Shown: piece by piece, positions 1 to 64,000 of the stretch | How the letters are laid out: every line of letters begins with the position of its first letter | Numbering within the stretch: position 1 is the stretch's first letter | NCBI RefSeq assembly: GCF_001552735.1 | Contig: NZ_BCRT01000021.1 | Location: 186,001-250,000 of the forward strand | Length of the DNA: 64,000 nucleotides | Source: Sanguibacter suarezii NBRC 16159 | GTDB lineage: Bacteria > Actinomycetota > Actinomycetes > Actinomycetales > Cellulomonadaceae | Direction of reading: 5' to 3' | The notes under the pieces: generated by a model | Told to the model about the DNA's origin: nothing | The model's input: only the letters and a program-made list of their open reading frames with translations | Databases searched by the model: none | Program-made: the position numbers and the translations under genes

Positions 1-864
1 GGCGGTCCACACGATGGTGTCGGAGTCGAACTCCACACCCGTGGAGGTCACGACGTGACCGTCGACGCAGGAGGAGAGGAAGGTGGAGAGGTGGAACTCG
101 ATGCCACGCTTCTTCATCTCTGACAAGGCGTAGTTCGCCATCTCGAGGGTGAGCTCGGGCAGGATGCGGTCCGAGCCCTCGATCATGACGAAGCGCAGGT
201 CGGACTGGTCGACGCCGGGGAGGTTCTTGACTGCCGCGCGGGCCATGTCCTCGGTCTCGGCGAGCGCCTCGATGCCGGCGAACCCGCCACCGACGAAGGT
301 GAAGGTGAGCATCCGCTTGCGCAGGTCCGGGTCCCAGGTGGAGCTGGCGAGGTTGATCCGGTTGAGGATCTGGTTGCGCACGGCAACCGCTTCCTCGACG
401 TTCTTGAAGCCGATGGCCTGCTCGGCCAGTCCCGGGATCGGCAGGGTGCGGGCCACGGAGCCGAGTCCGACGACGAGGTGGTCGTAGGTGATCTCGTAGG
501 GGTCGCCCTCTTCGGGGGTGATCTCGATCTTGCGCTCACGGTGGGTGATCTTGGTGACCTTGCCCTGCAGGGTGTCCACGTGCTTGAGGGCACGGCGGTG
601 CGGGGCGACGACGTCGCGGTCGGTGATCGATCCGGCAGCGACCTCCGGCAGGAACGGGGCGTAGGTCATGTACGGGCGCGGGTCGACGACGACGATCGCC
701 GCGTCGCGGCGCCCGAGACGCTTGCGCAGGCGGCGCGCGGAGTACAGACCGACGGACCCACCACCGAGCACGACGATGCGCGGGACCTTGCGCGGTCGGG
801 GCGCGATGGCCGCCGCTGAGGAATTCTGGGCAGGCGTATCCGAGGTCAGGTCAGTCTGAGGCAT
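1..864 (-). CDS. ndh: Type II NADH dehydrogenase (NDH-2 family), C-terminus cut by window edge
   Basis: FAD-dependent oxidoreductase that passes electrons from NADH to quinone at the inner face of the membrane without pumping protons. The first 288 residues are present; the reading frame runs open to base 1, so the C-terminal membrane-association part lies outside. Two Rossmann signatures are visible: VVLGGGSVGLYSARRL at about residues 27-42 for FAD, and FVGGGFAGIEALAE at about 188-201 for NADH. The YAPFLPEV and HLVVGLGS segments are typical of NDH-2. The start is the ATG at 862-864. It lies downstream of ppx on the same strand with a 171-base gap, so it may have its own promoter. Other pyridine nucleotide-disulphide oxidoreductases are possible, but the motif spacing favours NDH-2. 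Confidence 0.85.
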   Translation of the reverse strand, partial: MPQTDLTSDTPAQNSSAAAIAPRPRKVPRIVVLGGGSVGLYSARRLRKRLGRRDAAIVVVDPRPYMTYAPFLPEVAAGSITDRDVVAPHRRALKHVDTLQGKVTKITHRERKIEITPEEGDPYEITYDHLVVGLGSVARTLPIPGLAEQAIGFKNVEEAVAVRNQILNRINLASSTWDPDLRKRMLTFTFVGGGFAGIEALAETEDMARAAVKNLPGVDQSDLRFVMIEGSDRILPELTLEMANYALSEMKKRGIEFHLSTFLSSCVDGHVVTSTGVEFDSDTIVWTA

Positions 865-1035
865 ACCTTCATCATATTGCGGGGTGTCAGATCCCGCGAA
901 GCCCGCGGGCGTGATCCGTGGCACAGTGCCCGCACAGGGCGGCTCTGCGCCGCCCAACACCGCCCTGACCTGGACTCTTACGGCCATTTCGCCGTACGCG
1001 GACGAGCCGACCGGTGGAGCTTCCACCGCCGCCCG

Positions 1036-2076
1036 TCAGGCCAGGCTCCAGGCGATCCCGTCGAGGATGTCGTGCTCGCTGGTGACCACCGCGCTCAGCT
1101 CGCCGCCGTCGGCGGCGACGTCAGCGGCGACGCGCGCGACGACCTCGGACCACACCAGAGCCCCGGCGGCGATGACGTCCACCCGGCCCGGGTGCATGAA
1201 GCCCAACGACGCGCGCTCCTCTCGCGGTCGGGCGATGAGGTCCTGGCAGGCCGCGAGGGTCGCCGTCGTGGGCAGGACCGCGCCGTTGATGGCGTTGCGG
1301 TCATAGCGCTCCAGGCCGAGCGCGTGGGCGGTCACGGTGGTGACCGTCCCGGCCAGGCCGACCAGGGTCCGCGTGCGACCGAGCGGCACGTCCTGCGCTG
1401 CGACGTCGAGCGCGCTGCGCACGTCGGCGCGCGCAGCCGCGACCTGCTCCGGGGTGGGCGGGTCGGTGACCAGGTGGCGCTCGGTCATGCGCACGCAGCC
1501 GACGTCCATGGAGTAGGCGCGCTCTGGCGAGTCCTGGCCCAGGACCAGCTCGGTGGACCCGCCACCGAGGTCGACGACGAGGTACGGCCCCGGGTGACCG
1601 GCCGCCAGCACGCTCGTGGCCCCGCGGAAGGACAGCGCGGCTTCTTCGTCGCCGGAGACCACCTCAGGCTCGACGCCGATGGCGGCCCGGACGCCGTCGA
1701 CGAAGTCCTGACGGTTCTGCGCGTCCCGCGTCGCCGACGTCGCGACGAAACGGATGCGCTCGGCTCCCAGGTCGCGGCAGATCTGCCCGTAGCGCGAGGT
1801 CGCGTCCAAGGTCCGGGCGAGCGCCTCGGGTGCCAGCCGCCCGGTCTTGTCCACGCCCTGCCCCAGCCGCACGACCTCCATGAGCCGGGTGACGTCGGTG
1901 AGCGTGCCCGCCGCCGGGTCCAGGTCCGCCACGAGCAGGCGGATCGAGTTGGTCCCGCAGTCGATCGCGGCTACTCGCACGCTGCCGGGTGCGGGCGGCG
2001 GAGCAGACGAGGGTGCGGAACTGAGGGCTGGGGCACCGGTCGCGGTCACAGGCGAGGAGGGGGAAGCCGAAGTCAT
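1036..2076 (-). CDS. ppx: Exopolyphosphatase / pppGpp phosphohydrolase (Ppx/GppA family)
   Basis: Hydrolyses terminal phosphate from inorganic polyphosphate and, in some members, converts pppGpp to ppGpp. It belongs to the ASKHA fold. The phosphate-1 motif is AAIDCGTNSIRLLVAD near residue 37 and the phosphate-2 motif is VVDLGGGSTELVLG near 165. The length of 346 residues suits the short actinobacterial Ppx. The frame stays open 11 codons further upstream, but the ATG at 2074-2076 has an AGAGGTGG sequence about 15 bases upstream, so I start there. The first 30 or so residues are Ala/Ser/Pro-rich and probably disordered. It follows DUF501, ftsB and eno, the order usual in actinobacteria. Confidence 0.9.
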   Translation of the reverse strand: MTSASPSSPVTATGAPALSSAPSSAPPPAPGSVRVAAIDCGTNSIRLLVADLDPAAGTLTDVTRLMEVVRLGQGVDKTGRLAPEALARTLDATSRYGQICRDLGAERIRFVATSATRDAQNRQDFVDGVRAAIGVEPEVVSGDEEAALSFRGATSVLAAGHPGPYLVVDLGGGSTELVLGQDSPERAYSMDVGCVRMTERHLVTDPPTPEQVAAARADVRSALDVAAQDVPLGRTRTLVGLAGTVTTVTAHALGLERYDRNAINGAVLPTTATLAACQDLIARPREERASLGFMHPGRVDVIAAGALVWSEVVARVAADVAADGGELSAVVTSEHDILDGIAWSLA

Positions 2077-2173
2077 GGCACTAGCCTGCCACCTCTGGGG
2101 ACCTGCCATCCACGCGCTGCCGGTCGCGGGCCGCAGTCACAACCGGCGCAGCCGACGGCGCGCCCGGCGTGCT

Positions 2174-2695
2174 TCAGCAGGTGCAGCGGTCCGGACGCCA
2201 GGTGTCCTTGATGAGCTCGAGAGCCTCGTCGCCGAGCGGGTTGACCCCCGGGCCGGCCGCGAGGGCGTGGCCGACGAGGACGTGCAGGCACTTGACCCGG
2301 GTGGGCATGCCGCCAGCGGAGATCCCGGCGATCTCGTCGACGTGACCGAGGGCCTCACGCTGGGCGAGGTAGTGCTCGTGGGCACGCTGGTACGCGGCAG
2401 CGAGCTCGGTGTCCTCGAGCAGACGCTCGGACATCTCACGCATCACACCGTTCGCCTCGAGGGTGCTCGCGGCAGCGACGGCGCCCGGGCTGGTGAGGTA
2501 GTACGTCGTGGGGAAGGGCGTGCCGTCGTCGAGCCGCGGCGCCGTGCGCACCACGAGCGGACGACCGCACACGCACCGCGCCGCGATGCCCACGACCCCT
2601 CGGGGCGGCCGGCCGAGCTGCTCGGCGAGGACCTCGATGTCACCGTCGGTCACGGCGGCAGGGTCAGGTACGACGGCGGGGGCCGGGTCAGTCAC
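2174..2695 (-). CDS. DUF501 family protein
   Basis: A 173-residue protein of the DUF501 family, found in actinobacteria next to ftsB and ppx; its biochemical role is unknown. The sequence shows the family's GRPPRGVVGIAARCVCGRP segment with two cysteines (CVC), a TYYLTSP stretch, and a C-terminal WRPDRCTC ending with further cysteines. This suggests a metal-binding or redox-sensitive site, but that is inference. The start is the GTG at 2693-2695, preceded by GGAAGAG. It sits 79 bases after ftsB and about 100 bases before ppx on the same strand. Confidence 0.85.
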   Translation of the reverse strand: MTDPAPAVVPDPAAVTDGDIEVLAEQLGRPPRGVVGIAARCVCGRPLVVRTAPRLDDGTPFPTTYYLTSPGAVAAASTLEANGVMREMSERLLEDTELAAAYQRAHEHYLAQREALGHVDEIAGISAGGMPTRVKCLHVLVGHALAAGPGVNPLGDEALELIKDTWRPDRCTC

Positions 2696-2774
2696 GGAGC
2701 TCTTCCAATCATGGGGCGGGCAGGTTCGCTGCCCTATTGTCTCCTGCCTCCAGGGCGCCGTGCACGCACCGAGG

Positions 2775-3446
2775 TCAGGACGCGTTGCCGGCGATCTGGA
2801 CGGACTCCCACACGGTGGAGTACCACGGCTGGGAGGCGGTGAGCCCGGTCGTCACGGCGCCGTCGGTGATGGGTTCGTTCGCGTCCACCACGGGTGCCTC
2901 GACGACGGAGTCCGGGTCGATCACCCGGTAGGGAGTCTCACCGGGGAACACGAAGGTCAGCCGTTCACGCGCCTGGGCGATCACGTACTTGGGGTCCTGC
3001 CAACGGTTGCGCTCGTTCTCCAGCTCGGCGTTGGAGGCCTGGATGGCGGCGAGCTCGGCGGCGAGCAGCTGGTTGTCGGTGCGCTGCTTCCCGTACTGCA
3101 GGGCGGTGGGCATGATGAGGATGAACCCCATGAGCGTCACGAGCAGCAGGACGGCCGCGCGGACGGTGAAGATCCGCATCCACCCGGTGGGGCGGGGCGC
3201 CGGCTGCGGGCGACGGTTCGACGTCGCGCGCGGCGCTCCCCCACGCGGGGTCGCCGACGAGCGGGCACCGCCGGCAGACGTCGCACCGGACCTCGAGCCC
3301 GAGGAGCCTGCTGACCTCCCCGTGGGGCGCGGCACGGATGGGGTGTCCCCGGTCCGCGGGGTGCGGTCTCCACGACGTCCCGACGAGCGCGCGCCGGAGC
3401 CGCCGCCGGACGGGCGGGGTGGGGGCGGACGGGAGGCGGGAGGCAC
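2775..3446 (-). CDS. ftsB: FtsB/DivIC-type septum formation initiator
   Basis: Bitopic cell-division protein that acts with FtsL and FtsQ. A long Pro/Arg/Gly/Ser-rich cytoplasmic N-terminus of about 90 residues is followed by one membrane helix (VRAAVLLLVTLMGFILIMP). Next comes a coiled coil (the KQRTDNQLLAAELAAIQ stretch, then SNAELENERNRW) and the conserved DPKYVIAQARERLTFVFPGE box. The frame is open back to a GTG at 3515, but that region overlaps the eno terminator hairpin. The GTG at 3444-3446 has a GGAGG about 12 bases upstream and is the better start, giving 223 residues. The long basic N-terminus is common in actinobacterial homologues. Confidence 0.87.
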   Translation of the reverse strand: MPPASRPPPPRPSGGGSGARSSGRRGDRTPRTGDTPSVPRPTGRSAGSSGSRSGATSAGGARSSATPRGGAPRATSNRRPQPAPRPTGWMRIFTVRAAVLLLVTLMGFILIMPTALQYGKQRTDNQLLAAELAAIQASNAELENERNRWQDPKYVIAQARERLTFVFPGETPYRVIDPDSVVEAPVVDANEPITDGAVTTGLTASQPWYSTVWESVQIAGNAS

Positions 3447-3514
3447 CTGGCGATTGTCCCTCCGCCCCGATGACGATCGAGGCAGCGACGCGCCGCCTCC
3501 ACACCCCTCACACA

Positions 3515-3554
3515 CACGAGCGCCCGACGGACCGTGGTCCGTCGGGCGCTCGTG
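3515..3554 (-). terminator. Intrinsic terminator-like hairpin after eno
   Basis: A perfect 19-bp inverted repeat: CACGAGCGCCCGACGGACC at 3515-3533 and its reverse complement at 3536-3554, separated by only two bases. It starts 35 bases after the eno stop codon in the direction of eno transcription and lies just ahead of ftsB. No T-run follows, which is usual for high-GC terminators. Its position argues against the most upstream possible ftsB start. Confidence 0.75.
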
Positions 3555-3588
3555 GCTGTCAGCTCTCAGCCGACGTGGTGCTCAGCGA

Positions 3589-4974
<1,386 letters not shown>

Positions 4975-5024
4975 TCACCTGGCCGGCTGCCAGGCCCCGG
5001 ATCCCGCGGGTGGTGGCGCGTCGG

Positions 5025-6839
5025 TCAGTAGGCGCCCTTGTGGGCGACGATCGCCTTGGCCGTCTTGGCCAGGATGACGAAGTCGCTGAACACCGTCCAG
5101 TTCTCGGTGTAGAAGACGTCCTTGCGCAGCCCCACCCGCCATTCCAGGTCAGACCGGCCGCTGACCTGCCACAGCCCGGTGATCCCGGGCTTGACGAGCA
5201 GACGCCGGGCGGCGTGGCCGTCGTACTGGGCGACCTCCCCCGGCAGCTGGGGACGCGGGCCCACGAGGGCCATGTCCCCGCGCAGGACGTTGAAGAACTG
5301 CGGGAGCTCGTCGATGCTGTAGCGGCGCATGTACCGACCGATGGTGGTGACCCGCGGGTCGTCGCGCATCTTGAACAGCGGGCCGCCCGCCTCGTTCTGG
5401 TCGGCCAGGGACGCGACCTCGGCGTCGGCGCCGGGCCGCATCGAGCGGAACTTGTACATCTGGAAAGGCTGCCCGTCCCGGCCGATGCGCTCCTGGCGGT
5501 AGAGCACCGTCCCGGGGCTGGTCACCTTGACGGCCACCGCGATGAGCAGGAGCGGGACGGACAGCACGATGACCGCGGCGAGAGCGAGCAGCCAGTCGAT
5601 GACGGACTTGGCGAGGTACTTGCCGCCGCTGAACGTCGGTGCGTCGATGTGCACGAGGGACAGGCCCTCGGCCGGGCTGACCAGCACCCGCGGTCCCGCC
5701 ACGTCGATGAGCCCGGGGACCACGATCATCTCGGTCCCGGTGGTCTCCAGCTCCCAGCCGAGGTTGCGCACCACCGTCGAGGTCAGCGAGTCGCAGCCGC
5801 CGACAGCGACGCTCCTGGCACCGGTCTGGCGCACGGCCGAGGGGACGTCGAGCACGTCGCCGAGGACGGGGACGCCTTCGATGACGGTCCCCGGCTCTCG
5901 GTCACCGTCGGGGATGCACGCACCCACGACGACGTACCCGGCCTGGGGGTTGGCCTGCAGCTCGCAGATGAGGTCGTGCACCCCGGCGCGTGACCCAGCG
6001 ACGATCAGCGGCGAGAGGCAGTCGCCGCTGCTGCGCTGTCCTTGGAGCCACCGCCGGCCGAGGAACCGTCCACCGAGCAGCAGCGCGACGCCGACCGGGA
6101 GGGCGACGGCGACGTATCCGCGGGCGAGGTCGAACCGCAGCAGGTAGGACGCGCCGGCCACCACCGCGAAGAACTTCCAGGTGGCCTGGAACACCCTGCG
6201 GTACTCGGTCACCCCGACCCCGACGATGCGCAGGTCACGGGAGCGCTCCATGGCCAGCGCGATGAGCCAGCCGGGGAAGAGCAGCACGGAGATGAGGACG
6301 TAGGCCATCGTCGGGCGCACCACGCCGCCGCCCGGGAACCCCAGGGCGAAGCGCACGACGAAGGCGACGGTCAGCGCGACGGCGACGAGCACCGCGTCCA
6401 CGACGATCAGCCGGGTCTGCACGGTCCGGGTCCACGGCGCGACCGCGGCCGCGACGACGTGCTTCATGGGGGTGGCGCGGACCGACCGCTTCATCGGGGT
6501 GGGGCGCAGCGAGCGCTGGATCGGGATGGCGCCGCTGTCCGGGCTGTTGGAGTCGCTGTGGCGCGCCTTGGAGGGTGAGGCGACGGGAGGCGGCGCGGCA
6601 GCCTGGGCGGTCGCGGTCGCCGGCGTCGGCATTGGCGAAGCGGCTGTCGCGGCTGCGGGCGAGCTGGTCTCGGGCGCCTCCGGTGCCACGGCGGACGAGA
6701 CGGACGAGACGGACGAGACGGACGGTGACGGTGCCAGCAGGGAGACGGGCGCGGTCGCGCCCGACGCACGAATCAGGGACGTCGTCTTCGAGGACGAGCC
6801 GGCCGGCAGTCGCGGCCACAACGCATGGGTCATCCTCAT
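5025..6839 (-). CDS. Initiating polyprenyl-phosphate glycosyl-1-phosphate transferase (WbaP/CpsE type)
   Basis: Membrane enzyme that loads the first sugar-1-phosphate from a nucleotide sugar onto undecaprenyl phosphate, starting assembly of a repeat unit. An Ala/Ser/Pro-rich, probably disordered N-terminus of about 130 residues is followed by four or five membrane helices, a CoA-binding-like domain, and the C-terminal bacterial sugar transferase domain. The latter shows YRQERIGRDGQPFQMYKFRSM, SIDELPQFFNVLRGDMALVGPRP and PGITGLWQVSGRSDLEW. Two in-frame ATGs (6839 and 6833) are possible starts. The gene stands alone between eno and pntB, away from the main glycan region, which it probably serves. 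A 9-bp tandem repeat near the 5' end encodes Val-Ser-Ser three times. Confidence 0.9.
   Translation of the reverse strand: MRMTHALWPRLPAGSSSKTTSLIRASGATAPVSLLAPSPSVSSVSSVSSAVAPEAPETSSPAAATAASPMPTPATATAQAAAPPPVASPSKARHSDSNSPDSGAIPIQRSLRPTPMKRSVRATPMKHVVAAAVAPWTRTVQTRLIVVDAVLVAVALTVAFVVRFALGFPGGGVVRPTMAYVLISVLLFPGWLIALAMERSRDLRIVGVGVTEYRRVFQATWKFFAVVAGASYLLRFDLARGYVAVALPVGVALLLGGRFLGRRWLQGQRSSGDCLSPLIVAGSRAGVHDLICELQANPQAGYVVVGACIPDGDREPGTVIEGVPVLGDVLDVPSAVRQTGARSVAVGGCDSLTSTVVRNLGWELETTGTEMIVVPGLIDVAGPRVLVSPAEGLSLVHIDAPTFSGGKYLAKSVIDWLLALAAVIVLSVPLLLIAVAVKVTSPGTVLYRQERIGRDGQPFQMYKFRSMRPGADAEVASLADQNEAGGPLFKMRDDPRVTTIGRYMRRYSIDELPQFFNVLRGDMALVGPRPQLPGEVAQYDGHAARRLLVKPGITGLWQVSGRSDLEWRVGLRKDVFYTENWTVFSDFVILAKTAKAIVAHKGAY
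6693..6725. repeat. 9-bp in-frame tandem repeat in the sugar transferase N-terminus
   Basis: GGACGAGAC occurs three times in a row at 6693-6701, 6702-6710 and 6711-6719, followed by a partial copy. On the minus strand it encodes Val-Ser-Ser repeats in the low-complexity N-terminal part of the sugar transferase, so copy-number change would keep the frame. Confidence 0.85.
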
Positions 6840-7060
6840 CCTCGCTCGTCAACGCTCAGGGAGTCGGTCACGAGCCGATCGTAGGTATCTGCCCCGGGGG
6901 GGCTGCCACCCGTGGGAGCGTTGTTCATGCCAAGATCACCCCGCTCAAAAACAGCGGGTGAAATCCCTAGCCCTGCCGCTCACCCCTGCTCTCACCCCGG
7001 GCTCGGATGCCCCGGTGACCAGGGAACTGACGGCACGCGGAGAGCACGCAGACAGCACGA
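6840..7060. other. Intergenic stretch upstream of the sugar transferase
   Basis: Gap between the sugar transferase start and the pntB terminator. It should carry the promoter for the sugar transferase, but I see no convincing -35/-10 pair, no palindrome and no small gene. Confidence 0.4.
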
Positions 7061-7097
7061 CGCTGCCCGGTCCCCCTCGTCGGGGAACCGGGCAGCG
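7061..7097 (-). terminator. Terminator hairpin after the pntA-pntB operon
   Basis: A 15-bp stem with a single-base bulge: CGCTGCCCGGTCCCC at 7061-7075 pairs with 7082-7097, around a loop of about six bases. It lies 41 bases past the pntB stop in the direction of transcription. There is no T-run. Confidence 0.7.
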
Positions 7098-7137
7098 GGT
7101 GCTCGGTGGCGATGTCGCGGCGCCTCGCCGGGTGCGG

Positions 7138-8565
7138 TCAGCTGCGCTCGGCGCCGACCGGCTCGGCGGCGGCCAGGGCGCCGACGATGTCGTCCACCCG
7201 GGCCTTGGCGTCACCGAAGAGCATCGCGGTGTTCTCCTTGAAGAACAGCGGGTTCTGCACGCCCGCGTAGCCCGCGGCCATCGACCGCTTGAACACGATG
7301 ACCTGCTTGGCCTTCCACACCTCCAGCACCGGCATGCCGGCGATGGGCGAGCTCGGGTCGTCGAGGGCCGCCGGGTTGACGGTGTCGTTGGCGCCGATGA
7401 CGAGCACGACGTCGGTCTCGGCCAGGTCGTCGTTGATCTCGTCCATCTCCAGGACGATGTCGTAGGGCACCTTGGCCTCGGCGAGCAGCACGTTCATGTG
7501 CCCGGGCAGGCGACCGGCGACGGGGTGCACGCCGAAGCGGACGTCGACGCCCTGCGCCCGCAGCCGGGAGACGAGGTCGGCCACCGGGTACTGGGCCTTG
7601 GCCACAGCCATGCCGTACCCCGGGGTGATGACCACCGAGCGCGCCTCCCGCAGCATCTCGGCCACCTCGGCGGCCGTCGTCTCGCGGTGCTCGCCGTAGT
7701 CGGCGGCGTCGCCACCCGAGGCGGGCGCGCCCTCGTCAGACCCGAACCCGCCCAGGATGACGGAGACGAAGGACCGGTTCATGGCCTTGCACATGATGTA
7801 GGACAAGATCGCACCGGAGGAGCCCACGAGCGCACCGACGATGATGAGCAGGTTGTTGCTCAGCATGAAACCGGCCGCGGCCGCTGCCCACCCCGAGTAG
7901 GAGTTGAGCATCGAGACGACGACCGGCATGTCCCCGCCACCGATCGAGGCGACCAGGTGCCAGCCGATCGCGAGCGAGACGGCCGTGAGGAGCAGCAGCG
8001 GCAGGACCGCCGGGCTGGCCAGGAACCAGGCCATGAGCCCCGCGGTGGCGACGAGGCCGGCGAGGTTGAGCAGGTTGCGTCCGGGCAGCTTGAGCGGAGA
8101 GGACTTGATCCGCGCGGAGAGCTTGAGGAAGGCCACGATCGACCCGGTGAAGGTGATCGCACCGATGAAGATCCCGAGGAACACCTCGACGAGGTGGACG
8201 GAGTCGGCGTGCGTCTCGGTCAGGTAGGAGTTGAAGCCGACCAGCACCGCCGCCAGACCGACAAAGCTGTGCAGCATGGCGATCATCTCTGGCATCTGCG
8301 TCATCTCGACGCGGCGGGCCTGCCAGGTGCCGATCGAGGCGCCGATGAGGAAGACGAGCGCGATGAGCAGCGCGGTGACCAGGACGTGGCGCTCGGAGCC
8401 GTCGAGGCTGAGCGCAATCGTGGCAGCGAGAGCCAGCACCATGCCGGTCATGCCGAAGACGGCACCCCGGCGTGCGGTGGTCTGCTTGGACAGACCAGCC
8501 AGGCTGAGGACGAACAGGATGGCCGCGATGACGTACACGGCCTGCGCGAGGGAGGCGAGCGTCAT
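7138..8565 (-). CDS. pntB: NAD(P) transhydrogenase subunit beta
   Basis: Membrane and NADP(H)-binding subunit of the proton-translocating transhydrogenase, which uses the proton gradient to make NADPH from NADH. Its 475 residues hold about nine membrane helices (for example [13 protein letters not shown] and [19 protein letters not shown]). The C-terminal soluble domain carries [52 protein letters not shown] and [16 protein letters not shown], the NADP(H) site. The ATG at 8563-8565 lies one base after the pntA stop, so the two are co-translated and form one complex. Confidence 0.96.
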
Positions 8566-8566
8566 G

Positions 8567-10126
8567 TCAGGCGTCCTTCCGGAACATGGAGATCATGCGG
8601 TAGGCCACGAGGAAGCCACCGAAGATGTTGATGCTCGCGACGGTTGCCGCGATGAAGGCGAGCGAGGTGACCCACCAGTTGTCGCTGCCGATCTGCAGCA
8701 GCGCGCCCACCAGGATGATCCCGGAGATGGCGTTGGTCTGTGCCATGAGCGGGGTGTGCAGGGAGTGGCTCACGTTGGAGATCACGTAGTAGCCGACGAA
8801 CACCGCGAGCACGAAGACGGTGAAGAAGCCGGTGAAGGCGGCCGGTGAGAAGGTGATCGCGAGGGCGAGCAGCACGGCAGCCAGACCGTAGCCGACGAGC
8901 TGACGCTGCCCCTTGCGGCGCGCCTCCTCCTTCTCCTGCTGAGCGCGCACGGCCGGGTCCACGACCGGGGCAGCCACGACGGCTGCGGCGGCCGGGGCGG
9001 CCGAGACCTGCACCGGCGGCGGGGGCCAGAGGATCTCCCCTGCCAGGGTGACCGTCATCCCGCGCTGGACGACGTCGTCCATGTCCAGGACGACCTGGCC
9101 GTCCGCGTTGGGGGTGAGCAGCTTCATGAGGTTGACGATGTTCGTGCCGAAGAGCTGCGAGGTGTGCTTGGGCAGCCGGCTCGTGAGGTCGGTGTAGCCG
9201 ATGATCGTCACACCGTTGTCGGTGACGATCTTGGCGCCGGGGACCGTGAGCTCGCAGTTCCCGCCGCCGGAGGCGGCGAGGTCCACGATGACGCTGCCCG
9301 GACGCATGGCCGCGACCATCTCGGCGGTGATGGTGCGGGGAGCAGAGCCGCGCACGAGCGCGGTCGTGATGATGATGTCCGCCTTGGCGCTCTCCTCGGC
9401 GTACATGACGGCGGTGAGGCGTTCCTGCTCGGCGGTCATCTCCTGGGCGTAGCCGTCCGAGGAGACCTCCTGCTGGGCGGCCTGAGCCTGGACGAACTGC
9501 GCGCCCATGGACTCGATCTGCTCGCCCGCCTCGGGGCGCACGTCGAAGGCCCGGACCTGGGCACCGAGGCTGCCGGCTGCACCGATCGCCGCGAGGCCGG
9601 CGACGCCGCCCCCGATGACGAAGACCTTGGCCGGGGCGGTCTTGCCCGCCGCGGTCACCTGGCCGGTGAACATGCCGCCGTAGGCCTCGGCGGCCTCGAC
9701 GACCGCGCGGTAGCCGGCCACGTTGGACATGGTGCTGAGCACGTCCAGGGCCTGCGCGCGGGAGATGCGCGGCACGGCGTCGAGGGCGAGGGCGCTGACG
9801 CCGCGCTCGGCGAAGGCGTCCACGAGCTCAGGGTGGGTGGCCGGGGCCATCATCGCCACGATGGTCGCGCCCGGGCGCAGCTGGGCGATCTGCTCGGGCT
9901 CAGGGGCGTTGACGCAGGTCACCACGTCGGCGCTCCAGGCCTCGGCGGCGTCTGCGACGCTCGCGCCGGCCTGGCGGTAGGCCGCGTCGGGGAAGCTCGC
10001 CTGGGCGCCGGCTCCCGCCTCGACGACGACGTCGTAGCCGAGCTTGACGAGCTGGGCCACGGTCGTGGGGGTCGCGGCTACCAGCCGCTCCCCGTCCCGG
10101 GTCTCCCGGGGGATGCCGATCCTCAT
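8567..10126 (-). CDS. pntA: NAD(P) transhydrogenase subunit alpha (fused alpha1-alpha2 form)
   Basis: NAD(H)-binding subunit of proton-translocating transhydrogenase. The N-terminal alanine-dehydrogenase-like part starts [20 protein letters not shown] and contains [20 protein letters not shown] (Rossmann). A Pro/Ala-rich linker near residues 375-415 joins it to three or four C-terminal membrane helices. The arrangement is the E. coli-like fused PntA, whereas mycobacteria split it into PntAA and PntAB. The ATG at 10124-10126 is preceded by GAGGAGA with 4-base spacing, which decides against the 35-codon upstream extension. It is 519 residues long and leads the two-gene pnt operon. Confidence 0.95.
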
Positions 10127-10432
10127 CGAGTCTCCTCGTTCGCTGTTCTTCCAGTGTCCACCCGGGCACCGACAGCCAGGATGGGAGTGCTGCGCTCGAT
10201 CATGTCGGCCCGCTGGACCGTACTGACCCATGATCGCGTACCCGGAACGCCTCCCGTCAGGACCAAAGCCTCACGGAGGGCCCGCTCCCGGAGTGCGACG
10301 CGCACGTCGCACCAGGCAGGACGGGTCATGGGACGAGTCGCCGACCAGGGACGCGAGAGACACCCTCTCACAAAAGGGAAGCGCTTTCCAGGCCGTCTTC
10401 CACACCGCCCTCACCACGGGCCAGCGCCCGGC
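10127..10432. other. Intergenic stretch upstream of pntA
   Basis: 306 bases between the pntA start and the end of the acyltransferase gene. Apart from the LacI-type palindrome at 10376-10389 I see no gene, hairpin or clear promoter. It must contain the pntA promoter and the end of the acyltransferase transcript. Confidence 0.5.
10376..10389. promoter_or_regulatory. LacI/CcpA-like operator palindrome
   Basis: A 14-bp palindrome GGGAAGCGCTTTCC with one mismatched pair and the AAGCGCTT core typical of LacI-family operators. It lies 250 bases upstream of pntA and 44 bases past the acyltransferase stop. No LacI-family gene is in the window, so the regulator would have to be encoded elsewhere. Confidence 0.4.
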
Positions 10433-12526
10433 TCAGCCCCGCTCGAGCACCGGCCCGATCGACTCCCAGACCCGGGGCTGCAGGGTGCGCGCGTACGCAG
10501 GGGTGATGTGCTGGGCGTCGCGATAGACGAGCACGCTGCCGATGACCGCTGGGCACACCGCCGGCGTGCAGAACCACGACGACGTGTCCACGAGCTCGAC
10601 GTCGCTCAGCGCGACGGCCGCCAGCTGGTGGTCCACCGGCAGGGCGTCGGTCCGCGGACGCGCGCACGCCCCCGGGTCGCCAGGATGCTCGACGACGCAC
10701 TCCGACGTGGCGTCGTCCGGGAGCATGAGCGGGTTGTCGGAGAGCACCACGACAGGGATCTCGGCCGCCGTCAGCCAGGTCCACGCCTCCGCGAAGCCGT
10801 CGACAGGGCTGGGCACCTCCGGGGAGTCGACCCAGTCCACGGCCGACCGTGCCGACGTCACGACGAGGTCGATCGAGGGGTCGGCGAGCAGCGCCTGCGC
10901 GGTCGCGGCGTTGGACCGCAGGCACGGTCCGCCGCGGGCCGCGTCGGTCTCGCGCTGGGCCGTGGAGAACGGGCAGCTGCTGTGGAAGGACGTGAGGACC
11001 CGGATTCCCTCGCTCTCGGCGATGGCCTGGAAGGTCGGCAGGTACTGCTCGATGTGGGAGTCCCCCACCAGCGCCACGACGGTCTCGGCGTCGCTCGGAC
11101 CGAAGCGGCACTCCGGTGCGTGATCCGCGCTCATGTCGGACTTGCAGCGTCCGTCCGAGCCCTCCGGGAGCTCGGCGCGCGCCCGCTGGGGCGCCGGGAC
11201 GACCACCGGGTGGCCCGAGGCGAACGGGGAGTAGCCGTCCGCGGTGAGCGAGGCGGCGCCGAGGTCTGCGGGCGGGTCCGCGAGCAGGGCGAGCGTGGCA
11301 CGCTCTCGCTCAGCGGTCCGCGCATCGGCGACGGCGCGTGGGACCTGCACCACGACCAGGCACACCACCGTGACGGCGGCAGCGGTCAGCAGCACCTGCG
11401 CCCGGGTGGCCCGGGGACGTACGCGCCGCTGCAGCGGCACCTCCACCAGCGTGCGGGTCACCCCGGCGAGCACCAGGGAGAGGGCGAGGACCACAGCGCC
11501 GCGCACCGCTGCACCCTGCCCCACCAGCACGAACGGGGCGCACACGACCAACGGCCAGTGCCACAGGTAGACCGAGTACGACACGTCCCCGAGCCACTGG
11601 ACCGGACGAGGAGAGGCCAGGCGCAGCAGCCCGGTCGAGCTCCCGGCGCGCGCAGCCCAGATGACCAGGGCCGTGCCCACGGTCGGGACGAGCGCGAGCG
11701 CGCCGGGGAACCGCTCGATCGGCACGAGCACCATGCCAGCCGCGATGAGGGCGAGCCCGGACCACGCAGCGGCTCCTCGCAGGGCCGGGCGCGCCGTCCT
11801 GGCCAGGCTCAGCGCCAGGACCGCCCCGAGGCCCAGCTCCCAGAACCGGCTGTGGCTGACGAAGTAGGCGGAGGGGTCGCCTGCCGAGGTGAGCAGGACC
11901 GAGCAGGCGAAGGACACGACGCTCAGCACCACCACGATCCCCAGGACCACCCGCCGGACCTGCCCGGCGGAACGGGCGCGGCGGCGCGCGACGAGCAGGA
12001 AGGCCACCGGCCACAGCAGGTAGAACTGCTCCTCGATCGACAAGGACCAGTAGTGCTGGAACGGGCTGGGCGCGATCCCTTGCGCGAGATAGTCCACGGA
12101 GTCCGCAGCCAGCACCCAGTTCTGCAGGTACACCAGGGACGCCGTCCCCTGCCGGGTCAGCTCGACCCACCGCAGCTCGGGCAGCACCGCGAGCCCGAGC
12201 AGGGCTGTGGCCACCACGACGAGGGAGGCGGCCGGCAGGATCCGGCGGGCCCGGCGGGCGTAGAAGGCGCCGAGGTCGAACCGGCCGGTCCGGTCGCGTT
12301 CGCTCATCATGTGGGACGTGATGAGGTAGCCGGAGATGACGAAGAAGACGTCCACGCCGATGAAGCCGGCAGGCAGCACCGACGGCCACAGGTGGTAGAC
12401 GACGACGCCGGCGACCGCGATCGCCCGCAGCGCCTGGATCTCCGGCAGGAAGGTCGGCGACGCAGTGGGCTGGCGCGGTCGGTCGGTCCGGTCGAGGACG
12501 GCCGTAGGGCCCGGCGCAGCAGTCAT
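10433..12526 (-). CDS. Acyltransferase-3 with C-terminal SGNH domain (OafA/YrhL type)
   Basis: Integral membrane O-acyltransferase that probably moves acetyl groups to sugars of a surface glycan or peptidoglycan. The N-terminal half (residues 25-380) has about ten membrane helices with RAIAVAGVVVYHLWPSV (likely catalytic His45), FIGVDVFFVISGYLIT and SIEEQFYLLWP. The extracellular C-terminal half is an SGNH domain with ALVGDSHIEQY (nucleophile Ser) and DAQHITPAYA (Asp/His pair), as in OatA and OafB. The start has GGAAGGGGG upstream. Of its neighbours, only the glycan genes beyond mfd and the sugar transferase suggest the substrate, which is therefore inferred. Confidence 0.9.
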   Translation of the reverse strand: MTAAPGPTAVLDRTDRPRQPTASPTFLPEIQALRAIAVAGVVVYHLWPSVLPAGFIGVDVFFVISGYLITSHMMSERDRTGRFDLGAFYARRARRILPAASLVVVATALLGLAVLPELRWVELTRQGTASLVYLQNWVLAADSVDYLAQGIAPSPFQHYWSLSIEEQFYLLWPVAFLLVARRRARSAGQVRRVVLGIVVVLSVVSFACSVLLTSAGDPSAYFVSHSRFWELGLGAVLALSLARTARPALRGAAAWSGLALIAAGMVLVPIERFPGALALVPTVGTALVIWAARAGSSTGLLRLASPRPVQWLGDVSYSVYLWHWPLVVCAPFVLVGQGAAVRGAVVLALSLVLAGVTRTLVEVPLQRRVRPRATRAQVLLTAAAVTVVCLVVVQVPRAVADARTAERERATLALLADPPADLGAASLTADGYSPFASGHPVVVPAPQRARAELPEGSDGRCKSDMSADHAPECRFGPSDAETVVALVGDSHIEQYLPTFQAIAESEGIRVLTSFHSSCPFSTAQRETDAARGGPCLRSNAATAQALLADPSIDLVVTSARSAVDWVDSPEVPSPVDGFAEAWTWLTAAEIPVVVLSDNPLMLPDDATSECVVEHPGDPGACARPRTDALPVDHQLAAVALSDVELVDTSSWFCTPAVCPAVIGSVLVYRDAQHITPAYARTLQPRVWESIGPVLERG

Positions 12527-12670
12527 ACGCCCCCTTCCGGCCGTACCCGGCGGCCCGGAGCGTATGCCCCGGTCTCGGTCGAGCAGACTACCTCAGCCAC
12601 CTCAACCACCTGAGTCACCGCTGCCACCGCGGCGTTTGGCTCAGGCCTGGGGCCGCCACGTCCGGGCAGG

Positions 12671-15600
12671 CTACCGGGTCCCGACCGTCGCAGCCGCCGA
12701 GACCTGCCCGAGGAGGACCGCATCGATGAGCTCGGTCGCCCACGCGAGGATCTCGCCGCCGCGCAGCGGCCGCCCGCCGATGCGGGCCGTCGTCGGGAAG
12801 GGTACGAGGATCGTGCGGGTCGCCGGCTTGATCATCGTCCCGGGGTAGAGACGCTTGAGGCGCAGCTCGGCGGACTCGGCGAGGGTGACCGGGGCGAAGC
12901 GCACGAACTTGCCCTGCGAGGTGACGTCGGACAGCCCCGCCGCCCGGGCGTGGTTGCGGAAGGCCGCCACGTCGAAGAGGTTGGACACGAGCTCGGGGAC
13001 CGGTCCGTAGCGGTCGACGAGCTCGGCCCGGATGTCGGCGAGGTCGGCGTCGGTCTGCGCGGCGGCGATCTTGCGGTAGGCCTCCAGGCGCAACCGCTCG
13101 TGGCCGATGTAGTCCAGCGGCAGGTGCGCATCGACCGGCAGCTCGATCGTGACCTCGGGCGCCTCTTCCTCGACCTCCCCGCGGAAGCTCGCCACAGCCT
13201 CGCCCACCATCCGGATGTAGAGGTCGAAGCCCACGCCGGCGATGTGCCCGGACTGCTCGCCGCCGAGGAGGTTGCCCGCGCCTCGGATCTCAAGGTCCTT
13301 GAGCGCCACGGCCATGCCCGAGCCGAGGTCGGTGTTGGCCGCGATCGTCTCGAGCCGGTCGTGAGCCGTCTCGGTGAGCGGGCGCTCCGGTGGGTAGAGG
13401 AAGTAGGCGTAGGCGCGATCGCGCCCACGGCCGACGCGGCCGCGCAGCTGGTGCAGCTGGGAGAGCCCGAGCATGTCAGCGCGCTCGAGGATGAGGGTGT
13501 TGGCGTTGGAGATGTCCAGGCCGGTCTCGATGATCGTCGTGCACACCAGGACGTCGAACTTCTTCTCCCAGAAGTCCTGGATGACCCGCTCGAGCTCGTG
13601 CTCGTTCATCTTCCCGTGCGCCACCTCGATGCGGGCCTCCGGCACGAGCTCCTTGAGCCGCGCGGCGGTCGCGTTGATCGAGTCGACCTTGTTGTGGACG
13701 TAGAAGAGCTGCCCCTCGCGCAGCAGCTCACGGCGGATGGCCGCGGTGATCTGCTTCTCCTCGTAGGGCCCGACGTAGGTGAGCACCGGGTGGCGCTCCT
13801 CAGGCGGGGTGGCCAGCGTGGACATCTCGCGGATGCCGGTGACAGCCATCTCCAGGGTGCGCGGGATGGGCGTGGCGCTCATCGCGAGCACGTCGACGTT
13901 GGTGCGCAGCTGCTTGAGCGTCTCCTTGTGCTCGACCCCGAAGCGCTGCTCCTCGTCGACGACGACGAGGCCGAGGTCCTTGAACCGGATCGACCCGGAC
14001 AGCAGCCGGTGCGTGCCGATGACGACGTCGACCGTGCCGTCCTTGAGCCCTTCGATGACCTCCTTGGCCTCCGCGTCGGTCTGGAACCGGGACAGGCCCT
14101 TGACCACGACGGGGAACCCGGCGTACCGCTCGGAGAAGGTGTCGTAGTGCTGCTGGACGAGCAGCGTCGTGGGCACCAGGACAGCGACCTGCTTGCCGTC
14201 CTGAACCGCCTTGAAGGCTGCGCGGACGGCGATCTCCGTCTTGCCGTAGCCGACGTCGCCGCAGACGAGACGGTCCATCGGGACGGTCTTCTCCATGTCC
14301 GCCTTGACCTCGTCGATCGTGGCGAGCTGGTCAGGGGTCTCGATGTAGGCGAAGGCATCCTCGAGCTCGCGCTGCCACGGGGTGTCCGGGCTGAAGGCGT
14401 GACCCTGGGTGGCCATGCGGGCGGAGTACAGCCGGATGAGCTCGCTGGCGATCTCCTTGATCGCCTTCTTGGCCTTGCCCTTGGTCTTGGCCCAGTCCGA
14501 GCCACCCATCTTGTTCAGGGAGGGCGACTCGCCGCCGGTGTACTTGGTCACCTGGTCGAGCTGGTCGGTCGGGACGAAGAGCCGGTCGCCGGGGTGCCCC
14601 TTGCGCGAGGGCGCGTACTCGATGACGAGGTACTCGCGGGTCGCCGCGTTCGCCCCCGCACCGAGGGTCCGCTGGACGAGCTCGACGAACTTCCCGACGC
14701 CGTGCTGCTCGTGCACCACGAAGTCGCCCGGGCGCAGCGCGAGCGGGTCGACGACGTTGCGCCGCTTGGAGGGCATCTTGCGCATGTCGCGGGTCGAGGT
14801 CCCAGCACGTCCGGTGAGGTCGGACTCGGAGAAGACTGCCAGGCGCAGCTCGGGGGCGACGAAGCCCGGACCGACCGGGGCCGGCGTGACAAGAACGATC
14901 CCGCCCTCGGGCTCGGAGGTGATCTCGCCGACGAGGCGCGCGGCGGTGTCAGCGCCGCTGAGCTGCTCGACCATCCGCTTGGCCGGCCCGTGTCCTTCTG
15001 TGGCCAGCACCAGCCGCCAGCCCGCGTGCTGCAGGCCGCGCAGGTCGTCCAGAGCCCGCTGGATGTCTCCGCGGTAGCTCTCGACGTCGCGGGCAGCTAC
15101 CCGCACTGTGTCCGCGTCGGGGTCGACCACCACGGGGGCGTCGGGTTCGGTCGCCCCGGCGGCGACCTCGGCGGCCGGGTCGTCGAGGCCGAAGGGGCTC
15201 ATGGTCCACCACCCCAGGCCGCGGCGGGCAGAGAGGTCGCGGGCGTCCTCGACGGAGAGGAAGGAGGCGGCGCTGAGGTCGATCGGGGTGGACCCGCCAG
15301 CGGCGGCGGAGGTCCACGCCGCGGCGAGGAACTCCTCGGTGGTGGCCACGAGGTCGTGGGCCCGGCGGCGCACCCGCTCGGGGTCGTTGATCACCAGGAG
15401 GGCGTCGTCGGGCACGAGGTCCAGGACGGGGACCATGGCGTCGACGAGGGCCGGGGCGAGGGACTCCATTCCCTCGACCGCGATCCCGGCGGCCATCTTG
15501 TCGAGCATCTCGCGGGCGCCGGGCAGCTGGTCGACGAGGGCTGCGGCGCGGTCGCGGACGTCGTCGGTGAGGAGCATCTCGCGGCAGGGCGGGGCCCACA

Positions 15601-16324
15601 CGCCGTGGTCGGCCACCTCGAGGCTGCGCTGGTCGGCGACGGCGAACCAGCGGATCTCCTCCACGTCCTCGCCCCAGAACTCCACACGCAGCGGGTGGTC
15701 CTCGGTCGGCGGGAACACGTCGAGGATCCCACCACGGACGGCGAACTCGCCACGACGCTCGACCATGTCGACTCGGGCGTAGGCCGCGGCGGAGAGGCGG
15801 TCGGCGACCTCGGAGAGGTCGGCGCGGTCACGGACCTCCAGGCGCACCGGCTCGAGGTCACCGAGGCCCTCGACGACGGGCTGCAGCAGCGCGCGGACCG
15901 GCATGACGAGCACCCGGATCTCGCCGGTCATGCCGCCGTCGGCCTCGGGGTGAGCCAGACGCCGGAAGACTGCCAGGCGACGGGCGACGGTGTCCGAGCG
16001 CGGGGAGAGCCGTTCGTGGGGCAGCGTCTCCCAGGCCGGGAGCACCGCGACGTCGTCGTAGGGCAGGTAGCAGCGCAGGGCGGAGGTCAGCTCGTCCGCC
16101 TCGCGCCCGGTCGCGGTGACCACGACGAGGGGACGCGACCCGGGCGCACCGGTCTCGGGGACCGCCCCGCCGCTTGCCCGCGCACCGGCCATCGCCGCGA
16201 GCAACGGGGGGCGAACCCCCGTGGGGCCGACGACGTCGAGCGCGCCACGGCTGCGCACCCGGTCGACGACGGCGCTCGCCCCGGGGTCACCGAGGAGGGC
16301 GGGCAGGATTCCGGTGAGATTCAT
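12671..16324 (-). CDS. mfd: Transcription-repair coupling factor
   Basis: Large DNA translocase that removes RNA polymerase stalled at lesions and recruits UvrA. In its 1217 residues I see the UvrB-like N-terminal region and the RNA polymerase interaction module LRPGDFVVHEQHGVGKFVELVQ. The helicase motor has Walker A GDVGYGKTEIAVRAAF, the DEEQRFGVEHKE box, SATPIPRTLEMA and QLRGRVGRGRDRAYAYF. The TRCF domain is at the C-terminus. The ATG at 16322-16324 with GGAAGG about 13 bases upstream gives the normal MNLTGILPALL start; 30 further upstream codons are open but not typical. In many actinobacteria mfd lies close to pth; here the glycan region separates them. Confidence 0.97.
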   Translation of the reverse strand: MNLTGILPALLGDPGASAVVDRVRSRGALDVVGPTGVRPPLLAAMAGARASGGAVPETGAPGSRPLVVVTATGREADELTSALRCYLPYDDVAVLPAWETLPHERLSPRSDTVARRLAVFRRLAHPEADGGMTGEIRVLVMPVRALLQPVVEGLGDLEPVRLEVRDRADLSEVADRLSAAAYARVDMVERRGEFAVRGGILDVFPPTEDHPLRVEFWGEDVEEIRWFAVADQRSLEVADHGVWAPPCREMLLTDDVRDRAAALVDQLPGAREMLDKMAAGIAVEGMESLAPALVDAMVPVLDLVPDDALLVINDPERVRRRAHDLVATTEEFLAAAWTSAAAGGSTPIDLSAASFLSVEDARDLSARRGLGWWTMSPFGLDDPAAEVAAGATEPDAPVVVDPDADTVRVAARDVESYRGDIQRALDDLRGLQHAGWRLVLATEGHGPAKRMVEQLSGADTAARLVGEITSEPEGGIVLVTPAPVGPGFVAPELRLAVFSESDLTGRAGTSTRDMRKMPSKRRNVVDPLALRPGDFVVHEQHGVGKFVELVQRTLGAGANAATREYLVIEYAPSRKGHPGDRLFVPTDQLDQVTKYTGGESPSLNKMGGSDWAKTKGKAKKAIKEIASELIRLYSARMATQGHAFSPDTPWQRELEDAFAYIETPDQLATIDEVKADMEKTVPMDRLVCGDVGYGKTEIAVRAAFKAVQDGKQVAVLVPTTLLVQQHYDTFSERYAGFPVVVKGLSRFQTDAEAKEVIEGLKDGTVDVVIGTHRLLSGSIRFKDLGLVVVDEEQRFGVEHKETLKQLRTNVDVLAMSATPIPRTLEMAVTGIREMSTLATPPEERHPVLTYVGPYEEKQITAAIRRELLREGQLFYVHNKVDSINATAARLKELVPEARIEVAHGKMNEHELERVIQDFWEKKFDVLVCTTIIETGLDISNANTLILERADMLGLSQLHQLRGRVGRGRDRAYAYFLYPPERPLTETAHDRLETIAANTDLGSGMAVALKDLEIRGAGNLLGGEQSGHIAGVGFDLYIRMVGEAVASFRGEVEEEAPEVTIELPVDAHLPLDYIGHERLRLEAYRKIAAAQTDADLADIRAELVDRYGPVPELVSNLFDVAAFRNHARAAGLSDVTSQGKFVRFAPVTLAESAELRLKRLYPGTMIKPATRTILVPFPTTARIGGRPLRGGEILAWATELIDAVLLGQVSAAATVGTR

Positions 16325-16738
16325 GCGCGGGAGGGTCCTTCCAGCGGGTCTGAGGCACGCGCTGCGGCGGTCGTCGCCGACGCAGCGACAGCAGGGAACA
16401 GCACGGGACAGCACGACAGGCCCGAACCGCCGTGAGGTGGTCCGGGCTGAGCAGAAACCAGCCTACGCCTGACCACCGACACGCGTGGTCCGGCCACCAC
16501 CCGCACCGTGACCAGCAGTTTCACAACCTTGACCGGCGCGAGGGAGGGCCGAGGGCTGCCCTGGCGGGGCCGTCGTGGCAGATCCTCAACCAATCGTTCA
16601 CGAATTCACCATTGCATCGCGAGTGGTCGCGATATATCGTTAACGTGTTCGTTGACGACAGGCCCGCACGGGCCGACCGACGAACCGGCGCGGCTCCCGC
16701 CCGGGAGCCGGCACCAGACATCACGAGAAGAGACACAC
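16325..16738. other. Intergenic stretch between mfd and padR
   Basis: 414 bases between the divergent mfd and padR starts. It carries an unusually AT-rich patch at about 16,590-16,655 with nested palindromes (listed separately). The rest shows no gene or hairpin I can support. Confidence 0.5.
16616..16645. promoter_or_regulatory. Nested palindromes upstream of padR, probable operator
   Basis: Three inverted repeats overlap in an AT-rich patch: ATCGCGA-gtgg-TCGCGAT (16616-16633), the perfect palindrome CGATATATCG (16630-16639) and CGTTAACG (16638-16645). The TATATCG elements resemble half-sites reported for PadR-family regulators. The position about 95 bases before the padR start suggests autoregulation, which is inference. 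Confidence 0.5.
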
Positions 16739-17263
16739 ATGCGATCCCACGCACAGCACCACGGCGGCTTCGACGGCCGCGGCGGATTCGGCGGACCACG
16801 CGGCGGAGGCCGCGGCGGCTTCGGCGGGCGCGCCCGCCGCGGTGACGTCCGCGCCGCAGTCCTGGCCGTCCTGGCCGAGACCGACGCGCACGGCTACCAG
16901 ATCATCCAAGAGCTCGCGGAGAAGACACAGGGCCGCTGGCAGCCGAGCCCCGGCTCGGTCTACCCCGTCCTCCAGCTCCTCGAGGAGAGCGGCCTGGCCA
17001 CCTCCACGGAGAACGAGGGCAAGCGTGTCTACTCCCTCACCGACCAGGGCCGGGCTGTCGCGGCCGAGGCCGCCAGCACCGCTGGACGCCAGCCGTGGGA
17101 GGTCGAGGCAGGCGAGGGACACAAGCTCGCCGACCAGACCCACCTCCTGCACGCAGCAGTGCGCCAGGTTGCCGCAGCCGGCACCCCGGAGCAGATCGAG
17201 CGCGCCATCGCGATCGTCGACGCCGCGCGTCGCGACCTCTACACGATCCTCGCCGAGAGCTGA
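16739..17263 (+). CDS. PadR-family transcriptional regulator
   Basis: A 174-residue regulator with a Gly/Arg/Phe-rich N-terminal tail of about 30 residues (GGFDGRGGFGGPRGGGRGG). The PadR winged helix follows: RRGDVRAAVLAVLAETDAHGYQIIQELAEK, then PSPGSVYPVLQLLEESGLATSTENEGKRVYSLT. The C-terminal part is helical and probably dimerises. The start is the ATG at 16739 with GAGAAGAGA upstream; a longer frame to 16508 is open but unlikely. PadR proteins usually repress nearby transporter or stress genes in response to small molecules. The likely target here is its own promoter with the palindromes at 16616-16645. The gene converges on the Dpm1-like gene. Confidence 0.9.
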   Translation: MRSHAQHHGGFDGRGGFGGPRGGGRGGFGGRARRGDVRAAVLAVLAETDAHGYQIIQELAEKTQGRWQPSPGSVYPVLQLLEESGLATSTENEGKRVYSLTDQGRAVAAEAASTAGRQPWEVEAGEGHKLADQTHLLHAAVRQVAAAGTPEQIERAIAIVDAARRDLYTILAES

Positions 17264-17278
17264 GCGAGGACCGTCCGG

Positions 17279-17334
17279 CTCAGGACCGAGCGCTCAGGAC
17301 CGAGCGCTCAGGACCGCGCCCTCAGGACCGGGCC
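17279..17334. repeat. 14-bp tandem repeat between padR and the Dpm1-like gene
   Basis: Units starting CTCAGGACCG occur at 17279, 17293, 17307 and 17321, the first two identical over 14 bp (CTCAGGACCGAGCG) and the later ones diverging at their ends. The stop codon of the minus-strand glycosyltransferase (17322-17324) lies in the last copy, and every copy carries a TGA on that strand. Confidence 0.85.
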
Positions 17335-18089
17335 TCGGGCACCTGCGACCGAGACCGGCCCAGCAGGGAGCGCACCTGGCGCACCCGACGGTCGATCCCC
17401 CACCGGGTGACCCGCGCCATCGCCTCCACGACGATCCCGCGGCTCATCTTCGACTCCCCGTGGGTGCGCTCGACGAACTGGATGGGCACCTCGACCACGT
17501 CGAAGCCCTCCTCCAGGCTGCGTCGGGCCATGTCGATCTGGAAGCAGTAACCCTGGCTCTCGATGTCCCGCGCGAGCACCTGCTCCAGGACCTGCGACCG
17601 GTAGGCGCGGTACCCCCCGGTGACGTCACGGACAGAGATCCCCAGTGCCAGGCGGGCATAGAGGCTGCCTCCACGTGAGAGCAGCGTGCGGTGCAGGGGC
17701 CAGTTGACCACCGACCCGCCCGGCACCCAGCGCGACCCCAGCACGACGTCCGCGTCGTCGAGCGCGGCGAGCAACCGGGGCAGCTCCTCGGGCAGGTGCG
17801 AGCCGTCCGCGTCCATCTCCACCACGGCGTCGTAGCCACGCTCGAGGGCCCACCCGAAGGCGGCGATGTACGCAGCGCCGAGGCCCTGCTTGCCGGCCCG
17901 GTGCATGACGTGGACCTGGTCGTCCTGCGCAGCGAGCGCGTCGGCGACGTCGCCGGTGCCGTCCGGGGACCCGTCGTCCACGACGAGGATGTGCACCTGC
18001 GGGGCCGACTGACGGGTGCGGCTCACGACCTCGGCGAGGTTCTCCCGCTCGTTGTACGTGGGGATCGCCACCAGGACCGCACGCTCCAC
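17322..18089 (-). CDS. Polyprenol-phosphate glycosyltransferase (Dpm1/Ppm1-like, GT2)
   Basis: Transfers a sugar, most often mannose from GDP-mannose, to polyprenyl phosphate, giving the lipid-linked donor for outer-face GT-C enzymes. The 255 residues show LVAIPTYNERENLAEVV, LVVDDGSPDGTGDVADAL, the metal-binding VEMDADGSHLPEELP and VLGSRWVPGGSVVNWP, all typical of Dpm1-type GT2. No C-terminal membrane domain is present, so it is the soluble form. The GTG start at 18087-18089 has GAAGGTGC four bases upstream; the much longer open frame upstream is non-coding. It diverges from the PAP2 gene, which could recycle the lipid carrier. The donor sugar cannot be told from sequence alone. Confidence 0.88.
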   Translation of the reverse strand: MERAVLVAIPTYNERENLAEVVSRTRQSAPQVHILVVDDGSPDGTGDVADALAAQDDQVHVMHRAGKQGLGAAYIAAFGWALERGYDAVVEMDADGSHLPEELPRLLAALDDADVVLGSRWVPGGSVVNWPLHRTLLSRGGSLYARLALGISVRDVTGGYRAYRSQVLEQVLARDIESQGYCFQIDMARRSLEEGFDVVEVPIQFVERTHGESKMSRGIVVEAMARVTRWGIDRRVRQVRSLLGRSRSQVPEARS

Positions 18090-18257
18090 AAAAGCACCTT
18101 CGATCTGGTCCGGGCCCGCACTCGGCGGCGAGCGAACTTCAATCCTAGGGGGCAGACCACCTCCCGGGGCCCACGCCCCTCCCCCGAGCAGGACGGCGCG
18201 CGGCCGATAGGCTCGGCCGAGGAGAACCCCGCATGCGGACCGCGCCAGGAGGCCCCG

Positions 18258-18962
18258 GTGGACACACGTACTGATGCCTCCGGTCGCCCCGCGCGCCCCC
18301 TCGCGCCCGGCCCGCCCACCGCGGGGTGCCGCCAGCCCGCGGGAGCCGTCGTGGCCGCGGCCGTCGGGGCGGTCCTCGCCGCCGCCTTCCTCGCCCTCTA
18401 CCTGTGGGCGGTCCGGTCCGAGGACGGTCAGAGCGCGGACATCGACCTGCTCGTCACGCTGCAGAGCCTCAACCCAGCCCTGGGTCCGGCCGCGACGGTC
18501 CTGCGTCCCGGTCTCGTCGTGGGCGGGGCGCTCGCCTGCGTCGCGCTCGGGGTGCTCGCGCTCGCCCGCCGCCGGTGGCGCTCCCTCTGCGCTGCCGTCC
18601 TGGTCGTGGCGCTGTCTGTCGGCGGCACGTGGGCGCTCAAAGAGCTCGTGCTCGAGCGCCCCTACCTGGGCGCCTACGGCTACACCGTGAACACCTTCCC
18701 CTCCGGTCACGTCAGTGCGACGCTGGCCCTCGTGGCCGCTGCCGCTCTGCTCAGCCCCGCCTGGCGCACGCCAGCCAGCCGGTGGCTCTTTCGCCTGGCC
18801 CTGCTCGCCGTCGCCGTCGCCGCCTGCGTGTCCTCGCTGCTCGAGCACGTCCACCGGCCCAGCGACGTCGTCGGGTCGGTGCTGCTGGTCGGGTCCGTGA
18901 CCGCGCTCGTGGTGGCCGCCGTCCGCCCTCCCCCTGCACCCAGGCCGCCCACGCCGGCCTGA
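18258..18962 (+). CDS. PAP2-family membrane phosphatase
   Basis: Integral membrane phosphatase of 234 residues with about six helices, likely to act on polyprenyl pyrophosphate or other phospholipids at the outer face. Motif C1 is KELVLERP, C2 is TFPSGHVSATLAL with the PSGH core, and C3 is SSLLEHVHRPSDVV. C3 keeps the His and Asp, but the usual Arg after the first Ser is Ser here, which may weaken phosphate binding. The start is the GTG at 18258 with AGGAGG just upstream; longer upstream frames lack support. It is divergent from the Dpm1-like gene and 124 bases before lhgO. Confidence 0.87.
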   Translation: MDTRTDASGRPARPLAPGPPTAGCRQPAGAVVAAAVGAVLAAAFLALYLWAVRSEDGQSADIDLLVTLQSLNPALGPAATVLRPGLVVGGALACVALGVLALARRRWRSLCAAVLVVALSVGGTWALKELVLERPYLGAYGYTVNTFPSGHVSATLALVAAAALLSPAWRTPASRWLFRLALLAVAVAACVSSLLEHVHRPSDVVGSVLLVGSVTALVVAAVRPPPAPRPPTPA

Positions 18963-19086
18963 GGGCACCACCAGCCTTTCTGTCCTGCGCCTATCCCGTG
19001 CCGGGTGCGGTGAGGTGTGCCACGCTCGGGTGCATCACTTCCACGAAGCCGCCTCGGCTGACGCCGACGTCGGGACAGGAGACCTC

Positions 19087-20292
19087 ATGCGGGTGCTCGT
19101 CGTCGGAGCCGGGATCATCGGGCTCGCCACAGCCGCACGCCTCGCCCAGCGCGGGGACGACGTCCTGGTGGTCGAGAAGGAGCCTGATCTCGCCCAGCAC
19201 CAGACCGGTCGCAACTCCGGAGTCATCCACTCCGGCCTCTACTACGCCCCCGGTTCCCTCAAGGCCCGCCTCGGCGCGGCTGGCGCCCGGTCCATGCCGG
19301 AGTTCGCCCGCGCCCAGGGCGTCGACGTGGAGACCTGCGGAAAGCTCGTCGTCGCGGTCGACGACGCCGAGGTGCCCCGGCTCCAGGTCCTCGCCGAGCG
19401 CGGCGCGGCCAACGGCGTCGACGTCCGGATGATCGGCCCGGCCGAGGCCCGCGACTACGAACCCGAGGTCTCCTGCGTCGCAGCGCTGCGGGTGGAGAGC
19501 ACCGGGATCGTCGACTACCGCGGCGTGTGCCAGGCCCTCGCCGCCCAGGTGCTCGACGCCGGCGGCGAGATCCGGTACGGCCTCGCCTTCCGCGGGGCCC
19601 GCACCGAGGGCACCCAGGTGCGCGCCTGGCTGGACGCGGCCGGCTCGACCGACCGCCAGGACGTCGCCGCCGACGCCGTGGTGGTGTGCGGCGGCCTGCA
19701 GGCCGACCGGCTCGCGACCTCCTGCGGGGTGGACCCCGGGGCGCGGATCGTCCCCTTCCGCGGTGAGTACTTCGAGCTGGGCCCCGCCGCGTCCACCCGG
19801 GTGCGCGGACTCATCTACCCCGTCCCCGACCCGCGCTTCCCCTTCCTCGGGGTGCACCTGACGAAGATGATCGGCGGCGGTGTCCACGCCGGGCCCAACG
19901 CCGTGCTCGCCCTGGCCCGCGAGGGCTACCGGCGCCGCGACGTCTCCGTGACGGACATGGCCGACGCGCTCTCCTGGCCGGGACTGTGGCGGCTGGGAGC
20001 CCGGAACTGGGCGCCGGGGGCGCGCGAGGTCGCCCGGTCGATGTCCGCCGCCCTCTTCGCCCAGTCCTTGTCGCGTCTGGTGCCGGGGATCACCCCGGAC
20101 GACCTCGTCCCCGCCCCCGCCGGGGTGCGCGCCCAGGCGCTCAAGCGGGACGGCTCGCTGGTCGACGACTTCCTGCTGCGCACCCGTCCCCGGCAGGTGC
20201 ACGTCATCAACGCTCCCTCGCCGGCGGCCACGGCCTCCCTGGAGATCGCCAAGCACATCGAGAGCACCCTCGACGCGGCCGTGGCGGCCTGA
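19087..20292 (+). CDS. lhgO: L-2-hydroxyglutarate oxidase/dehydrogenase
   Basis: FAD enzyme of the DAO family that oxidises L-2-hydroxyglutarate to 2-oxoglutarate. The 401 residues start with the dinucleotide fold VLVVGAGIIGLATAARLAQRG. They continue with TGRNSGVIHSGLYYAPGSLKA, ESTGIVDYRGVCQAL, PFRGEYFEL and VHLTKMIGGGVHAGPNAVLA, which together are diagnostic of LhgO. The ATG at 19087 follows AGGAG by five bases. It is a metabolic gene placed among glycan genes, with no evident functional link. The stop codon lies inside a short direct repeat and the gene converges on the DUF4038 gene 20 bases away. Confidence 0.92.
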   Translation: MRVLVVGAGIIGLATAARLAQRGDDVLVVEKEPDLAQHQTGRNSGVIHSGLYYAPGSLKARLGAAGARSMPEFARAQGVDVETCGKLVVAVDDAEVPRLQVLAERGAANGVDVRMIGPAEARDYEPEVSCVAALRVESTGIVDYRGVCQALAAQVLDAGGEIRYGLAFRGARTEGTQVRAWLDAAGSTDRQDVAADAVVVCGGLQADRLATSCGVDPGARIVPFRGEYFELGPAASTRVRGLIYPVPDPRFPFLGVHLTKMIGGGVHAGPNAVLALAREGYRRRDVSVTDMADALSWPGLWRLGARNWAPGAREVARSMSAALFAQSLSRLVPGITPDDLVPAPAGVRAQALKRDGSLVDDFLLRTRPRQVHVINAPSPAATASLEIAKHIESTLDAAVAA

Positions 20293-20309
20293 GACCCTGG
20301 CGGCCTGAG
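20282..20309. repeat. 12-bp direct repeat at the lhgO stop codon
   Basis: TGGCGGCCTGAG occurs at 20282-20293 and again at 20298-20309. The first copy contains the lhgO stop codon and the second a further in-line TGA just before the convergent DUF4038 stop. Confidence 0.85.
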
Positions 20310-20312
20310 GGC

Positions 20313-21812
20313 CTAGCCCCCGATGACCAGCAGCCAGTCCTCGTCTCCCCCGGCATTCTCACCGGGGGTGGTGAGCTCCTCCGCGAGCGCGGTGTCCTGA
20401 CGCGCGCCGGACACGGGGTCGACCCACGCCGCGCTCACCCCCGGAGCGAGCCGGGACAGGTCCAGGGTGATCGTCCGGGCCGTGGGGACGTAGACCACGG
20501 CCAGGGACCCGTCCTCAGAGATCGCCGCGGTGGCCCAGTCCGACTCCAGGACGTCGGCGTAGCCGTCCTCCTGCGTCCCTGCGGTGACGGCTTCCCCCTG
20601 CCCGTCGACGAGGAAGGTCCCGTCAGCGTCCGGCACGAGGGTCCACCACGGGAAGGAACGGAACAGGTCCACGGCGACGGTCTGCTCGGCGATCGCCTGG
20701 GTCTGGCGCACGTCCTGCCACGGCGGGATGAACTGCCAGATGTGACGCTCCCCGTAGGACACGCCCACCCCGCCCGAGGTCAACGTCCACAGGGTCTGGC
20801 GACGCAGGCTCTCGTCCGTGGTCTCCGGCCCGCCCTCGTTGTTCTCGTTCTCGTAGTTCCCCTCGATGAGCACGACCGGACCTGTGCCGTAGGTGTAGGC
20901 CCGCAGCACCGTGTCGTAGGTCGGTTGGTAGGTGTAGGCCAGCTCGATCTGGGACACCCCGCGCCAGTCGACGTTGTCGTGGCTGGTGGACGGGTTGAAC
21001 AGGTGGACCGTCACGAGGTGCTCGTCGCCCGCGGAGCGCAGCCCGTCGATGAAGGACATCATCATCGGGTCATAGGTGTCCCAGTCGACCTCGTCGTAGT
21101 CCATGCCGAGCATCCACACGATCCCGGGGGTGTCGGCGTACCGGGCTCCCAGCGCCTCACCGAGCTGCGCGGCGAGGCTCTCGTCGTAGTCGTAGCCGTT
21201 CTCCTCGAAGCCCCAGGTCAGGCCGATGGGAGCGATGAACACAGTGATCCCGAGGCTGGCCGCGGTCGCCAGGATCGCGTCGAACCGTTCCCAGTACTCC
21301 TCGTTGAGGTTCGCGACGGTCCCGTCGAAGGGCTCAAGCCCGTCGATCGTCTGCCGGGAGTCCGTGTCCACCCCGCTCCACGGGAAGGGATGCATGATGA
21401 CCCCGTTGAAACCCTGCGAGGCACGGAGGGCCAGGTGCTCGTCGATCTCCTGCGGGGTGAGCGTCTGCATGGCCGACCAGACCGCCTCGGCCCGCAGCAG
21501 CAGCGGGTCCCCTGCCTCGTCGACGAGGTAGCGGCCGTCCTCGCTCACCCCCGAGACCAGCTGCACCAGCCCCGGTGCCGCTGGCGGCTCGGGTGATGGC
21601 GGCGAGTCCGTGGTCCCGGCCTCGGGCGAGGTGGCGGACGGCGTGGCGCTCGAGGCGTCCGGATCGGGCGTCGCGCCGCCGCCGCAGCCGGCCAGCACCA
21701 GCGTCAGCACGAGGGCCAGGGCGACGGTGACCGGCCGCGCGAGAGCCGACGCGGCGAGCGGGCGTGTCCGTGCGGGCGAGGTGACGGCCGACGTTGTCTT
21801 CGCGAGGTGCAT
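20313..21812 (-). CDS. DUF4038 (apiosidase-like) glycoside hydrolase lipoprotein
   Basis: A 499-residue exported lipoprotein. Residues 1-45 form a signal peptide with the lipobox LVLAGC, followed by a Ser/Thr/Pro linker. From about 85 the DUF4038 TIM-barrel-like domain begins (GRYLVDEAGDPLLLRAEAVW, ASQGFNGVIMHPFPW, LGITVFIAPIGLTWG, GIVWMLGMDYDEVDWDTY, VVLIEGNYENE). The C-terminal sandwich (YADVLESDWATAAISEDGSLA) is the domain often annotated as putative collagen-binding. Relatives include plant-glycan apiosidases, so a glycan-trimming role at the cell surface is plausible; the substrate is unknown. I start at the ATG at 21810-21812, which precedes a normal signal peptide. It is divergent from the GT4 gene. 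Confidence 0.82.
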   Translation of the reverse strand: MHLAKTTSAVTSPARTRPLAASALARPVTVALALVLTLVLAGCGGGATPDPDASSATPSATSPEAGTTDSPPSPEPPAAPGLVQLVSGVSEDGRYLVDEAGDPLLLRAEAVWSAMQTLTPQEIDEHLALRASQGFNGVIMHPFPWSGVDTDSRQTIDGLEPFDGTVANLNEEYWERFDAILATAASLGITVFIAPIGLTWGFEENGYDYDESLAAQLGEALGARYADTPGIVWMLGMDYDEVDWDTYDPMMMSFIDGLRSAGDEHLVTVHLFNPSTSHDNVDWRGVSQIELAYTYQPTYDTVLRAYTYGTGPVVLIEGNYENENNEGGPETTDESLRRQTLWTLTSGGVGVSYGERHIWQFIPPWQDVRQTQAIAEQTVAVDLFRSFPWWTLVPDADGTFLVDGQGEAVTAGTQEDGYADVLESDWATAAISEDGSLAVVYVPTARTITLDLSRLAPGVSAAWVDPVSGARQDTALAEELTTPGENAGGDEDWLLVIGG

Positions 21813-21949
21813 CGCGGCTCCCGTGCGCTCGAAGAGGTTCCGATCGTAGGTCTGCCTACCGTGATCGGCCACCGCGTGCGTCGACCTGCGCGGCAGGTGC
21901 ACAATCGAGATCTCACACGCACCGCCCGAACCTGAGCATCGGAGCCGCA

Positions 21950-23011
21950 GTGCCGCACCTGACGATCGCCACGCACGCCTCGGCTGCCCCGATGGGCCAG
22001 CAGGTCTACGAGGAGGAGCTCGCCCACCGGGCGCAGAGCGCGCTGGGGGCAGATGCCGTGGTCACCCGGGTCATCGCGCGCAGCCTGCGGTCAGACCTCG
22101 CCGGGAACACCCGGCTCCCCGAAGGGGTGCTCCGCACGGCGCCGGCCGTCGTGCGCCGCGCCGTCGGCGCCGCCGTCTACCCCCGGGCCGACGTCGTGCA
22201 CCGGATGAGCCTGGCGCTGCCGCCAGCGCGGGTGCCGGAGATCCTCACCCTGCACGACACCGTCTCCTGGCGGTTCCCGGACGAGTCGCCGCCCGAGCCG
22301 CACGCCGTCCGGGAGGCACGCGGGGCGACGGCGGTCATCGCCCCCTCCCAGTTCTCCGCGGACGACGTCGGTGAGCTGTTCGGCCTCGACCACGTCCACG
22401 CGATCCCCAACGGCGTCGACCCCCGGTTCCTGGACGCACCCCCGCTCGACGCCGCCGCGCTGCAGGCCCTGGGAGTGACCGGTCGCTACGTGCTGCACGC
22501 CGGCGGGTCCACCCTCCGCAAGAACCTCGAGGGCCTGGCGGTCGCGTGGCCGCTGGTGCGCAGCGCCTGCCCGGACGTCACGCTGGTGCTCAGCGGACCG
22601 CCGTCGCGCCGGCGCCACGCCTTGTTCGCCCACCTGCCCGGCACGGTCCTGGTGGGCAGGGTCCCGGCGGTCGACGTCCCCGGTCTGATCGCCGGCGCCG
22701 AGGCCGTCGTGGTGCCCTCGGTCCACGAGGGCTTCGGGCTCCCCGCCCTGGAGGCGATGGCCGCCGGGGTCGTGGTCGTGGCGGCCGACCGGTCCTCGCT
22801 TCCCGAGGTGTGCGGTGGCAGCTCGATCCTCGTGGAGCCGGACGGCCCGGCGATCGCCGACGGTCTGGTGCACGCGCTGGGCGGCGGTGGGGAGATCGAC
22901 CGCCTCACCGCGGCAGGAAGAGCCAGGGCCGAGCAGTTCACCTGGGAGGCCAGCGCCCGCGAGCACGCTGAGGTCTGGCGACGGGTGCTGGCCGCGACGA
23001 ACCAGCCCTGA
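21950..23011 (+). CDS. Glycosyltransferase, GT4/GT1-like (GT-B)
   Basis: Cytosolic GT-B transferase of 353 residues that adds a sugar from a nucleotide donor to a lipid-linked acceptor. The N-terminal half is short; the C-terminal half shows HAGGSTLRKNLEGLAVAWPLV and VVVPSVHEGFGLPALEAMAAG, the donor-site E-x7-E motif of GT4. The GTG at 21950 with GGAG five bases upstream is chosen over a longer open frame. It is the first gene of a plus-strand block continuing to wzt, wzm and three more transferases. The stop codon falls in a 13-bp tandem duplication. The sugar is unknown. Confidence 0.88.
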   Translation: MPHLTIATHASAAPMGQQVYEEELAHRAQSALGADAVVTRVIARSLRSDLAGNTRLPEGVLRTAPAVVRRAVGAAVYPRADVVHRMSLALPPARVPEILTLHDTVSWRFPDESPPEPHAVREARGATAVIAPSQFSADDVGELFGLDHVHAIPNGVDPRFLDAPPLDAAALQALGVTGRYVLHAGGSTLRKNLEGLAVAWPLVRSACPDVTLVLSGPPSRRRHALFAHLPGTVLVGRVPAVDVPGLIAGAEAVVVPSVHEGFGLPALEAMAAGVVVVAADRSSLPEVCGGSSILVEPDGPAIADGLVHALGGGGEIDRLTAAGRARAEQFTWEASAREHAEVWRRVLAATNQP

Positions 23012-23033
23012 GAATCACCCCTGAAAATCACCC
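23008..23033. repeat. 13-bp tandem duplication at the GT4 stop codon
   Basis: CTGAGAATCACCC (23008-23020) is followed directly by CTGAAAATCACCC (23021-23033), differing at one base. The TGA in the first copy is the stop codon of the upstream glycosyltransferase. Confidence 0.85.
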
Positions 23034-23078
23034 CGACTCACCCGGCACCGCCCCCAGATCCATGGTTGTGTAGCCAAC

Positions 23079-24296
23079 GTGCAGCAAAGCCCTGAACCTG
23101 CCATCCGAGTCATAGGTCTTGGCAAGACCTACCGGATCGGCCTGTCCGGCGACCGCCCCACGACAGCGGTCGAGGCTGCGCTGCGCAAGATGCGCAACCC
23201 GGTCCGCAAGGGGTCGCACACGCTCTTCGACGCGCTCGACGACCTGACCTTCGACGTCCCCTGGGGCGAGGCGATGGGGATCATCGGCCGCAACGGCGCG
23301 GGAAAGTCGACCCTGCTCAAGGTCCTCACCCGCATCACCGCACCCAGCCGCGGACGGATCGAGCTCAACGGACGGATCGGGTCGCTGCTGGAGGTGGGCA
23401 CCGGCTTCCACCCCGAGCTCACGGGCCGGGAGAACATCTACCTCAACGGCTCCTTGCTGGGGATGACCCGCAAGGAGATCCAGCGCCGCTTCGACGAGAT
23501 CGTCGACTTCGCCGGGGTCGCGACCTTCTTGGACACCCCGGTCAAGCGCTACTCCTCGGGGATGTACGTGCGCCTGGCCTTCTCCGTCGCCGCACACCTG
23601 GAGACCGAGATCCTCGCGATCGACGAGGTGCTCGCCGTGGGTGACGCGGAGTTCCAGGCCAAGTCGCTGGCCAAGATGCGCGACGTCGCCAAGGACGGCC
23701 GCACCGTCCTGTTCGTCAGCCACCAGGCACAGACCGTCGCCGCGCTGTGCACCTCCGCGGTCTTCCTCGACCGCGGCCACCTCGCCTATCACGGGCCGGT
23801 GGCCGGCGCCTTCGACCTCTACCGGGACAGCTTCGAGAAGTTCTCCCTCGAGCAGAAGGACTCCAGCACCCGTCCGGGCACCGGCGAGCTGCGTGCCCGG
23901 TCCGTCGAGATGGGCGCGGACCACTTCGAGCCGGCGGGCGAGAAGACCATCCACATCTCGCTCGACGCCAACCCGGAGATGGTCGGGAAGTACTTCGTCT
24001 CCTGCCACATCAACGACCTCAACGGCAGCGTCCTCATCCAGTGCGACTCCCGCGTGGTGGGCGGCTGGTACGACCCGACGCGGACCCAGGAGGTCACGCT
24101 CACGGTGCGCACCCCGTGGCTCAAGCCCGGGCGCTACACGGTGGACCTCTACGTGTGCAAGAACGGGATCCTCGACTCCTGGGAGGGTGCGGTCGGTTTT
24201 GAGGTGCTCCCCCACAACCCGTACCCCGAGCTGGCCGGGGACGAAGCGCTCACCCGAGGGCTCGTGCTCGGCGACTTCCACTACAAGAACGGCTGA
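23079..24296 (+). CDS. wzt: Polysaccharide ABC exporter, ATPase subunit (Wzt/TagH type)
   Basis: ATP-binding subunit that drives export of a finished lipid-linked polysaccharide together with the permease encoded next. The 405 residues contain Walker A GIIGRNGAGKSTLLKVL, the Wzt-type GRIGSLLEVGTGFHPELTGRENIYLNG, the signature KRYSSGMYVRLAFSVAAH, Walker B ILAIDEVLAVGD and the switch SHQ. From about residue 265 there is a C-terminal beta-sandwich (to WEGAVGFEV) like the Wzt carbohydrate-binding domain, which reads the glycan end-modification before export. The GTG start has only a weak ribosome site. Three bases separate it from wzm. Confidence 0.93.
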   Translation: MQQSPEPAIRVIGLGKTYRIGLSGDRPTTAVEAALRKMRNPVRKGSHTLFDALDDLTFDVPWGEAMGIIGRNGAGKSTLLKVLTRITAPSRGRIELNGRIGSLLEVGTGFHPELTGRENIYLNGSLLGMTRKEIQRRFDEIVDFAGVATFLDTPVKRYSSGMYVRLAFSVAAHLETEILAIDEVLAVGDAEFQAKSLAKMRDVAKDGRTVLFVSHQAQTVAALCTSAVFLDRGHLAYHGPVAGAFDLYRDSFEKFSLEQKDSSTRPGTGELRARSVEMGADHFEPAGEKTIHISLDANPEMVGKYFVSCHINDLNGSVLIQCDSRVVGGWYDPTRTQEVTLTVRTPWLKPGRYTVDLYVCKNGILDSWEGAVGFEVLPHNPYPELAGDEALTRGLVLGDFHYKNG

Positions 24297-24299
24297 GCG

Positions 24300-25109
24300 A
24301 TGCCCACGACGGTGATCACGCCTCCCGGCCGCGTCTCCATGCCCAACCTGCGCGAGCTGTGGCAGGCGCGGGAGGTCCTCTACCAGTTCGGCATGCGCGA
24401 CGTCGTGCTGCGCTACCGGCAGACGGCCGTCGGCATCATCTGGGTGCTGCTCCAGCCGCTCGTCTCCGCCGGCATCTTCTCGATCGTCTTCGGGTCGGTC
24501 GCCCAGCTCTCGAGCGACGGCGTGAACTACTTCGTGTTCAGCTTCGTGGGCATGCTCGCCTGGAACCTGTTCAACAACATCATCACCCGGTCGACCAACT
24601 CCATCGTCAGCAGCCAGGCGATGATCTCCAAGGTCTACTTCCCCCGGATGCTCGTGCCCATGTCCGGCATCTTGTCCGTGCTGCTCGACTTCGCGATCGC
24701 GCTCGGTCTCGGCTTCGTCCTCCTGCTCATCTACGGGATCAACCCCGGGTGGCCGGTGCTGCTGCTGCCGATCTGGGTGGCGCTGCTGGTGCTCCTGGCC
24801 GCGGGGATCGGGCTGGCTGCCTCAGCCGTCATGGTCAAGTACCGCGACGTCGCCTACGTCGTCCCGTGGATGCTGCAGACCCTGCTGTTCGCCTCGCCGG
24901 TGGCCTACGCCGTCCCCAAGGACCTCCAGACCCTGTACAACCTCAACCCCCTGACGTGGTTCCTCGAGCTGTTCCGCTACTCCCTCGTGGGGCTCCCGGC
25001 ACCGGAGCCGTGGAAGATCGCCGCAGCGGTCGCCGTCTCCGTGGTGGTGTTCGTCGGCGGGGCCTTCGCCTTCCAGCAGTTCGAGCGCGAGTTCGCGGAC
25101 GTCATCTGA
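24300..25109 (+). CDS. wzm: Polysaccharide ABC exporter, permease subunit (Wzm/TagG type)
   Basis: ABC-2 type permease of 269 residues with six predicted membrane helices, pairing with the preceding Wzt-like ATPase. The N-terminal amphipathic region RELWQAREVLYQFGMRDVVLRYRQT and the helices starting VGIIWVLLQPLVSAGIFSIVFG are characteristic, as is the C-terminal LNPLTWFLELFRYSLVG. It would move a lipid-linked glycan across the membrane. The next gene starts inside its stop codon (TGATG), so the block is translationally coupled. Confidence 0.93.
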   Translation: MPTTVITPPGRVSMPNLRELWQAREVLYQFGMRDVVLRYRQTAVGIIWVLLQPLVSAGIFSIVFGSVAQLSSDGVNYFVFSFVGMLAWNLFNNIITRSTNSIVSSQAMISKVYFPRMLVPMSGILSVLLDFAIALGLGFVLLLIYGINPGWPVLLLPIWVALLVLLAAGIGLAASAVMVKYRDVAYVVPWMLQTLLFASPVAYAVPKDLQTLYNLNPLTWFLELFRYSLVGLPAPEPWKIAAAVAVSVVVFVGGAFAFQQFEREFADVI

Positions 25110-26035
25110 TGCGGACCACCGCCTACGTGCTGGCCGCCGACCCGGCTTTCCTCACCGAGAGCCTGCTCGCGTACTACCCGCACGTGGAGCGGATCGTGGT
25201 GTCCTACGACGAGAACGCCCGCTCGTGGACCGGCACACCGCTGCCGGTCGAGGAGTGCCTGCAGGCCATCGCCCGGCTGGACACCGCCGGCAAGTGCGTC
25301 CTGGCCCCCGGGCACTACGCCCGGCTGGACCACGACCCTCTCGACAACGACACCTTCCAGCGCCAGTGCGCCCTGGACCAGGCCTCCGAGGACGCCGACT
25401 GGGTCGTCCAGCTCGACACCGACGAGGTCATGCCGCGCCCGGACACCTTCCTGCGGACCCTGCACCATGCCGACGCCGCCGGCGCGGGCGGACTGGAGTT
25501 CCCCTCCCGATGGCTCTACGCCCAGGTGGGCCCCGGGACCTACCTCGAGGCAGCGACCCGGTCTGGTCGTCTGGCAGCGAACTACCCCGGCCCCCTCGCC
25601 ATCCGCGCCGGGGCCGACCTGCGGCTGTGCCGCCAGTCGGACACGCCGCTGTACCGGGTGGACGTCCGTCCGTGGAACTCCGACCCGCTCCACCCGCGGG
25701 ACGTCGTGGTCCATGAGGTGATCCCCGAGTCGCATGCCGTGGTGCACTTCAGCTGGGTGCGGTCAGAGGCCGCCATGCGCGCGAAGTTCGGATGGTCCGG
25801 GCACACCGCTGAGTACTCCGAGCCGGCCGTGTACTCGCGGTGGAAGTGGCGCAAGGACCATCCCCGCGCCGCGGCGCTCACCTCCCGCCTGCGCGGGGAG
25901 GAGTGGTACCGCATCGCCCGGATCAGCGATCCACCGATCAGCGCGCCTGTCGCGCACAGGGCGCCCACCGGGCCCACCGGCCGCCCTGCCGGTGCCCGGG
26001 CAACCGCTCCGACGACTCCCCGGGATCTGCGATGA
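25109..26035 (+). CDS. Glycosyltransferase-like protein (GT2/GT92-related)
   Basis: A 308-residue predicted cytosolic protein. It starts TTAYVLAADPAFLTESLLAYY, has IVVSYDEN instead of the usual GT2 LVDDGS, and a DXD-type metal site WVVQLDTDEVMPRP near residue 108. A later segment VHEVIPESHAVVHFSWVRSE resembles the end of GT92/Glyco_tranf_2_4 families, which often act on glycans attached to proteins or lipids. The C-terminal 30 residues are Pro/Ala/Thr-rich. The start overlaps the wzm stop and the end overlaps the next start by ATGA. The family call is from motifs only and the donor is unknown. Confidence 0.7.
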   Translation: MRTTAYVLAADPAFLTESLLAYYPHVERIVVSYDENARSWTGTPLPVEECLQAIARLDTAGKCVLAPGHYARLDHDPLDNDTFQRQCALDQASEDADWVVQLDTDEVMPRPDTFLRTLHHADAAGAGGLEFPSRWLYAQVGPGTYLEAATRSGRLAANYPGPLAIRAGADLRLCRQSDTPLYRVDVRPWNSDPLHPRDVVVHEVIPESHAVVHFSWVRSEAAMRAKFGWSGHTAEYSEPAVYSRWKWRKDHPRAAALTSRLRGEEWYRIARISDPPISAPVAHRAPTGPTGRPAGARATAPTTPRDLR

Positions 26036-27144
26036 CGCCCGGTCCTCAGGTCTCGGTCGTCGTGCGCGGTGGCGACAGCCCCGCGCTCCTCGTCACCTGC
26101 CTGGAGCACCTCGGCGCGCTGCGCACCGCCCCGCACGAGATCATCCTCGTCGACCCGGGAACCGACGAGAGCACCCGGCACCTCGTCGCGGAGAAGTTCC
26201 CCGACGTCGTCCACCTGCGTCCCCCACGCCGCCCCGGACGAGCCCAGACCCCCTGGCAGGCAGGGCTGTCCTACGCGAGCGGGGACGTCGTGGCCTTCCT
26301 CGGCGGCGACACCCGCGTGGACGAGTTCTGGCTCGATGCGCTGACCACCCACTACGCCGACCCGGCCGTCTCCGCGGTCGGTGGCAGGGTCGTCTCCGCC
26401 AGCCCGGCGTCGCGTGGGCCCCACGCCGTCCACGCGGCCCGGGCGGACGGCGAGGCCCTGGCGGCCCACGAGGCGACGACAGGCCTCGCCTCGATCGGCC
26501 GCGTCCTGCCGAGCGGGGAGCTGACGAGCTTCTTCGGTGCCGACCCAGGCCGCCCGGTCGAGGTGGACCACCTGCCGACGGCAAACCTGTCCTTCCGCAC
26601 TGCGGCGCTGGCATCGGTCGGCGGCTTCCGGGCGCCCGGCCCAGGGACCACGGACCACGACGCCACCGACGCGGCTCTGCGCCTGAGCGCTGCCGGGCAC
26701 CGGCTGGTCTTCACCCCGCAGGCGATCACGCGGCGGGACACGGCAGCCGAGGCTCCCGGTCGCACCGACCTCCGCCACCTCTTCGGCACACGCCGGGACC
26801 ACCTGATCCTGCTCACCGGTGCGTACGGGTGGAGGCACCCGCTCGTGCGCCGGTACCCGGCCACCACGCTCCGCGACCAGCACCGTCACCTCCGCGCCGC
26901 CTATCGGCTGCTCCGCGCCAGGCCCGACGACCACGGCTCCCGCCCCCCGCTCCACCGGCGGGCCATCTGGCCGGTGATCTTCACCCGGTCGGTCGCCGAG
27001 CTCGCCGGCCTCGCCGCCGGGACCCTCGCCGCACTGCAGCTCCGCTCAGGACACGGCTCGGGTCACCGCTCAGGACACGGCTCGCGCCACGGCTCGCGTC
27101 ACGGCTCAGGGCACCGCCCCGTCGCGACGGACCCCGGCTCATGA
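26032..27144 (+). CDS. Glycosyltransferase family 2-like, with Gly/His/Ser repeat tail
   Basis: A 370-residue GT2-like protein: QVSVVVRGGDSPALLVTCLEH at the N-terminus, IILVDPGTDESTRHLV, GDVVAFLGGDTRVDEFWLDAL at the metal site, and SVGGFRAPGPGTTDHDATDAALRLSAAGH in the acceptor region. The usual LDDD metal motif is replaced by LGGDTR, so only one acidic residue sits at its core. The C-terminus ends in a 12-bp-unit repeat coding Ser-Gly-His-Gly and Ser-Arg-His-Gly blocks. The start overlaps the previous stop by ATGA and the stop overlaps the next start likewise. Activity and sugar are uncertain. Confidence 0.75.
   Translation: MTPGPQVSVVVRGGDSPALLVTCLEHLGALRTAPHEIILVDPGTDESTRHLVAEKFPDVVHLRPPRRPGRAQTPWQAGLSYASGDVVAFLGGDTRVDEFWLDALTTHYADPAVSAVGGRVVSASPASRGPHAVHAARADGEALAAHEATTGLASIGRVLPSGELTSFFGADPGRPVEVDHLPTANLSFRTAALASVGGFRAPGPGTTDHDATDAALRLSAAGHRLVFTPQAITRRDTAAEAPGRTDLRHLFGTRRDHLILLTGAYGWRHPLVRRYPATTLRDQHRHLRAAYRLLRARPDDHGSRPPLHRRAIWPVIFTRSVAELAGLAAGTLAALQLRSGHGSGHRSGHGSRHGSRHGSGHRPVATDPGS
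27043..27114 (+). repeat. 12/24-bp in-frame tandem repeat coding a His/Gly/Ser tail
   Basis: Two 24-bp copies (27043-27066 and 27067-27090, both beginning CGCTCAGGACACGGCTCG) are followed by two 12-bp half units (27091-27102, 27103-27114). They code four-residue blocks of Ser, Gly or Arg, His and Gly or Arg at the end of the GT2-like protein, giving about six histidines in 25 residues. Confidence 0.85.
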
Positions 27145-28286
27145 GGCCGCACACCCACCTGATCACCCCCGGCGACCACTACTCCCCCGGCACAGGCAGC
27201 GCGGTCCCCACCGTCGTGCACGGGCTGAGCGCAGCCACCCCGGCAGAAGAACCTCTCCCGGCGGTCCTCGTCGCGCGCGGCACCTACCCCGACCGCTACC
27301 CCAGCGCCCAGGCCATCGAGTACCCCCTGATCGCCCCTCGCCGTCACGACCGCTATGCCGACCTGGCACTGGGCCGCGTCGGCCTGGGACGGCCAGGTGC
27401 CCGCCGGGTGCTGGCCCCTGCGCTCACTGCCCTGGAGACTCCGCAGAAGTGGGCGGACACGGTGGTGCTCGCGCACAACCTGCCGCAGGCGATCCCCCTC
27501 GTCGACAGCCGCCACGTCCCCGTCCTCTACGCCCACAACCAGCTGCTGCGCACCTACACCGCCCGCGAGCTGCGCGTGGCTCTGGACCCGGTGGCCGTGA
27601 TCGTCTGCGTGAGCACGGCCCTCGCCGCCACCACCGCCGAGCAGCTGCCCCCCGCGCTGCGCGGGCGCGTCGCGGTGGTCCGCAACGGCGTCGACGCCGC
27701 GGCCTTCGCGAGCGGTCCACGGCCGCAGCGGTCGACGCTGCGCGTGGTGTTCATCGGGCGGACCATCCGGGAGAAGGGACCCGACGTCCTCGTGGACGCC
27801 GTCGCACGCCTGGGTCGCCCGGACATCGAGCTGCTCGTGGTGGGCAGCACCGGCTTCTCCGCCCGCGACCCGCTCACCCCCTACGAGCAGGGGATGCGCC
27901 GGCGGGCCGTGGTGCCAGGAGCCCGCATCACCTTCCGCCCCTTCGTCGACCGCGCCGAGATCCGCACGATCCTCGCCGACTGCGACGTCGTCGTCGTGCC
28001 CTCACGGTGGGCTGAGCCCAGCGGGCTCACCGTCCTGGAAGGCATGGCCGCGGGGGCCGCGGTCATCGCCTCCGAGGTCGGCGGCATCCCGGAGACCGCT
28101 GGCGACGCGGCCGTCCTCGTCCCGCCGTCCGACGTCGCCGCCCTGGCGGCCGCCCTCGAGGCGCTCGCCGACGACCGCGCCCTGCTGGCCCGCACCGCCA
28201 CCCTGGGGCGCCAGCACGCCGAAGGCAACACCTGGCGCACCGCTCGTGACCGGTTGGGGGTGGTGCTGGGCGAGCACACCCGCTGA
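27141..28286 (+). CDS. Glycosyltransferase family 4
   Basis: GT-B retaining transferase of 381 residues. The N-terminus (HLITPGDHYSPGTGSAVPTVV) has the Gly-rich acceptor loop. The C-terminal domain shows VVFIGRTIREKGPDVLVDAVARL and VVVPSRWAEPSGLTVLEGMAAGAAVIASEVGGIPE, with the E-x7-E donor motif. VYAHNQLLRTYTARELR and VVRNGVDAAAFA are usual GT4 elements. It overlaps the previous gene by ATGA and is followed after 83 bases by the asparagine-synthetase-like gene on the same strand. Confidence 0.88.
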   Translation: MRPHTHLITPGDHYSPGTGSAVPTVVHGLSAATPAEEPLPAVLVARGTYPDRYPSAQAIEYPLIAPRRHDRYADLALGRVGLGRPGARRVLAPALTALETPQKWADTVVLAHNLPQAIPLVDSRHVPVLYAHNQLLRTYTARELRVALDPVAVIVCVSTALAATTAEQLPPALRGRVAVVRNGVDAAAFASGPRPQRSTLRVVFIGRTIREKGPDVLVDAVARLGRPDIELLVVGSTGFSARDPLTPYEQGMRRRAVVPGARITFRPFVDRAEIRTILADCDVVVVPSRWAEPSGLTVLEGMAAGAAVIASEVGGIPETAGDAAVLVPPSDVAALAAALEALADDRALLARTATLGRQHAEGNTWRTARDRLGVVLGEHTR

Positions 28287-28369
28287 CCCGCCCGACACTT
28301 CCGCTCGTACGCCAGACCACAGGCCGTCACCGACGACGACCCGCTGCCGCCTGACCGAGAGAGAGACCC

Positions 28370-29845
28370 ATGAGCCGGATGGACCTGACCGATCACCGTT
28401 ACCTCGCCGGCCAGTTCGTCGCCGGCCCGCGGGCCGTCACCGACGACCACCTCACCCGCACACTGACCTTCGCCGACCTGCACCTGACCGTGCACCCCAC
28501 CCTGCGCACCACCCGTGCCCAGCACGGGGAGACCGACCTGCTCATGCTCGGCACCGCGGTCCACCCCGAGCACCCCACCTGGCGCGACAGCGACGTGCTC
28601 GAGTGGCTCGCCCTGGCGGCGACCCCCGCCGAGCTCGAGGAGACCATGGCCGCCCTCGCCGGGCGCTACGTGCTCTTCGTGCGGATCGGCTCGCAGGCAC
28701 CCCTCGTCTACGGCGACGCCTGCGGTCTGCGCCCCGTGTTCTACCTCCGGTCGGGGACAGACCTGTGGCTGGCCAGCCAGCCCGGCCTGCTCGAGCGTCA
28801 CGCCGGGGCGCTGCGCGACGTCCTGCTCGCCCCGCTGCTAGACGCCTCACCCGAGGGCGACGTCTGGCCTGCGGGACGCACCCCGCTCACCGGCGTCCAG
28901 ATGATGCTCCCGAACCACCGGCTGAGCACCGACGACGCCGTCGTGACCCGGTTCTGGCCCTCGGCACCCCTACCCACGGTGGACCCGGAGGTCGCCGCGC
29001 AGCGGATGGCCCGGCTGCTGCGCGGCATCGTGCTGAGCCTGGTTCGCCGCGGACCCGTGACGATCCTGCTCACCGGCGGCTACGACAGCCGCGCCCTGCT
29101 CGCCGCCGCCTGGCCGGTCCGGCGTCGCCTGCGCTATCTCACCGTCGTCGACGTGGCCACCCCCTCCCACGACGCCTCCATCCCGCTGCGGCTCGCGATG
29201 CGGGGCCGGCTCAAGCTGCGCTTCCGGTGGAGCCGGCCCGCCTCGTCGCACGCCCTCGGGCGCCAGCGCGCGGTCACCGGGCAGGTGTGGCGCGACCCGA
29301 ACCAGCACCGGGACGTGGCCTTCAGCGCGGCGCTGGGGACCACCGCGCTCATCGCCAACGCCTCCGAGGTGGTCCGGTGCGCCTTCTACGAGGGCGGGAA
29401 CCCGCCCGAGACCATCTCCGCCGAGCTGCTCAGCGAGTATCACGGGTGGGCCCAGGACCCCTTCGCGATCGAGGCCTTCGAGCACTGGCTCGCCGGAGTG
29501 CCCCAGGGCACCGGCATCCACCCGCTCGACCTCTACTACTGGGAGTGCCGCGTCGGGGTGTGGGGAGCGCTCAGCGCGATCTCCATGGAGCTGCAGGTGG
29601 ACGCCTTCTCCCCGTTCAACTGCCGGGAGCTGCTCATCACCGGTCTGGGCACCCCGGTCACCTCCCGCAAGCATCCGTGGCTGCTGCACCGCCGGATCGT
29701 GGAGATCCTCGCACCGCAGATCTCGACCATCCCGTACAACGCCACGACCTTCACCTGGCTCAAGACCCGCCTGCCGGCTCCGGTGCGCCAGTCCGTGCGC
29801 CGGCTGCGCCGTCGCGCAGCCGGCAGCGACCTGACCTACCGCTAG
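28370..29845 (+). CDS. Asparagine-synthetase-like protein lacking the glutaminase cysteine
   Basis: A 491-residue relative of class B asparagine synthetase. The N-terminal part keeps the outline of an Ntn glutaminase domain (LAGRYVLFVRIG near 97, LVYGDACGLRPVFYL near 112, LWLASQPGLLE near 132). However, it starts MSRMDL rather than Met-Cys, so it has no N-terminal cysteine nucleophile. The synthetase part has a PP-loop ILLTGGYDSRALLAAA near 232-247, expected to bind ATP and adenylate a carboxylate. Known relatives without the cysteine include beta-lactam synthetase and lasso-peptide cyclases; others amidate uronic acids in polysaccharides. Placement at the end of an exporter and glycosyltransferase block suggests glycan modification, which is inference. 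Its stop codon overlaps the convergent GT2 stop. Confidence 0.75.
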   Translation: MSRMDLTDHRYLAGQFVAGPRAVTDDHLTRTLTFADLHLTVHPTLRTTRAQHGETDLLMLGTAVHPEHPTWRDSDVLEWLALAATPAELEETMAALAGRYVLFVRIGSQAPLVYGDACGLRPVFYLRSGTDLWLASQPGLLERHAGALRDVLLAPLLDASPEGDVWPAGRTPLTGVQMMLPNHRLSTDDAVVTRFWPSAPLPTVDPEVAAQRMARLLRGIVLSLVRRGPVTILLTGGYDSRALLAAAWPVRRRLRYLTVVDVATPSHDASIPLRLAMRGRLKLRFRWSRPASSHALGRQRAVTGQVWRDPNQHRDVAFSAALGTTALIANASEVVRCAFYEGGNPPETISAELLSEYHGWAQDPFAIEAFEHWLAGVPQGTGIHPLDLYYWECRVGVWGALSAISMELQVDAFSPFNCRELLITGLGTPVTSRKHPWLLHRRIVEILAPQISTIPYNATTFTWLKTRLPAPVRQSVRRLRRRAAGSDLTYR

Positions 29846-30819
29846 GGCTCCTGCGGGGAGTACGCCCCGGTGTATCGCCCGCGGAAGGCCCGCACGAGGT
29901 TGCGCTTGACGTCGAAGGGGAAGAACCGCCAGTTCGGCACCGTCCACTCCGACAGGACCGCCCGCGCCGCTCGCCCTCGTTCAGCGACGGGGGCGGGTGC
30001 CGTGAGTGCCTCCACGAACAGCCGGTGATTGAGGTACCACTGCGGGAAGGCGACGGGCCGGCTCCACGCGGGATAGTAGGTCCGCATCTGGTCGATGACG
30101 TCTCCGCCCTGCACCTTGTTGGTCTGGGCGTCGTGGCGACGGGAGACGTAGAGCTGCTCGGGGACCTGCACCCACGGCTGGCGCATGGCCATCGCGACGC
30201 CGAGGGCGATGTCGCCTCCGTAGAAGCTCGGCAGCCCGCCCATCATCTGGAGCATGGGCGTGCGGAACACCCCACCGAAGCCGATCACCTGGTAGACGTG
30301 GCGGCGCAGGAACAGCTCGACCCGCTCGCTCGGGGACAGGACGGTGAAGTCGAGGCCCAGGTCGTCCATCTCACCGACCATCTCGTCGTGGGCGTCGACG
30401 AGCACCACCCGGGAGAAGGCGATCGAGGCGTCGGGGTTGTCGATGAGCGCCTGGCGGCAGCGCGACAGGTGACCGGACCGGACGACGTCGTCCGCGGCGT
30501 TCCACATGAAGTACGGCGCCTGGGCGAGGGAGAGCACCCGGTTGAAGTTCCACGACACGCCGTTGTTGCGCTGGCTGTGCAGGTAGCGGAACCGCGGGTC
30601 GGTCCGCGTGAAGTCCCGGGCGATGTCAGCGGTGGCGTCGGTGGACCCGTTGTCGGAGATGATCACCTCGATGTCGGTGAGGTCCTGGTCGGCGAGCGCC
30701 TGCAGGCTGCGCTCCAGGAAGCGGGCTCCGTTGTAGACCGGTACGCCGACGGACAGCTTCGGCGTGCGGCGCTGCACCGGAGCCTGAGGACTCTCAGGGG
30801 TGCTGGACGGTTCGACCAT
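29842..30819 (-). CDS. Glycosyltransferase family 2
   Basis: A 325-residue GT-A transferase: KLSVGVPVYNGARFLERSLQA, EVIISDNGSTDATADIA and the DXD region YFMWNAADDVVRSGHLSRC. FGGVFRTPMLQMMGGLPSFYGGDIALGVAMA follows in the acceptor part. The ATG at 30817-30819 has AGAGGAAG upstream; the longer open frame to 31083 would reach into the opposite gene and is not used. It is divergent from the next GT2 and convergent with the asparagine-synthetase-like gene, sharing CTAG so that both stops overlap. The sugar is unknown. Confidence 0.87.
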   Translation of the reverse strand: MVEPSSTPESPQAPVQRRTPKLSVGVPVYNGARFLERSLQALADQDLTDIEVIISDNGSTDATADIARDFTRTDPRFRYLHSQRNNGVSWNFNRVLSLAQAPYFMWNAADDVVRSGHLSRCRQALIDNPDASIAFSRVVLVDAHDEMVGEMDDLGLDFTVLSPSERVELFLRRHVYQVIGFGGVFRTPMLQMMGGLPSFYGGDIALGVAMAMRQPWVQVPEQLYVSRRHDAQTNKVQGGDVIDQMRTYYPAWSRPVAFPQWYLNHRLFVEALTAPAPVAERGRAARAVLSEWTVPNWRFFPFDVKRNLVRAFRGRYTGAYSPQEP

Positions 30820-30958
30820 CGGGTGACTTCCTCTCGTTGGGTCGTGCAGCGTTGGCGCCACGAGGTGTGGGCCGACAGGATGTCGAGTACACCCCGCACA
30901 GACGCGGGGAGGGCCCCTCATCAGCGGGATCAGTGCATGGACGACCAGGAGGAACGTC

Positions 30959-31909
30959 GTGACCGAGCTGCCTGAACCGACTCCCTCCGCAGCGGTGGGG
31001 GCCGAGCCCGCCGACGGGCTCCCGCTGGTCTCCGTGGTCGTGGCGACCGACCGTGGAGGGAGCTTCCTGGCCGAGGCCCTCACCTCGGTCGCGGAGCAGA
31101 CCTACCCGCGGGTGGAGACCGTGCTCGTCGACGACGGGTCCACCGCCCCGGCCGCCCTGCGAGAGATCACGGACCGCTTCCCTGACGTCCGCGTCCTGCG
31201 CCAGGACAACGCCGGGGTGTCGGTGGCCCGCAACTTCGGGGTCAGCCACACCAGCGGTGACCTGCTGGTCTTCCTCGACGACGACGACCGCTGGCACCCC
31301 GAGCGCCTCGCGCGCCAGGTCGCGGCGCTGCAGCGCCAGCCGGCGGCGGTGCTCAGCTACTGCGGCATGCGGACCATCGACGCCGCCGGACGGGAGCTGG
31401 TCGCGGCCGACCAGCTCCAGGTCCGCGACGTCCACGACGTGCTGCGGCGTCGCACGGGGATCATCTTGCCCAACGTCATGGTGCGTCGGGAGACCTTCTT
31501 GCGGGTCGGCGGGTTCCACCCCTCCTTCCGCCGCGCCCAGGACCTCGACCTCGTGCTCAAGGTGGCCCTGGAGGGCGACTTCGTCTTCGTGGAGGACACG
31601 CTCGTCGACTACCGCCACCACGGCAGCAACAACACCCGCCGTCACCGTGAGCTGTGCCGCAGCATCGACCACGTGGTCCGCCTGCACATGTGGAACGCCC
31701 AGGAGAAGGGTCGTACCGACCTGGTCCCCGACTACCGGGCGAGCCTGGAGGCCAACGACCGGTTCGCCGCGTGGAGCGCGGCTCGGGCGTCGCGACGTCT
31801 CGCCGACGAGCGCGCCTATCTCGCGGCGGCGCGGGAGATCAGCTGGGCTCTCCGGTTCGCCCCCGGTGCTCCGGTCAGCTGGCTCAAGCAACGGATCCGC
31901 CCGAGCTGA
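30959..31909 (+). CDS. Glycosyltransferase family 2
   Basis: A 316-residue GT-A transferase with VSVVVATDRGGSFLAEALTSV, VLVDDGSTAPAALREI, the metal-binding FLDDDDRWHPERL, RVGGFHPSFRRAQDLDLVLKVALEG and a C-terminal basic end. All core GT2 residues are present. The GTG start is preceded by AGGAGG with good spacing. It stands alone on the plus strand. Its last 26 bases overlap the end of the convergent pyruvyl transferase gene, so the two transcripts are antisense at their ends. Confidence 0.9.
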   Translation: MTELPEPTPSAAVGAEPADGLPLVSVVVATDRGGSFLAEALTSVAEQTYPRVETVLVDDGSTAPAALREITDRFPDVRVLRQDNAGVSVARNFGVSHTSGDLLVFLDDDDRWHPERLARQVAALQRQPAAVLSYCGMRTIDAAGRELVAADQLQVRDVHDVLRRRTGIILPNVMVRRETFLRVGGFHPSFRRAQDLDLVLKVALEGDFVFVEDTLVDYRHHGSNNTRRHRELCRSIDHVVRLHMWNAQEKGRTDLVPDYRASLEANDRFAAWSAARASRRLADERAYLAAAREISWALRFAPGAPVSWLKQRIRPS

Positions 31910-33278
31910 CGGCCGCGGCCACCCGGTCCGCGGGCGGGGCCCCGCCGCCCCAGCGCTCCACCAGCCGGTCGAGATCGACCAGGCCGCGCAGCGCGTGGGT
32001 CCGGGCGGCCTGGACGGCCGGCGCCGTACGACGCTCGGTCCCCTCCTGCTCGGCCTGGGCGCGTGCGACGAGCTCGAGGAGGTCAGGAGCGGCAAGGGTG
32101 CGGGCCTCCAGGACGTGCTCGTCCAACCCCATGGTGTGCATGAGCGTGCGGACCTTCGTCCGGTCGAGGACGGCGATCGGCGCCCTGCCGACCATGAGCG
32201 CGGTGACGGCGTTGTGGAACCGCGACCCGACCACCGTGCGGGCGCCGGTCAGCACCGGCACCTGCTCGGGCAGCGACGTCGCGTGGACCGTGGTGACCCG
32301 ACCGGCGTCGCTGCCCAGCCGGGCACGGGCCTCCTCGGCCACGAGGTCCACCGCGAACCGGTCCGCGACGTCCCCGGCGAAGATCACGACGTCCTGCCCC
32401 TGGCGCACGAGCGTGGTGGCGGTCTCCACGAGGGCCGCGAGGTAGGGGTCCTGCGGGCTGAGGCGCCCGTCGCTGCGCCGGAGCCAGTCGAAGGCCATGA
32501 CCCCCAGGGCCACCAGAGGCCGGTCGGTGGTGTCGGTGGTGGCCACGTCGTCGGAGGTGGAGTCCACGCTCGTCGAGTCGGCGTCCAGGAAGGTCGCCGC
32601 GAAGACGAGGTCTGCCACGACGAGGTCGTCGCGGTGCCCGCCGCCCATCCGCGCGAGCGCCGTCTTGCTCGCCTCGTCCCGGAAGGACCGTCGCTCGGCC
32701 CGCCGCATGGCCGCGACCACGAGCGCCCGCTCCACGCGGGTGGGCAGCATCGTGCCACCGACTCCCACGAAGGCCAGCCGGTGCGAGCCCAGGCTCGAGG
32801 CGAGGGAGACGAGATAGAGGTCGGCCATGGCTCGCCACCCGCGTCCCCCGACGGTGGACTCCGCCTCGAAGATGCCGCAGCCGAGCACGACGACGGCGTC
32901 GACCGAGCGCAGCGTGGTCCACGTGCTCGCGGCCTCCCGCGCCAGGCGCCAGGCGCGCGCGCCGACCGATCGCACGGCGCCGGGGAGCACGAGCGCCAGG
33001 TCTGCCCCGCGTCCTCGTCCGGACCGCGCCGCCGGCTGCGTGGAGACCGTCGGGACCCCGAGCCGCTCGGCGACGGCGGCGGTCTGCGGCCCGTAGGTGA
33101 TGAGCCGGAGGTCGAGGTCCGGGTGCGTGGCACGCAGATGCTCGACGGCGACGGCAGCGGTCGCGTCGTTGCCGGTGTTGCCGGTGCCGAAGCCGCCGTA
33201 GAGCCCTACCCGCAGCGGACGCCGCCCTGCCCGTCCTGTGCCCTGGTCAGCTGCCGCGTCTCGGCGACGGGAGAGCAC
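31884..33278 (-). CDS. Polysaccharide pyruvyl transferase family protein
   Basis: Transfers pyruvate from phosphoenolpyruvate to a sugar as a ketal, giving a negatively charged surface glycan. The 464 residues begin with the family motif RVGLYGGFGTGNTGNDATAAV, and near the C-terminus carry ARTVVGSRFHNAVTALMVGRAPIAV, the conserved RFH element. A Ser/Thr/Asp stretch (DADSTSVDSTSDDVATTDTTD) forms an inserted loop near residue 235. The GTG at 33276-33278 begins one base after the PIG-L stop, so it is co-translated with the deacetylase and cytidylyltransferase genes. Confidence 0.85.
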   Translation of the reverse strand: MLSRRRDAAADQGTGRAGRRPLRVGLYGGFGTGNTGNDATAAVAVEHLRATHPDLDLRLITYGPQTAAVAERLGVPTVSTQPAARSGRGRGADLALVLPGAVRSVGARAWRLAREAASTWTTLRSVDAVVVLGCGIFEAESTVGGRGWRAMADLYLVSLASSLGSHRLAFVGVGGTMLPTRVERALVVAAMRRAERRSFRDEASKTALARMGGGHRDDLVVADLVFAATFLDADSTSVDSTSDDVATTDTTDRPLVALGVMAFDWLRRSDGRLSPQDPYLAALVETATTLVRQGQDVVIFAGDVADRFAVDLVAEEARARLGSDAGRVTTVHATSLPEQVPVLTGARTVVGSRFHNAVTALMVGRAPIAVLDRTKVRTLMHTMGLDEHVLEARTLAAPDLLELVARAQAEQEGTERRTAPAVQAARTHALRGLVDLDRLVERWGGGAPPADRVAAAVSSGGSVA

Positions 33279-33279
33279 G

Positions 33280-33918
33280 TCAGGCTCCCACGGCCAGGAC
33301 GGCCTTGCGCACGACGAAGCCCTCGGCGTACCGCTGGCGGCACTCGATCCCGCGCAGCCGCATGATGCTCAGGAAGGTCTCCTCGTCCCACCAGTCCCGG
33401 CCCACCTGCGAGGGGTAGCACGCGGTGAGCAGCTCGACCTTGCGCAGGGCGTTCTCCCGGCTGACAGGCACATAGTGCGTGACCGGGCGGAGGTCACCGT
33501 CCCACTTGGGGATCTCGTACTCCAGCACGAGCGCGTCGCGCCAGACCGTCGTCACCAGCTCGGCCACGAGCCGGTGGTCCTGGTGGGCGTCGTCCCGGCT
33601 GGGGCACAGCACGAGGTCCGGGCTGATCTGCCGGGAGAGCTGCTCGAGCCCGGCCTTGGACTCCCCCCAGTGAGCCGGCAGCCGGCCGTCCGGCAGGTCC
33701 CAGAACCGCACGTCCGCCCCGGGGACGAAGGCGGCCGCTGCGGCGCGCGCCTCCTCGCGCCGGGTGGGTGACCCGGTCAGGGTCGCGAAGGTCGCACGCA
33801 CCTCTCGCTGCGCCCCGAGCTCGAGCAAGAACCCGCCGCAGGCGATCTCGATGTCGTCGGGATGCGCGCCCAGGCACAGGATCTCGACCCGCCCAGGTGG
33901 CAGCCCGAGGGCGATCAC
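33280..33918 (-). CDS. PIG-L family N-deacetylase
   Basis: Zinc-dependent deacetylase of 212 residues in the LmbE/PIG-L family, which removes N-acetyl groups from sugars or related amines. Metal ligands are visible in ILCLGAHPDDIEIACGG (AHPDD, residues 16-20) and in SRDDAHQDHRLVAELV (HQDH). The GTG at 33916-33918 overlaps the cytidylyltransferase stop (GTGA). Coupling to that gene suggests it acts on the same sugar nucleotide, or on the sugar after transfer. The substrate is not known. Confidence 0.9.
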   Translation of the reverse strand: MIALGLPPGRVEILCLGAHPDDIEIACGGFLLELGAQREVRATFATLTGSPTRREEARAAAAAFVPGADVRFWDLPDGRLPAHWGESKAGLEQLSRQISPDLVLCPSRDDAHQDHRLVAELVTTVWRDALVLEYEIPKWDGDLRPVTHYVPVSRENALRKVELLTACYPSQVGRDWWDEETFLSIMRLRGIECRQRYAEGFVVRKAVLAVGA

Positions 33919-34796
33919 AGGCCGCCGCCGGACAACCGGGACATCCACCCGCTCGGCCGCGGCAGCGGTGCCACCTCCGGGACGTCGACGACCGGCACCC
34001 GCTTCCCCGGCGCCGGGGGCGGCGGCGCCCACACCGCCCACGGGCACTGGCCGGTGCGGTACAGCTCCTCGAGCTGGGACCGTTCTTTCAGGGTGTCCAT
34101 CGGCGCCCAGAACCCGTCGTAGCGGACGGCGCGGAACCGGCCGTCCTTGGCCGCGCGGATGCACGCGTCCATGACGAGGTCCTCGCCCTCCCCGAGGTAG
34201 TCGAAGATCTCCTGGCGCAGCACGAAGAACCCGCCGTTGATCCGCATCTCCATGTCAGCGACCGGCTCGATCCCCTTGAGCATCCCGTCCGCGTCGATCT
34301 TCACCACGTGGAAGGAGTCCTGGGGATCGACGGCGAGCAGGGTGCCGACCGCGTCCGTGGCCAGGAAGTCCTGGACGATCTCGTCCATCGGGGCGTCGGT
34401 GAGCACGTCGCCGTAGTTGGCCAGGAACACCTCGTCGTCGTCGAGATAGCGGCGCACGCGCCGCAGCCGCTCACCGATCGCGGTGTCCATCCCGGTGTCG
34501 ACGAAGGTGATGCGCCACTCGCTGATGTCGCTCGAGAGCAGCTCGACGTCCTGGCCGCCCTTGGTGAGCACGAAGTCGTTGGAGTGCGTCTCCTGATACT
34601 CCAGGAAGTAGTCCTTGACGGCACGCGCGCCATATCCCAGGCACAGGATGAACTCCGTGTGCCCGTAGTGCGCGTAGTACTTCATGATGTGCCACAGGAC
34701 CGGGCGCGAGCCGATGGGCATCATGGGTTTGGGCAGCGACTCCGTGCCGGACCGCATCCGCATGCCCAGCCCTCCGCAGAACAGCACGACCTTCAT
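33915..34796 (-). CDS. Sugar-1-phosphate nucleotidyltransferase, glucose-1-phosphate cytidylyltransferase (RfbF) family
   Basis: Makes an NDP-sugar, CDP-glucose in characterised RfbF. The 293 residues show VVLFCGGLGMRMRSG with LPKPMMPIGSRPVLWHIMKYY, TFVDTGMDTAIGERLRRV, LANYGDVLTD, the INGGFFVLRQEIFDYL substrate segment and RYDGFWAPMDTLKERSQLEELY. All of these align with RfbF. A Pro-rich C-terminal tail of about 35 residues is extra. No clear CDP-glucose 4,6-dehydratase (RfbG) is nearby, so the nucleotide and sugar remain open. It overlaps the aminotransferase stop by ATGA and the PIG-L start by GTGA. Confidence 0.85.
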   Translation of the reverse strand: MKVVLFCGGLGMRMRSGTESLPKPMMPIGSRPVLWHIMKYYAHYGHTEFILCLGYGARAVKDYFLEYQETHSNDFVLTKGGQDVELLSSDISEWRITFVDTGMDTAIGERLRRVRRYLDDDEVFLANYGDVLTDAPMDEIVQDFLATDAVGTLLAVDPQDSFHVVKIDADGMLKGIEPVADMEMRINGGFFVLRQEIFDYLGEGEDLVMDACIRAAKDGRFRAVRYDGFWAPMDTLKERSQLEELYRTGQCPWAVWAPPPPAPGKRVPVVDVPEVAPLPRPSGWMSRLSGGGL

Positions 34797-36223
34797 CGTT
34801 CCTCCAGCAGCTCAGCCGTCCCCAGCTCTGGGTCAGGCAGACGGCGCGGCGCGGCGCGCTCACGCATGGACGGAGCCACCGCGCGTCCGCGCAGGAAGCC
34901 GTCGGTGGTGGCCGCGTCGATCGCTCGGGCGTAGACCGCCAGGGCTCCTCGGGCGGCCTCGATCGTGTGCTCGATGTCAGCGTCGGTGTGGGCTGCGGAG
35001 ACGATGAGGGACTGAGCCAGAACGCCGCGGTCGAGCAGCTCCTGGATGAACAGCGTCCGCATCGCCTGCGAGGGGTTGCCCTCGTGGTCGCGGGTGCCGA
35101 ACACCATGCAGGACCCGCGCCCCATGATCGTCACCGCCTCGGTCAGGCCTTCGTCGGCGATCACCGCGGTGAGCCCGGCGCGCAGCGCCTCCCCCTGCCG
35201 CTCCATGATCCCGACGACGTCCCGCTCGGCGTAGGCGTCGGTGGCCGCGAGGTATGCCGCCAGGCCGGTGGTCTCCGCGCCGTGCGTGGTGGACAGCAGG
35301 AAGGGCCGGGCCGCGTCGGTGTTCAGCCCACCGAGCTCCATGAGGTCGCGGCGCCCGGCGAGGGCGGAGACGGAGAACCCGTTCCCCAGCGCCTTGCCCC
35401 AGGTGGACAGGTCCGGGGTCACCCCGTAGACGGCCTGCGCCCCACCGGTCGCCCACCGCATACCCGTGATCATCTCGTCGAAGACGAGGACGAAGCCGTA
35501 GGCGTCGGCCAGGCTGCGCAGCCCTTCCAGGAAGCCTGGGGCGGGCTCGACGGTCGCGGTGGCCTGCTCGAGGATGAGTGCGGCGATCTGCCCCGGGTGG
35601 GCGGCGAGCAGGTCACGGACGGAGTCGAGGTCGTTGAAGCGGAAGCTCACCGTGAGGTCACGGTGGGCGCGGGGCACCCCGGCAGCCATCGCGGTGGAGC
35701 CGATGAACCAGTCGTCGGTCGAGAAGAACGGCTGGGTGCCGCAGACCGCCACGAGCTCGCGTCCGGTCGCTGCCCGAGCCAGCTTGATCGCGGCGGTGGT
35801 GACGTCCGAGCCGTTCTTGGCGAACTTGACCATCTCCGCGCCGGGCACCAGCTCGACGAAGCGTTCCGCTGCACGCAGCTCCCAGATCGTGGGGCGGGAG
35901 AAGTTCACGCCGTCGCGCGCGGCGCGGGTGACGGCGTCGACCACCGGGGCGTAGCCGTGCCCCAGGGTGACCGAGCGCAGGCCCATCCCGTACTCCACGT
36001 ACCAGTTGCCGTCGAGGTCCTCGACGCGTGCGCCGTCTCCCCGTGCGATGACCGGCGCCATGTTCTCGGGGTACTGGTCCGACCCGCGGGCGTAGGTGTG
36101 CGAGCCGCCGGGGACGAGCTCGTGGAGCCGTCGCTGGGCGACGACGGACCGGGCGAAGCTGCGCCGGGGTGCCGCGACGGGGGTGGTCCAGGCGCGGGGG
36201 ATGGGGAAGTCGTGGTCAGACAT
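34793..36223 (-). CDS. Class III PLP aminotransferase (glutamate-1-semialdehyde aminomutase-like)
   Basis: Fold-type I PLP enzyme of 476 residues. It has LVPGGSHTYARGSDQYPENM, VKFAKNGSDVTTAAIKLARAATGR, the PLP aspartate in FVLVFDEMITGMRWATGG (Asp249) and the Schiff-base lysine in STWGKALGNGFSVSALAG (Lys277). The similarity is to HemL, but the position beside cytidylyltransferase, PIG-L and SDR genes points to a sugar aminotransferase rather than haem synthesis. It is the first gene of the minus-strand block and is divergent from the epimerase gene, sharing a 112-base promoter region. Confidence 0.85.
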   Translation of the reverse strand: MSDHDFPIPRAWTTPVAAPRRSFARSVVAQRRLHELVPGGSHTYARGSDQYPENMAPVIARGDGARVEDLDGNWYVEYGMGLRSVTLGHGYAPVVDAVTRAARDGVNFSRPTIWELRAAERFVELVPGAEMVKFAKNGSDVTTAAIKLARAATGRELVAVCGTQPFFSTDDWFIGSTAMAAGVPRAHRDLTVSFRFNDLDSVRDLLAAHPGQIAALILEQATATVEPAPGFLEGLRSLADAYGFVLVFDEMITGMRWATGGAQAVYGVTPDLSTWGKALGNGFSVSALAGRRDLMELGGLNTDAARPFLLSTTHGAETTGLAAYLAATDAYAERDVVGIMERQGEALRAGLTAVIADEGLTEAVTIMGRGSCMVFGTRDHEGNPSQAMRTLFIQELLDRGVLAQSLIVSAAHTDADIEHTIEAARGALAVYARAIDAATTDGFLRGRAVAPSMRERAAPRRLPDPELGTAELLEER

Positions 36224-36335
36224 GCATGCTCCTCGGGGGCTGTGGCGTGCCGTGGTCTGCTGGGTGCCGCATGCGGGATCCGGGGCCGCTGCCGACGCCG
36301 AGGCGCACCTGCGATTCGTGTCCTACGCTGGGCGG

Positions 36336-36887
36336 ATGGAGATCATAAAGACGTCTATTCCGGATCTGATCGTGTTTCAGCCGACTCCGCACCGGGATGA
36401 GCGCGGGTACTTCTCGCGGACCTTCGATGTCGAGATCCTGGCCGACGCGGGCATCGACCCGGCCGGGTTCAAGCAGGAGAACCAGTCCAAGTCCTTCCAG
36501 GGCGTGGTGCGCGGTCTGCACGGCCGGTCCAACAAGGGAGAGGCAAAGCTGGTGCGCTGCGCCCACGGAGCCGTCCTGGACGTCGCGATCGACGCCCGTC
36601 CCGGGTCGCCGACCTTCGGGCAGATGGAGACCTTCCTCCTCGACGACCAGCTGTGCCGCCAGGTCTACATCCCGCGCGGGTTCTTGCACGGCTACCAGGC
36701 GCTGACCTCCGTCACCGACTTCGTCTACCGGATGGACGACTTCTACGGTCCGGGCGAGGACGTCACGGTCAACTACCTCGACCCTGACCTCGCCGTGCCG
36801 TGGCCGGCCCCGATCACCATCGTCAGCGAGCGCGACCGCAACGCGATGTCCTGGGCGGAGTACACGACCATCCTCGGCGTCGGCTGA
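36336..36887 (+). CDS. dTDP-4-dehydrorhamnose 3,5-epimerase-like (RmlC family)
   Basis: Cupin epimerase of 183 residues that inverts C3 and/or C5 of a 4-keto sugar nucleotide. Family residues are present: HRDERGYFSRTFD, the catalytic His in GVVRGLHGRSNKGEAKLVRC, LDVAIDARPGSPTFG, IPRGFLHGYQAL and the Tyr in TDFVYRMDDFY. The start codon region is less GC-rich than its surroundings and the ribosome site is weak (GGGCGG close to the ATG at 36336). No rmlA, rmlB or rmlD is in the window. It may therefore act on the unusual sugar made by the flanking genes rather than on dTDP-rhamnose. Confidence 0.88.
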   Translation: MEIIKTSIPDLIVFQPTPHRDERGYFSRTFDVEILADAGIDPAGFKQENQSKSFQGVVRGLHGRSNKGEAKLVRCAHGAVLDVAIDARPGSPTFGQMETFLLDDQLCRQVYIPRGFLHGYQALTSVTDFVYRMDDFYGPGEDVTVNYLDPDLAVPWPAPITIVSERDRNAMSWAEYTTILGVG

Positions 36888-36952
36888 GGCCGGACTGTCC
36901 ACGGGCCTCGCGCCCGGCCGCCTCACGGTCGTCTCCTGCCTGGTCGTCCAGC

Positions 36953-38197
36953 TCAGACCTGCTCGGCCGTGCCGGCCGGCTCGGTGAGGGCTGCTGGTTC
37001 GGCAGAGGATATCGGCTCGACCTCCCGTGGCATCGGGTCGAGCACGACCCAGCGCCCACCCTGCGCCTCGACGAGCGGCAGCGCCGCCCGCACCTCGTCG
37101 AGCAGGTCAGGGACGAAGAGCAGCACGCGGTCCGGGCGCAGACCGACAAGGTCCGTCGGGGAGACGATGGGGATGCGGTTGCCCGGCATGGTGCGCCCGT
37201 GCTTGCCGGTCGAGGCGTCGGCGATCGCGACGACGTGCTCCTTCTCGATGTGCGCTGAGCGCAGCAGCGCCGAGGTGCGCGAGGCGGCCCCGTAGCCGGC
37301 CACGGTCAGCCCCGCGGCGGTCGTCCCGGCGAGGTACTCCTCGATCGCAGCGACGGACTCGTCGAGCGCGGCGCCCAGGGAGGCGACGTGGGCCGGGTCG
37401 GCGATGCCTTCGGCGAGCTCACGCTCGACCATGGCGGTGACGTCCGGGGTCTGCTCCCCGTAGCGTGACCCTTCCTTGGCGAAGGCCAGCATGACTGTGC
37501 CGCCGTAGAGCGGGTACTCCCAGGCGCCGACAGCGACCAGCCCGATCTCGCGGCCCATCTCCACCAGCGCCGGCGTGGAGTAGTAGGCGAAGTGGCCGTG
37601 CCGCAAGGCGTTCCAGATCCCTGAGCGCACGATGGCCGCGACGGTGTGGTACTGCATGAGCAGCACCCCGTCGTCGGTCAGGTGCTCGGCTCGCTCGATG
37701 AGCGCCGCACGCTGGTCGGCGGCGTGCATCATCCCGAAGATGTCGACGATGAGCTCGGCGTCGCCGTCGCTCACCTCGACCATGCTGCGCGCGGCGAGCT
37801 GGTCCACCCACGACCCGCCGTGCGGGCTCGGGTACTCCAGGACCCGGGTGCCCGGGCGGACGAACCCGGCGGCCTCCGCCTGGGCGACGGCCGCCTCGGC
37901 CTGAGCGACCAGGGCGGCGGGCTCGACGCCGCGCGGCTCCTGCGGCGTGGTGGGGTCCGTCTCGAGCTGGACCAGGCCGGAGGTGGTCGACATGACCATG
38001 CGCAGCGGGTGCTCCGGGTCCGGGAGCGGGTCGCCGGGCAGCGGGAAGAGGTCGGCGGGCGGCTGGTCACCGAGGTCGAGGACGACGGCACCGGCCGGGT
38101 CTCCCGACCACCGGCACACCCACCCCGGATCAGGCTGGGGCAGCACGGGCACCTCGGCCGAGGACCGGGCGAGCGGGGGTGCGACGGACTCGTTCAC
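36953..38197 (-). CDS. Sugar C-methyltransferase-like protein with degenerate zinc and SAM motifs
   Basis: A 414-residue protein with the three-part layout of NDP-hexose C-methyltransferases (TylCIII type): an N-terminal zinc domain, a central SAM domain and a C-terminal Rossmann-like domain. The C-terminal part is well kept (TVAGYGAASRTSALLRSAHIE, GRTMPGNRIPIVSPTDL, DRVLLFVPDLLDEV). The central part keeps RHGHFAYYSTPALVEMGREIGL. But the zinc domain has only Cys28 (CRWSGD) and none of the other usual cysteines, and the SAM motif reads VLEYPSPHGG instead of a VEIGSNDG-like loop. It may be a non-methylating relative. It lies 47 bases after the SDR gene and is probably co-transcribed with it. 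Confidence 0.75.
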   Translation of the reverse strand: MNESVAPPLARSSAEVPVLPQPDPGWVCRWSGDPAGAVVLDLGDQPPADLFPLPGDPLPDPEHPLRMVMSTTSGLVQLETDPTTPQEPRGVEPAALVAQAEAAVAQAEAAGFVRPGTRVLEYPSPHGGSWVDQLAARSMVEVSDGDAELIVDIFGMMHAADQRAALIERAEHLTDDGVLLMQYHTVAAIVRSGIWNALRHGHFAYYSTPALVEMGREIGLVAVGAWEYPLYGGTVMLAFAKEGSRYGEQTPDVTAMVERELAEGIADPAHVASLGAALDESVAAIEEYLAGTTAAGLTVAGYGAASRTSALLRSAHIEKEHVVAIADASTGKHGRTMPGNRIPIVSPTDLVGLRPDRVLLFVPDLLDEVRAALPLVEAQGGRWVVLDPMPREVEPISSAEPAALTEPAGTAEQV

Positions 38198-38244
38198 TGG
38201 GTACTCCTCGGGTCGGTGGGGTCAGACGGGCCTGCGCGCGGGCG

Positions 38245-39270
38245 CTACCCGATCGTGCGCAGGGTCGCGAGGTCGAGGCGGCGCGCGGCCGCCAGCTCGT
38301 GGATCTTCTCGAGCCGCACGTAGCGAGGGCCCTCGAACTCCGAGACGGTCACGCCTCGGGTGGTCATGTCGCGGTAGATCTGGCGGACGCCGTCCGGCAC
38401 GGTCCACTGCGGGGCGAAGGCCGGCAGCTCGGTCCGGATCTTGGTGAAGTCGACCTGGTAGTTGCGGGAGTCGGGTCCGGCACCCTCGGCGAAGGACACG
38501 GGCGAGCCGGTGATCTCGGCGACCTGCTCGGCGATCGTGCGGATCTGCACCACGTCCTCGTCGCGGCCCACGTTGAAGGCCTGGTCGTGGACGACGTCCC
38601 GGGGGGCCTCCAGGACGGCGAGGAAGGCGCGCGCGATGTCTTCCACGTGCACGAGCGGCCGCCACGGGCTGCCGTCGGACTGGAGGCGCACCTCGTCGCG
38701 GGTGTATGCGGTGCCGGTGAGGTTGTTGACGACGATGTCCGCGCGCAGGCGCGGTGAGGACCCGTAGGCGGTCGCGTTGCGCAGGTAGCTCGGGGAGAAG
38801 GTGTCGTCGGCGAGCGCCGACAGCCCCTGCTCCGCCATGACCTTGCTCTCCCCGTAGGGGGTCACCGGATGGAAGGCACCGTCCTCGGCCACCGGGGCGT
38901 CGCCGCCGGCGCCGTAGAGCGAGCACGAGGAGGAGAAGAGGAACCGCGGGACTCCGGCGGCCTTGGCCATCTGCGCCATGTGGATGGCCCCGTGGGCGTT
39001 GACCGAGTACGTGGCCCCCGGGTTGAGGTGGCCGATCGGGTCGTTGGAGATGGCCGCGAGGTGGATGACGGCGTCGAAGCCGTCGAGATCCTCGGGGACG
39101 ACGTCGCGGATGTCCCCGGTGCGCTGGACGTAGCCGGTGGGCTGGGGACCGAAGTCGCACCCGTCGTACCACCCGGCGTCCAGGCCGACGACCTCGTGCC
39201 CCGCGCTCTGCAGGAACGGGACCAGGACTGCCCCGATGTAGCCCCTGTCACCGTCGACCAGAACTCGCAT
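38245..39270 (-). CDS. NAD-dependent epimerase/dehydratase (extended SDR)
   Basis: Extended short-chain dehydrogenase of 341 residues that modifies a nucleotide sugar. It has the nucleotide fold VLVDGDRGYIGAVLVPFLQ (GxxGxxG), VIHLAAISNDPIGHLNP, the active-site FLFSSSCSLYG with PVTPYGESKVMAEQ (YxxxK), and PLVHVEDIARAFLAVLEAP. It is not a clear match to CDP-glucose 4,6-dehydratase, UDP-glucose 4-epimerase or RmlB, so it may supply the 4-keto or reduction step for the sugar made in this block. The ATG at 39268-39270 with GGAAGG upstream is chosen over a longer frame. It heads the two-gene unit with the methyltransferase-like gene. Confidence 0.85.
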   Translation of the reverse strand: MRVLVDGDRGYIGAVLVPFLQSAGHEVVGLDAGWYDGCDFGPQPTGYVQRTGDIRDVVPEDLDGFDAVIHLAAISNDPIGHLNPGATYSVNAHGAIHMAQMAKAAGVPRFLFSSSCSLYGAGGDAPVAEDGAFHPVTPYGESKVMAEQGLSALADDTFSPSYLRNATAYGSSPRLRADIVVNNLTGTAYTRDEVRLQSDGSPWRPLVHVEDIARAFLAVLEAPRDVVHDQAFNVGRDEDVVQIRTIAEQVAEITGSPVSFAEGAGPDSRNYQVDFTKIRTELPAFAPQWTVPDGVRQIYRDMTTRGVTVSEFEGPRYVRLEKIHELAAARRLDLATLRTIG

Positions 39271-39297
39271 AACGCACCTTCCGTCGATGTCGAAACA

Positions 39298-39311
39298 GTC
39301 GTATACACGAC
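39298..39311. promoter_or_regulatory. Palindrome in the divergent SDR/glycosyltransferase promoter region
   Basis: GTCGT-ATAC-ACGAC forms a 14-bp inverted repeat 28 bases before the SDR start. On the minus strand it holds a TATACG that could serve as -10 box for the SDR gene. It could be an operator overlapping that promoter; no regulator is assigned. Confidence 0.3.
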
Positions 39312-39422
39312 GTTCCCCTCTCGGCAGTCTCCTGCACCGTGCGGCGCTGTGCAGTGGAGCAACGGGTGAACTTGGGGTGATTGGGGAGGCGTCCTGGGGG
39401 ACGTGGGGCAAGAATCGTCGGC

Positions 39423-41522
39423 ATGAAGGTCCTCCGGGTCTCCCACAGCGCCGTCGTCTCCACCTGGCGCGAGCGCGAACGTCAGCTCCGAGACCGCGGG
39501 GTCGACGTCCGCCTCCTGAGCGCTCAGACCTGGGACGAGGGCGGCGCGGTCGTCCCGCTGGTCCCCGGACCGGGCGAGGCGGTGCGCGGGGCGAGGACCG
39601 TCGGGTCCCACCCCGCCCTCTTCCTCTACGACCCCCGACCGCTGTGGCGCGCCCTCGGCGAGCCGTGGGACGTCGTCGACATCCACGAGGAACCCTTCGC
39701 CCTGGCCACCGCGCAGGTGCTCGCGCTGTCCCGGCTCCGCTCCCTCCTCGCGCGCCGCCCCACCCCTCCCGTCGTGCTGTACTCGGCGCAGAACCTCACC
39801 AAGCGGTACCCGCCGCCCTTCCGGTGGCTGGAGGCCTGGGCCCTGCGCACCGCCGCGGCGGTGTCGGTGTGCAACGAGGAGGCCGGACGGATCTGCTCGG
39901 CCAAGGGACTGCGCGGTCGGGTGGAGGTCATCCCCCTCGGGGTCGACCCGGCACGATTCAGCCCGGCGCCCCCGCGTCCGGGCGGGATGTCCGCGAGCGC
40001 GAGCCTCCCGGCCGACGGACCAGCGGGCGGAGCAGCAAGCGGAGCAGCGGGCGGGCCGCAGCCTCGTGTGGTCGTCGGCTACGCCGGCCGCCTCGCCGCC
40101 CACAAGGGGGTGGACGTCCTGCTCCGCGCCGTCCTCGCCGACGAGCGGCTGCACCTGCGGGTGGCCGGCGGCGGTCCTGCCGCTCCCGCGCTGCGCCAGG
40201 CCGCAGCGGCGACGCCCGGCCGGATCACCTTCCTCGGGTCTCTCGACGAGGCAGACCTGCCCGACTTCTACCGAGGCCTGGACGTGCTGGCCGTCCCGTC
40301 CCTGGATACCCCCACGTGGGTCGAGCAGTTCGGCCGCGTCGCGGTCGAGGCCATGGCCTGCGGCACCCCGGTCGTGGCGAGCCGGTCCGGCGCCCTGCCC
40401 GACGTCGTCGGCGGGGCGGGGCTGCTGGTGCCGCCCGGGGACCCCGTCGCGCTGGGTGAGGCCCTGGCCCGGGTGGGGACCGACCGGGTCCTCGCCGCCC
40501 GGCTGCGCGAGGCCGGCGCAGCCCGTGCCGCCACGTGCTCGTGGCCCGAGGTCGCCCGCCGCTACCACCAGATGTACTCCGCGATCACCTCTGCCGCACC
40601 GTCCGCACCGGCCGGGCAGGTCGCGCAGGTCGCCGCGGCACCCGCCGACCCACCCGAGGTGGTGGTCGTGGCCTACGGCTCACCCGAGCTGCTGCGCACC
40701 GCGCTCGCCCCGCTCGTCGGACACTTCACGGTGACCGTCGTCGACAACTCCTCCCTCCCTCAGGTCCGCGAGGTGACCGAGGCCGCAGGCGGCCGCTACC
40801 TCGACCCGGGGCACAACGGCGGCTTCGGCGCCGGGGTGAACTACGCCCTCGCCCACCGTCAGCTCCCCGGGAACGACGTGCTGCTGCTCAACCCCGACGC
40901 CGTCGTGCTCCCCGCCGACGTCGACGCGCTGCACCGCGCCCTGCGCGTCGACCCGCGTGCCGCGAGCGCCGGCCCGGTGCAGGTGGGCACGGACGGCTCG
41001 ACCGCTCGGGTGCGCTGGCCCTACCCCTCGCCGCTGGGCAGCTGGGTGGACGCCGCCGGCCTGGGGCGGCTGCGTCCGGTCAGCGACGAGCGCTCCTTCG
41101 TCATCGGGTCGCTGCTGCTGCTGCGTGCCGAGGCGCTCGCCGAGGTGGGCGGCTTCGACGAACGCTTCTTCCTCTACGCCGAGGAGACCGACTGGGCGCT
41201 GCGCGCCACCCGCCGCGGCTGGCGGCACGTGGTGGTGCCCCAGGCCCGTGCGGTCCACGTGGGCGGGGGCACCAGCGACAACCCCCAGGTGCGCGAGACC
41301 CACTTCCACGCCTCCCAGGAGCGCTACCTGCGCAAGCACTTCGGGCCGGGCGGGTGGCGGCTCGCCCAGACGGCGGTGGTCGTGGGCTCGGCCGGACGCT
41401 CCCTCGTGCTGCGCGGACCCAGCCGGGACAGCGCCCGACGCCGCCTGCGGCTGTACCTGCACGGTCCGGTGCGCGCGGAGCTGACGCTCACCGGGATCCG
41501 CCGTGCGGGTGACCCCGCATGA
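39423..41522 (+). CDS. Fused GT4-GT2 bifunctional glycosyltransferase
   Basis: A 699-residue protein joining two glycosyltransferases. Residues 1-390 are GT4: VGYAGRLAAHKGVDVLLRAVL, then VLAVPSLDTPTWVEQFGRVAVEAMACGTPVVASRSGALPD. After an Ala/Pro-rich linker near 385-415, the GT2 domain runs to the end: EVVVVAYGSPELLRTALAPLV, TVVDNSSLPQ, YLDPGHNGGFGAGVNYALA, VLLLNPDAVVLPADVDALH and VGGFDERFFLYAEETDWALRA. The GT2 half resembles rhamnosyltransferases such as WbbL, which fits but does not prove a rhamnosyl donor. The fusion suggests two consecutive additions to one acceptor. Its stop overlaps the next start by ATGA. Confidence 0.88.
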   Translation: MKVLRVSHSAVVSTWRERERQLRDRGVDVRLLSAQTWDEGGAVVPLVPGPGEAVRGARTVGSHPALFLYDPRPLWRALGEPWDVVDIHEEPFALATAQVLALSRLRSLLARRPTPPVVLYSAQNLTKRYPPPFRWLEAWALRTAAAVSVCNEEAGRICSAKGLRGRVEVIPLGVDPARFSPAPPRPGGMSASASLPADGPAGGAASGAAGGPQPRVVVGYAGRLAAHKGVDVLLRAVLADERLHLRVAGGGPAAPALRQAAAATPGRITFLGSLDEADLPDFYRGLDVLAVPSLDTPTWVEQFGRVAVEAMACGTPVVASRSGALPDVVGGAGLLVPPGDPVALGEALARVGTDRVLAARLREAGAARAATCSWPEVARRYHQMYSAITSAAPSAPAGQVAQVAAAPADPPEVVVVAYGSPELLRTALAPLVGHFTVTVVDNSSLPQVREVTEAAGGRYLDPGHNGGFGAGVNYALAHRQLPGNDVLLLNPDAVVLPADVDALHRALRVDPRAASAGPVQVGTDGSTARVRWPYPSPLGSWVDAAGLGRLRPVSDERSFVIGSLLLLRAEALAEVGGFDERFFLYAEETDWALRATRRGWRHVVVPQARAVHVGGGTSDNPQVRETHFHASQERYLRKHFGPGGWRLAQTAVVVGSAGRSLVLRGPSRDSARRRLRLYLHGPVRAELTLTGIRRAGDPA

Positions 41523-43054
41523 CCGCGACCGTCGAGCAGGACCGGTCGGGCCCGTCCCGGCTGGGGTCCCAGACGCTGACCGTGGGACGGCGCGCCGGCC
41601 AGGTAGGTGTGCGCGCCGTGGTGGCCGTCGTCGTGCTCGTGGTGCTCGCCGCGATCGGGTGGCTCGTCCCCATGTACTCCCCCTTCGCCCTCGCCGGCGC
41701 CGTGCTGGTGCTGCTCATCGGCTTGACCGCGCACGAGCCGGCGGCCATCCCGCTGGCCGCCATGCCCGCCATGGTCGTGGTCCAGCGGATCGGCGGCGAG
41801 TCGGTCAACCTCACCTTCAGCGACTTCGCGCTGTTCATCGCGTTCTGGTGCGCCCTGTTCTTCGCCCGGCGTCCCTTCTCACGACCGATGCGGACCTTGC
41901 TGTGGCTCTCGGCCATCTACCAGGCGGCCACCCTGTTCACGGTGGTGGCCAACCCCTACCGGCAGAACACCGTGGAGTGGTTCCACGCCTGGCTCTCCGT
42001 CGGTGGCGCTCTCGTGGTGGGGTGGGCCATCGGGCGCGCCGGGCGTGCGCGGACCGGTCTGACGCTGTTCCTCCTGGCGTGCGTCGGCATCGCCGTGCTC
42101 ACGTGCATCGACGCCGGCCAGCAGCTCGCGGACGGGGCGAGCGGGCCGGTGTACCTGGAGTGGCCCTTCCTCATGCACAAGAACTTCATCGGGTGCGTGC
42201 TGGCCTTCGCCGCGCTCCTGGCCTACGCCCGGCCGGACTGGCTCGGCTGGCCACGGGTCCTGTCCCTGACGACCTTCTGGTTGTTCGTCCTGGCGATCGT
42301 CGGGTCACAGGCACGCCAGGCGCTGGTCGGGCTGAGCGTCGGCGTGCTCGTGGTCGCCATGCGCCCCTCCCCCGGACGGCACCGGTCCAAGCTCATCCTG
42401 CTCGCGGTGGTGCCGGGGCTGTACTTCGTGGGTGCGGCCATCCAGGACCAGCTCGAGTCCACCGACCTGTTCAACTCCGCCCACCAGCGGCTCACCTGGT
42501 ACCAGCAGGCCATCGAGATCTGGCAGGAGAACCCCGTCGTCGGGGTCGGGCTGCGGTGGTGGACGGCGGGACGCACCGAGTACACCTTCCAGCCTCCCAA
42601 CGCCGAGCTCGAGGTGATGTCCTCAGCCGGCCTGGTGGGGCTGATCGGCTTCCTCGTCCTCATGGGCGGCGCGCTCGTCGTGCTGTGGCGGCTCGACCGA
42701 CGCTTCGGCACGCTCGCCTTCGCGATCCTGCTCACCCGCCTGGTGCAGAGCCAGTTCGACCTGTTCTGGTCCGCCATCGTGGTCTCGGTGCCCTTCGTCC
42801 TCATCGGCATCTGCCTGGGTGCGCAGGCCCTCGCCGCGGAGCAGGCCGGCACTGCGGACGACGGCCTGGACCGTCCGGGGGCACGGACCGACCCGGACCG
42901 GTGGGCCGAGCACGAGGCGCAGGTGACAGCCGCTGAGGAGCCGCGGATCACCGACCCGCGGGAGCGGCCCTACCGCAGCCCGCTCGCTGACCCCTCGCCA
43001 AGGCTCGGTCCGGTGGCACCCGGCTCTCCCGCGACCGACGGCGGTCCGCGGTGA
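41519..43054 (+). CDS. O-antigen ligase / Wzy-like polymerase membrane protein
   Basis: A 511-residue polytopic protein with about eleven membrane helices and the O-antigen ligase/Wzy_C signature: MRPSPGRHRSKLILLAVV, then a periplasmic-type loop SAHQRLTWYQQAIEIWQENPVVGVGLRWW. It would polymerise repeat units or attach a finished glycan on the outer face. The last 75 residues are hydrophilic and Pro/Asp/Glu-rich, probably cytosolic. The start overlaps the GT4-GT2 fusion and the stop overlaps the next glycosyltransferase (GTGA). Whether it is a polymerase or ligase cannot be told from sequence. Confidence 0.85.
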   Translation: MTATVEQDRSGPSRLGSQTLTVGRRAGQVGVRAVVAVVVLVVLAAIGWLVPMYSPFALAGAVLVLLIGLTAHEPAAIPLAAMPAMVVVQRIGGESVNLTFSDFALFIAFWCALFFARRPFSRPMRTLLWLSAIYQAATLFTVVANPYRQNTVEWFHAWLSVGGALVVGWAIGRAGRARTGLTLFLLACVGIAVLTCIDAGQQLADGASGPVYLEWPFLMHKNFIGCVLAFAALLAYARPDWLGWPRVLSLTTFWLFVLAIVGSQARQALVGLSVGVLVVAMRPSPGRHRSKLILLAVVPGLYFVGAAIQDQLESTDLFNSAHQRLTWYQQAIEIWQENPVVGVGLRWWTAGRTEYTFQPPNAELEVMSSAGLVGLIGFLVLMGGALVVLWRLDRRFGTLAFAILLTRLVQSQFDLFWSAIVVSVPFVLIGICLGAQALAAEQAGTADDGLDRPGARTDPDRWAEHEAQVTAAEEPRITDPRERPYRSPLADPSPRLGPVAPGSPATDGGPR

Positions 43055-44127
43055 GGATCGTGCACGCCATCTGCTCGGACGCCTTCGCCGGCGTGGAACG
43101 GCACGTGGCGCGCCTGGCCGCGGCGCAGGCAGCGGGCGGCGACGACGTCGTGGTGATCGGCGGGGCACGGACCGCCATGACCGCGGCCCTCGGTGACGAC
43201 GTCCGGCACCTGTCAGCCGCGACCGTGCGCGAGGCGGATGCGCACCTGCGGACCTGGGCACCGGCCGCGCACGTCGTGCACACGCACATGACGGCCGCCG
43301 AGGTGGCCGCGACGTGGGCCGCGCTGCGCCTGCCGGGCTCGGGGAGGTTCCCTCCCGTCGTCTCTACACGGCACTTCGCCCGTACCCGCGGCAGCGGGGC
43401 CACGAAGCTCCTCACCGCCGCGGCCGCCCGGCACCGGGTCGCCGCACAGATCTCCATCAGCCAGTACGTCGCGGACCACGTCGACGGCCCCAGCACGGTG
43501 GTGCACCCCGGGGTCGAGGACCGCCCGGACGGTCTGGCAGCCGCCCAGCGCGACCGCACCGTCCTCATCGTCCAGCGCCTGGAGGCGGAGAAGGCGACCG
43601 ACATGGGGATCGAGATCTTCGCCCGGTCTGGGCTCGCGGCCGACGGATGGCGGCTGGTCATCGCCGGCGACGGCGCCGAGCGTGCCCGCCTCGAGAACCT
43701 GGCCGCTCGCACCGGAGCGGGCCCCTGGGTGGAGTTCCTGGGTATGCGCGACGACACCGCGGCGCTCATGGCCCGCGCCGGTCTGCTGCTGGCCCCGTGC
43801 GAGGTCGAAGGGCTGGGGCTGAGCGTGCTGGAGGCGATGGCTGCTGGCCTGCCGGTGCTCGCCGCCGCCTCCGGAGGCCATCTGGAGACCCTCGCCGGGC
43901 TCGACGCGCAGGCCCTGTACCCGGTCACCACCGGTGACGCCCCCGGTGACACCCCTGGTGACGCCCCTGGTGGGATCGCTGCGGCGGCACACCGGCTCGC
44001 GGCCCTCGCCGCCGACGCACCACGCCGTGACGCCTACGCCCACCAGGCCCGCCAGGCGCAGCGGCTACGCTTCACCCCAACGGCTCAGGCCCGTCAGACG
44101 CACGCCGTCTACGAGGAGGTCTTGTGA
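43051..44127 (+). CDS. Glycosyltransferase family 4
   Basis: A 358-residue GT-B protein: MRIVHAICSDAFAGVERHVARLAAAQAAGG with the Gly-rich start, VVHTHMTAAEVAATWAALR, VVHPGVEDRPDGL, VLIVQRLEAEKATDMGIEIFARSGL, and LAPCEVEGLGLSVLEAMAAGLPVLAAASGGHLE with the E-x7-E motif. It opens with GTG inside the previous stop. Near residue 295 three 12-bp repeats code Gly-Asp-Ala/Thr-Pro blocks in a surface loop. It is translationally coupled on both sides within the plus-strand block. The sugar is unknown. Confidence 0.88.
   Translation: MRIVHAICSDAFAGVERHVARLAAAQAAGGDDVVVIGGARTAMTAALGDDVRHLSAATVREADAHLRTWAPAAHVVHTHMTAAEVAATWAALRLPGSGRFPPVVSTRHFARTRGSGATKLLTAAAARHRVAAQISISQYVADHVDGPSTVVHPGVEDRPDGLAAAQRDRTVLIVQRLEAEKATDMGIEIFARSGLAADGWRLVIAGDGAERARLENLAARTGAGPWVEFLGMRDDTAALMARAGLLLAPCEVEGLGLSVLEAMAAGLPVLAAASGGHLETLAGLDAQALYPVTTGDAPGDTPGDAPGGIAAAAHRLAALAADAPRRDAYAHQARQAQRLRFTPTAQARQTHAVYEEVL
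43933..43968 (+). repeat. 12-bp in-frame tandem repeat
   Basis: GGTGACGCCCCC, GGTGACACCCCT and GGTGACGCCCCT lie head to tail at 43933-43968. They code Gly-Asp-Ala/Thr-Pro three times in the C-terminal part of the GT4 protein; copy-number change would keep the frame. Confidence 0.85.
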
Positions 44128-45371
44128 CTCTGCGACTCCCGCCCTTCCTGCGACGGCCGCGCCGTTCTCCTGGCGCTCCGGGGCCGGACCACCCTGGGCA
44201 GGCACGGCGTCAGCTCGTCGTCGCGTCCCTGGAGGAGTGGGACCAGGTGTGGCGGCGCAACCAGTACCTCGTCGCGGGCCTGCTGCGCGCCGACCCGGAC
44301 CTGCGGGTGCTGTTCGTCGAGCCCGCCGTCGACCCGCTGCACGAGCTGCGGCGCGGCTTCCGCCCTCGGTGGGGCGGCGGGGTCCGCCAGGCCGGCCCCC
44401 TCGAGGGTGTGCAGCCCGGGCAGCTGTGGTTCTTCCGGCCGACCAAGCTCCTCCCGCGCAAGATCGACCGCCGGGCCGACGACCGGATCTCTGCGGCGGT
44501 GCGCCGGGCAGCCCGGCGCACCGGCCTCACCGACCCGGTGCTGTGGGTCAACGATCCCGCCGCGGCGAACCTGCTCGCCGCCACCGGGTGGACAGCGCTC
44601 TACGACATCACCGACGACTGGCTCGCCGCCCACCGCACACCGGACGAGCAGGCGCGGCTGATCGCCGACGAGGACCTGCTGCTGGCGCGGTGCGCGGCGG
44701 TGACGGTCTGCTCCCCTCACCTCGTCGAGACCAAGGGGGCCACCCGCCCGGTCGAGCTCATCACCAACGGCGTCGACGTGGACCGGTACCGGCGGCCGGT
44801 GCCGCGGCCGGCTGATCTGCCCGCCGGCCCGGTCGCCCTGTACCTGGGGACCGTGCACCGGGACCGCTTCGACATCGCGTCGCTCACGGCGACTGCCCGG
44901 GCGCTCGGCGCAGACGGCACGGCCGTGATCGTGGGGCCGGTGCTGGACCTGACCTCGGCGGAGTTCGAGAACCTCAAGGACGCCGGTGTGGTGCCGTTGG
45001 GCAGACGCACCTGGGAGGAGGTGCCGGCCTACCTCCAGCACGCCGACGTCCTGCTCGTCCCGCACCTGGTCAACCCCTTCACCGACAGCCTCGACCCGAT
45101 CAAGCTCTACGAGTACCGCGCGGTCGGCCATCCCGTGGTGTCGACCCCGGTGGCCGGCTTCCGTGACAGCGGCGACCCCCGCGTGTCGGTCGCCCCGGCG
45201 GTCGACTATCCGCAGGAGGTCCGGCGGGTGCTGCTGGATGCCCACGCCCGCCATGCCCGAGGGACAGCGGACACTGTCCGCGACGACGACATCCCGACCT
45301 GGGACGGTCAGGTGGACAGAATGGCGGCGGTCATCGACCGCGTCCGGCAGCACTCAGCCATACACCGGTGA
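44124..45371 (+). CDS. Glycosyltransferase (GT4-like, TuaH-related)
   Basis: A 415-residue GT-B-like transferase. It has LVVASLEEWDQVWRRNQYLVAGLL, VLFVEPAVDPLHEL, ALYDITDDWLAAH (typical of the TuaH/teichuronic-acid type), VCSPHLVETKG, ITNGVDVDRYRRPVP, and the donor region YLQHADVLLVPHLVNPFTDSLDPIKLYEYRAVGHPVVST. The GTG start lies inside the upstream stop codon. It is the last gene of the block, and its final 41 bases overlap the end of the opposite GT4 gene. The similarity to TuaH is by motif only. Confidence 0.83.
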   Translation: MTLRLPPFLRRPRRSPGAPGPDHPGQARRQLVVASLEEWDQVWRRNQYLVAGLLRADPDLRVLFVEPAVDPLHELRRGFRPRWGGGVRQAGPLEGVQPGQLWFFRPTKLLPRKIDRRADDRISAAVRRAARRTGLTDPVLWVNDPAAANLLAATGWTALYDITDDWLAAHRTPDEQARLIADEDLLLARCAAVTVCSPHLVETKGATRPVELITNGVDVDRYRRPVPRPADLPAGPVALYLGTVHRDRFDIASLTATARALGADGTAVIVGPVLDLTSAEFENLKDAGVVPLGRRTWEEVPAYLQHADVLLVPHLVNPFTDSLDPIKLYEYRAVGHPVVSTPVAGFRDSGDPRVSVAPAVDYPQEVRRVLLDAHARHARGTADTVRDDDIPTWDGQVDRMAAVIDRVRQHSAIHR

Positions 45372-46587
45372 GGTCCCGGGCTGTGCCTGCGACGGGGAAC
45401 CGCGCCGTGGCCCAGCGGTGCGCGGCCTCGGCGCGCTCGGCGGAACGGGCTGCGTCGTCGAGCACGTCGAGGACGGCTGCTGCGAGGGCTGCGGGATCGC
45501 CTGGTGGGACGAGCAGCCCGCGGGCCGGGGTGCCGGATCCGACACCTGCGCCGTCGTCGTCCTCGCCGTCGTCGTCCTCGACGATCTCGGTGACCCCGCC
45601 GCCCCGGGTGGCCACGACCGGGACACCGCGGATCATCGCCTCGACGATGACCTGACCGAAGGGCTCAGGGACCGGTGAGGCGTGGACGAAGACGCTCACC
45701 CGGTCGAGCTCGGCGGCGGTGTCGTCGGTGAAGTCCACCCAGGTGATCTGCTCGCTGACGCCCAGGCTCTCGGCCTCGGCACGGACCTGGGCTGCGTAGT
45801 CCTCGCCGCCGAACATCGCCGCGCCGACGATCCGCACACGCGCCTGCGGGTAGCGGGCCAGGATCGTGGGCGCCGCCCGGACCAGCTCGAGCTGTCCCTT
45901 GGTCGGGCTGATCCGGCCGATCATCGCCACGACCGGACTCCCCGTCGCGGCCGGGTCTCGTCGCTCTCCGGCCGCGAGCGCCTGCTCGGGGGCGTAGCCC
46001 GGGTAGATGACGGTGCTGGGCACCGGCAGGGTGGCAGCGGTCGCGCGGGAGTTGGTGACCACCTGAGCCGGCAGCCGGGAGGCGAAGCGGACCAGGCGCA
46101 CCATCGAGCCCGGCAGGTAGTCCGCGCTGATCCGGTCGTGCACGTGCCACACCAGCGGCCGGCGCGCCGACCACGCCGGGACCACCCCGAGCAGGTCCGC
46201 CTTGAGGGAGGTGGTGTGCACCACGTCAGGACGCAGGGCACGCACCCGCCGCGTGAGGCGGACCATGAACGGCACCATCCCCAGCAGCCGCACGACGCGG
46301 GACAGGGAGACCGGCGCCGCGCTGTGCCGGTCGAGACGGGCGACGGCGGGGTCCAGCGGAAGCACCTCGACCGGCACTCCCAGCGCCTCGAGCCGCGAGC
46401 GCAACGGCCCCTCGGCGAAGAGCAGCACGCGGACCTGTACCTGGGGGCCGAGGGCGGCGCAGGCCCGCACGAGGGCGAGCTCGGCGCCACCGAGCTCACC
46501 GGTGTGGTCCAGGACGAGCACCCGGACGGGGCGGGCCGGCGCGCCGGACCCTGAGCCCCCGGCCAGCACCTCCGCCCGTGCTGTCAT
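45331..46587 (-). CDS. Glycosyltransferase family 4
   Basis: A 418-residue GT-B transferase: RVLVLDHTGELGGAELALVRACAAL, DVVHTTSLKADLLGVVPAW, VIYPGYAPEQALA, VVAMIGRISPTKGQLELVRAAP, and VFVHASPVPEPFGQVIVEAMIRGVPVVATRGGG with the E-x7-E donor site. An acidic insertion (VEDDDGEDDDGAG) stands near residue 348, after the donor motif. The start overlaps the Wzc-like stop by ATGA, so it is the third gene of a minus-strand unit. It is convergent with the plus-strand block and overlaps it by 41 bases. Confidence 0.88.
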   Translation of the reverse strand: MTARAEVLAGGSGSGAPARPVRVLVLDHTGELGGAELALVRACAALGPQVQVRVLLFAEGPLRSRLEALGVPVEVLPLDPAVARLDRHSAAPVSLSRVVRLLGMVPFMVRLTRRVRALRPDVVHTTSLKADLLGVVPAWSARRPLVWHVHDRISADYLPGSMVRLVRFASRLPAQVVTNSRATAATLPVPSTVIYPGYAPEQALAAGERRDPAATGSPVVAMIGRISPTKGQLELVRAAPTILARYPQARVRIVGAAMFGGEDYAAQVRAEAESLGVSEQITWVDFTDDTAAELDRVSVFVHASPVPEPFGQVIVEAMIRGVPVVATRGGGVTEIVEDDDGEDDDGAGVGSGTPARGLLVPPGDPAALAAAVLDVLDDAARSAERAEAAHRWATARFPVAGTARDLTGVWLSAAGRGR

Positions 46588-48377
46588 CGGCTGTGCGGGC
46601 TCTCCTGGGCGGGCTGCCCGGCGGGCTCGACCGCGTCGCCACCGGGCTTGCCGCCGGCGCCCGGCCGGCCCTTCCCGACGGTGCTGACCTTGCCTGCCTG
46701 CTTCCCCGGCGCGCTCGCGCTGCTCGGCGACGCCGTCTCGGTCGCCTCCTCACGGGCCGACGTCTCGTCGGCGGCCTGCTGGGCCTCGCGTGCCCGCTGC
46801 TCGTCGCGCGCGCGTCGCTCGTCGAGGCCGAGCCGGTCACCGATGTCGCGGTCCTCTTCCGCCTCGTCCACCGGCCGGGAGCTGAGCGGCCAGCGCGGAC
46901 CGCTCGGCTCGGCGTCGCCGTAGGTGGAGGCGTACAGCATCCGCCGGCTGCTGCGGACGCCGGTCAGCACCACACCGGTGATCGCGATGTTGTTGATCTG
47001 CAGTCGTGCGACAGCCTCGGTGAGCACCTTGCGCGCGGTGCGCCCCACCGAGGCGACCAGCACCGTGCCGTCTGCGTAGCCGCCGAGGATGGTGGCGTCG
47101 GCCGCGGCGAGCACCGGCGGCGCGTCGACGACCACCACCTCGGTGCTGGCCCGCAGGCCGTCGAGGATCTGCCGGGCACGGGCGGAGGCGAGGTAGTCGG
47201 CGGGGTCCATCCCCTCCTCGGCGAGGACGACGGCGCTGAGGTTGGGCACGGGGGTGGGACGAGGTTCCGCGTCTGGGCCGGACCAGTCGGCGGGGGCCGG
47301 CAGCAGCGAGTCGAGCTGGGGGCGGCGCAGGTCGCCGGAGACGATGATGGTCCGCCGCCCGCTCAGTGCGAAGGAGGCGGCGAGGTTGGCTGCCACGAAG
47401 GACCGGGCGATGCGCGGGTCCGTCGCGGTGACCACGACGACCATGTGGTCCATCCCGGAGAGGGACACCTGCACAGCCGTGCGCAGCTCACGGATCGACT
47501 CCGTGAAGGGGAGGGCGACCTTGCTGGAGACCGGGAGCTGGTGCGAGGTGCGGAACCGGCGCTCGGCCGACCGCACCCCGGTGAGCTCGGCCAGCACCGG
47601 CACCCCGGTGAGCCAGCGAGCCTCGTCCGCCGAGCGCACCCGCACGTCGAGGCTGCGCCGGATGAAGGCTAGGCCGATGCCTGCCAGCAGACCCGCCAGC
47701 ACGGCGATGAGGATGATCAGGGCGCTGCTCAGCCCCACCGGGTCGGCGCTCACTGCGGAACGCTCGACCAACCCCGGGGACACGATCGAGTTGAGGATGT
47801 TCGCCTGGGTCACCAGGGCCTGGTACCCGGCGACGATCGACTCCTGCTCGGCGGTGGCGAGCGGGTCGGCCGGGTCGAGGACCAGCCGGGCGCGCACCCC
47901 TTGGATCTGCGTGCTCAGGGCGACCTTCTGGGCCTCGATCGCCGCCACCTGTTCGTCGCGCAGGGTGTCGAGCTGGGCCACGTAGGCGTTCGCGACGGCG
48001 TTCGCCACCGCGACGGCCTCGTCGCCCTCCGCGGCGGTCGCGGTGATGTTGACGAAGCGTCCGTCCTCGTCCCCGGGCTCGACCGTGATCGTGTCCGCCA
48101 GCGCCTCCAGGTCACCGGTGTAGCCGAGCGCCGTGGCCGCCGTCTGGATGACGATCTCCGAGGTCACGTCCTCGGGGCTGGAGGCCACCGTCACGACGTC
48201 GGTCTCCCCGCTGTCCCGCGGGGAGGTGGCCGTCATGAGCTCGACCGTGGCGGTCGCCGCGTAGCTGTCGTCCCGGCGGTCGAGATAGAGCATCGCGCCC
48301 GCGACGACGACGACCATCGCCGCCAGGACGAGGTACTTGCCCTCCCGAATGATGCGGATGAACTCTCGGATCGTCAT
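46584..48377 (-). CDS. Wzz/Wzc-like chain-length protein with decayed tyrosine-kinase domain
   Basis: A 597-residue membrane protein laid out like a polysaccharide co-polymerase. TM1 is near 14-32 and an extracytoplasmic Wzz part covers about 35-210. TM2 is near 217-239, and a cytosolic BY-kinase-like domain lies near 285-480. The kinase P-loop is lost: where GxxxGKS/T is expected the sequence is TATDPRIARSFVAANLA (about 317-333). The Walker A' motif is IIVSGDLRRP, so its first Asp is missing too; Walker B VVVVDAPPVLAAADA remains. The last tyrosine is at about 476, and the following 120-residue tail, Ala/Glu/Gly-rich, has no tyrosine cluster. It is flanked and overlapped by two GT4 genes. It probably controls chain length without kinase activity. 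Confidence 0.85.
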   Translation of the reverse strand: MTIREFIRIIREGKYLVLAAMVVVVAGAMLYLDRRDDSYAATATVELMTATSPRDSGETDVVTVASSPEDVTSEIVIQTAATALGYTGDLEALADTITVEPGDEDGRFVNITATAAEGDEAVAVANAVANAYVAQLDTLRDEQVAAIEAQKVALSTQIQGVRARLVLDPADPLATAEQESIVAGYQALVTQANILNSIVSPGLVERSAVSADPVGLSSALIILIAVLAGLLAGIGLAFIRRSLDVRVRSADEARWLTGVPVLAELTGVRSAERRFRTSHQLPVSSKVALPFTESIRELRTAVQVSLSGMDHMVVVVTATDPRIARSFVAANLAASFALSGRRTIIVSGDLRRPQLDSLLPAPADWSGPDAEPRPTPVPNLSAVVLAEEGMDPADYLASARARQILDGLRASTEVVVVDAPPVLAAADATILGGYADGTVLVASVGRTARKVLTEAVARLQINNIAITGVVLTGVRSSRRMLYASTYGDAEPSGPRWPLSSRPVDEAEEDRDIGDRLGLDERRARDEQRAREAQQAADETSAREEATETASPSSASAPGKQAGKVSTVGKGRPGAGGKPGGDAVEPAGQPAQESPHSR

Positions 48378-49624
48378 GCGGTCCTGCCTTCCTGGCCTCG
48401 CGCTGCGCCTAACAGTGTCTGCTCCTCGACGAGCTCACGCAGACGGGCCGTGAACCGCTGAGCGCCGAAGGTCTCGGCATGGTCGACCAGTGCTGAGCGG
48501 TCCCACCGGGTCGCGAGCGCCTCGGTGAGGGCTCGGGCGATGTTCTCCCCGTGGGGCAGGTCGAAGAACACTCCGGTAGTTCCTTCGACGACGGTATCCA
48601 GATACCCGCCGTCGCGCAGGACGACGGAGGGCCGTCCGAAGGTGGCCGCCTCGAGCGGGGAGAGGCCGTAGTCCTCGTAGGAGGCGGCGACGAGCGCCGC
48701 GCACCCCTGGTAGAGCCAGCGCAGCTCGGCGTCGGGCACCCTGCCCAGCAGCACGACGTTGCGCAGGCCGGTCGCGGCGAGGATCGCCTGCAGCCGGGGG
48801 CGGTCCGGGCCGTCACCGACCACCACGACGCCCCGGTCCGGGTGCGAGGCCGCAGCCTCGATGACGACGTCGACGTTCTTGTAAGGCAGCAGCCGCGCCA
48901 CGCACAGCACGAAGGCGCCGGGCGAGGCCAGCTCCGCGGGCAGCGCGTCGAGCCTGGCCGGGCGCTGCTGCTCACCGGCGGCCGGCAGCGCCGGCGGCGG
49001 CGCGAGGACCTCGGCGTCGATGCCGTAGGCGGCGCGGACCGCCTCGCGCGTCACGGTCGAGTTCGCCAGGTAGACGTCCGCGCTCAGGGCCGCCCGCCGG
49101 TCCCAGCCGCGCAACGGTGCGGCGACCGCGCCGAGCGCCCCGCTCACCGCGTACCGGCGGGCCCGCTGGGCGGGCGACTCCCCGGCCTTGCCCGTCCCCA
49201 GGTACCGGTCGCGCTGGTAGAGCCAGCGGGCGGGGGCATGGCAGTAGACGATCTTGCGGCCGTCGGTGGGGAAGCCGTGCGCCCAGCCGGTCGAGCTCGC
49301 GAGCACGACGTCGGCTTCGATGGGCGAGGTGGAGACCGCGCGGGCCAGGAAGGGCAGCGCACGGCGGTGGTCGCGGCGCAGCGCGCCGAAGCGGTTGAGC
49401 CGGGTGACCCGCAGGTCAAGACCGGCCATCTCGGGAAAGGTCCGGTCCCGGTCGTAGAGAGTCGTGTAGAGCGGGGCGTCCGGGAAGGCACCGGCCATGA
49501 TGAGCGCGACCCGCTCGGCCCCGCCGCGCTGGGTGGCGTAGTCGTGGGCGAGCGCGATCGGGCTGCGTCCGGAGGCGGGGGCCTCGGGCGCGCCTGGAGA
49601 CTCTGACCTGCTAGGACCTGTCAT
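48374..49624 (-). CDS. Glycosyltransferase family 4
   Basis: A 416-residue GT-B transferase: IALAHDYATQRGGAERVALIMAGAFPDAPLYTTLYD, VVLASSTGWAHGF and KIVYCHAPARWLYQRDRYLG. FVLCVARLLPYKNVDVVIEAA follows, then LVAASYEDYGLSPLEAATFGRPSVVLRDGGYLDTV at the donor site. GAGGTAGGCC precedes the ATG at 49622-49624. It opens the minus-strand unit with the Wzc-like gene (ATGA overlap) and the second GT4. It marks the end of the glycan region; pth follows after 99 bases with no visible hairpin. The long extra frames on the opposite strand are ignored. Confidence 0.88.
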   Translation of the reverse strand: MTGPSRSESPGAPEAPASGRSPIALAHDYATQRGGAERVALIMAGAFPDAPLYTTLYDRDRTFPEMAGLDLRVTRLNRFGALRRDHRRALPFLARAVSTSPIEADVVLASSTGWAHGFPTDGRKIVYCHAPARWLYQRDRYLGTGKAGESPAQRARRYAVSGALGAVAAPLRGWDRRAALSADVYLANSTVTREAVRAAYGIDAEVLAPPPALPAAGEQQRPARLDALPAELASPGAFVLCVARLLPYKNVDVVIEAAASHPDRGVVVVGDGPDRPRLQAILAATGLRNVVLLGRVPDAELRWLYQGCAALVAASYEDYGLSPLEAATFGRPSVVLRDGGYLDTVVEGTTGVFFDLPHGENIARALTEALATRWDRSALVDHAETFGAQRFTARLRELVEEQTLLGAARGQEGRTA

Positions 49625-49723
49625 GGCCTACCTCGTCGTGGCTGGCTCTGATCGTAAGACAGTCACGACCGGACAACCCGCGCACCGCAGAAGTTCACCC
49701 GCGAGGCACCGCGGGCCCCTGGG

Positions 49724-50323
49724 TCAGGCCTTCGTGTGGAACTTCAGCTGGGCCTTGACGAGCCCTTCGGTGAGGATGAGCTCGACGGCGTCCGCGGCGT
49801 CGTCGAGCAGGAAGGGCAGCTCTTTGCGCTCGGTGGGCGTGAAGTCCTTGAGGACGAAGTCCGCGGTGTCCATGCGGCCGGGAGGACGCCCCACCCCGGT
49901 GCGGACCCGGACGTAGTCCTTGGTGCCCAGCGCCTTGGTGATGTCCCGCAGGCCGTTGTGCCCGCCCTCGCCGCCGCCGATCTTGCACCGCACGTCGCCG
50001 AAGGGGATGTCCAGCTCGTCGTGGACGACGAGCACGTGGGAAGGGTCGACCTGGAAGTACTGGGCGAGGGAGGCGACGGGGCCGCCCGAGGTGTTCATGT
50101 ACGTCGTCGGCTTGGCGAGGATCACCCGCGGGCCGGGCACCCCGCCCGGCAGCACCCCGAGCCGCGCCTGCGCGACGACGGCGCGCGAGCGGTGCGCGGA
50201 GAAGGACGCGCCGCACCGGCCGGCGAGCACGTCGAGGACCATCTGTCCGACGTTGTGCCGGTTGCCTGCGTACTGCGCGCCTGGGTTGCCCAGACCAACG
50301 ACGAGCCAGAGGTCATCGGACAT
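49724..50323 (-). CDS. pth: Peptidyl-tRNA hydrolase
   Basis: Releases peptides from peptidyl-tRNA that has dropped off the ribosome. The 199 residues contain all expected residues: LVVGLGNPGAQYAGNRHNVG (catalytic His), AKPTTYMNTSGGPVA (Asn), VVHDELDIPFGDVRCKIGGGEGGHNGLRDI (Asp and Asn) and VGRPPGRMDTADFVL. The ATG at 50321-50323 follows AGGAAG; the 41-codon upstream extension is not needed. It lies downstream of rplY, past that gene's terminator hairpin, the usual actinobacterial pairing. Confidence 0.97.
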   Translation of the reverse strand: MSDDLWLVVGLGNPGAQYAGNRHNVGQMVLDVLAGRCGASFSAHRSRAVVAQARLGVLPGGVPGPRVILAKPTTYMNTSGGPVASLAQYFQVDPSHVLVVHDELDIPFGDVRCKIGGGEGGHNGLRDITKALGTKDYVRVRTGVGRPPGRMDTADFVLKDFTPTERKELPFLLDDAADAVELILTEGLVKAQLKFHTKA

Positions 50324-50434
50324 GCGTGCACTTCCTGTCCTGGGCGCATCGTCGTGCGCCCGCTGTGGTTCCGATCTGCGCCGGACGCCCGCGGTGCGTC
50401 CGGCGGTGCTGCCCGCTCCCCTGCCCGACGACGA

Positions 50435-50464
50435 GGCGCCCGGCACCGTAGGGTGCCGGGCGCC
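50435..50464 (-). terminator. Terminator hairpin after rplY
   Basis: A perfect 13-bp stem, GGCGCCCGGCACC (50435-50447) with GGTGCCGGGCGCC (50452-50464), around the four-base loop GTAG. It starts 38 bases after the rplY stop and lies before the pth start. No T-run. Some read-through into pth is likely needed unless pth has its own promoter. Confidence 0.75.
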
Positions 50465-50502
50465 AGGTCAACGCGTCAGGAGAGGCGCTGGTGCGAAGAA
50501 GA

Positions 50503-51117
50503 TCAGGCCTTCTCAGCGGCGGAGGCGGCAGACTGGGTCGCGGAGACCTCAGCGGCAGCAGCCTCGTCAGCGGAGTTGTCCTGAGGAGCCGAGACGAGGA
50601 CGACGTCCGCGTCGGGCTCGGTGATGAGGGTCGAGCCCTCGGGGAGGATGAGGTCGCGGGCGTAGACGACCGAGCCGGCGGCGAAGCCGTCGACGTTGGC
50701 CTCGATCGAGGTCGGGATCGCGGTGGCGAGAGCCTCGATGAGGACGGTCTGCGCCTCGAAGATGATGATGGTGCCGGGCTGGGCCTCGCCGGTGACGTGC
50801 ACGGAGACCTCGACCTCGACCTTCTCGCCCTTGCGGACGATGAGCAGGTCGACGTGCTCGATGACCTGCTTGACCGGGTCACGCTGGATGTCCTTGGCCA
50901 GAGCCAGCTGGATCTCACCGTCGAGGTCGATCTCCAGGAGCGCGTTCTGCTGCTTCAGGGCCAGCATGGTCTGGTGGCCGGGGAGGGCGACGTGGACCGG
51001 AGCGGTCCCGTGCCCGTAGAGCACGGCGGGGATCTGGTGGTTGCGGCGGATGCGGCGAGCCGCGCCCTTGCCGAACTCGGTGCGGGCCTCGGCGACGAGC
51101 TTGTTCTTGTCAGACAC
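50503..51117 (-). CDS. rplY: Ribosomal protein L25, CTC-type two-domain form
   Basis: Binds 5S rRNA in the 50S subunit; the CTC form has an extra C-terminal domain linked to general stress in other bacteria. The 204 residues start KLVAEARTEFGKGAARRIRRNHQIPAVLYGHG, the L25 core, followed by the beta-rich CTC domain (EVEVSVHVTGEAQPGTIIIFE, IPTSIEANVDGFAAGS). The tail is Ala/Glu/Ser-rich. The GTG at 51115-51117 has GGAG eight bases upstream. It sits between prs and pth in the standard actinobacterial order, with a SIMPL-domain gene inserted before it. Confidence 0.95.
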   Translation of the reverse strand: MSDKNKLVAEARTEFGKGAARRIRRNHQIPAVLYGHGTAPVHVALPGHQTMLALKQQNALLEIDLDGEIQLALAKDIQRDPVKQVIEHVDLLIVRKGEKVEVEVSVHVTGEAQPGTIIIFEAQTVLIEALATAIPTSIEANVDGFAAGSVVYARDLILPEGSTLITEPDADVVLVSAPQDNSADEAAAAEVSATQSAASAAEKA

Positions 51118-51355
51118 GTGGAACTCCAGGGAAGGTGTTGGGGCCGACGGCCAGTGGGAAGCAGTCGGCTGTCACCTGGGGGCACAGAGTGCGAAGCTGC
51201 CTCCAGGAACGGGCGGTGCATCGGCGCGGGACACATGACGGACGCGCGAACTGCGACCGCCCAGTCGATTACGGAGGTCTGAACCGTCCTTGACCGCCGG
51301 ATCTCATCCGGCCCGTCAGACGTCCCTCGCCGAGGCAACCTGGCCAATATACCCG

Positions 51356-52015
51356 TCAGGGTGCCTCGTCGTCGAACGCCCACCGCACGGTCACCACGGC
51401 GGCGATCTCCTGGGTGCCGGCGTCCACCCCGAAGGAGCCCCCGACCGGGTCCGCCCGCATGGCCATCATCCGGGGCGCAGCCCCTCCCCCGCCTCCCTCG
51501 ACGAGGTCGACCACCCTGCCCAGCCGGCGTCCCGCCAGACCGGCGAGCTGCTCGGCCTTGGCGCGGGCGTCGGCGAAGGCACGCTCACGGGCCAGGGGCA
51601 GGCTCTGGGCCGGGTCACCGACCCGCAGGTGCATGGACTCCAGCTGCGCCACCGGCCCGGCGGCTGCCAGAGCGAGGCGCACCGCCTGCCCCGCCGCCTC
51701 GACGTCACGCAGCACGGCGCGCAGCGTGAGCCGTGCTGTGGTGCGCGGCTCACCGGACTCCGGTCGCTCGGTCCACGTGGACGACTGCGCGGTGCCCAGG
51801 TCCTCAGGAGCCACGGCGGAGGTCAGCAGGCTCGCCCGGGCGGCGGCCAGGCCGGCCGCGGCGGCGTCGATGGCCTGCTGCACGTCCGCGGCCGTGGCCT
51901 GGGCGCCGAGCTCGATCTGCACCACGTCCGGCACGGCGTCGACCACCCCGCTCCCGGTGACGGTGATCCCCTCGCCGGCGTGGCGGCGGCCTTCGTGCTC
52001 GTCCTGGTGTCCCAT
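51356..52015 (-). CDS. SIMPL-domain (DUF541) protein
   Basis: A 219-residue member of the SIMPL/DUF541 family, whose members include E. coli YggE; the molecular function is unclear. The N-terminus GITVTGSGVVDAVPDVVQIELGAQATA and the conserved RERAFADARAKAEQLAGLAGRRLGRVVDLVEGG segment identify it. The typical signal peptide of periplasmic relatives is absent, so it is probably cytosolic. The ATG at 52013-52015 was chosen because the family fold starts soon after. It lies between prs and rplY; the gaps on each side exceed 180 bases. Confidence 0.85.
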   Translation of the reverse strand: MGHQDEHEGRRHAGEGITVTGSGVVDAVPDVVQIELGAQATAADVQQAIDAAAAGLAAARASLLTSAVAPEDLGTAQSSTWTERPESGEPRTTARLTLRAVLRDVEAAGQAVRLALAAAGPVAQLESMHLRVGDPAQSLPLARERAFADARAKAEQLAGLAGRRLGRVVDLVEGGGGGAAPRMMAMRADPVGGSFGVDAGTQEIAAVVTVRWAFDDEAP

Positions 52016-52135
52016 GGCGCCATCTTCGCCCGTTCCGGGCACAGGCGCACCTCACCCGAGCCGCACCCGCCGCATCCGGGGCACGCCCGGGCCGGACCTG
52101 GGCCGCGCCTCGGGCGGACCTGGGCGCGGACATGC

Positions 52136-52190
52136 CACGGGCCCCGTCCCGCGCCGGCCTCAGGAGGCCGGGCACCGGACGGGGCCCGTG
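52136..52190 (-). terminator. Long composite terminator hairpin after prs
   Basis: An outer 14-bp stem (CACGGGCCCCGTCC at 52136-52149 with 52177-52190) encloses an inner 8-bp stem (CCGGCCTC at 52154-52161 with GAGGCCGG at 52164-52171). It starts 13 bases beyond the prs stop codon in the direction of transcription. No T-run. Confidence 0.75.
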
Positions 52191-52202
52191 TGAGCTGTCA
52201 GG

Positions 52203-53186
52203 TCAGACGTTGCCCTCGAAGAGCGACGTCACCGACCCGTCGTCGAAGACCTCGCGGATCGCGCGGGCCAGCAGCGGCGCGATCGAGAGGACGGTGAGCT
52301 TGTCGAACTGCTTGTCCGCCGGGATCGGCAGGGTGTCGGTGACGACCACCTCACGCGCGCCGGACTCGGTGAGGCGCTTGGCGGCCGGGTCGGAGAGCAC
52401 CCCGTGGGTGGCGGCGACCATGACGTCCTTGGCGCCGGCGTCGAGCAGCACGCGGACCGCGGCGGCGATGGTGCCGCCGGTGTCGATGAGGTCGTCGACG
52501 AGCACGCAGCTGCGGCCCTCGACGTCACCGACCACGCGGTTGGCCACGGACTGGTTGGGCACGTTGACGTCACGCGTCTTGTGCACGAAGGCGAGCGGGG
52601 CGCCGCCGAGCTTGGCGGCCCACTGCTCCGCCACGCGGATGCGGCCGGCGTCCGGGGACACGACCGCGACGTTGGAGAGGTCCACGCGCGAGCGCACGTA
52701 GTCGGTAAGCAGCGGCATGGCCCACAGGTGGTCCACCGGGCCGTCGAAGAAGCCCTGCGCCTGCGAGGAGTGCAGGTCGACGCTCATGATGCGGTCGGCG
52801 CCAGCAGTCTTGAACAGGTCCGCCATGAGGCGGGCCGAGATCGGCTCGCGGCCGCGGTGCTTCTTGTCCTGGCGCGCGTAGCCGTAGAAGGGCTGCACCA
52901 CGGTGATCGTCTTGGCGGACGCGCGCTTGAGCGCGTCGCACATGATGAGCTGCTCCATGATCCACTGGTTGATCGGTGCCGTGTGCGACTGCAGGACGAA
53001 GACGTCCGCGCCACGCACGCTCTCGCCGAAACGAACGTAGATCTCGCCGTTGGCGAAGTCGTAGGCCGAGGTGGGGACGAGCTCGGTGCCAAGCTCACGG
53101 GCTACGTCCTTGGCGAGCTCCGGGTGCGCACGCCCGGAGACAAATACCATGCGCTTCTCGCCGTCGGAGGAGATGATGCCAGTCAT
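52203..53186 (-). CDS. prs: Ribose-phosphate pyrophosphokinase (PRPP synthetase)
   Basis: Makes PRPP from ribose-5-phosphate and ATP for nucleotide, histidine and tryptophan synthesis. The 327 residues include FANGEIYVRFGESVRG, YGYARQDKKHRGREPISARL, VDLHSSQAQGFFDGPVDHL, VVSPDAGRIRVAEQWA and the PRPP loop VLVDDLIDTGGTIAAA. Its ATG overlaps the glmU stop (TGATG), so the two are co-translated, as in most actinobacteria. Confidence 0.98.
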   Translation of the reverse strand: MTGIISSDGEKRMVFVSGRAHPELAKDVARELGTELVPTSAYDFANGEIYVRFGESVRGADVFVLQSHTAPINQWIMEQLIMCDALKRASAKTITVVQPFYGYARQDKKHRGREPISARLMADLFKTAGADRIMSVDLHSSQAQGFFDGPVDHLWAMPLLTDYVRSRVDLSNVAVVSPDAGRIRVAEQWAAKLGGAPLAFVHKTRDVNVPNQSVANRVVGDVEGRSCVLVDDLIDTGGTIAAAVRVLLDAGAKDVMVAATHGVLSDPAAKRLTESGAREVVVTDTLPIPADKQFDKLTVLSIAPLLARAIREVFDDGSVTSLFEGNV

Positions 53187-54838
53187 CAGTCGCGGTGTCC
53201 TTCAGTGGTGCCAGCGGTTCCAGGGCGCGGCGCGTCCTGGTTCTCGGTAGCGGTTGGGGGGCTGGGAAGGGGAAGGGTTGCCTGGTGGTCGGCCTGAGCC
53301 AGCTCGGCCCGGGCCTGGGCGCCGAGCTCGGTCGCGGTGGACTCCAACCGGATTCGCTCGGCCGCGCGGGCCGCGTCGGTGCCGGGACGACGACGCTCGA
53401 CCCAGCCCTCGATGTTGCGCTGGGCTCCGGCCGAGACGGCCAGGGCGCCGGAGGGCACGTCGTTGCGGATGACCGAGCCGGCGCCGGTGTAGACGCCGTC
53501 GCCGATGTGCACGGGAGCCACGAAGAGGTTGTCCGCGCCGGTGCGTGAGAACGACCCGACGGTCGAGTGGTGCTTGTGCACGCCGTCGTAGTTGACGAAG
53601 ATCGTGGCCGCACCGATGTTCGTGTGCTCACCGATCGTCGCGTCACCGACGTAGGACAGGTGCGGGATCTTCGACCCGTCGCCGATCGTGGCGTTCTTCG
53701 TCTCGACGAAGCCGCCGATCTTGCCGGCCGTGCCGAGCACGGTCCCCGGACGCAGGTAGCTGAAGGGGCCGACCTTGGCGTCGTCACCGATGACCGACAG
53801 CTGGGCCTGGGTGCGGGTGACCGTCGCGTGCACGCCGACCTCGACGTCGGTCAACGTGGTGTCCGGGCCGATCGTGGCGCCCTCGCGGATGATGGTCGCC
53901 CCGTGCAGCTGGGTGCCCGGCAGCAGGGTGACGTCCTGCTCGAGGTCGACGTCCACGTCGACCCAGGTGCTCGCCGGGTCGACGACGGTGACGCCGTCGA
54001 GCATCCAACGGTGCAGGATGCGGCGGTTGAGCTCGGCGCGCAGCACCGCGAGCTGAGCCCGGTTGTTGACGCCCTCCACGACGAAGTGGTCCGGGGTGCA
54101 CACCGCGCGCACCCGGCCGCCCTCGGCACGGGCGATGGCCAGCACGTCGGTGAGGTAGACCTCGCCCTGGGAGTTGGCCTGGTCGACCTGCCCCAGGCCC
54201 CGGCGCAGCACCGCGGCGTCGAAGACGTAGATGGAGGAGTTGATCTCGCGGATCTCCCGCTGAGCCTCGGTGGCGTCACCGTGCTCGACGATCCCCAGCA
54301 CGTCGCCGGTGGTCTCGTCACGCACGATCCGGCCGTAGCCGGTCGCGTCGTCGACCTCGGCGGTGAGCACGGTCACCGCGTTGGCGCCGGCGACGTGGGC
54401 GGCGAGCAGCTCGTCCAGGGTGGCCGTGTCCAGCAGCGGGATGTCCCCGGCCATGACGACGACGGGGCCGGTGAGGCCCTCTCCTCCGCCGTGGCCCTCG
54501 CTGCCCTCGGGGACGCCGGCGATCGCGGCCTGCGCCTGCGCTGCGGCGTCGAGCACGCTCAGGGCGCACTGGACGGCGCGCCCGGTCCCGGGGATCTCGT
54601 CCTGGTCGACGATGAGCAAGGACGGGTCGATCTCAGCGACGTGCGCGGCCACCGCGTCCCGCTCGTAGCGGACGACGACGGCGATGCGCTGGGGGTCGAG
54701 TCCTTGCGCGGCGGTGATCGCGTGGCCGAGCATGCTGCGGCCCGCGAGGGTGTGCAACGGCTTCGGCAGGCTCGAACGCATCCGGGTACCCCCGCCTGCA
54801 GCGAGGATGATTACTGCCGCGGGTTGAGCGGTGGTCAC
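53186..54838 (-). CDS. glmU: Bifunctional N-acetylglucosamine-1-phosphate uridyltransferase / glucosamine-1-phosphate acetyltransferase
   Basis: Makes UDP-GlcNAc for peptidoglycan and surface glycans. The N-terminal pyrophosphorylase has IILAAGGGTRMRSSLPKPLH, VVVMAGDIPLLDTATL and GYGRIVRDETTGD. The C-terminal left-handed beta-helix has hexapeptide repeats, VGPFSYLRPGTVLGTAGKIG, NIGAATIFVNYDGVHKHH and GAGSVIRNDVPSGALAVSAG. At 550 residues it is about 60-70 longer than usual, owing to a Pro/Thr/Ala-rich C-terminal tail and a short Gly/Glu-rich insertion near residue 107. GGGAG precedes the GTG at 54836-54838. Confidence 0.96.
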   Translation of the reverse strand: MTTAQPAAVIILAAGGGTRMRSSLPKPLHTLAGRSMLGHAITAAQGLDPQRIAVVVRYERDAVAAHVAEIDPSLLIVDQDEIPGTGRAVQCALSVLDAAAQAQAAIAGVPEGSEGHGGGEGLTGPVVVMAGDIPLLDTATLDELLAAHVAGANAVTVLTAEVDDATGYGRIVRDETTGDVLGIVEHGDATEAQREIREINSSIYVFDAAVLRRGLGQVDQANSQGEVYLTDVLAIARAEGGRVRAVCTPDHFVVEGVNNRAQLAVLRAELNRRILHRWMLDGVTVVDPASTWVDVDVDLEQDVTLLPGTQLHGATIIREGATIGPDTTLTDVEVGVHATVTRTQAQLSVIGDDAKVGPFSYLRPGTVLGTAGKIGGFVETKNATIGDGSKIPHLSYVGDATIGEHTNIGAATIFVNYDGVHKHHSTVGSFSRTGADNLFVAPVHIGDGVYTGAGSVIRNDVPSGALAVSAGAQRNIEGWVERRRPGTDAARAAERIRLESTATELGAQARAELAQADHQATLPLPSPPTATENQDAPRPGTAGTTEGHRD

Positions 54839-54936
54839 GTAGGACTCCCAGGAGCTCGATATCTCTGCCATGGACGCACAAGGACGCGCAGACGCGCGCA
54901 CTTGCCTGTGGTGCACCCCGCCTCTCGCGACGCGCG

Positions 54937-55008
54937 CTCCGCCCCCAGGACTCGAACCTGGACCAAGGGCACCAAAAACCCTTGTGCTGCCGATTACACC
55001 AAGGCGGA
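54937..55008 (-). tRNA. tRNA-Gln(UUG)
   Basis: A 72-base cloverleaf on the minus strand. The acceptor TCCGCCT pairs with GGGCGGA and is followed by discriminator G. The D arm contains TAATCGGCAGC. The anticodon stem AGGGT/GCCCT encloses loop TTTTGGT with anticodon TTG. The T arm is CCAGG-TTCGAGT-CCTGG. The CCA end is not encoded. tRNA-Gln beside glmU is common in actinobacteria. Confidence 0.93.
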
Positions 55009-55135
55009 CTGAAAACCGACGAGCCGGAGCGCAGCGCGTGCCGCTGAGAGGACTGCAGGAGTTCGTGGTTCATTCTGCCAGGATTTTCTGCTGCACCAAA
55101 CGCGGGTCCGAGGGCCGGTCCGGCATGATAGACCC

Positions 55136-55777
55136 GTGGCCTCTGACAGCAAACGCACCCCCCGCTCCCGAATGACGGCGAAAGAGCGACGCGAACAGCT
55201 CATCTCCGTCAGCCGCGCCCTGTTCGCCCAGAAGGGCTTCGAGGGCACGAGCGTGGAGGAGATCGCGTCACGCGCGGAGGTGTCCAAACCGGTCGTCTAC
55301 GAGCACTTCGGCGGCAAGGAAGGCATCTACGCCGTCGTCGTCGACCGGGAGATCGAAGCTCTCACCCAGGCGCTGACCGGGGCGTTGACCGCCGGCGGGC
55401 ACCCCAAGGTGCTGCTCGAGCGGACGGCCCTGGCGCTGCTGACCTACATCGAGACCCACGAGGACGGCTTCCGCATCCTCGTGCGCGACTCCCCCGTCGC
55501 CCAGGCCACGGGCACCTTCTCCTCCCTCATCGGCGACGTCGCCACGCAGGTGGAGCACCTGCTCGCCGACCAGTTCAAGCGCCGTGACCTCGATCCGCGG
55601 ATCGCACCGATCTACGCCCAGATGCTCGTCGGCATGGTGGCCCTGACCGGCCAGTACTGGCTCGACGCCCGCCAGCCCAAGAAGGCCGAGGTCGCCGCGC
55701 ACCTGGTCAACCTGGCCTGGAACGGCCTGTCCGGGCTGGAGCGCCGGCCCTCGCTGCCGACGGCGACGCTCACCTGA
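55136..55777 (+). CDS. TetR-family transcriptional regulator
   Basis: A 213-residue repressor-type regulator. The N-terminal helix-turn-helix is clear: MTAKERREQLISVSRALFAQKGFEGTSVEEIASRAEVSKPVVYEHFGGKEGIYAVVV. The all-helical C-terminal ligand domain runs to DARQPKKAEVAAHLVNLAWNGLSGL. A homologue beside glmU is frequent in actinobacteria. No ribosome site precedes the GTG at 55136. A CATGAT that could be a -10 box ends six bases before it, so the transcript may be leaderless. It lies upstream of, and in line with, the ABC transporter pair, which it may regulate. Confidence 0.9.
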   Translation: MASDSKRTPRSRMTAKERREQLISVSRALFAQKGFEGTSVEEIASRAEVSKPVVYEHFGGKEGIYAVVVDREIEALTQALTGALTAGGHPKVLLERTALALLTYIETHEDGFRILVRDSPVAQATGTFSSLIGDVATQVEHLLADQFKRRDLDPRIAPIYAQMLVGMVALTGQYWLDARQPKKAEVAAHLVNLAWNGLSGLERRPSLPTATLT

Positions 55778-55963
55778 AGGATGCCCGTCTGAGCGCTGGT
55801 GGCGAAGGTCACCTCGCGGATTGTGACGACATGCCCTGGCGCGCCCGCCGAACTCGGTGATACCGGTCTTTTCTGCATCGCGCCGCGGGTCGTGCTTGCC
55901 GACGGGCCGCAGATGCGATTGGGTGAGAATCCAGACGTTCCGCACCAGACCCGGCGAGGACCC

Positions 55964-56959
55964 ATGCCAGCGCTCGAGATCGACCGGCTCTCCAAGTCCT
56001 ACGGGAGCCTGCGCGCCCTGGACGCACTGTCCTTCACCGTGCACGCCGGGGAGATCTTCGGCTTCGTGGGGTCCAACGGCGCGGGAAAGTCGACGACCAT
56101 GCGGATCGCGCTGGGCGTGCTGGCCGCCGACTCCGGCGAGGTGCGCTGGGACGGCGCCCCGCTCGGCTTCGACGGCCGACGCCGGGTGGGGTACATGCCG
56201 GAGGAACGCGGCCTCTACCCCAAGATGAAGGTCGGCGACCAGCTCGTGTACCTGGCCCGCCTGCACGGCCTGGACCCCGCCGCTGCCCGCGCGTCGATGG
56301 AGCACTGGACGGAGAAGCTCGGTGTGGCAGGTCGCCGCGGCGACGAGGTGCAGAAGCTCTCCCTGGGCAACCAGCAACGCGTCCAGCTCGCCGCCGCCCT
56401 CGTCCACGACCCCACGATCCTTGTGCTGGACGAGCCGTTCTCCGGCCTGGACCCGGTCGCGGTCGACGTCATGAGCGCCGTGCTGCGCGAACGCGCCGAC
56501 GCCGGCGCCCCCGTCCTCTTCTCCTCCCACCAGCTCGATCTCGTCGAGCGGCTGTGCGACCGGGTGGGGATCATCCGCGCCGGGTCCATGGTCGCCTCCG
56601 GCACGGTGGAGGAGCTGCGCGCCACCTCCGCGCCCCGCTGGCTCGTGGACGCGCCTACGGCCCCCGAGACCTGGCTCTCCGCGGCCCCGGGGGCCCGAGT
56701 GGTCTCTCGCGCCGGCTCGCGGACCGTGGTCGAGGTCCCCTCCTCCCCCGACGCTGAGCAGAGCGTGCTGCGCGCGGCCCTGGCCGCCGGTCCGGTCCAC
56801 GAGTTCACCCGCCAGCGCGCCTCGCTCAGCGAGCTGTTCCGGCACGTGGTCAGCCAGAGCGAGACGCCCGACGCCGCACCCTCCGCTCCCCCTGCCGGCT
56901 CGCCCGCCGGTGTCACGACGACGTCCGCCGCCTCCCTCAGCAAAGGACCCCTCGCATGA
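55964..56959 (+). CDS. ABC transporter ATP-binding protein (NatA-like)
   Basis: A 331-residue ATPase that pairs with the permease encoded next. It has Walker A GFVGSNGAGKSTTMRIALG, the Q-loop region YMPEERGLYPKMKV, the signature LSLGNQQRVQLAAAL, Walker B ILVLDEPFSGLDP and the H-loop FSSHQLDLVE. The last 110 residues resemble the C-terminal extension of drug and Na+ exporters. GAGGA precedes the ATG at 55964 by three bases; 55 further open codons upstream are not used. The stop overlaps the permease start by ATGA. Confidence 0.92.
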   Translation: MPALEIDRLSKSYGSLRALDALSFTVHAGEIFGFVGSNGAGKSTTMRIALGVLAADSGEVRWDGAPLGFDGRRRVGYMPEERGLYPKMKVGDQLVYLARLHGLDPAAARASMEHWTEKLGVAGRRGDEVQKLSLGNQQRVQLAAALVHDPTILVLDEPFSGLDPVAVDVMSAVLRERADAGAPVLFSSHQLDLVERLCDRVGIIRAGSMVASGTVEELRATSAPRWLVDAPTAPETWLSAAPGARVVSRAGSRTVVEVPSSPDAEQSVLRAALAAGPVHEFTRQRASLSELFRHVVSQSETPDAAPSAPPAGSPAGVTTTSAASLSKGPLA

Positions 56960-58161
56960 GCGCCGACCCCACCTCCCTCTCCGGCTGGGGCGGCGTCCGC
57001 CTGGTCGCCGGTCGTGAGATCCGGCAGCGGATCTTCGCGAAGTCCTTCATCTGGAGCACGGTGGTCCTCGTCGTGCTCATCGTCGCGGGAGTCCTCGTCG
57101 CCAAGCTCATCGGCCAGGACACCACGGTGCTGCGGGTGGGTGTCACCTCGCAGAGCCAGCAGCTGGAGGAGGCCATCGAGGCCACCGCCGCGTCCTACGG
57201 GGCGACGACCGAGGTCACCACGGTGACCGAGGACGAGGGACGCGCCCAGGTGGCCGACGAGAGCCTCGACGCTCTGGTCACCGGCACCCCGGAGGCCTTC
57301 CAGGTGGTCACCAAGTCCGACCTCGACGCGACGCTGAGCTCGGTGTTCTCAGTGCTGGCCCAGCAGGCCGCCCTCGCCGACCAGATCCGTGACCTCGGCG
57401 GCGACCCGGCCGCGGTCGGCGCCGCGGTCGCCGGGGCGAGCGTCGACGTCGTCTCCCTCGACCCGCCGCCCGAGGTGGACGGGTCCCAGGTCCTCTCCGG
57501 GTACATCGTGGGGATCCTGCTGTTCATCAGCCTGCAGATCTGCGGGCAGATGGTGGCCCAGGGCGTCGTGGAGGAGAAGACCAGCCGGGTGGTGGAGCTG
57601 CTGCTCGCGACCGTGCGCCCGTGGCAGCTCATGGCCGGGAAGGTCCTGGGCATCGGCGCGATCGGGCTGCTGCAGGTGCTCGTCCTCGTGGCCGCCGGGG
57701 TCGCGAGCGCGACGCTCTTCGGGCTGACCGAGACGATGAAGGTCGACCTCGGCGCGACGGCGGCGTGGGTGATCGTGTGGTTCCTCGTCGGCTTCACCAT
57801 GTACGCGCTGCTCTTCGCAGCGGCCGGTGCGCTCGTCTCGCGCCAGGAGGAGGTGGGTTCGGTCACCACCCCGATCCTCGTGCTCATGATGGTCCCCTAC
57901 ATCGTCGGTGTCTCGATCGCACCGTGGGCCCCGGACAGCCCTTACGTGCAGTGGCTCTCCTACCTGCCGTTCACCTCGCCGCTCATCATGCCGATCCGGG
58001 TCGCCCTGGGGGCGGTCCCCCAGTGGCAGATCGCGGTGGTGCTCCTCATCAACATCCTCATCATCCCGGTGCTCGTGTGGTTCGCCGGGCGGGTCTACTC
58101 CAACGCGGTGCTGCGGACCGGCGGGCGCATCCGCCTCCGGGAGGCGCTGCGCGCCGGATGA
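56956..58161 (+). CDS. ABC-2 type permease (NatB-like)
   Basis: A 401-residue membrane protein. The first helix is near 36-50 (STVVLVVLIVAGVLVAKLI), followed by an extracytoplasmic loop of about 120 residues. Five or six helices follow (YIVGILLFISLQICGQMVAQG, GLLQVLVLVAAGVASATLFG, LVGFTMYALLFAAAGALVS). The VVEEKTSRVVELLLATVRPWQLMAGK motif is shared with NatB and related Na+ or drug exporters. It is co-translated with the ATPase. The substrate is not known. A MarR gene follows after 53 bases. Confidence 0.88.
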   Translation: MSADPTSLSGWGGVRLVAGREIRQRIFAKSFIWSTVVLVVLIVAGVLVAKLIGQDTTVLRVGVTSQSQQLEEAIEATAASYGATTEVTTVTEDEGRAQVADESLDALVTGTPEAFQVVTKSDLDATLSSVFSVLAQQAALADQIRDLGGDPAAVGAAVAGASVDVVSLDPPPEVDGSQVLSGYIVGILLFISLQICGQMVAQGVVEEKTSRVVELLLATVRPWQLMAGKVLGIGAIGLLQVLVLVAAGVASATLFGLTETMKVDLGATAAWVIVWFLVGFTMYALLFAAAGALVSRQEEVGSVTTPILVLMMVPYIVGVSIAPWAPDSPYVQWLSYLPFTSPLIMPIRVALGAVPQWQIAVVLLINILIIPVLVWFAGRVYSNAVLRTGGRIRLREALRAG

Positions 58162-58181
58162 CCTGGACCCCGGACGAGGCG

Positions 58182-58202
58182 GTCAAGAGTCTTGACGTCA
58201 AG
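58182..58202. promoter_or_regulatory. MarR operator: overlapping palindromes before marR
   Basis: Three alternating arms GTCAAG-agt-CTTGAC-GTCAAG give a spaced inverted repeat (58182-58196) and the perfect 12-bp palindrome CTTGACGTCAAG (58191-58202). TTGACGTCAA is a typical MarR-family site. It directly abuts a -10-like TAATCT (58203-58208), so a bound regulator would block the promoter. Confidence 0.75.
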
Positions 58203-58208
58203 TAATCT
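58203..58208 (+). promoter_or_regulatory. -10 box of marR, leaderless transcript likely
   Basis: TAATCT ends six bases before the marR ATG at 58215 and no ribosome-binding sequence is present. Transcription would start at or next to the A of the ATG. Confidence 0.55.
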
Positions 58209-58214
58209 TCTGCT

Positions 58215-58721
58215 ATGAACGATGGGCACGAAGACGAGGTCGACCGCATCATCGCGGCCTGGACCCGAGTACGCCCTGACCTGGACGTCTCCCCCCTGGC
58301 GGTGCTGTCCCGGGTGAGCCGCCTGGACCGTCATCTCGATGTGGCCCGCCGTGGCGCCTTCGCCCGCAACCAGCTGGAGCCGTGGGAGTTCGACGTGCTC
58401 GCGGCGCTGCGCCGGGCAGGCGAACCTCACGTGCTCTCCCCCGGAGCCCTGGTCACCCAGACCATGGTGACCTCGGGCACCATGACGAATCGGATCGACC
58501 GGCTCGAGGCCCGGGGGCTCGTGGCACGAGCGCCGTCCCCCGAGGACCGCCGCGGTGTGCTCGTCCGGCTCACCGAGTCCGGCCTGAGCCGCGTCGACGC
58601 CGCGTTCAGCGACCTGCTCGCCGTCGAGCACACGGTCCTGGAAGCCCTGGACCCCGCCGACGAGCACGCGATGGCGGACCTGCTGCGCAGGCTCGTGGCC
58701 CAGTTCGACACCCTGACATGA
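58215..58721 (+). CDS. MarR-family transcriptional regulator
   Basis: A 168-residue winged-helix regulator: LEPWEFDVLAALRRAGEPHVLSPGALVTQTMVTSGTMTNRIDRLEARGLVARAPSPEDRRGVLVRLTESG includes the recognition helix and the DRR wing. The N- and C-terminal helices form the dimer. MarR proteins respond to phenolic or other small molecules and often repress themselves and an exporter. The palindrome right before the gene strongly suggests autoregulation. The NatA/NatB pair upstream or dedA downstream may be further targets, which is inference. Confidence 0.93.
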   Translation: MNDGHEDEVDRIIAAWTRVRPDLDVSPLAVLSRVSRLDRHLDVARRGAFARNQLEPWEFDVLAALRRAGEPHVLSPGALVTQTMVTSGTMTNRIDRLEARGLVARAPSPEDRRGVLVRLTESGLSRVDAAFSDLLAVEHTVLEALDPADEHAMADLLRRLVAQFDTLT

Positions 58722-58902
58722 GGCTGCGGCCTCCGGCGCCCGGGCCTGCCAGGACGCTCCCCCACGCGCGGGCCCCGGTGCGCAGGGAAAGAATGAGTGA
58801 CGACGGGGATGATTTCAGGCCGTCGAGCGTTGACCTGCAGGACGCCCTCACCCGTCCACTCGACCAGCACTGCGCTCTCACACCTCAGACAGGGATTCGC
58901 CC

Positions 58903-59769
58903 ATGGTTCACGCTTCTCTCATCCCGTGGCTCGACCCTGCGACGATCATCCCGCAGCTCGGCCCGTGGGCCCTGCTGGGCATCTGCTTCATCGTCTTCGC
59001 CGAGACCGGGCTGCTCGTGGGCTTCCTGCTCCCTGGGGACACCCTGCTCTTCTTCACCGGCCTGCTCACCCACGCCGGCGTCATCAGCACCGACATCTTC
59101 TGGGTCTGCTTCGCGATCACCGCGGCCGCCTTCATCGGTGGGGAGGTGGGGTATCTCATCGGCCACCGCCTCGGACCGAAGGTGTTCGAGCGCAAGGAGT
59201 CCGGGCTGTTCAGCGTGAAGAACGTCGAGCGCACCAACGTCTTCTTCGAACGGTTCGGTGGCCGTGCGGTCATCATCGCCCGGTTCATCGCGGTGGTCCG
59301 GACCTTCGCCCCCGTCGCCGCGGGCGTCTCGCACATGAACTACCGGCGCTACTCCCTCTACAACTTCGTCGGCGCGGTGGTCTGGGCCACCGGTCTGGTG
59401 CTGCTGGGCTACCTGCTCGGCGGCGTCAGCTGGGTGGCCGAGTACGCCGAGAAGTACATGGACCTCGTCATCCTCGCGGCCGTCTCCCTGACCCTGGTCC
59501 CGACGGTGATCCACTACGTCCGCTCGACCGTCAAGGCCCGGCGTAGCGGTACCCCCGCCGTCCCGGTGGTCGCCCCGGCAGTGGCGGGCGCCACCGGAGC
59601 GGTCGCCGCGGTCCCCGCCGGCGGTGTCCCGGCCGTCGCTGCGGTCACCGTTCCCGGCGTCAACGGGCCCAGCATCAACGGGCCCGGCGCCACCCTGCCG
59701 AGCATCAGCCTGCCCAGCGTGGCTCCCGCCGTGGCGCCGACGACCACCCCGGGCGAGCCGCAGGCCTGA
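58903..59769 (+). CDS. DedA-family membrane protein
   Basis: A 288-residue polytopic protein of the DedA/SNARE-associated family; several members are now known as flippases for undecaprenyl phosphate or other phospholipids. Family motifs are FAETGLLVGFLLPGDTLLFFTGLL, FIGGEVGYLIGHRLGPKVF, FFERFGGRAVIIARFIAVVRTFAPVAAGVSHM and a C-terminal helix pair. The last 75 residues are Pro/Val/Ala-rich and repetitive (GVNGPSINGPGATLPSISLP), probably an unstructured tail. A carrier-lipid recycling role would fit an organism with heavy glycan synthesis, but is inferred. Confidence 0.9.
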   Translation: MVHASLIPWLDPATIIPQLGPWALLGICFIVFAETGLLVGFLLPGDTLLFFTGLLTHAGVISTDIFWVCFAITAAAFIGGEVGYLIGHRLGPKVFERKESGLFSVKNVERTNVFFERFGGRAVIIARFIAVVRTFAPVAAGVSHMNYRRYSLYNFVGAVVWATGLVLLGYLLGGVSWVAEYAEKYMDLVILAAVSLTLVPTVIHYVRSTVKARRSGTPAVPVVAPAVAGATGAVAAVPAGGVPAVAAVTVPGVNGPSINGPGATLPSISLPSVAPAVAPTTTPGEPQA

Positions 59770-59776
59770 CCTCCGC

Positions 59777-60508
59777 TCAGTCGGCGTCGGCGGTGCGGAC
59801 AGCCACCGCCATGGTGGGGGCGATCTCGGCGACCTGCTGGGTCCACCGAGCCAGGCCGTCCCCCTGGTCAGTGCCGGCGGCCAGCACCAGGTCGACCCGG
59901 CTCTCCCCGATCCAGAACTCGACCACGGCGTCGTCGCGGACCACCTCGGCCGCCACCGCCAGTCGCTCAGCGTTGGCCGACCCCGGCCGGGACAGGTCGA
60001 CCGCCCCGTCCGTGGTGCTCAGCCGCAGGTCCAGCTCGATGCTCCCGGCGGCCTCCGCCTCGTCGGCCCAGTCGGTGACCGCGGCGGCGACCTGCGTCAT
60101 CTGCTCCTCACCCGCCGGGTCCAGGAGCACGTCAGCCGTGCCACGCGCGATCCCGCCGTCCTGCGGGGAGATGGCCTCGACGACCACCGCGGCGTCGCCG
60201 TCGGACACGCCCTCGAGGCCACGGGCGAAGGCCTCGAAGTCGGCGACGACCGCTGCGTCAGCGGGCGTGAGACGGTCCGTCCCCTCGTCCGTCCCCGTCG
60301 AGCTGTCGGCGTCCAGGCCGGTGACGAGCGCGATCGTTCCCCCGACGAGGATCCCGGCCCCGAGGACCACCGCGAGGACGACCATCAGCACCCAGCGCCG
60401 AGAGCGTCCGCCGCGACCGAGCCGCCTCCCGCCCGGGTCCGCCAGCCCGCCGGGCAGCACGACCTGGCGGTCGGAGTCTCGAGGGTCGGTGTCAGAGCGG
60501 GGAGCCAT
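59777..60508 (-). CDS. Hypothetical membrane-anchored protein
   Basis: A 243-residue protein I do not recognise. A basic N-terminus (GRRLGRGGRSRR) is followed by one membrane helix (WVLMVVLAVVLGAGILVGGTIALVTG). An acidic extracytoplasmic part of about 180 residues with alternating beta and helical stretches comes last (VLLDPAGEEQMTQVAAAVTDW, AVVEFWIGESRVDLVLAAG). This is the topology of a type II membrane protein. The ATG at 60506-60508 has GGAAGC upstream. It is convergent with dedA, seven bases from its stop, and divergent from the ABC-F gene. Confidence 0.75.
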   Translation of the reverse strand: MAPRSDTDPRDSDRQVVLPGGLADPGGRRLGRGGRSRRWVLMVVLAVVLGAGILVGGTIALVTGLDADSSTGTDEGTDRLTPADAAVVADFEAFARGLEGVSDGDAAVVVEAISPQDGGIARGTADVLLDPAGEEQMTQVAAAVTDWADEAEAAGSIELDLRLSTTDGAVDLSRPGSANAERLAVAAEVVRDDAVVEFWIGESRVDLVLAAGTDQGDGLARWTQQVAEIAPTMAVAVRTADAD

Positions 60509-60630
60509 CTGCTGCTTCCGTCGGAGGGCGTCGTGGCGCGGGTCGGGTGCTCGCGCGGCGTCCATTGTCGCAGCGCCACCTGTGGCTCAGCCCAGCGCCG
60601 GGCCCTGGCGGCCGCAGGCAGGCCCGGCAG

Positions 60631-60660
60631 GCGCTGAGAGGCGCTGAGAGGCGCTGGCAG
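60631..60660. repeat. 10-bp tandem repeat upstream of the ABC-F gene
   Basis: GCGCTGAGAG occurs twice (60631-60640, 60641-60650), followed by a related copy GCGCTGGCAG (60651-60660). It is non-coding and lies about 45-75 bases before the ABC-F start. Confidence 0.8.
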
Positions 60661-60693
60661 GTGGCGACGGTGCTGAGGGCTGCGGGAGCCGCC

Positions 60694-60699
60694 TAGGCT
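60694..60699 (+). promoter_or_regulatory. -10 box of the ABC-F gene, leaderless transcript likely
   Basis: TAGGCT fits TANNNT and ends seven bases before the ATG at 60707. There is no ribosome-binding sequence, so the transcript probably starts at or near the start codon. Confidence 0.45.
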
Positions 60700-60706
60700 G
60701 GTGACC

Positions 60707-62491
60707 ATGGCTCACCTTCTTGGCGGCGAATCGCTGCGCCTCTCCTTCCCCACCAAGCTCGTCTTCGACTCGGTGACCGTCGGCGTCAACGAAGGGGACC
60801 GGATCGGCATCGTCGGACGCAACGGTGACGGCAAGTCCTCGCTGCTCGCGATGCTCGCCGGTCGCCTCGAACCGACGTCCGGACGGGTCACCAGCCGCGG
60901 CGGCACCCGGATCGGCGTGCTCGACCAGAGCGACACCCTCGACCCCACCCTCACCGTCGCCCAGTCCATCGTGGGAGACACCCCCGAGCACGAGTGGGCT
61001 GGTGACCCCAAGATCCGCGACGTCATCACCGGGCTGGTCACCGACCTGCCGTGGGACGGCCTCGTCGGCGAGCTCAGCGGTGGCCAGCGTCGCCGCGTGG
61101 CCCTCGCCTCGCTGCTGGTCGGCGACGACGACGTGCTCTTCCTCGACGAGCCGACCAACCACCTCGACGTCGAGGCGATCACCTGGCTGGCCGGCCACCT
61201 GCGCCGCCGCTGGGGCGTCAACGCGGGCGGGCTGCTCGTGGTCACCCACGACCGCTGGTTCCTCGACGAGGTGTGCACCGCCACCTGGGAGGTGCACGAC
61301 GGGATCGTCGAGCCCTTCGAGGGGGGCTACGCCGCCTACATCCTCCAGCGCGTCGAGCGCGACCGGATGTCCGCCGCGACCGAGGCCAAGCGGCAGAACC
61401 TCATGCGCAAGGAGCTCGCCTGGCTGCGCCGCGGCGCACCGGCCCGCACCTCCAAGCCCAAGTTCCGCATCGAGGCCGCCAACCAGCTCATCGCCGACGA
61501 GCCTCCCGTGCGCAACTCCGTCGAGCTCGCCCAGATGGCCACCTCGCGCCTGGGCAAGGACGTCGTCGACCTCATCGACGTGTCGGTGAGCTACGGGGAC
61601 AAGCAGGTCCTCAAGGACGTCACGTGGCTCATCGGCCCGGGCGAGCGGACCGGGATCCTCGGCGTCAACGGCGCCGGGAAGTCCACCCTGCTCGCGCTGG
61701 TGACCGGTGACCTGCAACCGACCACCGGGCGGGTCAAGCGCGGCAAGACGGTGAAGTTCGCCACGCTCACCCAGCAGCTGGCCGAGCTGCAGGACATCGC
61801 CAACGACCGGGTCAGCGACGTCATCGCCCAGTACCGCACGTCCTACGTGGCCGGCGGCAAGGAGATGACCCCGGGGCAGCTGCTCGAGCGCCTCGGCTTC
61901 ACCAACGCCCAGCTCTCGACGCAGGTCAAGGACCTCTCCGGTGGTCAGCGTCGCCGTCTGCAGCTGCTGCTCATCCTCCTGGACGAGCCCAACGTGCTCA
62001 TCCTCGACGAGCCCTCCAACGACCTCGACACCGACATGCTCGCGGCGATGGAGGACCTGCTGGACTCCTGGCCCGGCACGCTGCTCGTGGTCTCCCACGA
62101 CCGGTACCTGCTCGAGCGGGTCACCGACCAGCAGTACGCGTTGCTGGACGGGGAGTTCCGCAACGTGCCCGGCGGGGTGGACCAGTACCTGGAGATCCTC
62201 AAGGCACGTCCGGCCAGCGGCAAGCCCGCGGTGACCACCACCGGGAAGTCCTCGTCCGGGTCGTCGTCCTCGAGCGCTGAGGCCCGGGCCGCCCGCAAGG
62301 AGCTCAGCGCCGTCGAGCGCAAGCTCACCAAGACCACGGACCAGATCGCGGCGCTGCACGAGAAGATGGCTGCCCACGACCTGGAGGACTTCACCGGGCT
62401 CACTGCCCTCAACGACCAGCTCAAGGCGCTGCAGAGCGAGGTCACCACGCTCGAGGAGCGGTGGATGGAGCTCGCCCAGCTCGTCGACTGA
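60707..62491 (+). CDS. ABC-F family ATPase (Uup-like)
   Basis: A 594-residue soluble protein with two ABC domains and no membrane part. Domain 1 has GIVGRNGDGKSSLLAMLAG, VGELSGGQRRRVALASLLV and LFLDEPTNHLDVEAI. Domain 2 has GILGVNGAGKSTLLALVTG, VKDLSGGQRRRLQLLLILL and LILDEPSNDLDTDML. The linker (AKRQNLMRKELAWLRRGAPARTSKPK) and the C-terminal coiled coil (KELSAVERKLTKTTDQIAAL) match Uup. Members act on ribosomes or in DNA maintenance; some protect against antibiotics. A GTG two codons earlier is an alternative start. Confidence 0.93.
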   Translation: MAHLLGGESLRLSFPTKLVFDSVTVGVNEGDRIGIVGRNGDGKSSLLAMLAGRLEPTSGRVTSRGGTRIGVLDQSDTLDPTLTVAQSIVGDTPEHEWAGDPKIRDVITGLVTDLPWDGLVGELSGGQRRRVALASLLVGDDDVLFLDEPTNHLDVEAITWLAGHLRRRWGVNAGGLLVVTHDRWFLDEVCTATWEVHDGIVEPFEGGYAAYILQRVERDRMSAATEAKRQNLMRKELAWLRRGAPARTSKPKFRIEAANQLIADEPPVRNSVELAQMATSRLGKDVVDLIDVSVSYGDKQVLKDVTWLIGPGERTGILGVNGAGKSTLLALVTGDLQPTTGRVKRGKTVKFATLTQQLAELQDIANDRVSDVIAQYRTSYVAGGKEMTPGQLLERLGFTNAQLSTQVKDLSGGQRRRLQLLLILLDEPNVLILDEPSNDLDTDMLAAMEDLLDSWPGTLLVVSHDRYLLERVTDQQYALLDGEFRNVPGGVDQYLEILKARPASGKPAVTTTGKSSSGSSSSSAEARAARKELSAVERKLTKTTDQIAALHEKMAAHDLEDFTGLTALNDQLKALQSEVTTLEERWMELAQLVD

Positions 62492-62496
62492 CGGAC

Positions 62497-62524
62497 GCTC
62501 GGCGCTCGGCGCTCGGCGCTCGGG
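62497..62524. repeat. 7-bp tandem repeat between the ABC-F and ispE stop codons
   Basis: GCTCGGC is repeated three times from 62497 and followed by GCTCGGG (62518-62524), four units in all. The array fills the gap between two convergent genes and directly abuts the ispE stop codon. Confidence 0.85.
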
Positions 62525-63463
62525 TCAGACGACGACCCGTGCGCCGGGCACCGGCCCGGAGGCGCAGACCGCCGACTCGCACACACCGGCGACGGTAAGG
62601 GCGGCGGCGATGGCCAGGGCGTGCTGGCGGCTGCGGCCGAGGGCGGCGATCGTGGGTCCCGACCCGGAGACGATCACACCCAGCGCACCCGCCGTCCGCG
62701 CGGCGGCCATCGTCTCGCGCAGGTCGGGAGCCAGGTCGAGCGCGGAGGCCTGCAGGTCGTTGGACAGCGCCGCGCCCAGCCGCTCCGCGTCTCCGGCGCG
62801 CAGAGCCGACATGAGGGCGGTGTCGGCGCCGTCGGGCATGTCGTGGTCGTTCTCGGTGATCGCGTCGAAGTGCCGGAACACCGCGGGGGTGGACAGTCCC
62901 TCGCTGCGCAGGGCGAAGGCCCAGTGGAACTGACCGTGGACCATCGCCGGGGTGAGCGTGTCTCCCCGCCCTGTCCCCACGGCCGTGTGCCCGGTCAGGG
63001 CGAAGGGCACGTCGGCGCCGAGGGTGGCACCGACCGCGCACAGCTCCTCACGCAGCAGTCCGGTCCCCCACAGCGCGTCCAGGGCGACGAGGGTCGCAGC
63101 GGCGTCGGCTGACCCGCCGGCCATCCCGCCGGCCACCGGCACACCCTTGGTGATCTCCAGGTGGGCTCCCTGCTCGACGCCGGTGTGCTCGGCCAGGGCT
63201 CGCGCTGCCCGCAGCGCGAGGTTGCTCTCGTCCGTGGGGACGAGCTCCGCGCCCGGACCCTGGACGGCGAGGGTGAGGTCCTCCGACGCCGTGGCGCGCA
63301 CGTCCTCATAGAGGGACACCGCCTGGAACACCGTGACCAGCGGGTGATACCCGTCCGGGCCCACCGGCCCCACGTGCAGGGAGAGGTTGACCTTGCCCGG
63401 AGCGCGCACCAGGACCGAGGCGGGCTGCTCGCCCACGCTGCTCAGGTGCTTGAGGGTGGTCAC
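62525..63463 (-). CDS. ispE: 4-diphosphocytidyl-2-C-methyl-D-erythritol kinase
   Basis: GHMP kinase of the MEP pathway, needed for isoprenoids including undecaprenyl carriers. The 312 residues show [33 protein letters not shown], the ATP-binding [43 protein letters not shown] and the GHMP C-terminal [14 protein letters not shown]. The GTG at 63461-63463 overlaps the rsmA stop (GTGA), so both are co-translated. Confidence 0.96.
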
Positions 63464-64000
63464 TGGTCCGTCGCGGCGGCGCGGGCCGCGGCGGCGTCGT
63501 CGAGCGCCTCGGCGATCCGGGCGAACTCCTCGACGGTGAGCCGCTCGCCGCGGGCGCCCGGGTCGATGCCGGCCGCCTCCAGCGCCTCCTGGGCCAGAGC
63601 CGGTGAGCCGGCCAGGCCGGCCAGCGCCCCGCGCAGGGTCTTGCGACGCTGGGCGAAGGCCGCGTCGACCACCTGGAAGACCCGTTCCCGGCTCGCGCGG
63701 GTCTGCGGGTGCTCGCGGCGCTCGAGCAGCACCAGGGCGGAGTCGACGTTGGGCACGGGCCAGAACACCGAGCGGCCGATGGTCGCGGTGCGTCGCGCCG
63801 TGGCGTACCAGGCGGCCTTGACCGAGGGGATGCCGTAGGTCCGGTTCCCCGGCGGCGCGGCCAGGCGGTCGGCCACCTCGGCCTGGACCATGACGAGCAC
63901 GCGGTCGAGGGTGTCGAAGCGCTCCAGGAAGGTCAGCAGCACCGGGACGGCGACGTTGTAGGGCAGGTTGGCCACGAGGGCGGTGGGCGGCGGTCCAGGC
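63460..64000 (-). CDS. rsmA: 16S rRNA dimethyladenosine transferase, N-terminus cut by window edge
   Basis: SAM-dependent enzyme that dimethylates two adjacent adenines near the 3' end of 16S rRNA (KsgA/RsmA). Only the C-terminal 180 or so residues are in the window; the SAM-binding start lies beyond base 64000. The catalytic motif IV is present as [16 protein letters not shown], followed by [32 protein letters not shown] and the C-terminal helical domain ([30 protein letters not shown]). It overlaps ispE, the usual actinobacterial arrangement. Confidence 0.96.

Follow-up and report, generated by a model that had tools for sequence, protein, structure and literature searches.

The gene at 28370..29845 on the + strand of the window (the whole 64,000-nucleotide stretch of Sanguibacter suarezii NBRC 16159 that was analysed) encodes a 491-residue protein related to asparagine synthetase B (AsnB) that has lost both the glutaminase cysteine and the glutamine-site motifs. 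In alignments, its relatives carry a signature of their own in the synthetase site (GxDSR, E333/R336 and D387..Y390.E392.R394...W398), and the majority of the close-family loci have a glycan setting. With slightly less than even confidence, the protein is proposed to be an active ATP-dependent ligase of the AsnB superfamily that works without glutamine hydrolysis and joins a glycan carboxylate to an amine that does not come from glutamine. Its most likely role is to place this amine on an acidic sugar before export; we infer the adenylation, the uronic-acid-type substrate, the identity of the amine and the timing ahead of export.

Uronic acids of bacterial glycans are known to be amide-linked to small amines or amino acids, and to our knowledge few of these modifications have an assigned ligase. 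A widespread cysteine-less AsnB subfamily that often occurs with glycosyltransferases, and sometimes with sugar-acid dehydrogenases, is a concrete and testable candidate for such a ligase. A rebuilt active site would show another route away from asparagine within the AsnB fold, beside that of the beta-lactam synthetases.

Gene, predicted fold and the lost glutaminase site

The open reading frame (28370-29842 without the stop codon) starts with ATG and its translation begins MSRMDL; its assignment to the cysteine-less, GxDSR-type AsnB-like proteins draws on this translation, AlphaFold, Foldseek and VIA comparisons, and the family alignment. An in-frame TGA lies six codons 5' of the ATG and none of the five codons between them is a start, so a hidden upstream Met-Cys start is ruled out. 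The original prediction that the N-terminal cysteine is missing therefore holds, as no extension up to the TGA could supply a Met-Cys, and the only cysteines in the protein are residues 118, 337, 393 and 418. Codon-position GC (0.717/0.521/0.945) is like that of a real high-GC gene. The protein was compared with the other 21 rows of alignment A3, whose 22 rows are this protein plus relatives from 21 of 27 genome_contigs loci. Of the 49 columns with 90% or higher conservation in those rows it retains 38, the PP-loop and charged signature among them; 11 are altered, H137, H326 and H393 included. Leave-one-out counts for the other rows range from 35/49 to 44/44, which places the window protein among the more diverged. 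With 38/49 conserved columns retained, a decayed gene was rejected as the main reading, and the protein appears from its sequence to be a diverged member of its family, not a broken or evidently decayed one.

An AlphaFold model built from A3 has a mean pLDDT of 84.4 and a pTM of 0.88. The best Foldseek match is beta-lactam synthetase (1m1z, E 6.8e-17), followed by carbapenam synthetase 1q15, TsnB9 7ylz, AsnB 1ct9 and human asparagine synthetase. VIA-align was run on the candidates from Foldseek, and nothing is concluded from families missing among them. It gave Z 23.2 with AsnB 1ct9_B (rmsd 3.6, 366 residues aligned), Z 23.0 with carbapenam synthetase 1q15_D (rmsd 4.0, 391 aligned), Z 22.7 with TsnB9 7ylz_A (rmsd 3.9, 412 aligned), Z 21.7-22.0 with beta-lactam synthetases and Z 19.5-19.8 with human asparagine synthetase; LarE and other PP-loop enzymes reached Z 8.9 and below. 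The model thus predicts a two-domain AsnB fold, and the AsnB-type fold with a remnant of the glutaminase domain, which had been expected from the sequence, is borne out by the model and its Foldseek and VIA matches.

Direct sequence searches find little of this relationship. No Pfam family matches the protein at E up to 10, and the only NCBIfam match at E<=10 is TIGR01536, at E 0.0022 and 17.1 bits, far under the cut-off of 267.1. The WbpS-type model TIGR03108 is not among the NCBIfam matches at that threshold, its presence in the library being unconfirmed, and phmmer against PDB sequences returned one irrelevant match. The family as a whole aligns with 12 canonical AsnB sequences by hhalign (probability 98.75, E 1.5e-16, residues 91-312), so that the likeness to AsnB (PF00733/TIGR01536) extends over fold, PP-loop and profile homology. 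Among solved structures, the 22-row profile A3 matches TsnB9 best (E 1.9e-9), then QueC (9.7e-6) and beta-lactam synthetase (2.8e-5). TsnB9, a hydroxyamidotransferase, is a natural-product enzyme. At E<=0.01, nine of the 22 A3 members match PF00733 and one matches GATase_7.

The position of Cys1 in AsnB is taken in the structural alignment by Gly14 (codon 28409..28411, +, from the VIA ranges), with 13 residues ahead of it; VIA pairs residue 14 with residue 1 of 1ct9_B, 6gq3_A, 9b6c_A and 8sue_B, in each case as the first aligned residue only. The N-terminal cysteine is invariant in the 12 canonical AsnB rows, whereas none of the 22 A3 rows begins with Cys or Met-Cys. Similarly, RGPD is found in 12/12 canonical rows and 0/22 family rows and is absent from the window protein. 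The NGE motif, present in 10/12 canonical rows, is also absent from the window protein, and its occurrence in 5/22 family rows corresponds to a C-terminal VNGE in five rows of the Glycomyces clade.

The synthetase site and distribution of the family

While the glutaminase site has been lost, the synthetase site is conserved in a form of its own. The PP-loop LTGGYDSR occupies residues 234-241 (29069..29092, +) and corresponds to the SGGxDS pattern, with Arg where canonical AsnB rows mostly show Ser (GxDSR vs GxDSS). In a 39-row family alignment, G237 and D239 are present in 39/39 rows and S240 and R241 in 38/39 each. Of the more distant loci in the class sample, this alignment took in only L037, L038, L039 and L043; it and A3 both leave out L072 and L078, and neither L076 nor L077 enters the counts for the family or its neighbourhoods. 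The LTGGYDS PP-loop reported earlier thus belongs to a real family, and its conservation among homologues does not indicate decay. The remainder of the signature consists of D268 and E333 (38/39 rows each) with R336 (35/39), the latter two in EVVR at residues 333-336 (29366..29377, +), and of the motif D387..Y390.E392.R394...W398 (29528..29563, +), in which D387, R394 and W398 occur in 38/39 rows, Y390 in 36/39 and E392 in 33/39.

A further difference from AsnB concerns a lysine. K520 is invariant among the 12 canonical AsnB rows, but no Lys column is found at 458-465 in the 39 family rows (the best is 7/39, at 462), in a region where the alignment is uncertain and pLDDT is 66-75. The structural alignment stops at model residue 459 and AsnB residue 448, and the next AsnB position, 449, is what we take to be the catalytic Lys449. 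Beta-lactam and carbapenam synthetases have a Tyr-Glu dyad and a Lys in the synthetase site. These enzymes resemble the window protein in their AsnB fold without an N-terminal cysteine and are its best Foldseek matches (VIA Z 21.7-23.0), but they differ in gene setting and apparently also in the lysine, which is unconserved in the family, and in the presumed dyad Tyr, where Asn330 (N in 23/39 rows) was placed by eye. Lacking a conserved equivalent of the AsnB lysine in the alignment, the family may use different chemistry.

The family is patchy and cross-phylum, and includes one archaeon. The window's own genome is part of every count below for which it was searched. P0001 is matched in 2/59 relatives and in 19/396 of the phylum sample, where many of the matches are canonical AsnB; A1 is matched in 21/394 of the class sample at E<=1e-15 and A3 in 5/396 of the phylum sample at E<=1e-25. 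Relatives were encoded in 27/56 candidate stretches from genome_contigs, and the 25 retained belong to Actinomycetota, Bacillota, Pseudomonadota and Myxococcota. Four plasmid records carry relatives, one from the archaeon Natrinema and three from Rhizobium. A viral origin was rejected: one scan of viral_contigs with a single-protein query, suited to close relatives only, found no relative. A 51-row tree (quick search) separates the 39 GxDSR-type rows from the 12 canonical rows with an SH-aLRT of 100. The tree partner of the window protein is a protein from Kiloniellaceae (Pseudomonadota), with support 98 and 30% identity; despite long end branches and the quick tree search, this pairing suggests horizontal transfer.

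Gene neighbourhoods of the window protein and its relatives

The AsnB-like gene closes a run on the + strand that begins with a GT4 glycosyltransferase (21950..23011, +; PF13692 E 4.6e-20, start picked by eye), followed by a Wzt-type ABC ATPase (23079..24296, +; ABC_tran E 3.1e-19; Wzt_C E 4.9e-5 and 23.8 bits, under the cut-off of 30.4), a Wzm-type ABC permease (24300..25109, +; ABC2_membrane E 2.3e-17), a 308-residue protein (25109..26035, +), a GT2 glycosyltransferase (26032..27144, +; PF13641 E 1.8e-9, PF00535 E 9.3e-9) and a second GT4 glycosyltransferase (27141..28286, +; PF13692 E 1.8e-27), which ends 83 bases before the ATG. The gene had been described as following Wzt/Wzm and three glycosyltransferases; this stands for Wzt, Wzm, the GT2 and the GT4, but is unconfirmed for 25109-26032, which matches no Pfam family at E<=1e-4. 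Other genes of the window include GT2 genes and a sugar-modifying run (31887-38197, -) of polysaccharide pyruvyl transferase, PIG-L deacetylase, nucleotidyltransferase, class III aminotransferase and C-methyltransferase. Pyruvyl ketals would be another possible carboxylate for a ligase. An apiosidase-like protein (20316-21812, -; PF13204, E 1.9e-43), which weakly matches a lipoprotein signal, lies at the margin of the glycan genes.

No uronic-acid dehydrogenase scores above cut-off within the window, and the four UDP-Glc/Man dehydrogenase genes above cut-off in the own genome are all outside it. A PF00733 search at E<=0.001 found nothing in this genome, which is rated 100% complete, so the model sees neither the window protein nor a canonical AsnB there.

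The surroundings of 49 homologues, up to about 10 kb on each side, were scanned with profiles alongside 19 control stretches, with L029, L030, L065, L075 and L096 as short loci in the counts. The controls were chosen by hand, not at random, from contigs belonging to the window's phylum, whereas the 35 close-family loci compared with them include other phyla. A glycosyltransferase lies near 21/35 close-family loci and 2/19 controls (Fisher p 0.0004), and Wzm or Wzx near 10/35 and 0/19 (p 0.008), Wzm alone giving 8/35 and 0/19; both p values ignore relatedness, and these counts lean towards the homologues, as the glycosyltransferase and Wzm profiles were seeded from the window and L003 and the Wzx profile in part from homologue loci. 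A UDP-sugar dehydrogenase is near 8/35 close-family loci and 0/19 controls (p 0.023, again ignoring relatedness), with a profile seeded from three of these loci (L058, L073 and L078) that favours the homologue side; Pfam confirms the enzyme in L058, L070, L073 and L078. Among all 49 loci, 29 have a glycosyltransferase, 13 have Wzm or Wzx and 11 have a UDP-sugar dehydrogenase. By the profiles used, no glycosyltransferase was found at 14/35 close-family loci, 20/49 of all loci and 7/10 loci of the Glycomyces clade. The expectation that homologues keep the PP-loop, lack the cysteine and sit beside wzm/wzt is thus supported for the PP-loop, the cysteine (0/22) and, in 8/35 loci against 0/19, Wzm, although the setting is not universal. 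Wzt was dropped as a neighbourhood marker, because its profile catches general ABC ATPases (7/35 close-family loci, 8/19 controls).

Individual loci give a more detailed picture. Pfam identifies a UDP-Glc dehydrogenase in the Ornithinibacillus locus, directly downstream on the opposite strand in Desertihabitans, and at greater distance in Exiguobacterium. In the Serinicoccus locus, a UDP-GlcNAc 2-epimerase ends right before the open frame of the homologue and a UDP-Glc/Man dehydrogenase is also present (both by Pfam). The Kiloniellaceae locus has Wzx- and Wzy-type genes together with a canonical AsnB. Bordetella petrii has capsule genes upstream (Pfam), and downstream (L053, 11282-14909), after KpsC/S-type capsule genes, a 712-residue protein without a Pfam match and a PLP-dependent decarboxylase (PF00282). 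The decarboxylase is two genes downstream of the homologue and is a possible local source of amine. No glycan gene is among the neighbours scanned in L057, L063 and L074, although a GT4 lies further away in L063. The Epim2, GxSxG, PAPS and KpsC/S profiles, and in part those for Wzx and Wzy, were seeded from homologue loci, and their counts lean accordingly.

Several features are not family-wide. In L054, L055, L079 and L080 (Jiangella-type), the AsnB-like protein carries a C-terminal fusion to a protein with a GxSxG motif; such a protein is encoded nearby, unfused, in L058 (8695-9516), L027 (7135-8022) and L075 (9952-11568). Fused or near, it is found in 7/35 close-family loci and is possibly a functional partner; it has no Pfam match (tested on L054), its AlphaFold model from three sequences is poor (pLDDT 42.9), and a profile search found none in the window. 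In the Glycomyces clade, a bifunctional ATP sulfurylase/APS kinase (PAPS synthase) is just upstream in L056, L060, L061, L066, L067 and L068, as called by Pfam for L056 and L061 and by profile for the rest, and no glycosyltransferase was found in those six stretches. The use of PAPS was rejected as a general theme, since among the loci examined PAPS synthase turned up in these six of the Glycomyces clade only. In the Serinicoccus proteins L078 (9395-12118) and L072, the C-terminal half apparently repeats the same domains in degenerate form, as judged by eye.

Proposed reaction and alternatives

In the proposed ligase reaction, ATP and Mg would be bound in the PP-loop domain, which contains GxDSR, D268, E333, R336 and the D..Y.E.R...W motif. 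The carboxylate of a glycan, a lipid-linked glycan or a nucleotide sugar would be activated as an acyl-adenylate and then attacked by an amine, such as an amino acid or small amine, and not by glutamine-derived ammonia. The product would be an amide-decorated sugar made before Wzm/Wzt export, with the former glutaminase domain presumably retained as a scaffold. This reaction is proposed because of the AsnB fold, the conserved PP-loop and signature, the loss of Cys, RGPD and NGE, and the glycan genes around both the window gene and its relatives. It also draws on the sugar-acid dehydrogenases (8/35 loci, and four in the own genome), the Bordetella petrii decarboxylase and a precedent from Campylobacter; it is weakened by the 14/35 loci without a glycosyltransferase, by the unconserved lysine and by the want of a uronic-acid dehydrogenase in the window. 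The precedent, the C-terminal ligase of Cj1438 from Campylobacter jejuni, is presumably not of the AsnB type. As described in PMC11800397, it is an ATP-dependent amide ligase of the capsule that uses serinol phosphate, and it resembles the proposal in joining glycan glucuronate to an organic amine after the sugar has joined the chain. It is possible, with the balance somewhat against it, that the GxDSR proteins as a whole, found in several bacterial phyla and at least one archaeon, are an undescribed class of PP-loop ligases. Acidic sugars of exported glycans would then be linked by them to organic amines or to other nucleophiles, with the glutaminase domain as a scaffold and a synthetase site rebuilt by the Arg of the PP-loop, the lack of a conserved lysine and the D..Y.E.R...W motif.

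Glutamine-dependent AsnB homologues are already known from glycan loci. According to PMC7468200, WbpS and PGN_1234 convert glucuronic acid to a uronamide and WbqG is required for such activity. These enzymes share with the window protein an AsnB-type relationship and a glycan locus, and they act on a uronic acid, as is proposed here. They are described as glutamine amidotransferases, the term used for WbpS in PMC3684757, while the window protein lacks the N-terminal cysteine. Two further sources mention a putative asparagine synthase in a Bordetella locus whose glycan has uronamide groups (PMC12407052) and, in a figure legend on wzm/wzt-type S-layer glycan clusters, wsfA/WsfA (the gene of Paenibacillus alvei) as an 'asparagine synthase homologue' (PMC2943079). 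No description of a cysteine-less AsnB member in a glycan setting was recognised in the portions of the open-licence PMC literature covered. The original statement that no description of such an enzyme was known thus has to be limited to the cysteine-less kind, the glutamine-dependent homologues WbpS/PGN_1234 and WbqG being known (PMC7468200), and what is new is the cysteine-less, remodelled subfamily.

These uronamide-forming homologues (PMC7468200) make it conceivable, if unlikely, that the window protein forms a simple uronamide as WbpS does, with ammonia that is either free or supplied by a separate glutaminase. In the L059 cluster, a canonical AsnB with a glutaminase domain does accompany the cysteine-less protein; however, the own genome has no PF00733 match (E<=0.001) that could serve as such a partner, and the changes go further than the missing cysteine, to a rebuilt synthetase site.

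The rebuilding itself might point to different chemistry, in which the product is an ester or a thioester, or the activated group is not a carboxylate; we consider this improbable. The change of Ser to Arg in the PP-loop (38/39 rows) and the lack of a conserved lysine at 458-465 would be in keeping with this, as would the GxSxG protein and the PAPS synthase in their respective loci, and PP-loop enzymes are mechanistically diverse (PMC6594144). However, the fused and sulfur-gene partners are restricted to parts of the family. The nearest solved folds are, partly from general knowledge of their chemistry, all carboxylate activators that lead to amides or related products.

It is quite improbable that the protein is non-catalytic, binding a nucleotide or an intermediate of the glycan and serving as a regulator or scaffold of the export machinery: the missing cysteine and unconserved lysine would suit such a role, but the Gly, Asp, Ser and Arg of the PP-loop and the charged signature are near-invariant across distant taxa.

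Beta-lactam synthetase and lasso-peptide cyclase are cysteine-less relatives of AsnB, as is carbapenam synthetase, which lacks the cysteine too, and the top Foldseek match is a beta-lactam synthetase. A natural-product enzyme of either of the first two types, placed in a glycan locus by chance, is nonetheless very improbable, as the scanned neighbours are sugar genes. A lasso-peptide cyclase was rejected because PF13471, which we take as the marker of lasso clusters (the partner B protein), matches nothing in the own genome at E<=0.001, whereas 2/14 control genomes match.
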